From the NCBI RefSeq assembly GCF_964340395.1, contig NC_135569.1, forward strand, positions 3,956,540 to 4,020,539: 64,000 nt of DNA, in the 5' to 3' direction. The position numbers and the translations under genes are program-made. This document shows positions 1 through 64,000 of the stretch, piece by piece (within the stretch, counting starts at the first letter, position 1; the number at the start of each line of letters is the position of its first letter). The notes beneath the pieces are model-generated. The model was not told the DNA's origin, did not search any database, and worked only from the letters and a program-made list of their open reading frames with translations. This DNA comes from Glandiceps talaboti. Lineage: Eukaryota; Hemichordata; Enteropneusta; Spengelidae.

Positions 1-556
1 TATGAAACCCCGAAGCTGGTACTTAAGCTTTGTGAATGGACAGTCAAAAAAGGACACAATATGCCAAGAATTAAATAATTTACCTTGGCAACAGTGGAGT
101 GACTGTCTATCGCAAGATACGAGGACTGATATTGTGATAAGTAGCTAGGTGAGCATTCCAAAAGTAAACGCATACTAGTATGTGCAGAATAACAAAGCCA
201 TGCCCATATATAGCACTGGCCGAATACTATATAATGTCATTTGGTAGAAACACTGGTGGGTAGTCAAGTGAATGAACATTGAAAGTGCAGCGACAACATT
301 GGCTTCATTCGATACAGTACACTTATTCTAAATTTGATATTCTAAAACTGAACACTGTTTAAACAACATCATTGTCTAGTAATTGTACTAATGAGATGCA
401 TTGCAGATTATTCAAGCATAAACAAATAAATAAATAAACAAACAAACAAACAAACAAACAAACAAACAGACAAACAAACAAACAAACAAACAAACAAACA
501 AAAATAAGAAAGAAAAAATATTGGTTCCTGATCACTGTAATTTTCAATATTCACAG

Positions 557-2465
557 TTGAGTGTGGTGGCGTTGTACTAAACGAGATCACAGGTATCATT
601 GAAACACCGGACTATCCAAACAACTATCCAAGACAGTCGAATTGTGATTGGACGATTGATGTCGAGTCTGGTTACGTCATCAATTTGGAGTTTGATGAGT
701 TTGAAGTAGAAGCACATCCGGAAGTGACGTGTCCGTATGATTACGTCAAGGTAATGAATATTAGAGTGTCAAGTTCTGGTTACGTCATCAATTTGGAATG
801 ATGTAGAAACACACCCGGAAGTGTGACGGTATCCATGATTCCGTCAGAACACAAGTGACTGTGGTCCAGCCGCAAGCATACACATACATTTCTGTCAATC
901 AAAGAACCGGGGTCAACTTACCGTGAAAGTTCGCACGTCGAGTACTACTGTAGCCTAGTCACGTTACGATTTACAGTGAATTACACCTCACATACTCTCA
1001 TGGTGTCGGCATCTCATACATCTAGTGGCACTGCACGTGAAGTGCATGTAAATAAACACAAACATGACACAAGTGACAAACTTGTAACGTGTGCATAATG
1101 CGCAGGCGTAAAACGAGTAACCCATGTAACCAGTCACAGGCGTTGCAAACCAGTCACAGGCGTTGCCGGCAACTCTCATGACAAGTCTTGGCAACTCGTA
1201 GTACCTCTATCACATTTACTGTGCATGAGAAGATTATAATCTGTTCGAAAGGCTTTTCTCTCCTCTTGAGTATTATCCATACACGTGACAGGACGAGTGA
1301 CGTGTTTCATGTGGTATACTTATTTCTTGCGTCTACTGAATCTTTGCCTCCCTAGAATATTTCGCAATACCTTCATTTTTTTCATTAATTGGAACAAGTA
1401 TTTTAATATTTGTGATTCTCTTTGTGTTGAAATGCCAAACAGTCAAATATTGTTTCCACTTTTCTCTTGAAAGATCGAGGCCGGTAGTCAAGAATTTGGC
1501 CCATATTGTGGAATAGATGGCACCAGTAATTTACCCGCCAAGATTGTTTCTCCAGGTCATGAGATGAAAATTATCTTTAATTCGGACTATTCTGCCGAGT
1601 ATGGAGGATTTCGGGCAAACTATTACGTCACAGGTATTCATTTAATTACAATGTTATCGCCCAAAAAGCAACGTTTAGCATTTTTCAATTGTGCTCAAGA
1701 AACTTGCACTCCAAACTTGATTTGTTCACTTTATTTCTACCTACCTTTATCTTCTTTCCCAGCCCAGCCTTGCAGTCCGTTAACAGCGCCACTCCATGGT
1801 GAAATGACAGAAAGCAATTTCACTTTCAAAGACTTAGTACAGTTCTCATGTAAACCGGGCTACTTTCTTGTTGGGTCAGAGGCCCGGATGTGTACCAGTG
1901 ATGGCAGCTGGACCGGAGTGCAGCCTTACTGTCAAAGTAAGTAATATACACATATATGGTTTATTTTGACCGAATCTGTGAAGATGAACATTTATCTACC
2001 AGTGATTAAACTAAAAAAAATCTGATTATTTGAACAAATTGCAAAATTTCAACATTAACAATGAATTTTGATTTTTTTCTGTTTATGATCAGTAACTTTG
2101 CACTAAAGTGATCATATGCTATCTCTGCAATATTACGAACCATTTTACTAGATTTTCCGATTTGTCTGAAAATTAAGTACAATTTCATCAAGTTTTATTA
2201 TCCCACCTTAAACTTATTTCTTCCTCTTTTCTTTCTTTCCAGTCGTGGATTGCGGTCGTCCAGAAGATATCACAAATGGACACGTTTTGTCCAACAATGA
2301 TAATTATACATACACCAATGCTGTAACCTATTCATGTAATGATTATTATGAGTTAGTTGGTTCTAGTGTACGATTCTGTGAGGTAGATGCTCTGTGGTCT
2401 GATGTCAAACCATTCTGCCAACCAAGTAAGTTTCAGAGTTTGAGAGTTTGAGAATGAGTTTAAAA

Positions 2466-2555
<90 letters not shown>

Positions 2556-4854
2556 GAATATGTTAAATTTGTGGTGTTTCTAAGTATATGGTTAGTGGCG
2601 TGTGTGTGTTTGTGTGTGTACATAACAATTGGTATGAATTGTAGGAAAGCATAAGAAAACACACTAGTAACAAATACAAAAATATTAAATATGAATAATA
2701 GTAATGTTTATTATTATATTAAACATCGATATCGATATTTATATCTTCATAGTTTGTGGCGAATCCACATTCTTCCCAAGACCTAAACCAAGAGTTCGCG
2801 TTCTAGGAGGACGTTCAGTAAATCGAGGATCATGGCCGTGGATGACGTATATAGAGATTCATGCCCCAGGACACGATATATACGACGCCATCTGTGGTGG
2901 ATCTTTGCTGAATGAAGAGTGGATAATCACAGCAGCACACTGCGTTACAAACGCAGGACAGAATGATGAAACGTTCGGCCGAGTTATTCCAACCAGGGCG
3001 TTGAATGTCAGTCTTGGGGTCCATAGAAGATCGACACCGGATGTATTTGTTCAAGAGGTAGTAATTCATCGTGCTCATATAATGTGTGAACTTCGTTTAC
3101 TGCCAGTTTCATATTAGAATTCATTGCATTATTGCAGTTTCTTGCTACAATTTGTCTAAATGAAGTAGTCTATGAACCTGCATGCCATGCAAAATTAAAG
3201 CACTGGTGCCCACGTGTCTGTGAGTAGTTGCAGTATTTTAATAGGGAACTTGCAAACCCGCCATGTTGAATGTTGCATCATGGGAAATGTGATAATAAAT
3301 ACTAATCAATTAGTATTTTAAACAATGTTGATACATTGTTTGTAACCACAAATAATCAATTTATAGTTATCCTGACCATTGTGGGAGGTTTATTTTATTG
3401 GTAGCTCCAGATTAGGTATTATGATAACCACAGATAATCCCATAGTCCTTTGCGTCTGAGCATGCTCAGTCTGGATTGCAAGTTCCCTATTGTAGTAGCA
3501 AGGTATTGAGATCTTGTAAAATATACAGTTTCTTATTGGTTTTTGCATGGTTGTATCAAACAGAACCAGTGAACAGTAACATGAAATGGGCTGTATTGTT
3601 TATGATACTAATATATTACTAATATAGTAATATCTCCCCAGGGTGTAGGGGCAATATGGGGTATACTTCCATAGAAAGGTGAACATGGATGGAGCAAAAA
3701 GCACTCAGAAATATGGGTCCACTTTTCTGTGTGATAGTACGGTGATGATGAAGACGTATGCCGAGTCCATGTGTTGTAAATGTCTCCAACCTTCGAGTAT
3801 TAAACTAAAATCGACTTCAAAAATTAAAGTCCAAGAAGTGTTTCTCTGACTATTGTAATTGTCGTTATAAAAACACTGGGACGTTCGAGTGACTACAATT
3901 TGTATATTGTGAAATTATAGTGTAATTGGTGTGTTTTTTTCCTTTTCAGAGGAGCGTCATTGAGATTGTTCGTAACCCTGACTACAACGTTCTTAACTAT
4001 GATGGCGATTTAGCACTTTTACGTCTCGACAGACCCATTACATTTACCGACTACGTACGACCTATCTGTCTTCCACCGACTACGACTATCACCCTGGACG
4101 ACTACAGCTATGAAGAAACAGAAGAAGTCCCTAAACCACCGCCAGAGGATGAATATGGCGCTATAATTGGTTGGGGATTAACAGCGAACTTTGGCCGCCG
4201 CTCAGATGTGTTGCTTGAGGCATATGTACCATTAGCCAATCAGACTGCTTGTACTTTAGCTTACTTACCAAACGAATGGCCAATCACAGAGAATATGTTG
4301 TGTGCTGGCTACGAGCAAGGTAGGCACATCAATTTTAGTTTCCAATTTGTGGGTTAAATTTACAACATTTTCGCCATTTGGACTCTATGTTGACACACAT
4401 TAATAAAATTGGTGATGCACTTCATCAAAAGAAAGAGTTTGTGCACTCCTGGCTCATATTAAACTATAGCTACACCCCAGACGTGGCGAAATATTTGCAA
4501 TTTACGTTTGCTTATTTTTTGTTTATATTATTTAAATGGTAAAGTATATGCATGGAATTCTAAAATGTAACAAAACTTACAATATTCATTTTGTTCTCGG
4601 TGAACTTGGCGGTAAAGAACTTATTTGCAAACGTGATCTCGTCCTTGTTTTTTTTAGGTGGCAGGGATGCTTGTCGGGGAGACAGTGGCGGACCATTGAT
4701 GTTTGAAGACGAGGAAACATTCCGTTATTTTGTGTTCGGAACTGTCTCATGGGGGCGTCCTGGTGAATGTGCTGCTCCCGATTCGTATGGTGTTTATGCC
4801 CGAGTGGGCAACTTCATCCCATGGATTAAGGAAACAATCAAATTACCTAGATAA
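557..4854 (+). CDS. MASP: MASP-like complement serine protease, 3' part (gene 1)
   Basis: This is a multidomain serine protease of MASP/C1r/C1s type, secreted and expected to start complement activation when bound to a recognition lectin. Seven exons are readable: 557-750 and 1474-1633 (CUB2), 1763-1936 (CCP1), 2243-2425 (CCP2), 2753-3057, 3950-4319 and 4658-4854 (trypsin domain, stop at 4852-4854). All junctions are GT..AG and the phases agree. CUB1, the EGF module and the signal peptide would lie left of the window. The activation site reads RVRVLGG. The catalytic triad is visible as TAAHC, DGDLALL and GDSGGP. The residue six before the serine is Asp (GRDACRGDSGG), which predicts cleavage after Arg or Lys. 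The serine codon is AGT, and both cysteines of the histidine loop are present (ICGGSLL...TAAHC). NVSLG and NQTAC are possible N-glycosylation sites. The gene is a diverged inverted partner of the one at 21474-29308. Domain order is seen; the complement role is inferred from the family. Confidence 0.92.
773..847 (+). pseudogene. decayed copy of the CUB2 exon end
   Basis: Right after the donor of the 557-750 exon, the intron repeats the last part of that exon (the segment starting GGTTACGTCATCAATTTGGA, also at about 670-750) in degraded form, with small gaps. It cannot extend the CUB reading frame. It looks like a local tandem duplication of about 80-100 bp that was then free to drift. Confidence 0.7.
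3241..3490. mobile_element. 250-bp MITE, family A, copy 1
   Basis: The element begins ATAGGGAACTTGCAA and ends with the inverse, TTGCAAGTTCCCTAT. It lies in the intron that splits the protease domain of gene 1. The same 250-bp unit recurs at 32066-32315 and 46223-46471. It has no coding capacity, so it is a non-autonomous DNA element. No target-site duplication shared by all three copies is obvious. Confidence 0.85.
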
Positions 4855-5124
4855 AACATTTGACTTTTGACCCTTAAAATGTAACCTTTGACCCTAAGCC
4901 TCGGGTTGCTATTTCATCAACTATATACACATGAAGGTATGATCCAAGATACTTTGGGGCAAATTTCGTGAAGAAATTGATGAAGTCCTCAATCGTACAG
5001 TTGGCTTGGAATCAGATGTTTCAGTATATTTTTTTATGCTTAATTTTATTTTTGCCAGTAGTTTTACGTTAGTTTTTTTTTATGATAATCAGGTCAATGA
5101 AAATGGCCCCTAGCATGTCAGTTC

Positions 5125-5342
5125 CAATCTGATGTAGTGAATACATGTACGATATGATTTCTTTGCTTACCTCTATATATCGATGCCGTTTGTTCATTAT
5201 AGTTTCTTGTCGATTTTGTTGTTCTGTGAGTGAGCGCCTCATTCACGTAACAGGAAAGAACAAAAACGACAATAAACGTACGAAACACAGGTAAACAAAG
5301 AAATCATGCAATATTCACTACATCAGATTTTAATCAGATTGG
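5125..5342. mobile_element. foldback MITE, family B
   Basis: The left arm begins CCAATCTGATGTAGTGAATA and the right arm is its imperfect inverse, ending TTTTAATCAGATTGG. The arms are about 90-100 bp each and carry no ORF. A half copy (the right arm) lies at about 42240-42311, inside an intron of the TNFR-CARD gene. Confidence 0.75.
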
Positions 5343-5559
5343 TTCCCGTTCATACTTTACTTCCTGCAAACCCTGACACGCCATGTTAAAATGATGGGTA
5401 CTTTCTTTTATTTACCTAACAAGAATTTGTTGAAGTCAAAGTCCATACTTTAAAAAGGTCTGCTTATACCTCTATTGGGGTACTTATATTTTGTTTCAAA
5501 TTATTACACGCATTGCCTATCATATAAATAGTTCAACGTATCTGTATTACTTCAGATGG

Positions 5560-5565
5560 AATAAA
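5560..5565 (+). promoter_or_regulatory. candidate poly(A) signal of gene 1
   Basis: An AATAAA hexamer lies about 700 bases after the stop codon of the MASP-like gene, just before the hairpin at 5571-5625. Other AATAAA hexamers occur further on (about 5710), so the real cleavage site is uncertain. Confidence 0.3.
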
Positions 5566-5570
5566 GATTT

Positions 5571-5625
5571 GTCGTTGAGGGCGCTCTTGCAGTCGCTTTG
5601 CCAAGTCAAGAGCGCCCGCAACGAC
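5571..5625. repeat. GC-rich hairpin
   Basis: GTCGTTGAGGGCGCTCTTG is followed after about 17 bases by its near-perfect inverse, CAAGAGCGCCCGCAACGAC. Arms of 19 bases with one mismatch form a strong stem. It stands out from the AT-rich surroundings. Confidence 0.8.
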
Positions 5626-7318
5626 CAAGTCTGTTTTAGCACGGTAATATAATATGTAATACATTTTTTATGTACATCATGCAGTTTATAAAGCTTTTTG
5701 TGTAGTAAAATAAAGCTTATAAATTACCAACATTTTTATTTTCATTTCAAGACTGAATGTTTTAAAAAATATGCTTCACAAACTACCGTATTGGTAAGAA
5801 ATGCATACAAATTTGTAAATTAACATGAGCTGTACAGTTGTGATACGACAACATCGATGCTAATTTTGTTGGACATGCTACGAATGCGAAGCCGTACACG
5901 TGCGCGCCAAAACAGTATGAATTTTATCTTCAATGCCTATTCTTATTGTGACACTGACACGTTTGTTTGTTTGTTTGTTTGTTTGTTTGTTTGTTTGTTT
6001 GTTTGCTTTGTTTGCTTTGTGTTTTGGCACAATCATGAATGTTTTTCATGATAATGGAAATCAAAATAATGTAAAAATATTTAAACAGATATAAGTATTC
6101 TCACTTTACAGTATAGCCTCTTCTTAGATACCCAATGGAAACTTACTACAAATTAGGGTAGCTATAGTGTAGTCTCACCGCAAGCGGCGCACTTTCAATA
6201 CGTGTCGCGCCATGCGCTCGTTATACGTGTACTAATAGCATGGCCAGGCCTCGTCAACTTTTAACTCTAAAACATGTCAACCGATACACCATAATGACAG
6301 TTATCACTAACGTGATTTATCACTATGTCAGTTTTGACAGATGTCACCTTTTGATATAATTACATCAACTTTCAATAAACAACTAGCAGGTTGTAACCTT
6401 AGAGAAGCGCAATCTGTAAGTTATGGTCTATGGAAGGATGTGAGTTTCACATCTTTAAAAACAAATGTATCATATTTTATCATATGCTTGCTTCGGTCTC
6501 CGAGTTTTTCCACTGTTTATTTCAAGTTGGTACGAAGTCCAAGCGACGTTTTTTTTTCCATCAGATCTGTACTAGATCACAAGAGAGCCCTGAATTTGTT
6601 TCCTCGTAATTTGCAACGAGTCCAATCATTTGTCCTGTCAACACACTCTAGATCTGGTATGGGAATGTATCCGCATTTCCATGCATGTTCGATGTTCCTG
6701 TCTATCATAGTATCATTCTCTATTTGAGTGCTGTTAAACATTAACCTAGTGGTCAGAGTTCAGACCACTAAAACAAATGAGTGCTAGTGACTGATACCAG
6801 TCCCTTGGAAAACTATTAATTTTCATTAATTTTCCCTTACAAACCTGAACATGAATAACACTTTTGAAACATTTTAAAGGTCATGAGACTGAAAACGGGG
6901 AATCTCCTAAGATAATGGTGCCAATCTCCAAGTATATTATTCCAGCCACTAAAACGCATAGGATCATGTCTAGCAACGACTGCAACTTTCACCAGAAATG
7001 CTCACTTTATACGAAACATTTCATCCTGACATAATTATTTAGTTACCAAAAAATTCGATATGGGGATGAAGTGGTAATTAATGTATTTAACATCCGCAAA
7101 CCCAAATTTCGTCGTAAAGTTTAGTATTACCTCGAAATGACTTGTAGGTCCGGACTCTTTGACACTGATAGTCCCTGTGTGGTCTGCAAAAATCACCTCA
7201 GACCTTTGCAAGGTCACCGCTACAAGTTAGGTCAAACCATTGAGTCACACTGGACTCCTACCAAGGATGTGTGAATGTACGTTTTACCCCTATTCAACAT
7301 GGCCAAAGACTAACACGA

Positions 7319-7580
7319 CCCCCCCCCACACACACACACACAGACATACACAAACACACAAACACACACACACACGCACGCACACACACACAGATACATA
7401 CATACATACATACATACATACATACATACATACATACATACATACATACATACATACATACATACATACATACATACATACATACATACATACATACATA
7501 CATACATACATACATACATACATACATACATACATACATACATACATACATACATACATACATACATACATACAAACATA
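7319..7580. repeat. (CA)n then (CATA)n microsatellite
   Basis: A CA-rich stretch runs into about 45 units of CATA. The open frames across it (repeated THTYIHTY or MYVCMYVC) arise from the 4-base period and are not genes. Confidence 0.97.
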
Positions 7581-8028
7581 CAGTCAGACAAATATTCATA
7601 AAAACCACGTCATATTTATTGAGTTATATCAGTGTACAACAAAAATCAATATATCGTATTCACAATTTCGAAAACAAAGTCGACTCAGTATATAACTTGT
7701 CAGTCAATACAGCCGATTTCAAATTACAGTTCATTCAGCGGCTCTGTTTTATACACTCACGTAGAAATCAATAAGAACCTCGATCTGATTCCAATCTTAT
7801 GTAATGGGATGATACGGCTAAATTGCTATATTTACCTCAATTCGTTTATCGTCGATTGTTTTGTGGTGACTTTGCTATTATTAGTTTGGAGTTGAAATGT
7901 GTAAACACATTGTGTCTCACTAACGGAATGACAAACTATCCATCTTTATGCTAGCGCTGTAACTATCATGCGCAATCTAGAAACATAATTGAGTTCCTGG
8001 CCAAGAGATTAAGCTTGTTGTTGTCACG

Positions 8029-8443
8029 TGGAGTGAGTGGGTGAGTGAGTGGGTGGGTGGGTGGATTGGTACGGTGCGTTGGTGAGTTAGTTAGATAGTT
8101 AGATAGTGAGTGGGTGAGTGGATGAGTGAGTGAGTGAGTGAGTGAGTGAGTGAGTGAGTGAGTGAGTGAGTGAGTGAGTGAGTGGATTGGTATGGGTTAG
8201 TGAGCTCGTTAGTGAGTGAGTGAGTGAGTGAGTGAGTGAGTGAGTGAGTGAGTGAGTGAGTGAGTGAGTGAGTGTGAGTGAGTGAGTGAGTGAGTGAGTG
8301 AGTGAGTGAGTGAGTGTGAGTGAGTGAGTGAGTGAGTGAGTGAGTGAGTGAGTGAGTGAGTGAGTGAGTGAGTGAGTGAGTGAGTGAGTGAGTGAGTGAG
8401 TGAGTGAGTATAAAGAGAGTGAGTGAGTGAGTGAGTGAGTGGA
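8029..8443. repeat. (GAGT)n microsatellite
   Basis: More than 400 bases are mostly GAGT units, with GGGT and GTGAGT variants and a short non-repeat break at about 8182-8207. Confidence 0.97.
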
Positions 8444-8814
8444 GTTACTTAGTTAGTTAACTTATCTATGTTTAGGGTGTGTTAAGCTTAGTTCAGTCAG
8501 ACAGTCTTACTCTTACTAGCAATTGAATGTTCAAATTATATATATTCGTCTGTACATATTAGTTGAATTTATTTGATAAATCTCTCTTAGGTATATTTTT
8601 TTATTCTTACAGATCCAAAAACACCACTGGAGTTGATACAAAAGAATTAAGTTTATTGGAAGAACACGTTGGCTGGCTCGAGGCAGTCATCTTCAGTTTG
8701 TTGTCTGGCTCATCTCAATGTAAAATTGTCACATTTGCATTCTCTCATGTGACATGTGCATACATTGAATAAGTATTGCTACACTGTGTATGATTTGGCG
8801 ACTGGAAGATCTGC

Positions 8815-9010
8815 TAAGATGATGATAGCAGACCATGCAAGGTTGCAATGTTGGTAAAATTGTTTGTCACGACAGTCGATTAAAATGTAGCAATGTTAGT
8901 AAGATTTTTGTCAAACCAGATGATAAAATGTAACAATGTTAGTAAGATTTTTGTCAAACCAGATGATAAAATGTAGCAATGTTGGTAAGATTTTTGTCTA
9001 CTCAGAGCCA
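8815..9010. repeat. dispersed repeat with the core AAAATGTAGCAATGTTAGTA
   Basis: Three to four imperfect tandem units of about 55-60 bases carry the core AAAATGTAGCAATGTTAGTAAG followed by a TTTTTGTC-type tail. The same core recurs at about 57485-57665 in a UBE4B intron. No coding potential is seen. Confidence 0.75.
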
Positions 9011-9268
9011 GACGAGGTTTTGTTTCAAGTCAACTACCTTCCATTGTATCACTATTTGCTGCAGTTTACTTCAGAGAGTTTTCATTTGCCAAGGTCAAGT
9101 ATGTCGATCATCACAGACATGGCTGTGACACGAATAAAATACACTGCATGACCAATTTATCTGAGTATAGTGTTCTTGAACTTGTAGTGGTTTCGAAAAA
9201 AAATATAAAATAAAAATGAACATAAATTTACAAAATACAGTATCCCTGTAAGATTTAACGTTATAATT

Positions 9269-16308
<7,040 letters not shown>

Positions 16309-16946
16309 TGCGATAACTTCACTCTGGGTCGTTGAACGCGTCTTAAAGTTTTCCTACCAAGATGTAGAAACGCAATGCGTAGATGACAATTCGGCTTAGA
16401 GGCTAACTTGACAAGAAACAGGATGTTGAAAGACGGGATAAGTAATCTCGACTGTCATTGGTCATTGAAACCATCGCTATGGTGACGTACAGTCACTTTG
16501 TAGATATTCGGCGTATCCGTTACAGGTCTAGCGTTCGCACGATATCAGATCACGTATCGAGAATCCAGAGTCAAACGCTGTGAAGGTTAATCAATTTTTC
16601 GACGAAATAAAATAATAGCCATTTATGTCATTTATGTTGACATCAAGCATCTCGTTATTATGACGGAAATTGCAATATATGTTTTACTTATCGTAAATTG
16701 TTTGTGTTGAGAGTCAAATTACCACCGAGGGTTTTCGTGTTTTGGCGTCTAAAGATGTCAAATTTAGTTTGAGGAAACTGTTTATTTAAATATGCCGATG
16801 ATGAATAGTTTCTGTCAACAGTGGGACACTATACTAACTATTAGTTATTTATTTCTCTGCCCCTCTCACTCCCTGCCTCGTGTTTAGTTTGTTTATTATT
16901 TTTCTATTCTTTTCTTTTCGTTGATTTTTAGTTTCATGTTGGTAAT

Positions 16947-17090
16947 AGTATGTATGTATGTATGTATGTATGCATGTATGTATGTATGTATGTATGTATG
17001 TATGTATGTATGTATGTATGTATGTATGTATGTATGTATGTATGTATGTATGTATGTATGTATGTATGTATGTATGTATGTATGTATGTA

Positions 17091-17147
<57 letters not shown>

Positions 17148-17245
17148 ATGTATGTATGTATGTATATAATATGTGTGTGCGCGTGCGCGTGTGCGTGCGT
17201 GTATGCGTGCGTGCGTGTATGCGTGCCTGTGTGTGTGTGTCCGCC
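16947..17245. repeat. (GTAT)n / (GT)n microsatellite
   Basis: About 36 GTAT units, then (GT)n at 17097-17130, then more GTAT and a GCGT-rich end. Confidence 0.97.
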
Positions 17246-18440
17246 TGTCTGTCAATGATGTATTGATTCCATTTTAAATAAAACTATAAAGGGCCATATT
17301 ATATGACAAACTCACAAACAAACAAACATTGACTAGTTTAACGTTAGGAATTTTATAAAATAAATTTCCTCACAGACATAAAAAAAATCTCAATTTGGGA
17401 AACAAAACCAAGGAAACGGAAACTCTTTGCAAAAGTTCATCAATGTATATTCAAAATCACTAAACCGATGGTGGCCGTGGCTTGCGTAACAATAATGCAA
17501 TAAATTATAATGCAACACTAGACCAAGCCCCATCTAACTTTATGTAACATTTCGCTGAAAAGTTAGTCAGAGACGTATGCAGTGTAAAGTACGGGGTGGG
17601 AGTAGTACACCCTTAACCTTAAAACTGCAGTAGTTGCAACTGGGAGCTGCAACTGGGGTATTTTTATTTTACTTGTCATCAACAGACAATATATTCACAG
17701 AAAATTATTAATTGGTGGACGTGGTCAATTTTATCTGTTAGCAAACAGTACAATAGCAGGTTAAAATTGTCGATGTTACAGGTACCATGTTGAGTTCGGG
17801 CTGGAAAGCTATCACGTGATCAACATGACAGTATTTCTAATAAACTGCGAATATTAAGCAAATATATATATTTTTAAATTCCAGAGTGGAATCAGCTAAA
17901 ATAAAAGCATTTTTTATGTTACCTCTCCTTCTCTGTGCCAAATATTCGTTTGCAAAATAAATTTCGATCACTTTTGTTTACCCTTATCGTGCTTTCTCAT
18001 GGTACTATAAACTGACAACAAATTCTCTTTATAAGCAGAAAAAACAATTTATAATTACGAACAGAAAATACGACAATTCCACCCAAATCTGTTCTTATCT
18101 GCTTCACCATCAGAAAGGAAAGTAGAATTCACGTTTTGCTTATGATGGTTAAGCCCAGGAAGGTACTACAATCAAAGTAATACAACATGACGCATAGGTT
18201 GTCCGGTTTGCTAAAATAGGGTATACTTCACCGCACCCTTTCGAATTTAATCCCATGATGACTTCGGATACTAGCAGATTGATTACGTGTTCCTTGAACC
18301 GGGACAAGGAAGTACCATGCTAGAGTGCCCCTATGGCATATCATTTTACAACTTCCATCATTGTTTTCTCCGAAAGCCACTTTATTTTCCAATTATAGCA
18401 ATACGTTGTGGCGTGACACGTAAACTAGACAATTATACAA

Positions 18441-18745
18441 CTGTCGACATCAGACCATGGACGAACGGAACCTGTTACAAACAGGGAAAGTAAACAACTG
18501 AATTGGATTAATAACACTTGGATCAGCATGTTGGAAGTACAGAGACTTGTATTATATCATGGATTGAGAAGAACAGTTTTATGGCCTCTTTAGTGTATAT
18601 GAAATGTCACGGGAACTGGAAATTTGGCTGTGAACCTAAACTATTGTGTATACATGTAAAGTGGCCATATAACTGTTCCTATCAAATAATGAAATGTAAT
18701 ACAAGTCTCTGTACTTCCAACATGCTGTGCCAAGTGTTATTAATA
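18441..18745. mobile_element. foldback element, family C, truncated
   Basis: An inverted repeat is centred near 18620: the left arm carries CAGCATGTTGGAAGTACAGA and the right arm its inverse. The left end matches the fuller copy at 39765-40135, while the matching right terminus is missing here. A fragment lies at 61714-61828. Confidence 0.75.
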
Positions 18746-19554
18746 TGAGGATGGGGATATTGAACCATTTTAGTTCTTATCCGACAAACACGGTTTTTAC
18801 TTGTAATGGAAACTATTTTGTATCTCTAAATTAGTATCATTGACTTTATTTAATCTCGATAAATTGTTTCGCCATGAGCTCTTCTTACACATTGTCAAGA
18901 AACAAAAATATTGTCTTGAAATAGAATTTATAGAAGATTTTGGCTATAAGGTGGTTCTCAGGCCCACATTGAACTATAGACAAAAAGTTAGGCGAATACC
19001 CTTCACAACTAATTTCCCTAAATTGCTTCCTTCTTTTTTTTCAGACTATGAAAGAAGGCGGACAAAACATGCGATATCAAATCAATATATTGATCAAAAC
19101 TTAATAATAACTTAATAATTAGAATTAGACAGTCTCGTTTCCTGCAATAATCCATGTTACTCCGACGGGGAATTACCATGTGAGAAATCGATACCTCTAC
19201 CCAAGAGAAATGAACAACTTTAAACTTGAACTCAACCGTTATTTTAGAAGCAACATAACTTTTAAGTCTTAATTTACCAAAGTTTAGATGTTCACATACA
19301 TTCTCATGCCTTGGATGTGCTTGAATTGATCTTCACCATTAAATGTAAGTTTATTTTTGTTTTATATTCTCTTCGGTGCAATCAATCGAATATAGGAGTT
19401 ACCGGTGAGATTCGGAGAGTACCTTATAGATGGCTTACCAACCTAATGATGGGCTAGATGCTGTCTAAGGCGTCGAATCTAAAAATCTCTCTTCACTCCG
19501 TCTAGCTCAATAAGAAATCATAAATCTGCAAAGCCCGACTGTTAGAATGATGGG

Positions 19555-19968
19555 ATCATGACGTCATGGACAAATCTTAAACTAAACACCCTAAGAATGC
19601 TCCCACCAAATTTCACCCGAATCTGCTCAGTAGTTTTGGAATTATAGATTTTTGACCAATACGACACATTTTAGCCCTAATTTGCATATCACAGATGGGG
19701 ATCATCACGTTAAGAATATATCTTAATCTAAACACCCCTTAGAATATTCCCACCAAATCTTAGCCCAATCTGTTCACTAATTTTGGAATCGTAGACTTTT
19801 GACCAAAAAGACATAGCCCTAATTTGCATATCACTGATGTACTTTTAAATCAAAGTTTTTTGACCAAAAATCACTCAAATCACACACTGGCAATAAGATC
19901 ATTTTGATTTGAACAAATTCCACCAAATGTCATGGCAATTGGTCCAACGGTCTTTGACTTTTAGTTGT

Positions 19969-20020
<52 letters not shown>

Positions 20021-20100
20021 GCACGCACGCACGCACGCACAGTACAGGCAGACATACACTGTCAGACAGACAGACAGACAGACAGACAGGCTGACACTTT
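19555..20100. repeat. SINE-like repeat with CA/CAGA tail
   Basis: Two to three imperfect tandem units carry CACCAAAT, TTTTGGAAT, TTTTTGACCAA and GCCCTAATTTGCATATCAC. They are followed by a segment reading CATGGCAATTGGTCCAACGG, then (CA)n, (CGCA)n and (CAGA)n. This structure resembles dispersed elements that end in simple repeats. No RNA polymerase III promoter boxes were recognised. Confidence 0.5.
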
Positions 20101-20173
20101 TCCATGCCTATAGCACCACTGAACCTAAGAAGCTCAGTTGTTCTAAAGATTAATCTCACAACGAACAAAACAT

Positions 20174-20902
20174 TAAAGGGGGAATGCCACTCCGGAAAAT
20201 AGCTATTTTGAAATTCATTCCACTGGTTGTGAAAAGTCATGCCATGATTTTACATCACATAAATTTCATTCAATTGCCAAGAAACATCAAATTAAAACTG
20301 TTTTATTCACCTCTGTTGTTCTAGCAGCAGTAAACTGTTGCCTCATGGGTCTTAGCATTAGATGAACAAGTATTCATGACTTTATCTGAAGGCAACAAGA
20401 AAAAATCAGGAATATACAGTCGCAGTGTACCGCTGCTAGAACAGAGATGAACAAGAGTATCAATTTGGTGTTACTTGACAAGTGAGGGAAATTTATGTGA
20501 TATCTCATTGTGGAATCTAGACTGTCAACAGACGTCTTGATTTTTTTTTGTAATTTATCTTCAATACTATTGTCATTGAAATTAATAAAATTAAACATAA
20601 CATGGTGTGTGGGACGTTCCATGAAGTCAAGTCGGATTATATTTTATGTGTTCGAATTCTCAGCGAGTAGCGCATGTTCTGTATGTGCATTGTACATGCT
20701 AACTATCACATTGTATGTTATAGGTTATGTATATGCACACAATTAGTATTTTAATAAAACATATTTTAGAAGGTTTTTTAAGAATACAACAAAATATAAT
20801 CTGCATCTGATTACAGACTAAGTGAAATCGTGAAATGACTCTCCAGAACCAAAACTTAGTTTATGTAAATACCTTTATTTACTGGAGTGGCATGCCCCTT
20901 TA
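20174..20902. mobile_element. inverted-repeat element, family D
   Basis: The left end carries GGGGGAATGCCACTCCGG and leads to ATGATTTTACATCACATAAA. The right end is the inverse (ACTGGAGTGGCATGCCCCTT). Related copies or ends lie at about 21697-21790, 34025-34262, 42950-43115, 62275-62370 and 63787-64000. The copies are diverged from each other, so the family is old. No ORF. Confidence 0.7.
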
Positions 20903-21473
20903 ATAAACTTGCAAACACATTATAGAACCACAGAATAAACGACATCATGATGCTTGCTATCAGATCTTTATTCTGTCTAATAATATTCCGAATATATATG
21001 AGGATAGTCTGTAAACTGCAGTACTAATGAGCTTACAATAGAAAATTGATTATTCTTGAAAAAAATATAATTATCATCACTAGATCTGATGAAACGATCA
21101 AGTACATTTACTGTAGTATTTGAAAAACGGTATTCAAACACAAACAAGGTGGGAAACTCAAAACGAGTATGATATGACGTCATTTTCCCATGATCCTTTG
21201 CAGTGAAATGGTGGATTTCAGTTCAGTTCAACATTCATACTTTTTTGAAAAATCTAGACTTGATGTATGTTCTTTTACATTGTATTTCCAAGTAGAAAAA
21301 ATATAGTTGTAGATTAAAAGTACCAAAACAAATCCTAACTTGTCTTTCTAAAACAAAAGATATGCGATTATTGTCTGAATATATATGATGTAAAATCTCT
21401 CAACTAAATCTTAGCATTTTGTAGTATAGCAAGAAGACTACTAACACCACGTAGATTTCTTTATCTATCGTGA

Positions 21474-24400
21474 CTATTTAATGGTTTCCTTAATCCAGGA
21501 GATGAAGTTGCCAACACGAGCATACACGCCGTATGAATCCTCGTCAGCACATTGATCAGGGCGCCCCCACGAGACCGATCCGTACACATAATAACGGAAC
21601 GTTTCTTCATCTTCAAACATCAAAGGTCCACCGCTGTCACCATGACAAGCGTCCCTTCCACCTGAAACAAAATTTAAAATCATGTAATTGTAGATGAAGT
21701 AAAAACCGTGTCATGACGACTATACAGAACCCAAAGTTCATGAAAATGCCTTTATTTCCTTTAAGGTATCTGGTTCCATCTATGTCTCCTTTAATACTTG
21801 CGTCCTAAACACTGAATTTACCCCTACCCCACCCCACCCAATCCCTACCGGTACCATGCACTCATTATATTTCTTAGTGTCAGTCAAATTTTCAAATCAT
21901 AAAATTTCATAAAACATTATATTAACATTACACCTACCACCCTGATATCCAGCACAGACCATGTTATCCGTCACCTCCCACTCTGACCTTCTGTAGACTG
22001 TTTGGCAAATTGAGTGATTCGCCAATGGAACAAAGGTTTCCTGGAGAATATCAGAGCCTCTGACATCCCTGTTGAACGTTGCTCCCCATCCAATGACAGT
22101 AGCCAAGTCGTCTTCAGGTGGAGGTCTTTCAATCTCCCACGTTTCCTCAGAACCATCCTCTTTAATCGTCATCGTAGGAGGTAGGCATACTGGGCGAACA
22201 TAGTCAGTAAAATCAATGGGAGAACTAAGACGAAGGAGTGCCAGGTCGGAATCAAAATTCGATAAATCATAATCGGGATGACGGACTATCTCGGCAACAG
22301 GTCTCTATGATGAGAGGGAAAAGAACAACAAAAATATCGTTATAAACAGTTTAATGTGTGTGGATGGGTGACACATGGGCTTATAATACATTTCGTTATG
22401 TTTCGTTTCATTTCGCTGATTATGTATACCATGACAAATTATCACACATGACAGTATAATAACACTGTACAACATAACATAACATAACATAACATAACAT
22501 AACATAACATAACATAACATAACATAACATAACACAATGTAACTGTACCATTATAACAAAACATAAGACGCACATGACTCACATATACAACACATTCACA
22601 TTCATTCAGTATATGTTACATTTGGTTGTATTTGGGGACTCGAGATATAAACAAGTAAGTTATTGCTTTGTACCTTTTGAACGTGCTGATCTTCCAATGC
22701 TCGTCTATGGACCCCAAGACTGACATTAAAATGTGTCAACGGCAACAACATTCCTCTCAGTCTGGCATCATCTTGCTCTGTTACACAATGTGCAGCAGTG
22801 AGGACCCATTCTTCGTTCAAGAGTGAACCACCACAAATAGCTCTATTTGATAAGATAGTGATTAATGTCACCCATGGCCAGGAACCTTTTACAGCGTTCT
22901 GTCCACCAAGGATACGGAGGCGTGACTTGGGATTCTGTAGGAACGATGTCTCTCCACATACTACAGAAGGAAATTAAAGCATATAATTAGGTGGGTATGT
23001 AAACGACAGGACCCCAGTTTAAAAACAAAAGTCAGAACTCTGATTCTCGAGGAGCCTTCGATGATCACAGGGGAGGGGTTGGGGGGTTAAGGGAGGGGTC
23101 ATAATTTACTTGGACACATTGTGCTATCTAACGTTGCATTATTTTTTTATTTTAGCCTCCTATCGATGTCACTTGTTCCAAATACCATTACTGTAATATC
23201 CCACTGCTGCCACCATTGTGCTATAATATGAGAACAAATCAGTCAAATCACTGCTGACCACCATGCAGGGAATCAAATGTGAATTGTGATGTGACAAGAG
23301 GTGTGGGTGTCATATGGATGAATAGGCACCAATGTGGTAAGTTATTGGGGTGTGATGTGGTGGAGTGGGTGTCATATGGATGAACGGGCACCAATGTGGT
23401 AAGTTATTGGGGTATGATGTGGTGGAGTGGGTGTCATATGGATGAACGGGCACCAATGTGGTAAGTTATTGGGGTGTGATGTGGTGGAGTGGGTGCCATA
23501 TGGATGAACAGGCACCAATGTGGTAAGTTATTGGGGGTGATGTGGTGGAGTGGGTGTCATATGGATGAATAGGCACCAATGTGGTAAGTTATTGGGGTGT
23601 GATGTGGTGGAGTGGGTGCCATATGGATAAACGGGCAACAATGTGGTAAGTTATTGGGGTGTGATGTGGTGGAGTGGAGATGTTGACCTAGGTCCAGACA
23701 ATGTCGGTAGTACACCCATTTTACGTTCTGGCCTTCAGCTCTGCCAATTCTGAGGCGCTAGGCTAGGCCATGTCATCGGAACCACATGTGCACAATTATT
23801 TTTCCCCACCTAATTAGTATACACATTGATGATAAACAAAGTGTATAGGAACAATGATCAAATGGAAGGTACTAGTCACTTTACATCTGGTAAATTTACT
23901 TATTTGGAACTGTGTATCCTGGTTTTATCCTTCCGTTAACATGGTTAACAAATCAGTAAAATTCCACTGTCATTTGCAGAATATGGTAATCAAGAACTAC
24001 AATGGCTACATTACAGAAAATAGTAGTAGTACTCACTTGGTTTACAGTAGGGAGTCACACCTGACCATAGAGCGTCACTCCCACACTCTCGAAAACTAGA
24101 ACCATCCAGTTCATAAAAGTCATCACATCCATAGACCACAACATTGGTATAAGTGAAATTGTTATCACTATAAGATCTAACATAACCGTTTGTGATGTTG
24201 TCAGGATGACCACAGTTCACAACTAATGATAGAGAGGAAGGGAAGAGGGGGTCAGACACATAGTGTAACACATGGAAATTAAGACTACATATTCGGTCTT
24301 CAAATACCTACTACCTTGGCTGTGAGACTACAGCACTAATTTGGTGATAACTTTTCGTTAAAATATCATTCCCAATATTTTTTGTTATTCTCTTGATTTA

Positions 24401-27400
24401 TCCACTGAACTTCGAATTATTCCGAATTATACCAAATTTTAGAAATGTAAAGAAGGAAATGAATACGCACAACAAATAGTGACAGAGATATTCATGTTCA
24501 TTGTTTGAATAAAATTAAAACTTTCTTTTAAAGGCCAGGTCGGGTAAGGATTGAAATATTAATAATAAAAACAAATGTCTGGTAATGTTGTATTAAAGGT
24601 TTGTCCTGAACACGCGAGTGTTGATAATCTTATGTAATTCAACATAGGATTGCCTTGTCGTATTGTGTTGTATTGTGCTGTGTTGTGCTGTGCTGTGTTG
24701 TGTTGTGTTGTGTTGTGCTGTGTTGTGTTGTGTTGTGTTGTGTTGTGTTGTGTTGTTGTGTTGTGTTGTGTTGCGCTGTGTTGTGTTGAGTTGTGTTGTG
24801 TTGTGTTGTGTTGTGTTGTGTTGTGCTGTACTGTGCTACATGTGCTGTGTTGTGAAGTGTCTTGCGATTTGTGTTATGTAGTTAATACATTAATTCTCTA
24901 TTAATGACATATGACTTACTTTGACAGTGTGGTTGTACTCCAGTCCATGTGCCATTTTCAGTACACATCCGGGTTTCAGAACCGACCAGATAGTAACCAC
25001 GGTTACATATGAACTGTACATACTCTTTAAAGACAAAATTACTGCCGGACATCTCAGAATGGAGCGGCGCCGTCAACGTTGGACAAGGTTGCGCTGGTAA
25101 ACAGAAAAGATTTGCTGATAAACGCTAAGACGAAAAGCATGAACGCCGTGCACGATAAATTGCTTAATGAAAATTAATGTCCCCAGGACAGTTGCAACTA
25201 GTGGCAGTTTATTAGCACAGTGTTACGCGGCCAACGGTAGTACGGACAAATAAACCAAGAACCTAGCATCTTACCTGTTACACTGTACCTGGCCTTAAAA
25301 CCCCTTAAATCGCCCGAATCATCAGAATGGAATATTATTTTCATCACATGACTGGGAGATGTTATGGTAGCTGGTAAGTTGTCAACGCCATTCTCTCCAC
25401 AAAATGGACCTAGTATCTCATTACCGGACAATATCTGAACATTAAAAAAAAATGAATGAAATATATACACGTGTGGAATGTTATAAAAAATCTATTTTTA
25501 AAGAAATAACAATAATTCAAGAATTTCAATACGACAGGTCATATTCAGAAGTTCGTCTAGACTGTAAGATACGTCGGGTTATTCAGCCCTATCATACTAA
25601 ACTTTGTCAAGAGTCATACAAGCCAGGTTGAAGGCATTCAAAAAAAAATATGGGCCTTATACATGGTCGATCTGTGTCAAGACAACACAACACAATGTCT
25701 ACGTCATGGGATCAGTGGCGCTTAAAACCTTCCAAATTCTCAATATTTTTGCCGATTTTTCATAAATTATGCTTGAGGAGGAATAATTTTACTGTGTATT
25801 TCCAAATATTTCTCTAAACTCAGACTGAAAATACTCGTGACCCAAGAGTTATGTAACAACTCGTATATCGACTCGTAGTGACAAGACCCCTTAGGTCACT
25901 CGCATTTACTTTTGCTGAAGGAACAAACAAATAAAATATGGAAAATTTAATATAATTATCGACTGAACATTATCTAAATAATACCTTCACATAATCATAC
26001 GGACACGGTTCATCGGGATGAATTTCAACATCAAAGTCTTCAAATTCCAAATTGATGACGTAGCCCTTTTCAACATCGATGGTCCAATCACATTCGGAAT
26101 TCTTCGGATACAGCTTCGGATAATCTGGTGTCTGAATAACTCCCGAGATCCCAGTCAACTTGTTGTTAGCACATTCCACTGAAATATGACGGTTTTTAAA
26201 AAAGAAATTAGTTACATATATAGTATATATGTTTATCACATAAGCACGTGCATATCTTCTACTGTGTGACGTCAAACAGGGCAGATCAAAAACGCATATC
26301 ATCCCTGTTCTACCAAACTTTTTTCTCGGTTCGAGTGTTCCTGCTATGCTACGATCACGTTGTCGTAATAATTATGTACTTTCAAACCGTAAATGCACAC
26401 ATTACTTTACATACATCATTGGGTGGCATGAGTCCGATACGCAGAGGTACTTTTATTTTTATTGAACAGATTTTATTCTATCTAAAAATCATGTAGATTA
26501 TCGATAATAATTCGTATGTAGGCTCGCAGCCGGTTTGATTTTCCATCGAGCTCAAAGCTCCGAACGCGAACGTAATCCTGAGCTAATATACACTAGTAAT
26601 TAAAATGTCGGAACAAAAATCGCATTCAGACAAGTTTACTTACGTTTTACAGCTAAATTTGATATAACATGTACATCGCTAGGGTCGCTAGGTCATAACC
26701 AATCATTTTGGTCGAGCAACCACGGCACACGTACAGTGTATACGTACCTGCACGTATGGTTGACCTCGCAACAGGTCACGCGATTACGTAATTTGCATAG
26801 CCATCGGACGCCATTTTTGATACGCGATGAAGAATAAAGTGCGATGAAAAGATGTAGTATTCGTAAAATTCAATTCAATGGAGGAAATATGTGGAAAAAC
26901 TTAATTATGTGATAAATATATAATCCCATGAAATCAATGTTAGTTTTATGTCATACTGTGCCTCGTATGATTCCGCGGACTACAAATTCTCGCCTACCGA
27001 CTCGAATTTGTATTAGTCCGCGGAATCACATATACAATAGAAAGACTGAAATGGCAGCCGAAATATGTCGTCAGATCAAGAAAGGGAAGAACTACGTAAA
27101 TGCATTCATAATAAAATATTTAAATTTGATGGTGTTGTCTGAAACAATTAGTTTTGGCCAATTATCATTACGGTATTTGAGTGTCCTAGATAATGAGAGA
27201 CATTACATGTAATCGATGGCTAGTAACATGTCAAGTATGAGGGCCTGAAAGATCTTTCATTATTGTGTATGATACAGCCGTGTGTTTAACAGCGCCAACA
27301 ACGTCCAATCTTTCAGTCTACATGCACACAGGCACATACAATCGATTCTCTGGGAGTGGTATATTTTATTACACCACAGTTTAACAAAAAAACTAACAGG

Positions 27401-29308
27401 GTCATGTTTTAGAGAAAGGCGATGCTCGTTTGTGGGGGTCACTTTTTTTTGAAAACAGTATCGGGTCACCTTAATAGATTTCTCCCGCCTGTAATTACTG
27501 AAGGCTCCCTTACATAACACGTAATTATAACTTGCCTGTGCATATCTTCTGGTCCGTGTCCAGTATGAATTCTGGTCGACATGAACAGTAAAAGTCACCA
27601 GGGACATTATGACAGAAGTGTTCACATCCACCATTCTCATTGCTACATTCGTCAATATCTGTTAATGACAAGTACAAAACATCAATTTAGTGAAAGGGGA
27701 ACAATATGCGAGGCTGCATGCAATTCATCCATACATTGTATCAAGTGTATATCATGGTATCGAGCGCCCTCTCTATAGCGGAGTTTAAAATTTGGCAGAT
27801 CTGGCTTGATCTACTGCGGTCAGTCTGGAAATTCTCACTAAAGACTTATTTTCGCTGGAAATCAAAAATGTGAAAATAGGTAGTGACTAAAATTCTCCAC
27901 TGTACATATACAATGCAAAATGATTATTAATTCGTAAAATTAGTGCTTAAAAACAAGCCGAAGTCTGTAAAATCGCAAAATGTTCTAGTGTCAAAAGGTC
28001 TAAGTTAGCCTGCTAAACGATAGGATCTATGGCAGGCTAGACACTGGAGCGATGTATTATGGGAAATGAAAATTGATAGGATGTAGCTTTGTGTGAATAT
28101 CATTGTTCCAAGAGATGTAAAACTCCTAAAATTGTTTAACATAATCTTACCTTCTGCGTAGTAATGTGCCTTAAAACCGATGTAATTCTCAGGGTTTGAG
28201 TAGTCTGAACGAAATACCACTCTCATACGGTTGCTAGGAGACCAAACAATAAGGTCTGCAAGTGGTTTTGGTAAGTCTACGTCCTTTCTCCCACAGAGTC
28301 TTGTGATTTCTTCACTATTTGCAGTTACCTAATCAACCAAATTATGCAAAAGTGTTGAAGGATCTCAGTATTTTATAGTACTAGAACTGAACAAAATTTT
28401 TGCTGGTTGCGCAGTAAATGGTCTCAGTGAACTACAGTAATTAAGGTATTGTTGGTCTACGGAGGATGCATGCCCCGACCAAAATTTAGGTTCAACTGGG
28501 GCTGGAGAAATTACCCAACCATGATATAAAACATATGTAATTCGAAATCTCTCTAGCTCTAGGTGATAACAGAATGATTCAAATTAACGTTCACCCTTCA
28601 ATGGTGCATTGTATCACAGTGATTATAGGAAATGTGCCATTATGCTTGCTATAGTTTTAAGTCCAGTCTCCATGTACGGCACGCCCTCAACGGTTGCTAA
28701 ATAATTGCTACAAACGGCGAATGTAGCCAGCGATGGTCATCTGTAACCGTTGAGGTCGTACTATACTAGGATATTAGCGCAAATGTTGTAAATGCATGGT
28801 CAAAACAAATAGTTTAGCGAAAGTAGGCAAGCTGTGATAGCGTCTAATGCCACGCGTATAGATGTATTGCTCAAAATGTAATTAAACATGCTCGTCCACA
28901 TTGAGCAATGAATATAGATGAGATCATACATCAAATTGCTCACATTAATCTCCAATTATGACATAGATGTTATTTATGACTGTGGGGTTAATGGCATGGA
29001 CCTTCTCCGGGTTGAAAATATCAAATTCTGCAATGAACCTTTCCCAACTGACCTGCACTGAATCATATTCGCAGTTTTCTGTCACCTCCAGATCGAATTC
29101 GGAGAAATAGAGACCAATGCGATATCCAGATGGTACTTCAATATTCCAGACCTTTTCCTGGTTGTCATCATATCCTTGGGGGTAATTGGGTGATTCAAAA
29201 TATCCACCAAGACCTGACAAAGTGACGTCAGCGTTAACTGTACACGTCACACACAGGAAATGCATTAGTACGCAGAGAGCTGGAATGGTGCCCTGCAGTT
29301 TGTTGAAC
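21474..29308 (-). CDS. MASP: MASP-like complement serine protease (gene 2)
   Basis: Ten exons in phase: 29053-29308 (end of signal peptide, CUB1), 28151-28328 (CUB1), 27536-27658 (EGF, DIDECSNENGGC), 25985-26178 and 25275-25434 (CUB2), 24920-25093 (CCP1), 24037-24222 (CCP2), 22674-22960, 21938-22304 and 21474-21661 (trypsin domain). From the in-frame ATG at 29265 this gives 689 residues, the usual MASP size. The residues before CUB1 (LQGTIPALCVLMHFLCVTCT) look like a signal peptide that begins upstream of that ATG, so a short first exon joining at about 29308 is likely and was not found. Activation site RLRILGG; triad TAAHC, DSDLALL, GDSGGP; Asp six before the serine. The serine codon is AGC and the histidine-loop cysteines are present. 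The EGF exon ends at a GC donor. The EGF module is the calcium-binding type expected to pair with CUB1 in dimer formation. The gene lies tail to tail with gene 1. Confidence 0.93.
22467..22534. repeat. (AACAT)n microsatellite
   Basis: About 13 units of AACAT lie in the intron that splits the protease domain of gene 2. Confidence 0.95.
23299..23676. repeat. 62-bp minisatellite, six copies
   Basis: The unit contains GGTAAGTTATTGGGG and GTCATATGGATGAA and repeats every 62 bases. It lies in the intron between the CCP2 exon and the protease domain of gene 2. Copies differ by a few substitutions. Each unit carries a GGTAAGT motif on the plus strand, opposite to the gene. Confidence 0.93.
24655..24840. 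repeat. (TGTTG)n microsatellite
   Basis: Five-base units of TGTTG with TGCTG variants lie between the two CCP exons of gene 2. The CCVVLCC frames on the plus strand are an effect of the repeat. Confidence 0.95.
25795..25925. repeat. dispersed repeat, family E
   Basis: It carries GAAAATACTCGTGACCCAAG and an inverted partner, CCCCTTAGGTCACTCGCATT. Relatives lie at 40725-40860, 43915-44165 and 54240-54385, where CTGAATGA or TGAAAATA flank the same TGACCTAAGGG core. It is a short inverted-repeat, non-coding family. Confidence 0.6.
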
Positions 29309-30604
29309 CTGTTCGGAAATAATGTATGTTGAGGGGAGACACACCATACGTTCTTCCACCTCCCCTTTCTAGCTACATAATCATGCAGAACTCAGTTGGA
29401 TCAATTATCGATTCTAACTCTTCTTACTAAATTTGCCAAAATTGAGGAGGGGATCTGGCATCATTGCAATTGCTGAACTTCATTTTCGCACTTCTAACCA
29501 AATTTAGACAGTTCTGGGTTTGATGTGTTCACTACGTTTTTAAATAGCATCGATTGTAGTGATGTAACCGCTACAATTTTCATCATGGTGACGTCATATT
29601 AACGTGTTGACGTCACACTTGTGAACCACAGACAAGTAAGACTTACTTGTCTGTGTGTGCACGTACGTTGGAGGGGGGGGGGGGGCTTTTGGCCTAAACG
29701 AACAAAGTTCATTTTATTGAGCTTGTGTGACATTGTGCGATAGTCCCTTAGTAGAAGACATTATTGGTTATTTCTATCGTGACCTTTGAACTTTTGATAT
29801 GAAACAGTATACCACATTGATACTTCCCTTTCACTAGCATGACATTTTACGAGTACTTCACAACAGGGGACAACATTTCCGAGAATTGTTTTTCTTTGCC
29901 TCTGTAGATTATCTGGCTATACTAACAAGTTCCATAATAATCTATATGTGAAAATAATTGTTTTTATTATGTATATGTCGACACCCACAATATAATTTGT
30001 ATGTAGATATATACGGACCCAGATCTGGACTGTAGCCCCTGAGGGGGCCCAAATCTGGACTGTAGCCCCTGAGGGGGAACGCCACTGTGGGAAGGGGGGG
30101 GGGCATTTTTGTTAACTTTGAGTTCTGATAATCGTTTAATAATTCTACGTCGCTTACACGCGATTAGGGAGAAACTCCGTGGTTGTTTCATTTGAAAGTA
30201 ACATTACGAGTTGTTCGCCGAAAATATGTATGTTAAGCTATGGTTGAATTTCGAAATTCCGGTTCCAACTAAGATGTATTGCGTGAGACGACTGTCACTT
30301 ATATTGTTAACGTTAGGCTTGTTAGTTGAACTCAGACCACTAAAATCTTTTTAGTGGTCTGAGATTTGAAATAACATTTTCATTGTGAAATGATGGAAAG
30401 ACAAGTTAAACTCTTTAATTATGAGTGATTTTTTTAGAACAAAGACACCATGCCATTACAAGGATTTTAATGATGAAGATAGGGTACGGTCAGGTGACAA
30501 CCACTCCCCTGATCATGAATACGGAGTGCAAACCCCCTGTGCGAATACATGGCGAGATGTACGATGCGTCTTAAGCTTGGAACAGACAATTATAATGTCA
30601 ACAG

Positions 30605-30672
30605 CCCCCCCCCCACACACACACACACAACACACACACACACACACACGCACGCACGCACGCACGCACGCA

Positions 30673-30710
<38 letters not shown>

Positions 30711-30725
30711 ACATGCATGCACACA
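30605..30725. repeat. (CA)n / (CGCA)n microsatellite
   Basis: CA units interrupted by a CGCA block. Confidence 0.96.
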
Positions 30726-31501
30726 TACTTCACTGTGTCCGAATACTGAGTCAAGTTATCACGTTACAATGTAAATTATCTACAGCTGTCTTATAAAAAA
30801 CTCTATCCAAGCAACTCATAGCAACTTTATATATTGACAACTATTGTTAAATACAGAGCACATCCCATTAGACGTCACATGACTTCTTATAACACGTAGA
30901 CGTTAGTGCTTTACTGAGAAATATATGACGTTAGTTAGTCAGTAACCAAACAGTTCATACATGTGCTCTGGTGTTTTGATAACGCGGAATTACAGGTTAT
31001 TAGTAGAGAGAAAATATTCAAGCAAGTCATCACGAAAACAACACGGCCATTATTGGAGAAAATAGAGTCGATGGTATGGCTCAGGGTAGCTATTGCTACT
31101 GGATAACGTATTAATTATGAATGTAAAAGTTTTTCAACGTTAAACCTCACCTCCACACGCCGCTCCTCATTTTGGATCCCTTTACGTCGTTTAGTAAATA
31201 TGTAGTGTAGTGTTGCCCGCCAAAAAATAGAAAACTGAGAATCGGTCAACCCTGTGTCCCCTCGTCAGCGAACAGCAAAAACTGTTGCAATCGAGATGAT
31301 CAGTGAACTTTGACAGTGAAACATTATACTTCGTTCTCACTTCTATTTTCCCAACATAGCGGAAGTTCTATTTTAATAGTAACTGAAAGCGGAATTCGAA
31401 GAGAGTTTGTGGTCAAGAATTGTGATAAGTTTTAGCTTCCTTGCGTTCTCCTTCTGAAATTTCCTACGTTGTTATCTTTCGTAAGGAAGGTTAGGGATGA
31501 A

Positions 31502-31512
31502 AGGTGTGTGTG

Positions 31513-31583
<71 letters not shown>

Positions 31584-31606
31584 AGTGTGTGTGTGTGTGT
31601 GTGTGT
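31502..31606. repeat. (GT)n microsatellite
   Basis: About 50 GT units with two interruptions. It is followed by a short segment (AAACAAACGGCTGCCTCAAT) that could be the body of a dispersed repeat. Confidence 0.96.
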
Positions 31607-32065
31607 ACGTCTGTATGTTTGTATCATCATTTTTCTAAACAAACGGCTGCCTCAATGCAAACAAAATTTGGTGCACAAATTCTTTCTGGTAATAGCTAGA
31701 ACTGATTAGGTTTTGGTAAACACTTCATGAATATTAATGAGTTATATACATAATTGTAATTTTCGGTAATTAGGCTGTATCTTAAGAATGCACATTTTAT
31801 TATAGTAAGACCGAAATATTATTTGTTCGGTATTACTATAACATCTGACCTAAATTTGCCAAAATTAAGCTTTGAAGTAGAGGGTCAACATGATATCAAT
31901 ATTAACCAATTCTAGAATCCAAAATGGCCACCGAGTTGAGAAAAGATTGTCGAATTCCTTCTTTACAACAAGGTGACCAAAATTTCTTGCCATATTTCAA
32001 AAAGTGTTAAAGACAAACTTACAAAGTTTTAAGAGATTTAATAAGAACTTTGATTTTTCAGAGAA

Positions 32066-32315
32066 ATAGGGAACTTGCAATCCAGACTGAGCATGCTCAG
32101 ACGCAAAGGATTATGGGATTATCTGTGGTTATCTTAATATCTAATCTGGAGCTACCAATAAAAAACGCTCCAACAAATTGTCAGGGTAACTATGAATTGA
32201 TCATTCGCAGTTGCAAACAATGTAACAGTATTGTTTAAAATACCAATTCATTAGTATTTATTATCACATTCCCCATGATGCAACATTCAACATGGCGGGT
32301 TTGCAAGTTTCCTAT
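32066..32315. mobile_element. 250-bp MITE, family A, copy 2
   Basis: Same terminal inverted repeats as at 3241-3490, in the opposite orientation, with one mismatch in the right terminus. It lies 210 bases beyond the stop codon of the sulfotransferase gene and could form part of its 3' untranslated region. Confidence 0.85.
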
Positions 32316-32525
32316 TGATACATGAGGTGTAATTAAAAGGTCACCCATTAACCGGTCAAAGGTCAACCATCTGATTATGTTATTGTCTCAGTTTAAACCA
32401 AAACTTCTTTGACTTCCCGGCATCCGAGAGGCTGCAGTGGCGTCTGGGTAAGCGAGACTACGTTTGCTGGTCGAAGTTCAACCATTCACAAAAGGTCAAA
32501 TATTTACCGGTCAAAGGTCAACTAT

Positions 32526-37709
<5,184 letters not shown>

Positions 37710-38209
37710 CGTATAGCAAAGTGAATGAGTTGAACACGTTCGTACACTTCACGGGTTTCGGGTTTAAACGTCTGCGTGGCACATGAGTCAGCAACTATGA
37801 ATGTTTGAGGATGAACGTCCTACAAGTACATATTACGTCATTGCAGTTTATCCGTTAAAAAGTCAACATGATTGCAGACATTGATTAGATATATTAAACA
37901 CGATACACAAGTCTTCCACCCATACAGTCACTTGTGAACTAATATTCCATTCCAGGATGGTGAAATTCTAGTCTAGGATGATCATAATACAAAATAATAA
38001 CGTTACGATATTCAAAAAATGCCGTTACTGGTGACTATTTCCGATAATCTTTACTGCACAACATTCCCTAGAAAACATGATATTATACAAAAATACAGAA
38101 ATAAATATAATCTCATATGGGGTTATACTTCCATGGATATAATATATATTCACTAAAAATTCGGGGAAAAAAATATTTTTATTTGTCCATACTTGTGGTT
38201 ATTTCGGAA

Positions 38210-38480
38210 CTGATCCAGATCGAAGCCTACTGTGGATGGTGATTTAAATACAGATTACAGCAATTCGAATCAGATCGTGATCAGGCCTGGTGTGGACAGG
38301 CGTACCGGCTCGAGGGTTGCCGTACTCGAGTGAATTAGTTTGATAATAAGTAATCCGAATCGAAGCTGGTATATGTGTGGACAGGTACGCAAATGTAATT
38401 CAAATCGAATCCATCTTTCATTTATTTGTTTAGTGTAGAAGGAAAGTGGATTCGATGCGGATTGAAGTGATCTGGATCAG
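38210..38480. mobile_element. GATC-rich inverted-repeat element
   Basis: It is bounded by CTGATCCAGATC and its inverse (GATCTGGATCAG). GTGGACAGG-type words recur inside (38290, 38372). No ORF. It may be a single-copy MITE in this window. Confidence 0.45.
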
Positions 38481-39297
38481 TTTAATTCAGTTTGGATCCG
38501 GATCAGATATGGACAGCAGAGCTTTATGTTTGCGCATCTACTTTGGCCATGGAGACCAGTCGGCTGTCTAGTCTGGTGGAGGTGTACATTTGTAAATCGT
38601 AATGATACCGTATAGGAACTAGACTACTATTATACGTAGGCCGATTCTCCATGCGCCCCCATCGGTAAGATAAAACTATTTTTTTAGTTTGTTGTGGTAT
38701 TTATTTATTTATTTATTTATTTATTTATTTTTTTTTTGGGGGGGGTGGGTGTTTATAAAACTAATCACCTTACCCCTGAGTTTTTTGTTTGTTGTGGTAG
38801 TTTTTGTTGTTGTTTTTTTGTTGTTGTTGTTGGTTTTTTTTTGGGGGGGGGGTGTTTGTTGTTGTTGTTTTGTTTCTATTTCAATAATACTCAAAAACAA
38901 ATGGGTGGATTGGTCTGAAATTCGATGGCAGTGTTTCTAGGGATGTCAAGATGAAGAACTATTGAACACCATGGCACCCAAACAACAATTTGATATCCAA
39001 TATTGCATATCATAACCCTAAAATTTCATTAAATGATTAAACCTATAGTACGTCATGTTCATCTTTTCTATAATATATTTATTGCAATATTCTGCTTAAA
39101 TAAAAAAGTTTTAAAAAATCACATATCATTAACTTAAAATGAGCAGAAATGTAATTTCAAAAACTGCACAATTTACATTCAATTTTATCCCTTCAATTCA
39201 TTTATAAAGATAATTCATACTTGTTAATCAAAATTGTATCATTACACATACTTACACTGAAACATACATATGTGAACTGACTTACACGCACTCACAT

Positions 39298-39505
39298 ATG
39301 CACATACATACATACATACATACATACATACATACATACATACACACATACATACATAAATACACACACATGCACTCACACACGCATGCATACACACACA
39401 TGCATGCATGCATGCATGCATGCATACATACATACATACATACATACATACATACATACACATACATAGAAACACACAAACACACACACACATCTGCACA
39501 CACAC
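39298..39505. repeat. (CATA)n / (CATG)n / (CA)n microsatellite
   Basis: A mixed 4-base array including a CATG run at about 39400-39424. Confidence 0.96.
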
Positions 39506-39764
39506 GATAGTACTGAATATGATTGCAGACATATCTACTTGGTATAATACTGCTTATTGGAGGCACTATCATTAATTATACAAAAGTTTCAAAAAAATAT
39601 AACTTGTGTATAAAAATATGAACAGTTGTATTTGAAAATTTGACAATGCAAATGTAAATTTTGAAAACTTATTAATTTACAACAGAAAAGAATCAAGCAG
39701 ACAAACCTCATATGAGAATAGTATTGCAAATTAGAATAAAGAATTAGGAGTGTCATTCAATATT

Positions 39765-40135
39765 TATAACTATCGACATCAGACCATTGAAGAACGGCAC
39801 TTATTACAAACAGGGAAAGTAAACATTTGAATTGGATTAATAATATTTGGCACAGCATGTTGGAACAGGAGAGGCATGAACTAGATTTCATGGTTTGATA
39901 AGAACAGTTTTATGGCCGCTTATGTGTACATGAAATGCCAGGGGAACTTGACATTTGCTTGTAAAACTATTATGTAAAGAGGCCATAAAACTGTTCTTAT
40001 CAAATTATGGAATTTAATACAAGTCTCTGTACTTCAAACATGCTGAGCCAAGTGTTATTAATCAAATTCATTTGTTTACTTTCTCTGTTTGTAACAGGTT
40101 CTGTTTATCAAAGGTCTGGTGTCAGCAGTTGTATA
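39765..40135. mobile_element. foldback element, family C, full copy
   Basis: The two halves are inverse over nearly the whole length: CGACATCAGACC...GGGAAAGTAAAC on the left is mirrored by GTTTACTTTCTCTG...GGTCTGGTGTC on the right. No ORF. This is the most complete of three copies. Confidence 0.8.
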
Positions 40136-41008
40136 TATATATATACATATGAAATGTGACACAACTATTCACTGAGTACATAACGTAATTAAGAATTTAT
40201 GTACTGTTACATTTATTTTTTAGTCTTTCTTGACTTCAGTGTATCAAAAATAAAACACAGGGTAAATAACTTAAACACAGTAATATACAGATTTTATCCT
40301 TTCTTATTCTAAACAACAAAATATAAGCAAAAAAAAATTGTTTCTGGTCAGGATAGGTTATCTAAAATGGTGCAAGGCCGCAATTTTTTTTTTAATTCTC
40401 AACAAACCTGTCACACTCAATCTACTATTTATGGCAGTTACTGTTATTTTTTATTTAGTACTTTACAGCAAGTGTGTATGTCGGGCAGATGTCATTTGCT
40501 TGTTCACGATTGGCTCTGCAGTTGGCATCACTGAAGTAAGGAGGGTTATTTTTGTGTTTCTCCCCCAGATCTGCAGACTGCATGGGCTGGACAAACACGA
40601 AAAAAAGAACTGACACCTGGGTATTTAAGCGATGCACACACTGACCAGAAACAATTCTTTTTGTTTTTGTCCTAAAATTCACGGTTACTAAAAGTATGTT
40701 ATTATCCAAAATTTTCTTCATTCAGCCTGAAAATACTCGTGACCTAAGGGTTGTTACTATGAGTCGGTACACAAAGACCCCTCAGGTCACTATGAGTCGG
40801 TACACAAAGACCCCTCAGGTCACTCACATTTTCCTTGGCTGCACAAAGAAAACTATTGAGGAATAACAGATAACAACAAATCAGATATATACATATACAT
40901 GTATACTGTGGAACCTCTCATGAATCTATTTACCATTGTAAAGACCGTCTTTGAATATGTTACAATCAATGACTCACGAATGAGTTACATATTTTTTGGG
41001 ATTGTCAG

Positions 41009-41210
41009 TGACCAAGTGGTTCAAACAAATCACTTCTTTCCGATGCTGTCACGGTTCGAGCCAAAAGTCTGCATTTGATAAAATTTGTTACACCGTAAGT
41101 AGGAAGAGTGCCATTCAGTTTGACTCTACTGAGCTACACAGGTTTTACATGGGCTTTCTGGTTTCCTCCTGCACTAACAACAAAACCATGAGGGCTGGCA
41201 GTCACTGGAC
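41009..41210 (+). mobile_element. tRNA-headed SINE-like element
   Basis: TGACCAAGTGG (41009-41019) resembles a polymerase III A box. GGTTCGAGCC (41053-41062) matches the B box closely. The body that follows (TTTGACTCTACTGAGC, TTTCTGGTTTCCTCCTGCAC) matches the fragment at 35595-35695 in reverse. It is tRNA-derived in appearance and diverged. It ends just past the stop codon of the TNFR-CARD gene, on the opposite strand. Confidence 0.6.
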
Positions 41211-41256
41211 TTCTTGGGAGACAAGAACTGATGGAGTTTTCAAATCTTCTAGTATT

Positions 41257-44200
41257 TTAAACTGTTGTGCCATTACCTGCTTTGGCTTTTTTCAAAGCTG
41301 TAGCAAGATGTGGAGACAGTTTTTTAAGCACCTCAATAAATTTATTGAAGGCAAACGGACCTTTAGTCATTAGTACTGTAACAAGCTTTCTTCTTTGCTC
41401 ATACGAATCCAGTGTTGTGTTTGTTATTGCTGCATTGTCTTCTTCATCAAAAATCTGTATAAGACACAAAACAAAACATTAGTTTTAGGTAAATCAACCC
41501 CATGACAAGTCAATTTTAATGATTAATACCGAAATCAACAAATATAACACAAAAACATAACATAATCATGACCATCCTTGAATAGAATATTAGCCCACAA
41601 GTGACTTTGTGCATTACATGCTTGAAAAAGTTACACAAAAAGTTTGAGAATGAAATAAAAGTTACATCATTATTCTTTACTTACATCATGCATAGCGTCA
41701 AGCACTTTGTCCACAGGAAGATCTTTAACCAAATCAGGCATAAAACTTCCGAGGATATTACGATCTTTTTCTGTCATACCTACAGCACCAGGTTCATCTG
41801 AAAATATCAATTCAAAACTAAACCTGTCATTTTATGGTCGACATTTTCTTTCATTAAAGTGGCCATATGGATGAGGATTGGGTATTTATTTTGGATTTTT
41901 AATTTATAAAACAATTTTATCACGGCTTCCTACTTGAAAAATCAACATGAAACAACAGATGCCAAGTCTTTGTTTGTAACTCAATATAATGGCAAAAGAC
42001 TGATAAGTGTGTAAAATGTTTGTTATTGTACGTACGATAAACAAAAAAAATTGCATTTGAATCTTGCACTTTCGATTGGCCAATCAGGATGAGCATTATG
42101 TTGGCAGCTGCACACACTGGAGATATTGAAGCGTGCTGATTGGTTGTGAAAACCTTACAATATTGTCGACATTCAATTGGATTGTCTATTACACAGGTTC
42201 AGATGTGGGAAGGCGGCGATCACTCGGAACAAAACAAACGACACAAGCGATGGAAATAGAGGTAAATAAAGCAATTAGCCGCTTTCACCACATCAGATTT
42301 TAATCAGATTGGCTCTATGTTAACTTCTAGACAATTTGGATCAAAAATAAATAATAATGCACCTGGTAAATTTATTATCATATCTTCTTCAACACCACTA
42401 GAATCAGACAATCTGCTTAATGATTGTGTACTGGTTTGTCTTGTGTTGGTTCCTGTACATGTACCAGTTCCCTCATCTACGTCTTCATTACCTTTAGGTA
42501 ACATTGAGAGATGAACTTCATCAATCACTATGACATTATCATCTGCAGGTTCACCACCTTCTACTCTGTCACCTTCCCTTTCCGCATCTAAATATTTTGA
42601 AATAAGACAAATCACCATCAATTGTATTTATATCTTGTCATTGACACAATCTTACAAAAAAAGACCAAGAAAGGTTTTAGTATATCAAATGATTCCTAAG
42701 TGCTTATTACCTGTAGATAAAGTCATGAATGTTTAGTGTTATTTTGTTATCTCTGTAACTATTATTACTGTAGTTTATATATTTACTACTTTGTTTTAGC
42801 ACCAAATACTTATTGCCGAAAATCCAATGAAGAAACGTAGTTTTCTTAACGGATGCAATAAAGATTCTATTCTATTCTATTCTATTCTATTCTATTATAT
42901 TATATTATATTCTATGCTATTCTATTCTAATAAATATGCATAACTGCCAAGTCCCATAATGCAACAGTCAGTGTGAAAACAACAGAGGTGAAAAAGAGTT
43001 TCAATTTAGTGTTTCTTGGCAATCACATGAAATTTATGTGATGTAAAATCAGGAAACAACTCTCCAGAACCCAAATTTTTGAATATCATTTTCTGTAGTG
43101 GTATTCCCCTTTACATGCCCACTTCAGCATATCAAATTGTATGCTCTTTCACACTTCTCACTAACTTCATTAAATTGCTTTTTTTCACATTTAGGGTACT
43201 TCAACTGAGCAGAGATGTATAATGAGAGATGAAGCAGAGTCTCCGAGAACAAGACAGGGAAGGTGGCTTCTCATCAGTATCTCATTCTAATAATGACAAA
43301 TGTGATAAGCAACAATACTTTGATTTTTGAATTATTTTTAAGTGAAGACTTTATTACGGACTCAATTCTCTATCATTAATTTGTTAACTTCGACAAATTA
43401 AAACAAAATGGAAATATAACACAGGTAATAAACAGAAGAACATAAACAATGCAGAATTACATAAACATACCTTTATACTTTCTGTGACAGGGGCACCACT
43501 TCTTACGATAGCACACAATTGCTAATATAACAAAGAAAAGGCACAAAACAAGGACTCCACCTGATAAACCAACGATCCATGCTGTTGAAAGCTGTGAAGA
43601 GTATGATTCTCCTGTTGGCACATTAGAAGTACTGGTTGTAAGCTGAGAACCAGTAGTTGTTGGCATTGAGGTTACTGTGGTTGGAATGGCATTTGTTGTT
43701 GTATCTGAAATCAATAAAAGTTAATCTTTTACTCACTAACTCATAAAGTTATCCACTTCATGGCACTAAACATTAAAATGAAGTCTCTATCCAAGTAAAA
43801 AAAAAAGTATGATTACTCGCATTTTTAGCTCCAGACTCGGGGAGCTATATTTACAATGGGCTCTACCCGTCTGTACATTTGTATGTAACTACATTATTTC
43901 TCTGACATGCAATATCCAATTCAATTCAAAAAGACTCATGAAATTAGGTATTTGTCCTTACTTGTCTTCCACTCATTGTAACAAGGCCCCTTATGTCACT
44001 CATCATTTTTCTCTTTTGAGCAAAGACAAATATGTAATTAGATAGTATTCCCCTACATCTTCATCATTCATTCAAGGAAAATATAAGTCACCTAAGGGGC
44101 TTGTCTCATGACACAATAGCGACAAAACCCTTAGGTTGCCAGTATTTTCCAGCTGAATGAGGACAAATATTGGAATAACATAATTATACCAGTACCAGTA

Positions 44201-45814
44201 ATATCACAGAAAAATTGGGAAACTGAGTGAAAATATTGAATGCTTTCACTCATATTTCAAAAAACAGTAGAACCAGTGACGCATGTATGCAATGTCGGAC
44301 ACGTGACATAGACATGTGTTGTAGTGAAGTAGAATGACCAGGATATAAATTCAATATTTTTTGCTTAACTTAGTTCGTGCATGGTATAATATCAAAGACT
44401 ACTCACCTGTTGTGAACGATTTCATACAATGTTCCCCTGACGGACTATACTGATAACCACTATCACACTGGCAGACATTATTTGCAGTCCCATCTTTGGG
44501 TGCCTCAACTTCTATATGTTCATTCCGTCTACTACAGGAGTTAATTTGTGAACAAAAGTGTGCCCCAGTCCATTCTGAGGAATAGTAACCTTGTGGGCAA
44601 GGTCTGCATTCTGTGGAGTCAGGCCGGGAATCATTGCAGTGACGAGAGACCTTGTAGCCTTATGAGAGAAGAAAATAGAAATACATGTTTATAAATCTAA
44701 AACTACTACACATTTTTTTCAATAAGAGAGAGAATAGATACATTCAGCTAAATGTGTAGAACCAAGGTACAACTTAGGAGAAAACCTAGCAAAGTTATGT
44801 CCATGACATTCTATCATGTTGGTAAGGAACTCTTTGTCTTTTAAAATGACTGGGGTGTACCCCACATAAAAAAAACCATAACACCACAGGGGTGAACAAA
44901 TCCACTGGTTCTGGGTCCAGGACTAGTGATTTTTTTGGGTGGACCACACAAATTTTACCTTGTCTGGTCCGTCGGACCAGTACCTTACTGTTAATAACTA
45001 TGTTAAAAAGTTGTCTGAATGTACAGATTCAGACGAATCAGAGGTAAGATTTAATGTTTCACATTTTTTAGCGGGACCTTGGACCACTAATTCTTTCAGC
45101 AGGACCACAGGATTTTTTAAGGCACTGGTCCGGGGGCCACCAGTTCACAAAATGATTTGTTCATCCCTGCACCAAAGTAAAGCATTTTGTGTGTGTACCA
45201 CAATCATTTATAGCATCCATATCAAGTGTAAAAGTATACTGTTTCATTTGCTAATTGACTACATCATATTACAAAGGCCACATGCTAGGCTTTTGAAACA
45301 GTATACTTTTACACTTGATATGAATGCTATAAATGAGTGTAGCACCAGTGTGCCCTCTAAGCCAATTTGATGCATCACTGATGCACACAATTTCTAGTGA
45401 CGCACCAACATTTGGTGTTCCCCTATCTCTTACTATGTGGTGACTCACAAGGGTATTTGCATAAGTGCTTGAAGAGTTCTCTGTGCAAGTGCAGCAGAAG
45501 ACACTCCAAATATGAGTGCAAACTGCCACTTATGCATTATGGGGTCCAGTTTATAATAAACAGCAAAAGCCTTTAAAAATTACGCCGTGTGATCATGCGA
45601 TTACACAATTCTGTATACAAGAAGTTCTCTGCATATAGATATACAATGTTTTCAATGCTGCACTGCAGTGCAAAATACCAAATAGTATGTCCACACATCA
45701 TTGTGCAAGTAATCACTTGTACCGTTACTTACCAGGTCTGCACATATTGCAACAGTGGCCATCAATGGAGTATTGACGACTCTCTAAACTACAGGTTTCT
45801 AGATCTGACGATCC
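41257..45814 (-). CDS. TNF-receptor-like membrane protein with a CARD domain
   Basis: Six exons in phase: 45733-45814 and 44407-44658 (cysteine-rich repeats), 43471-43704 (stalk and membrane span), 42363-42587 (linker), 41685-41797 and 41257-41454 (CARD, stop 41257-41259). The ectodomain reads CSLESRQYSIDGHCCNMCRPG, then ECRPCPQGYYSSEW, CSQINSC and CQCDSGYQY. This is the cysteine spacing of CD40-type TNFR repeats. A Thr/Ser stalk and one span (WIVGLSGGVLVLCLFFVILA) precede a basic stop-transfer, CYRKKWCPCHRKYK. The linker of about 75 residues is acidic, then Ser/Thr-rich (RQTSTQSLSRLSDSSG). The last 90 residues match CARD: DRNILGSFMPDLVKDL, YEQRRKLVTVLMTKGPFAF, then PHLATAL. No death domain and no clear TRAF-binding motif were seen. 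The signal-peptide exon is missing from the model. Inferred role: a ligand-triggered receptor that recruits CARD adaptors or caspases directly. Confidence 0.87.
42866..42930. repeat. (TTCTA)n microsatellite
   Basis: About 12 five-base units lie in the intron between the membrane-span and linker exons of the TNFR-CARD gene. Confidence 0.95.
45194..45345. mobile_element. foldback element, family F, copy 1
   Basis: Left arm ATTTATAGCATCCATATCAA...AAAAGTATACTGTTTC; the right arm is its inverse. A second copy at 58251-58408 has the same arms and a different loop. No ORF. Confidence 0.8.
45350..45450. repeat. dispersed repeat, family G
   Basis: A segment starting GTGCCCTCTAAGCCAATTTGA and ending near CTTACTATGTGGTGACTCA. 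It recurs as a tandem pair at 46582-46785. Minus-strand open frames (SHHIVRDGGTPNFG) come from the repeat. Confidence 0.7.
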
Positions 45815-45954
45815 CTGTAATAAAGTCAAAAAACGATCATTGGTAAAGATTGTAGGAATGGGAACTATCACAAAAAATGACACTCTTTGTATTTATAAAG
45901 ACAAAAAAACTGTGGTATTTGTGATGTTATCATCAGAGGTTATCCCATAAACAA

Positions 45955-46072
45955 TTGAACAATGAATATTCATGACTATGTAATGGTTGAACAATGAATA
46001 TTCATGACTATGTAATGGTTGAACAATGAATATTCATGACTATGTAATTGTTGAACAATGAATATTCATGAC
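45955..46072. repeat. 32-bp tandem repeat, four copies
   Basis: The unit contains the palindrome ATGAATATTCAT and repeats every 32 bases. It lies upstream (5') of the first TNFR-CARD exon found. The same word recurs at the right edge of the window (63985-63999). Confidence 0.93.
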
Positions 46073-46222
46073 TCCTACATGCATATTACCTTCAGTGAAA
46101 ACATCAAAATCATGCAAATACAACTGCATGTAGCATTCTAATATTCAGAACAAATGCTAGAGATAATCAGAACATGACATATACTAATATAATGCATGCA
46201 CACGACACACCAAAGGGAGCTA

Positions 46223-46471
46223 ATAGGGAACTTGCAAACCCGCCATGTTGAATGTTGCATCATGGGAAATGTGATAATAAATACTAATCACTTAGTATTG
46301 TAAACAATATTTTTACATTGTTTGTAACCACAAATAATCAATTCATAGTAACCCTAACTATTGTGGGAAGTTTTTTTATTGGTAGCTCCAGATTAGGTAT
46401 TACAATAACCACAAATAATCCCATAGTCCTTTGCATCTGAGCATGCTCAGTCTGGATTGCAAGTTCCCTAT
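46223..46471. mobile_element. MITE, family A, copy 3
   Basis: Both termini are intact (ATAGGGAACTTGCAA and inverse). The flanks here are TA on both sides, which could be a TA target-site duplication, although the other two copies do not show this. Confidence 0.85.
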
Positions 46472-46581
46472 TAAAGTGGCACAACCTGAGTTTATATGCT
46501 TTTTAATCATGTGACAATACTTGCACAAAAACACTGAGGTTCCAAAATAAAGTAAATGTTGATCTATGTCTTCTGTGACAT

Positions 46582-46785
46582 CAGTGTGCCCTCTAAGCCA
46601 ATTTGATGTGCCACTGACGCACACAATTTCTAGTGACGCACCAAAATTTGGTGTTACCCCATCTCTTACTATGTGGTGAGTGTACCCTCTAAGCCAATTT
46701 GACGTGCCACTGACACACACAATTTCTAGTGACACACCAAAATTTGGTGTTCCCCCATCTCTTACTATGTGGTGACTCAAAACAA
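46582..46785. repeat. family G repeat, tandem pair
   Basis: Two copies of about 100 bases each begin CCTCTAAGCCAATTTGA. A further inverse end (GTTAGAGGGCACACTG-like) is near 46838-46853. Confidence 0.75.
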
Positions 46786-47000
46786 ATCCCAGTTTTTCTC
46801 ATTTCAAGTTGACTCACAACAACAAAATTTTGCTATCGTTAGAGGGCACACTGTGTGACATGGACAATTGTCTTCTGGCATTGTTAAAAAGGTTGCTTGC
46901 ATAGTAGGGATTACCTAAACATTTTTGATACGTATCATAAATTTCATCATCAAATCATTTATGGGTTTTATCTTAATACAAGGTTTGAGTTCAGCAAATT

Positions 47001-47216
47001 GCAAGTGGTGGTTAAGTATACATCAGTAAGTAGAATACTGTGAGTGCCTTTTAACTGCAAGTGGTGGTTAAGTATACATCAGTAAGTAGAATACTGTGAG
47101 TGCCTTTTAACTGCAAGTGGTGGTTAAGTATACATCAGTAAGTAGAATACTGTGAGTGCCTTTTAACTGCAAGTGGTGGTTAAGTATACATCAGTAAGTA
47201 GAATACTGTGAGTATG
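47001..47216. repeat. 56-bp minisatellite, four copies
   Basis: The unit starts GCAAGTGGTGGTTAAGTATA and repeats at 47001, 47057, 47113 and 47169. The copies are almost identical, so the expansion is recent. Confidence 0.96.
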
Positions 47217-47647
47217 CAGAAAAAGTTACACCCAAATATGTATAAACTTAGCTTGTGCCCCTTTAAAGTACCTGCACTAATACAACATAAATATTTATGT
47301 TAAGAGTGTGACAATTATTAATTCTAAAATTTATATGTATCACTTTTTACCTGCTATAATTTCCTTTACTGCACTACAAAAGTGAGTTTGAAAATGAAAT
47401 GTAGGGAAAAGAAAAACATTTAAATTTTGTAAGATATTAGTTTTATATTCTGTGCATACTAAGTTCTAGCCACAACTGGAACATTTTTCAATCATAGTGG
47501 TATGACAGATTATGAAAGCTACAATTTTTACCATGGTTTACATCATATATAATGTAAACAATGTTCCACATGTAAACGTTCAGGGGAGGGGTTTTCCCCC
47601 CTAAATGTACAAATGAAGTTAATTTATATAATATATATACAAAAATG

Positions 47648-47812
<165 letters not shown>

Positions 47813-47884
47813 AGCATATACAATGTGTCTATACTGGAGCAAACAGTGCTCAATAAATATACATGTAGAGCGGTATAACTACTA

Positions 47885-48067
47885 ATAATAGTACAGTATC
47901 AAGTAAGATACACATGAGCCGTTACACAGTGTTTCATGCGTTCGCAATCATCGGACGAGATCCGAGAACATAACTGACTGTACCGTTAGTCGTCCGATGA
48001 TTGCGAAAGCATGAAACACTGTGTAACAGCTCCAGTGTATCTTACTTGATACTGTACTATTATTAGT
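47885..48067. mobile_element. foldback MITE, family H
   Basis: The left arm runs CTAATAATAGTACAGTATCA to GCAATCATCGGACGA. The right arm is its inverse with few mismatches over about 75 bases. Both ends are flanked by TA, which fits a TA target-site duplication. The short loop carries no ORF. The arms are better preserved than in the other families, so it is likely young. Confidence 0.85.
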
Positions 48068-49529
48068 ACTCAATTGTCAAAAGTCCATTAGGAATAGATT
48101 AATTATCAGTGATTAATCCAATTAAAGACAATATACCCATTACTCGATTGCCATGGAAACGTATATACACAAACATTACCTACCATATTTTAAAGCTTTT
48201 ACACACCGGAAACTCGTGACACCAACACACAGTACTGTCGTCCTCAATGTAGGCTGGCTTTACACGCTGTTCATACAGTTCAACTTTTCCTCGGATTCCA
48301 CTAAGTACAACCAAATCAAATTATTCTTCAAGTGAAAGCAAATCGCCCCAATTTATCACTTTGTAGCTCGACCAAGTTTTGGTTATACACGATGGTTGCC
48401 CTACCAGATTTCACAGACACTTCGTACAGTCGCTGTGAATGCGCTAATGTGATTATGAATCATCTCAATATGGAGGACATGTCGTCTGAAATAGCCCAAG
48501 TCACGGAGTTTTTTTTTCTGTAACCAGTTTTCTACCAAAGAATCGTCGTAGTATAATATCAAAAGTCCATCGTCTTTGTCTGTCGCGTTATATAACGGAC
48601 ATGTCAAATTGAAAGTCGATTTTGAGAAGTGTGTGTCCTCAGTTCGTATACGACGAATACACAAAGTTAAAGTCAGCGACTCCTTTTAAGGACGTTGGGC
48701 GGAAATAACGTCACAGAGTAGGCCACTAGCCGCTAGGGTATTTAGAACGAAAAAGCACATTGAGTTATATTGTGTATTATATTTATCGCTGATCAGTCTT
48801 TGATATGGTGCAAAGTTAAAGGTTTAGAATGGAAGGACATATTCGTATAAAAATTCTGATAACTTTGAAATATTTTAATATCATGGTACAGCCCAGATGG
48901 GTACAGTAGCATTTCTATATCATAATGGATAGACCAGCAAGCTGCGATTGACGTCGCATCGACCGGCGACATGACCCGCAATGACCTTCGGGCAACGACA
49001 CCGACATCACGCAGCAGTTTACTGATACGTGAGTCACATGAGTCAGGACATATCACAGTAGATCTGTACTCACAAGAAATAGTGCTACGTTACTCGGACT
49101 AAATACTCATTACTCCCATTGATTCTGTCGATAATGTGATGTGACTAATGGGCGATGGTGTGTCCCGTCTTTTCTTATGTTCACTCACGATGCTGATTTT
49201 CTGTCTCTTGGTGTGGGTGATGCCAATCGATTTTGCATGTTCATCCACACTGTTCTTATGGGGTCAGGGGGTTTATTTTATTATTATTATTATTATTTTT
49301 TTTTTTTTTTTTTTTTTTTTGGGGGGGGGGAGTCATTTTGAAAAACATCACTTGAAGTAGGGGGGGGGGTCACTTTGGAAAACAAGAGTATTTGCCATCT
49401 TTAGCACGTCTGTCTGTCTGCTTGTCTGTCGGTCTGTGTGCCCCAAACCAAATGACTGATTGCCTTGGTATTTGGTGGGGATATTACATTTGGTGTATAT
49501 TTGGGAAATGGACACGAAAACCACACAGC

Positions 49530-51085
49530 AACTACACTCTTAATGCCAGCACTGTACATCAACCACTCTTAATGCCAGCACTGTACTACATCAACCACTC
49601 TTAATGCCAGCACTGTACATCAACCACACACTTAATGCCAGCACTGTACATCAACCACACTCTTAATGTCAGCACTGTACTACATCAACCACTCTTAATG
49701 TCAGCACTGTACATCAACCACTCTTAATGTCAGCACTGTACATCAACCACTCTTAATGCCAGCACTGTACATCAACCACACTCTTAATGTCAGCACTGTA
49801 CATCAACCACACTCTTAATGTCAGCACTGTACATCAACCACTCTTAATGTCAGCACTGTACATCAACCACTCTTAATGCCAGCACTGTACATCAACCACA
49901 CTCTTAATGTCAGCACTGTACATCACCCACACTCTTAATGTCAGCACTGTACATCAACCACTCTTAATGCCAGCACTGTACATCAACCACTCTCTTAATG
50001 CCAGCACTGTACATCAACCACACTGTTAATGTCAGCACTGTACATCACCCACACTCTTAATGCCAGCACTGTACATCAACCACACTCTTAATGCCAGCAC
50101 TGTACATCAACCACACTCTTAATGTCAGCACTGTACATCAACCACACTCTTAATGCCAGCACTGTACATCAACCACACTCTTAATGCCAGCACTGTACAT
50201 CAACCACACTCTTAATGCCAGCACTGTACATCAACCACACTCTTAATGCCAGCACTGTACATCAACCACACTGTTAATGCCAGCACTGTATATCAACCAC
50301 ACTCTTAATGTCAGCACTGTACATCAACCACACTCTTAATGCCAGCACTGTACATCAACCACACTCTTAATGCCAGCACTGTACATCAACCACACTCTTA
50401 ATGCCAGCACTGTACATCAACTACACTGTTAATGTCAGCACTGTACATCACCCACACTCTTAATGTCAGCACTGTACATCAACCACACTCTTAATGCCAG
50501 CACTGTACATCAACCACACTCTTAATGTCAGCACTGTACATCAACCACACTCTTAGTGTCAGCACTGTACATCAACCACTCTCTTAATGCCAGCACTGTA
50601 CATCAACCACACTCTTAATGCCAGCACTGTACATCAACCACACTCTTAATGCCAGCACTGTACATCACCCACACTCTTAATGCCAGCACTGTACATCAAC
50701 CACACTCTTAATGTCAGCACTGTACATCAACCACACTCTTAATGCCAGCACTGTACTACATCAACCACACTCTTAATGCCAGCATTGTACATCAACCACA
50801 CTCTTAATGCCAGCACTGTACTACATCAACCACACTCTTAATGCCAGCACTGTACATCAACCACACTCTTAATGTCAGCACTGTACATCAACTACACTCT
50901 TAATGCCAGCACTGTACTACATCAACCACTCTTAATGCCAGCACTGTACATCAACCACACTCTTAATGTCAGCACTGTACATCACCCACACTTAATGCCA
51001 GCACTGTACATCAACCACACACTTAATGTCAGCACTGTACATCAACCACTCTTAATGCCAGCACTGTACATCAACCACACATTAA
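49530..51085. repeat. 31-bp minisatellite, about 50 copies
   Basis: The unit contains CTTAATGCCAGCACTGTACA followed by TCAACCACA. The main variants are GCC/GTC in the core, plus 27-base and 34-base length forms. It fills 1.55 kb. The open frames through it arise because a 31-base period cycles all three frames. Confidence 0.97.
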
Positions 51086-52017
51086 TAAATGCAAAATTCA
51101 AGTATTTAGTGCAGATTTGTTCTTTATTCAATCTTTCTGTAACAAGTTTTCTTACGATTACAACAAATTACTGTCTTTACTGTAGCCTGTACTTGAGAAC
51201 AAACTTGAGAAAAAAGCACCCATATAAAAAAGAAACTCTTAATTCATTGGAATGCCGATATGAGTTTTTCTTTTACTGTTCATTTGGCAAGATGTATAAT
51301 TCAAAAAGTTAACACACACACAAACAAATGTCTATTTCAGTAATGGGTGAGTCTTGACGATGTGTCTTGGTAACCATTGTCTCGTTGGGGTACTGTATGC
51401 CATATTCTGGTTATCAAAGTTTAGACCACTTCACATTTAAGGATTGCAAGAGGGTGTTCCAGGTTGGGAGAGTGAAGGCCAAAACGTGGTAGTGGCCACT
51501 GGTGGTAATGTGAGAAGCCATGAACAAACTGTGTGTATAAGAACTCTGCTCCAGGTTGGGAAAGTGAAGGCCAAAACTTTGTAGTGGCCACTTGTGGTTA
51601 TGTGAGAAGCCATGAACAAACTGTGTGTAAAAGAACTCTGTTCTTAAGAGATCATTACAATAGTGGTTAGGCATGTTGTAATTATTGGTAGTCACTAATA
51701 AAACAGTAGCAAGTGACTACTATCTGCTGTCCTTACACTACAGCCTACAATACTCAACTATTCTGACCCTCACTTCTGGCCCAAAAATGGCTTCCAAACA
51801 CTGAATTTGAGTGGCTGAACCATCAAATCTTTTTTACCTTTCTGATAACCAGAATACAACGTATCATACACCCTGACAATGTTTCTTCTTGGTAACAACT
51901 ACACACCATGACTGTGCCTCTTCAGTTGACACATTGCACACCATAATGGTGTCACAGTGTCTTAATGGTAACAACTACACACCATGATGGCATGTCTTCC
52001 TGGTAACCATTTCACAC

Positions 52018-52023
52018 TTTATT
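52018..52023 (-). promoter_or_regulatory. AATAAA overlapping the UBE4B stop codon
   Basis: On the minus strand the last codons read CAT AAA TAA AG, so AATAAA spans the stop codon. If it is used, the 3' untranslated region would be very short. It may equally be chance. Confidence 0.25.
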
Positions 52024-52199
52024 TATGTTCCTGGCTTCTTTTTACCATTGATTTCTCTTTCATCCACTGTTGAATCTTAGTTTTCAGTTCAGGTACTGTA
52101 AAATAACAATTTAATAACAACAAAACATTAACTATGATGAACCTAATAGATTCTTGAAGTTCAGGGGTGCTTTACATTGACGAGTAAAGTAACGATAAT

Positions 52200-52238
<39 letters not shown>

Positions 52239-55200
52239 TACCATTTCCAAAAATGAATTGAAGTTCAGGGGTAGTTTACATTTACAAAATGAACGCTGTA
52301 GAGAAAATAAATTCATTTTGGGAAATGATATTTGACTGACTGATTGATTGATTGATTATTGTCATTACTTTAGTCGTCATAAAAAACATGAAATTTCCTT
52401 AGTATTGACAGAAATATACTGAAACACAGAGATTTCACTGACACATATAAATAATTGCTCTATTCATTTCTGTCTCAATGTCAATAGCTTGGACTCAATG
52501 CTCGCCTGCCCTCGTCCATCAGGTAGTTAATATGATGAAAACACCTGCTACACTTCAATCTAGAACAATTGATCAATCACAAATGACTTAGCCTAGCTGT
52601 TAGACTGTCTGGCTTACTTTTGACATTAGGTGACTGAAGGTTACATTGCACCAAGGTGGACATCAAGGGCATTTATCCTTGGCTTTTGTTTGGCAACCTT
52701 CCGAGATCCAAGACAAATGACTCACCTGGAACCAATTCTTCAGATGTTAGTGGCTGTCTGTTAAATGGGTCTGTAGATGAGTTTAATAAATGCCTCTCTA
52801 TGATTGGTCTATCCATTACTGTATCAGATGTTGGTAACAGGACTGGATCTGTCATCATTGTGTCCATTAAGGGGTCTATCAAACATGGAACAAAGATGAA
52901 ACATGATAATCTGATTTATCAAACATGTAACAAAGATAAAACATATTCTGAGCTATCAAACATGTAACAAAGAGGAAACATAATCTGAGCTATCAAGCAT
53001 GGAACAAAGATAAAACATGATCATCTGATCTCCCAAACATGTAACAAAGATGAAATATTATAATGAGGCCTATCGAGTATATCTTTTATTTATATTCAAG
53101 TTGAGATTTGACACATTGAAATTGACCTTTGAACTCATCAGGTGCATCTTCAAAGTCGATATCTTTCTTCATATTACTAATGACAATCTCATCTACTAAA
53201 GTTGCCAAGTCACGGAATTTCCTGATGTCAGATTCTGTCTTGATTACAGTTCTAGTCATGACACCTATGGCATCTTCAAAGACTTCCTTTCGATAAGAAC
53301 GCTGTAATTAGAAATAGTCGGGGTTAGTGCTCAACCAAAGGGGTATACATTGGGTGTTTGAGTCTGATTTGGATAGGTTTTCTGTATTTACGGTGTCCTG
53401 GGAAAGGGGTTCATACCAAGGATTCATAATGTTTTCATGCATGGAATCATAACTGTTACATTAGCTTAAATTCTGTCTGAAAAGGGGGCATGTAATTTGC
53501 TATTCTTCATGTCTAAATAACAGATTTTTTCGTGCTAGCCACACACACCCACCATTTTCCTAGGTAAGTACCCACTATCCCCATTCCCAGCTATACCCAC
53601 CATCTCCAACCTGGGCACACCCACCATCCCCATCCCCAGACATACCAACCATCTCTAACCCCAAGCAAGCATACCCACCATCCTCACCCCAGACATACCC
53701 ATCATCCCCAGGTATACCCACCATCCCAGACACACACCCACCATCTCCACCCCCAGGTATACCCATAATCTCCACCTCATCTGCCACCACTGGCACACCC
53801 ACCTCCAGACATATCCACAAACCCCGTCCTTGGGCTCACCCACCACCCTCAGGCACTCACCTCATCTGCTGCAACAGCTTCAGCAAACTTTTGACAATTG
53901 AGATGTAAATAAATATCAGTAAGTTGATCCAGTAACTTCTTAGGTTCAAAACCATACTTTTCTTTGTTTTCAACTTTTAAATCATTGCACTTAGGACCAC
54001 ATAACTGTTGTAAGTTGAAATTCAACATGGCAGCTAAACGTGATGACAGTTCCTATAAAAAAGGAGAATAAAAACAAAACTTGTATTTATCTGAGTGATA
54101 ACATCTGAACATTAGCTTGGTAAAAACTCCTGCTAAAGGAATTAATACTGTTTTGATAAACTTGTAATTTTTTTGTGTGTACAAGCATACTTGTAATTAC
54201 CCCTGGTAGAAAGCGGATGAAGCTAATCACGATCTCAAATATTTCTTCAGCCAAGTAAAGTATGATTTTTTTTGAGTGACCTAAAGGGCCTTGTTCCCAC
54301 AAGTTGCAGACGAGAAATGCCAAAACCATATGATGTCAAGATCATATTTCAGCTGAATGAGGAGAAATATTGGGGGTAATATAATTATACCTGAGCAAAT
54401 GCAACTTTTGAAAAAATATAGAAAACTTACTTATTTTAAACTTGTAATTTTAGCATTGCAGAATTGATGATGTAGATACACAAAATTATCAAATCAATTA
54501 ACCAGGGTATAAATGCCATATTTTCTGTTTGAATGTGTACTATTTGGCTTGTTGATGGTATGAAGTTCTCTACCAATATGTAAATCTTATACTTACTGGT
54601 CGTAGAAATGGTTCTGGAATACTTCTTGTTAGATAGTGAAACATATCCAACGTTTCACCTGCCAGTGTCAGATAAGATCTGACTTGTCTTTCATCAGTTG
54701 ATAACTGACGTCTTTTTTCTTCCTGTGCATCCTGAAAATGAATCACATCAGTTTTATGGTCTATAATGCGAACTTGGTATACACTAGGGAGTCTGACCTC
54801 ATCCCTCTAACTTTCTGGAAACGAATCACATCAGTTTTATGGTCTATGATGCAAACTGGGTCTACACCAGGGAGTCTGACCTCAACCCTCTAACTTTGTG
54901 GAAACCAATCACATTACTCACTTCAAGATGAGTAAATTGTACACTGGGGGTTCTAACCTAAAGTCTCTAACGTTATGAAAACAATCATTTGGACATTTGT
55001 AAACCACTTCCAGTCGATGATTCAAATTAAGCTACACTAGGGAGCCTCAACCCTCTAAGTTTATGAAAATGCATGAAAACTACCTTTATCATTGACATCC
55101 AGGAATCTTGTTTCCTAGTTCTTGTACCTAGTGAACCACTTGTGATCTATGATTCAAATTGAGTCTGCACTGTACTAGGGAGCCTCAACCCTCTAAGTTT

Positions 55201-55827
55201 ATGAAAATGCATGAAAACTACCTGTGTCGTTGAAGTCCAGGAATCTTGTTTCATTAGTTCTTGTACTTCGTGAACCACTTGTGATCTATGATTCAAATTG
55301 AGTCTATACTGTACTAGAGAGCCTCAACCCTCTAAGTTTATGAAAATGCATGAAAACTACCTGTGTCATTGAAGTCCAGGAATCTTGTTTCATTAGTTCT
55401 TGCACTTCATGAACCACTTGTGATCTATGATTCAAATTAAGTCTACACTACTAGGGAGCCTCAACCCTCTAAGTTTATGAAAATGCATGAAAACTACCTG
55501 TGTCGTTGAAGTCCAGGAATCTTGTTTCATTAGTTCTTGTACTTCATGAATTCTCTTCAGACAATCCAGACTTTCATCGAGTAGAAAGGTTGTATCATTC
55601 ATTAACATATTGACAAACCTTACAAAGTCTTTGCCAGAACTGAGAAGGATATCAAAGTATACAGAATTAATACATGGATATGCAATTAAACTCTAGTATT
55701 GGTAGTCCGACTGACGAATATTTGGATATCATTATGAGAAATGAAACTCTGAATGATTATTTGTCTATGTTAGTAATAGATGTGTCTGTGTGCATCTGTG
55801 CATCTGTGTGTGTGTGTGTGTGTGTGT

Positions 55828-55893
<66 letters not shown>

Positions 55894-56641
55894 GTGTCTG
55901 CATGTGTGTCTGTGTGTTTTTGTGTGTGCACATGTGGTCATGAATGTGTATGATGGGGAGGGGTTGTCTTAGATGTCTTTGTATGGGAAGGTCAAGTATG
56001 TGTGTGGGTTTGAATGATTTGTGTGTACATGGGAGGGGTAGTCAGGGCTGTGTGTGAATGAGTTTTGATATAGTTTCAACACACATCAATTGGTTTGATA
56101 TAATTTGCACATACTCACTTGCTTTCCAGTACAATGGCTTGTCTGTGTAGTGGAACGTTCCACAGTGACTTCAATATAATACTGATGTGATAGCGAATAC
56201 TAAATTTATCATAGAATTCATTGCTACTACCAGTTGTTTCCACATCTAAACACAGAAAGATACAAGAATGGTAAATAAGTTACTAAATAATCATTTATAA
56301 AATAGTCACCAGAACATTTGCTTATTGTTCGGTTATGAATAGTAGCTACAAGTAATTGTGAGCTAACTAGCACTCATAGGCAATTTCATTAACTATGGTA
56401 TTCATTAAATAGTTGATGTTGTTTGATTATGAATAGTTGCTAATGGTTGGTAGGCTCACACTAACCTGTATAAAACCTCATCAATGCCGGCGCTAAATGA
56501 ATTGTTGCTAACGGTTGGTTAACTAACATGTCATGGATGTGTCTTGTTCTGTCTTGGATGGCTGGATTGACTACAAAGAGTAACTGTAAGACAAAATACA
56601 AAAAGAGAATATGATTGACTAACAATCAGATGTACACAGAT

Positions 56642-56716
<75 letters not shown>

Positions 56717-59700
56717 TACATACATACATACATACATACATACATACATACATACATACATACATACATACATACATACATACATACATACATACATACA
56801 TACATACATACATACATACATACATACATACATACATACATACATACACACATACACATACATATATACATATACCTGGTACAAACAAACACATACACAC
56901 ACAGTCATTTACATACAGACATACACCCATACATAGACACAGGCAGGCAGGCAAACATGCAGGTGGGCCAGCTGGCCGACCAACTGAACAAGACAGACAA
57001 ACAGACACATATACATATATCAATACCCATACACAGCGCAAATTACACATATACTGCCGACAGTGCTCTGGTTCACACACTGTCATACTTACCTCTACAA
57101 ACTTTGCCACAAGGTATGGATTACTCAAGTAGTGTGGTGAACAGACAATCAGTACAATAAATAAAACAATATCTGGTAGGAAGGTGTCTTCTAGAACATG
57201 GGGGAAGTGCCTACAATGAAACACAGTCAACATGATTGATGGCAAATCTTGATATAAAAAGATAAAATTGAAGATTTCGGTGTTTCGGTTACCATTGACT
57301 CTATTTAACATAATTAAACAAACATCCTAAATCACAACAAAAAAAATACAGGGTTGAAAATGCAACAAACTTTTGAAGTGAAACATTAGGAATGGTAAAT
57401 TTTTCAAGGGAGGCTGAAGTATTCAACTACAGTGAAAATCATGAGATATGAAACAAAACCTCGTTCATCTGCTTGACAAAAATCTTACTAGCGCTGCTAC
57501 ATTTTATCATCTGCTTTAAAAAAAATCTTCCCAACAGAGATATTTGTTAAGCGAGACAGTAAAATGTAGCAATGTTAGTAAGAGTTTTGCTGAGCCAGAC
57601 GATAAAATGTAGCAGCGTTAGTACAATTTTTGTCACGTCAGATGCCATATTGTTTCAGGTCTATTGATTTTCATTGTATCATGGCTCTCACTTCTGGTCT
57701 AAAAGATGTTTTTGAAAGGCATTCGTAGTGACCAAAGTTTACAATCTTTTGTTTTTCTGAAAAAATGGAATATGACATATAGCCAGGACAACATTTTTTT
57801 TGTATTCGTATAACAATTGAATACAATGAGTCAAAAACTATTTTTAATTTTTTTTCCTTGCACATGTAAAACATTTTACAGCAAGTTAGGAAAATAATGA
57901 TAAATGAAAATATAAATGTGAATCAAATGTGACTTACTGAAGAATAAACAGCAAAAATTCTGCTATATCTTCTGCATAATAATCAGGCAATGAGGAAAAC
58001 TCCATAGGGACTTCTTGTGGAAGTGGTAATGTACTGTAAACAAGTATAAATTGATGTTACAGACCCTTTCTGGATTGGGATCAAAATTTAGGAACGAAAA
58101 ACTGACAGAGCTATAGAAAGAGGTGGTCAAGAACTAAAGGAATGATTATATGTATAGCGGTGGCACACTAAACGTGGCCTTTGCTTTGTAGATGTAGGCA
58201 ACTTGTATGTCATTATAAACAAAGTAACAAGTAACACTGACTTTCTCTATGTGCTACACTCATTTATAGCATTCATATCAAATGTAAAAGTATACTGTTT
58301 CAATTGGTTTATTTACAAGCCTAGCATGTGGCCTTTCTCATGTGGTCAATTAGTAAATAAACAGTATATTTTTACATTTGATATGGATGCTATAAATGAC
58401 TGTGGTACAAACAGAAAACAGAAAACGCTTCACTTTGGTGTTATGGATTGTATTAAAACACAGTTGCACACAGTAGTACCCAATTGAATTTATTATGTTT
58501 TTGTTGTTAACCCCATCAGACAGTATCTTTCATCCGTTAGATAATTACTGGGAAATTACAAACTTGGCAGTGAGTTGTAAGTATCACACAGTCAGCTTGG
58601 CAACTTTGTCATCTAAGATTTAGTAGGTTCAACAACATCCACTAGAAAGGTAAAAGCTGTTGATGCAGTAAGGTCGTATCTGCTATGCAATTGTATTGGC
58701 AGATATGACCTTACTGCACTGACGTGACGATATCACCTCTATCTAACCTTGCAAATAATGTTTATTTTACTAAATAGAACAATGTTCATTGACACATAAC
58801 CAAGTTACTTTTTTAATTCTACATTTTGGCAATGTGAAAGACGGGAGTTGTGGCCCAGTCACTTATGGGACAGTTTGCTCACCACACTGCCCTCTAGTGG
58901 TGAACAGTAATCACTGCCCGTTTGCACTGAGGAAGGCAACAGTAGCATTGGCAAAACGAAGACACGAAAAAAAATAACTTGGTTGTGTATCAACGAAAAA
59001 TATTCTAATTATTTGAAGTTGCAACTTTCTGAACCTGTTTACTGAGAATGTTTATTTAGTGTACGGATCTAAACTTACATTTCAGGGCCTTTCTTTGGTG
59101 TCATCAAGTTTGTTAGGAATTTGACCACACTTCCATAAAATGACAAACATCTCCTGAGAAGAGACTCATCTAAAACACCAGCATCTGCACAGGCTTTAGC
59201 ACGTACCAGTTTCTATGGTAATTTGAAGTAAAATACAGACATTTCTATCAGTTTCTATGGTAACATAATGAAAATACATGTACATATATTTCTATCAGTT
59301 TCTATGGTAATGTAACGAAAATACATGTACATAAATTTCTATCAGTTTCTATGTAACATGATGAATAAACAGACTTTTCCATCAGTTTCTATGGTTACGT
59401 GATGAAAATAAAAACCTTTCTATCAGTTTCTATGGTAATGTGAGGAAACTTGTGACAAGTTCTGCTTGTCAATGTTTGGTTGTCAACAATTGTACATATA
59501 AACCAACCTTATGCTGGGTCCTCCATTTCTCTAATAATTGTCTGTTTCGCTTCGCAAGAGGCGTGTTTTTCCAGACGTTTTCTTGCGACTGAATCTCATC
59601 AATCATACGTGTCAATTCACGGAGAGCTCGTAACCTCCGAGTGTAGTGTCTAGTACAGGGTAGAAGTGCCAAGTGATGGCAGTGAAGGGTAAGGAAGTAA

Positions 59701-62700
59701 CATTCTGTTGTAAATTTGGGATCAGTCCAATCTGAGGGCTTCTTTTCTGTAAAACAAACGACAAATGCTGCATCAATTTCTCCTTTCTATATCACAAATA
59801 TTCATGTTCTTCTATTACATATGTATATCTCCCTGAGAAACTAAATCTCCCAATATCACTGGATTCTGTAGTGTGTGTAGTTACAGTATACACATTAGAA
59901 CAATGTAAAAATACACTTTTTTTACTTACTGAGTGTCTTGTGCCATTCAGCCACCTCATCTGATGAGGATTTCAGCCTGGTATCTTGTGATAGGTCAATA
60001 CGACATTTAGGGTGGTGTAAATACAACGGATCAACCTGAAACATAGTTTATATGATTACAGATAACTTGCTGAGTTTGACTTTCACATCAAGTTAGAGTA
60101 AAGTGCTGACTATATCATTATTATTATTATTATTCTTTATTTCAGGCCAGCAGCCCATACAAATAAAAAGAAAAGAAAGAGAAAACACTAAAATGTAACA
60201 CTGAAGTGAAAACCCTCCATCAATTAAAGTCTAAAAAGTACAAAGAGCACTAGTAAAGAATCGACCTAAAGTGTTTCCAAAAGTTAGAATGGAAATAGGA
60301 ATCGGAATGTACACAACTGTAAATAACAGTATTCTTGCTGTCGTTTAAATGTTCACAAAATGTAAATAACAACTTACGTTGCAATGAAGTAAAATTGAGG
60401 ATATTCCTAGCACTGTGGAAAACCAGCTAACTAAGATAGACACACTAAAACTACTGATTTGGCATGTGGTAGATCATACAAGTACATTGTACATGTAGGT
60501 GATAACAATGTCTTGGTTAGGGGAATATAATCACCCTGTAATCAAGAGTGTGTAAAACCTCAAATCAATTTTGAAATTACGTCGTTGTAAAACTTACCTT
60601 ATCAAGTTTAATTTTGACACTAAGTTGTTGTAAAACGTGAAGGAAATTCATCATAAAACCATCATTGCACAGTAAACTATCATCGGCCTGAAAACAAAAA
60701 AGAATCAAAGAATTACCTTATGGTTAATACCTATGTACTTCCACTCAATGTTGCATAAATGTTAGGCTTACAGACCTCTATGGCCTCGATATGGGTTCTA
60801 CAGACCAAGGTTTTATGGCAGAAGACCCTCAGGAGAGCATATAAGCCATGTTAGCATACTGAGGTAAGCAAAACCCATATCTGGGCCACAAAAGTTTTAT
60901 CAAATACTAATACCCTATGAATGCTAACCTACATATAAATTAAACAATTTGCACACTCTTGGTCAAATTCTAGTATATGATATTGAAAATTATTCAATGT
61001 TTGGTTACTTGTATATAGTAATGTATTTTATGCTAGGGACATGTAAAAGTCTGTTTTAGTCAATTCTCATACTCATTACTGAACCATGTATTCCATTGGA
61101 AATCTATATAACTGTCTGTCTGTCTGTATGTATGTCTGTGTCTGTCTGTCTGTGTCTGTCTGGCTGGCTGTATGTAAGTTCATCTGTCTGTATGTCTCTG
61201 TCTGTTAGTATATGTATGTCTGTCTGTCTCTGTTTGTTTGTTTGTCTGTCTGTCTATGTCTATATCTGTCTTTCTGTGTGTATATAAATGTATGTATATG
61301 TTTGTCTTTCTGTGTCTATCTATGTGTATGACTCAGTGCATGGGTATGCTTGCACACATGGTGGGAGTTGGAGTGAGGGTTGTCACAAAGGGTTCATATA
61401 CAAACATACCTGCATTTGGGCTTTCTTCTGATTCCTATTGATAACAGCTGTTATAAACTTTAAACCTGTCTCTCTGGTATCACCATTGACTAGTATGTTA
61501 TGTAGCACCTTGAACAATTCAGTCTGAACAAAATTAAAAAAAATATTGACAAACAGGGCTAAAGTTAAACATAATTGGGCATTGAGATCCTTAGAAACAT
61601 CAATTTAACACTCATCATAAGAATGTAATATTGTTGGTATCCATAGAAACAGTATCACAGCTTAGTATTCATCAGTGTTACAACCAATGACAGGCAAGCA
61701 GTTACAAACCACACTTGTTACAAACCGGGCAAGTAAATAACGGAATTGGATTAATAACACTTGGCGCAACATGTTGGAATTACAGACATTCCATCATTTG
61801 ATATGCACAGTTTTATGGCCTCTTTATAGCAATGCAGTACATATACCACTAGTAAGTGCACACACTGGTGCAAGTAATCATTAGTAATAACGAACAAAAA
61901 CAAGGTTCTATCTAGTTCAATGCAAGATACTCAGTTCAAAATAGATGTCATACCCACACAGCCGACACACACAACAATTTTTGACTAGCATTTCAATGAC
62001 AATTCATGTACTGGTACACCAGATAATATACAACTAAAACTTACCCGAACAAATTCTAGTGAACTCTGTAGGGACACGTTAATAAGTCTCGTGTTATCGG
62101 AGGTTAGTGGACCAGCGAAAAATTTCTCAACCACTTTAGGCTACAAAATATGAAGAAAAAGTCCAAGTGAGTGCTATGCTTGGAATATACAATTATTTTA
62201 AGTTCACATGACTATTTATCTAAAGGTAATACATACTTATGAGTCATGAATATTCAATGTGCATCTTATGAATATGTATATCAGATAAGTCCCATGATGC
62301 AACGGTAGACCAGAACCCAAAGTTTATGAAAATACATCAATTTTCTGGAATGGTGTTTCCCTTTTGGCATGGTGTGAAGCTATTACAAGGTTGTCAGTGA
62401 TTGGATAACATACATATACTTCATTAACAATACAGCCAACAGATGTACTTGTTTCCCTTGTTTTCTAACCAATCAGAATGAACCTTATACAGTACTTCAC
62501 ATTATCTAACCAATCAGAATGAACCTTATACAGTACTTCACATTATCTAACCAATCAGAATGAAACTTTTACAGTACTTCACATTATCTAACCAATCAGA
62601 ATGAACCTTATACAGTACTTCACATTATCTAACCAATCAGAATGAACCTTATACAGTACTTCACATTATCTAACCAATCAGAATGAACCTTATACAGTAC

Positions 62701-63570
62701 TTCACATTATCTACCCAATCAGAATGAACCTTATACAGTACTTCACATTATCTAACCAATCAGAATGAACCTTATACAGTACTTCACATTATCTAACCAA
62801 TCAGAATGTCCCTTATACAGTACTTCACATTATCTAACCAATCAGAATGAACCTTATACACATTTCTTTACTTACATCATCTTCAGCAAAGACAGAGAGA
62901 CTAAAGAAACATCCTAATAAAGACAGTCTTTGTAGTTCTCTGCCCACAGCATTGGTGATAGGTTTTGGTATCCAATTTGGTAGAGAAGTCATCTGTAAGA
63001 CAGTTATTAATAGTACTTTAAAAATTTGACTGACTACCACTTACAACCCTTACAACAGTTGTCTAGAAATTCTGCTGATTTTATCAGAAGTAGACATTCA
63101 AAACTGGCTTTGTTAGGTGCTGTAAAGTCTTCTCCTTATCACACTATCAAACTAACATACATTGATACAAAAACAATAGTGGATGAATCAGATGTATATT
63201 CATGTGATGCTTTTAACAGTTTGTTTATGTCTGTGAAAGTTAGACATATTGTATATATTATAGGCATTAGTACTACATACTACTACATACTGATTTGAAA
63301 TCGATTGAAACAGTTATCAATTTTGGTATATGTTTTGAATATTGTAAAGAGTACTGAGACGCAGTGTAGTGCACTTTTTAAGAAATTAAATTATTAATTA
63401 TTATATTAAGGAAGAAGGGGGTGGAGTAGGGGGAATCGGGCCAAAGTAAAAGAATGTAGTTTTTTTTATCCTATATTGACCTATCGATATTACCTCTCAG
63501 TAGAATGACTTACCAGATTACACAGTGGTCTCTGTGAACCTAACTTGATTTCACTTAGTTCACTTAATGC
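52019..63570 (-). CDS. UBE4B: ubiquitin conjugation factor E4 B, C-terminal 760 residues
   Basis: Eighteen exons in phase, 5' to 3': 63514-63570, 62876-62992, 62045-62140, 61410-61523, 60598-60687, 59930-60035, 59508-59746, 59079-59212, 57938-58033, 57093-57210, 56466-56583, 56119-56245, 55498-55639, 54597-54731, 53861-54052, 53127-53301, 52726-52875 and 52019-52095 (stop 52019-52021). The 5' third lies beyond the right edge. The protein is a U-box E3/E4 ligase that extends ubiquitin chains. The long Ufd2 core is clear: [89 protein letters not shown]. The U-box is in the last two exons ([15 protein letters not shown], then [20 protein letters not shown]), with the C-terminal helix [16 protein letters not shown]. 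The match to vertebrate UBE4B is nearly collinear. All junctions seen are GT..AG. Confidence 0.98.
52177..52380. repeat. inverted repeat around (ATCA)n
   Basis: GACGAGTAAAGTAACGATAA and (ATCA)n, then ATTTCCAAAAATGAATT, are mirrored by the inverse at 52315-52380. It lies in the last UBE4B intron and is foldback-like. Confidence 0.7.
52877..53065. repeat. degenerate ~43-bp tandem repeat
   Basis: Four diverged units carry ATCAAACATGGAACAAAGAT. The repeat starts at the acceptor of the U-box exon. Confidence 0.75.
53545..53850. repeat. degenerate CCCACCATC-rich tandem repeat
   Basis: Irregular units of about 20-40 bases carry ACCCACCATC and CCCCAG or CCAGAC. It lies in a UBE4B intron. The Gly/Trp-rich minus frames are an effect of the repeat. 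Confidence 0.8.
54735..54915. repeat. tandem repeat of about 75 bp
   Basis: Two to three units share AATCACATCAGTTTTATGGTCT and GGGAGTCTGACCTCA. It begins directly upstream (in gene direction) of the UBE4B exon 54597-54731, so its acceptor-side intron is part of the repeat. Confidence 0.75.
55082..55555. repeat. 138-bp tandem repeat copying a UBE4B exon end
   Basis: The unit recurs at intervals of 138, 139 and 136 bases (CAGGAATCTTGTTTC at 55100, 55238, 55377 and 55513). The copy at 55513 is the true 3' end of exon 55498-55639. The copies at 55377 and 55238 still encode [14 protein letters not shown] and keep the CAG/GTAG donor. The copy at 55100 is decayed. Confidence 0.92.
55802..55891. 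repeat. (GT)n microsatellite
   Basis: About 45 GT units with one TCT break, in a UBE4B intron. Confidence 0.97.
56645..56867. repeat. (CA)n then (CATA)n microsatellite
   Basis: About 28 CA units followed by about 36 CATA units, in a UBE4B intron. The 230-codon minus-strand frame across it is real UBE4B exon sequence (57093-57210) running into the repeat. Confidence 0.97.
57485..57665. repeat. AAAATGTAGCAATGTTAGTA dispersed repeat, second locus
   Basis: Three units of the same core as at 8815-9010, including an ending like TGTTTCAGGTC. It lies in a UBE4B intron. Confidence 0.7.
58251..58408. mobile_element. foldback element, family F, copy 2
   Basis: Arms CATTTATAGCATTCATATCA...AAAAGTATACTGTTT and their inverse flank a loop with GCCTAGCATGTGGCC. 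It pairs with 45194-45345. Confidence 0.8.
59205..59445. repeat. ~50-bp tandem repeat including a UBE4B acceptor
   Basis: Units carry ATCAGTTTCTATGGTAA, with spacing near 50-60 bases, five to six copies. The first is the acceptor of exon 59079-59212 (minus-strand TTACCATAG/AAACTGG). Most copies keep the CCATAG/AAACTG border. Confidence 0.85.
61108..61325. repeat. (GTCT)-rich microsatellite
   Basis: Irregular GTCT, GTAT and GTTT units in a UBE4B intron. Confidence 0.9.
61714..61828. mobile_element. foldback element, family C, fragment
   Basis: It matches the left half of 39765-40135 (GAATTGGATTAATAACACTTGG, TTTTATGGCCTCTTTA). It lies in a UBE4B intron. Confidence 0.7.
62465..62862. repeat. 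41-bp minisatellite, ten copies
   Basis: The unit contains CTAACCAATCAGAATGAACC and TACAGTACTTCACATT. Ten near-identical copies end 14 bases before the donor of the UBE4B exon 62876-62992. Each unit carries a CCAAT box. Confidence 0.96.
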
Positions 63571-63786
63571 CTGTCAACAGAAAAATAGACATGGGGTAAA
63601 ATCAAAGTTAGAAAATTGTATAAATATATGATGTTTAGTGGCTGTTAGTGTAACTGCTTGCCATTCAATCAACATTAAAATTTGACCATAAGATATTTTG
63701 TGTTGTTTAGCCTTAATCATCTCTTCACTGGTTGGTGTGGTACACAATGTTTACACACTACAAAAATCAGTTCCATTTTAACATTA

Positions 63787-64000
63787 ATGGGAACACCACT
63801 CCAGGAAATAAAGACATTTTCATAAACTATGGGTTCTGGAGAGTCATTTCATGTTTTTACATCACCTACAATTACTTGTGATTTCAGAGAAACATCAAGT
63901 TGATCTTGTGCCTTTATAGGGTATCTTTGCTATGGACCACTGCATCATGGGAATCAGCAGAAATAATATATTCGTGGCTGAACAATGAATATTCATGAGT
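63787..64000. mobile_element. family D element, cut by window edge
   Basis: It starts GGAACACCACTCCAGGAAAT and continues with GGGTTCTGGAGAGTCATTTC and TTTTTACATCACC. This is the left end of the family seen at 20174-20902. Confidence 0.65.

Follow-up and report, generated by a model that had tools for sequence, protein, structure and literature searches.

Vertebrate TNF receptors (TNFRs) are commonly divided into those of the death-domain type and those of the TRAF type, and CD40 and RANK signal through TRAF-binding motifs. A CARD is the domain through which adaptors in cell death and inflammation dock. As far as the available excerpts of two published reports go, TNFR modules have been found in other pairings, namely an amphioxus TNFR-caspase hybrid, Brafl1_82667 (PMC2575513), and cyclostome proteins in which TNFR_c6 is paired with PRY/SPRY (PMC11788884). 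A preliminary description of the DNA studied here had proposed a TNFR that carries its own CARD and had named no described example of such a receptor; our literature search, which covered open-licence papers, likewise returned none.

The window analyzed is a stretch of 64,000 nucleotides from the hemichordate Glandiceps talaboti. The gene lies on its minus strand from 45814 to 41257 and comprises six exons, A to F, all in frame and separated by five GT-AG introns of phases 1, 1, 1, 1, and 0. From exon A to the stop codon 367 residues are open, and neither a frameshift nor a premature stop was found across the six exons. Read from its N-terminal side, the product has a CD40-type ectodomain and a single membrane span (by eye), followed by an acidic linker and, at the C-terminus, a CARD. 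The features, in window coordinates, were as follows.

45733..45814, minus strand: exon A, which encodes the first half of cysteine-rich repeat 1 and contains the Met that starts NCBI isoform X2; bounded by an ACAG acceptor and a GTAAGT donor, and ending in phase 1.
44407..44658, minus strand: exon B, which completes repeat 1 and adds repeat 2 of the TNFR ectodomain; from the CD40 match made jointly with exon A and an exon search of the worm's own genome.
43471..43704, minus strand: exon C, with a stalk rich in Thr/Ser, the single membrane span (by eye), and the basic stretch CYRKKWCPCHRKYK; from frame and junctions.
42363..42587, minus strand: exon D, acidic Ser/Thr cytoplasmic linker without a TRAF motif; its DEGTGT stretch is also present in the C6:1.33M paralogue.
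41685..41797, minus strand: exon E, encoding the first part of the CARD and ending in phase 0; from the Pfam CARD match and junctions.
41257..41454, minus strand: exon F, encoding the rest of the CARD and the stop codon; from the Pfam CARD match and junctions.
48000..48999, no strand assigned: CpG-rich stretch, a candidate promoter or 5' exon region; CpG observed/expected 0.85 (bin 48000) and 1.43 (bin 48500).

The NCBI annotation of LOC144451492 calls the gene protein-coding, and its isoform X2 (protein P0001, 344 aa), which begins at the exon A Met, has the same exon junctions. The in-phase splicing of six exons that had been proposed was thus borne out by both the intron borders and the annotation, and the minus strand, which had gone unstated, can now be added. 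The junctions also confirmed that every ectodomain intron is in phase 1 and that a phase-1 intron precedes the CARD exons; a further intron, of phase 0, lies within the CARD between exons E and F. A transcript ending before the CARD exons had been named as evidence against the fusion, and in the NCBI gene model the annotated protein runs through them.

The TNFR-membrane span-CARD architecture was found again at three loci on two other contigs, C6:1.33M, C6:8.37M, and C4:4.23M, and Glandiceps talaboti therefore has at least four TNFR-CARD paralogues. For the C6:8.37M member, the full-length NCBI model P0002 contains a signal-like N-terminus (by eye), cysteine-rich repeats, a membrane span, and a CARD. 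It is 30% identical to the window protein by BLASTP; our hand-built model of that locus, which missed one exon and misplaced the linker ends relative to P0002, gave 35% in a MAFFT alignment. In the other hand-built models, the junction between exon B and the membrane exon is unsure (C6:1.33M), and exon A was chosen by eye and exon D is missing (C4). Three further loci were considered as family members and rejected. C18:14.23M and C11:11.05M have the same split CARD as the family, but searching about 20 kb upstream of either one turned up no TNFR exon. At C23:4.40M the ectodomain is accompanied by a membrane-span-like exon, yet the profile detected no CARD in 10.5 kb, which extends about 3 kb beyond the span exon. 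The three paralogues and the full-length NCBI model strengthen the original proposal of a TNFR fused to a CARD with intron phases compatible with exon shuffling.

When the window ectodomain (exons A and B) was compared with PDB sequences, the best match was CD40 (2.3e-11), followed by OPG, HVEM, and RANK near 1e-7. This upholds the assignment of CD40-type cysteine-rich repeats even though the window gene gave no Pfam TNFR_c6 match at E<=1 and P0002 scored 16.1 bits against a curated cut-off of 29.4, the cut-off being a threshold of the model and not a biological feature. The P0002 ectodomain matched DcR3 (2.1e-16), RANK, OPG, and CD40, with E values from 2e-16 to 2e-12. All 12 ectodomain cysteines are common to the four aligned members, the first Cys of repeat 1 in exon A being invariant in 4/4, and the phase-1 intron in repeat 1 falls at what we take to be the same place as in CD40. 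No TRAF motif was found in the 192-residue tail of the window protein with five patterns. Scanning two of the paralogues with four patterns gave no match in the C6:1.33M model and three short TRAF-like strings, TSEE, SEEE, and PTQHS, in the tail of P0002, which may therefore signal through TRAFs.

The window CARD matched the Pfam model with 30.7 bits (cut-off 23.9, E 3.2e-7), and 4/4 aligned family members matched it, the best at 7.4e-13. Pfam searches at E<=1 gave no Death, DED, or Pyrin match in the window gene, no Death match in P0002, and in neither of them the Peptidase_C14 match that a fused caspase domain would give. On the question of whether the HMMs would prefer a death domain, they favored a CARD, in the window gene and in its aligned paralogues. 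By itself, the window CARD matched PDB sequences weakly (caspase-9, 0.045; an unrelated reductase, 0.053; RAIDD, 0.3). A profile of six family CARDs, which takes in those of C18:14.23M and C11:11.05M, was nearest to caspase-9 (1.4e-7), then Apaf-1, ICEBERG (5.6e-6), RAIDD, and CED-3, with weaker matches to BIRC2/cIAP1 (8.8e-4), NOD1 (0.0013), and CARD11 (0.014). The phase-0 intron lies at the identical codon in the other family CARDs (5/5 loci). A tree of CARDs places the six split ones together (86/98), separate from eight single-exon CARDs drawn from the 26 CARD matches of the genome, with no branch reaching the mark for strong support.

The 5' end of the window gene is less complete. Isoform X2 lacks the first Cys of cysteine-rich repeat 1, its start being a Met within that repeat, and minus-strand scans upstream to 52 kb revealed no convincing signal exon. 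The weak candidates MILMFSLK (46113-46091) and MIRCILVIRK (51867-51838) were rejected as unlike a real signal peptide. In P0002, the signal-like exon (by eye) has 17 codons and lies 3.4 kb upstream; a signal exon as short as this is easily missed. Beside the CpG-rich candidate promoter region, the AT-rich 500-base bin at 47500 also had a CpG observed/expected value of 1.5.

Elsewhere in the genome, exon matches place Death 3-9 kb downstream of TNFR_c6, with both on the same strand, at C22:12.88M and at three places in C7:21.30-21.34M. Genome-wide there were at least 148 Death matches (150 of 199 candidates scored), none of those listed being near the four TNFR-CARD members; the nearest on a shared contig is about 160 kb away (by eye). 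At C8:13.346M, C1:16.578M, and C14:1.719M, CARD and Death exons are adjacent on one strand and could belong to adaptors. No CARD-prodomain caspase was seen, as the 26 CARD matches and the 57 caspase matches nowhere come closer than 490 kb to each other, although split exons may hide such a gene. In 14 control genomes, the TNFR_c6 scan at E<=1 matched in one, below cut-off, and the CARD, Death, and Peptidase_C14 scans matched in none.

A CARD-bearing relative was not found outside Glandiceps by protein searches that reached only proteins sharing exact 5-residue words; these yielded two proteins of Glandiceps itself and, from fish, two TNFRs whose Pfam lists do not include a CARD, and in one of the searches a single candidate was scored. 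The preliminary description had suggested searching for orthologues in "other lancelets," but the source is a hemichordate.

The gene structure, the homology of both halves, the family, and, at other places in the genome, TNFR exons with Death exons as neighbors are observed; beyond these, we infer a ligand, surface delivery for the window gene, a partner, and an output. The gene probably encodes a type-I membrane TNF receptor in which a CARD replaces the death domain and clustering drives CARD-CARD caspase or inflammatory signaling. A trimeric TNF-family ligand would cluster the CD40/RANK-like ectodomains, and the clustered CARDs would nucleate CARD-CARD assembly with cytosolic CARD proteins, candidates being an initiator caspase, an Apaf-1/NLR-like protein, or a RAIDD-like CARD-DD adaptor. 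Such assembly would lead to caspase activation or inflammatory signaling without FADD/TRADD, the bypass that the preliminary description had proposed. Since adaptors in cell death and inflammation dock through CARDs, the receptor could reach that machinery without the usual death-domain adaptors.

Several other explanations were weighed. That two adjacent genes were joined by both the earlier reading and the NCBI pipeline is extremely improbable. NCBI models were seen at two of the four loci and the joins rest on gene models, but the same domain order at four loci on three contigs, with a common CARD intron, indicates a paralogous family and not a mis-join. The window copy might instead be a degenerate, non-receptor paralogue that has lost its signal exon, with P0002 and the others being the working receptors. 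The start of X2 in repeat 1 and the scans for a signal exon point this way, but six intact GT-AG exons, the 12 shared cysteines, the protein-coding call, and the ease with which an exon like that of P0002 is missed make degeneration improbable.

Two alternatives concern the output. The CARD tail could act as a brake, the receptor or a signal-less isoform X2 sequestering CARD proteins as ICEBERG does and so inhibiting death or inflammation. ICEBERG is among the profile matches and X2 starts inside repeat 1, but we consider a brake quite unlikely, since caspase-9 scores above ICEBERG and Apaf-1 about equal to it, the Cys missing from X2 is the invariant one, and the N-terminus of P0002 is signal-like. 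It is also unlikely, if somewhat easier to entertain, that the CARD is tied to NF-kB-type inflammatory signaling in the style of CARD9/11-BCL10, NOD-RIPK2, cIAP, or MAVS and not to initiator caspases. CD40 and RANK, both NF-kB receptors, are among the closest ectodomains, and the weaker CARD matches are of this kind, but the apoptosome group matched best, caspase-9 being about four orders of magnitude ahead of BIRC2/NOD1 and five ahead of CARD11; profile similarity of a CARD does not name its partner.

Returning to the reading of a CARD-signaling receptor, a TNFR-CARD family and side-by-side TNFR/Death exons in one genome suggest that the cytoplasmic module is exchangeable by phase-1 exon shuffling. 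We tentatively raise the idea that hemichordates have a third TNF receptor class beside the death-domain and TRAF-binding types, whose CARDs, once clustered by ligand, nucleate an assembly at the plasma membrane resembling an apoptosome or inflammasome. If true, CARD pathways that are otherwise cytosolic would here have a direct switch operated from outside the cell. TNFR-CARD is also a natural receptor for asking whether membrane clustering alone starts CARD assemblies.

In ectodomain cysteine pattern and sequence, the Glandiceps receptors resemble vertebrate CD40 (TNFRSF5), RANK, OPG, DcR3, and HVEM, but where CD40 and RANK have TRAF-binding motifs the window gene has a CARD and no TRAF motif. 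Like the death receptors Fas, TNFR1, and p75NTR, and like the worm's own TNFR_c6/Death neighbors, they combine a TNFR ectodomain and a putative membrane span with a predicted death-fold domain at the C-terminus, which in the Glandiceps TNFR-CARD family is a CARD instead of a death domain. The sequences closest to the family CARD profile, the apoptosome CARDs of caspase-9, Apaf-1, and RAIDD, belong to cytosolic proteins, whereas the Glandiceps CARD is receptor-attached. The cyclostome TNFR_c6-PRY/SPRY proteins are alike in combining TNFR-type repeats with a lineage-specific partner domain, but the available excerpt of that report names no death-fold domain (PMC11788884). The hemichordate case is best added to the amphioxus TNFR-caspase shortcut, in which, from the excerpt available, a TNFR ectodomain is also joined directly to a death-pathway module, bypassing an adaptor; in amphioxus the caspase domain itself is fused, whereas in Glandiceps it is the recruiting CARD (PMC2575513).

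The receptor gene LOC144451492 lies on the minus strand of the window (G000:C23:3956540-4020539; C numbers denote contigs of the 590-Mb, 47-contig Glandiceps talaboti genome, G000). Its six exons, delimited by reading frame and splice sites, are as follows, with positions counted along the window:

Exon A, 45814-45733, minus strand
Exon B, 44658-44407, minus strand
Exon C, 43704-43471, minus strand
Exon D, 42587-42363, minus strand
Exon E, 41797-41685, minus strand
Exon F, 41454-41257, minus strand

The introns are all GT-AG, with phases 1, 1, 1, 1 and 0 in order, and the spliced exons read without interruption from exon A to the stop codon, encoding 367 residues. The junctions of NCBI isoform X2 (P0001, 344 aa, annotated to the enteropneust hemichordate Glandiceps talaboti and clustered with one other sequence) match this model, and its start is a Met within exon A. 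An upstream scan of the minus strand did not locate a signal exon.

The CD40-type ectodomain of the preliminary description agrees with the best match obtained, CD40 at 2.3e-11, followed by OPG, HVEM and RANK at approximately 1e-7. Pfam TNFR_c6 gave nothing at E<=1 for this gene, and therefore annotation by Pfam alone would overlook the TNFR identity; the precomputed Pfam list of P0001 contains CARD only. The C-terminal CARD was recovered by Pfam with both the whole frame (30.7 bits, E 3.2e-7, cut-off 23.9) and the C-terminal part alone (34.4 bits), while Death, DED and Pyrin had no match at E<=1.

Exon F, searched against the whole genome, gave nine hits at E<=1, of which six fell below 1e-6. 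Four of these six loci (the window, C6:1.33M, C6:8.37M and C4:4.23M) also have, upstream and in the same orientation, the corresponding TNFR exon, with membrane-span exons between the TNFR and CARD exons; at the other two, a TNFR exon was absent within the stretch read upstream. Hand-built models of the three paralogues aligned with the window protein at 35-40% identity and shared all 12 of its ectodomain cysteines. The phase-1 A/B junction is compatible in all three, the C4 exon A having been chosen by eye with two candidate donors. Within the CARD, the phase-0 intron falls at the identical codon in 5/5 other family CARD loci. The C6:8.37M copy is NCBI protein P0002 ('TNFRSF1B-like', 427 aa), of which 426 residues were placed on nine exons, the first being a signal-like exon of 17 codons located 3.4 kb upstream of the next. 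P0002 has a CARD scoring 48.6 bits and an ectodomain with matches to DcR3, RANK, OPG and CD40. Since the same architecture recurs at four loci, the main doubt, that neighbouring genes had been joined, is answered. Judged from these gene models (four loci in a single assembly, NCBI models having been seen for two), TNFR-CARD is a family, not a fluke. A fifth TNFR exon, at C23:4.40M, had no CARD within the stretch read. Protein searches of limited sensitivity found no CARD-bearing relative outside Glandiceps, which may reflect that sensitivity together with possible rarity.

Several other features were noted in the window. Two oppositely oriented exon groups resembling complement proteases (MASP/C1r) were matched by Pfam, one with CUB, Sushi and trypsin exons (1471-4357, plus strand) and one with CUB and trypsin exons (21897-29391, minus strand) and no Sushi match in the scanned part. 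Also on the minus strand are a syndecan-like membrane protein (9269-10273, a 334-aa open frame slightly under the Pfam Syndecan cut-off) and a sulfotransferase exon (34746-35123, Pfam Sulfotransfer_1), beside which the frame 37404-37748 had no Pfam match. By eye, UBE4B-type U-box ubiquitin ligase-like exons (about 52000-57200, minus strand) lie immediately upstream of the receptor gene, and an inverted repeat (47880-48060) adjoins a long TA array, in the interval that separates the receptor exons from a CpG-rich stretch.

Genome-wide, TNFR_c6 had 54 matches at E<=1, 35 exceeding the cut-off, and Death had at least 148 at E<=0.001. At C22:12.88M and three places in C7:21.30-21.34M, TNFR_c6 exons are followed on the same strand, 3-9 kb downstream, by Death exons; from this proximity, candidate receptors with a death domain probably exist alongside the CARD receptors. 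TNFR_c6 exon clusters at C9:13.14-13.24M and C9:25.15-25.20M form a large receptor expansion. Five dispersed places (C10:13586376, C10:3260743, C23:13431410, C31:112119 and C39:8804; L025-L029) share an identical TNFR_c6 score and 188-aa open frames, perhaps a TNFR-like piece on a mobile element.

TNF receptors cluster upon binding trimeric ligands, and CARD signalling is a nucleated helical assembly. With a CARD in the receptor tail, ligand-driven clustering should directly nucleate CARD assembly. As a single query against solved CARDs, the window CARD matched weakly (caspase-9 at 0.045). A profile built from the CARDs of all six loci at which two exons encode the domain matched caspase-9 (1.4e-7), Apaf-1 (5e-6), ICEBERG (5.6e-6), RAIDD (1.5e-5) and CED-3 (6.9e-5) at the top, with BIRC2 (8.8e-4), NOD1 (0.0013) and CARD11 (0.014) later. 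The resemblance of this profile to the apoptosome group points towards either an initiator caspase or a CARD-DD adaptor as the putative partner. CARD had 26 genomic matches at E<=0.001, a list from which the window's own split CARD is missing, and Peptidase_C14 had 57; the closest pair between the two lists is 490 kb apart, and thus no CARD-prodomain caspase was identified among them. A weak caspase-like frame (C6:1344993-1345730, minus strand, E 7.3e-6) lies 5.4 kb from the C6:1.33M family member, beyond the end of that gene and in the opposite orientation. Adjoining CARD and Death exons at C8:13.346M, C1:16.578M and C14:1.719M look, from their domain matches, like RAIDD-type adaptors. A split CARD of the family subtype (C11:11043782-11046185, L009) lies 5.6 kb upstream of a Death-domain exon cluster (C11:11051600-11103609).

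The alternatives to this proposed receptor mechanism that we considered were an inhibitory CARD, an NF-kB-type output, a degenerate copy and an artefact. The TRAF-binding patterns scanned had no match in the window-gene tail; short TRAF-like strings are present in that of P0002.

Searches of an open-licence library turned up no description of a TNFR-CARD receptor. Among published combinations are a TNFR-caspase fusion in amphioxus (PMC2575513) and TNFR_c6 paired with PRY in cyclostomes (PMC11788884). The TNFR-CARD receptors consist of known domains, in what is apparently an undescribed combination carried at four loci.
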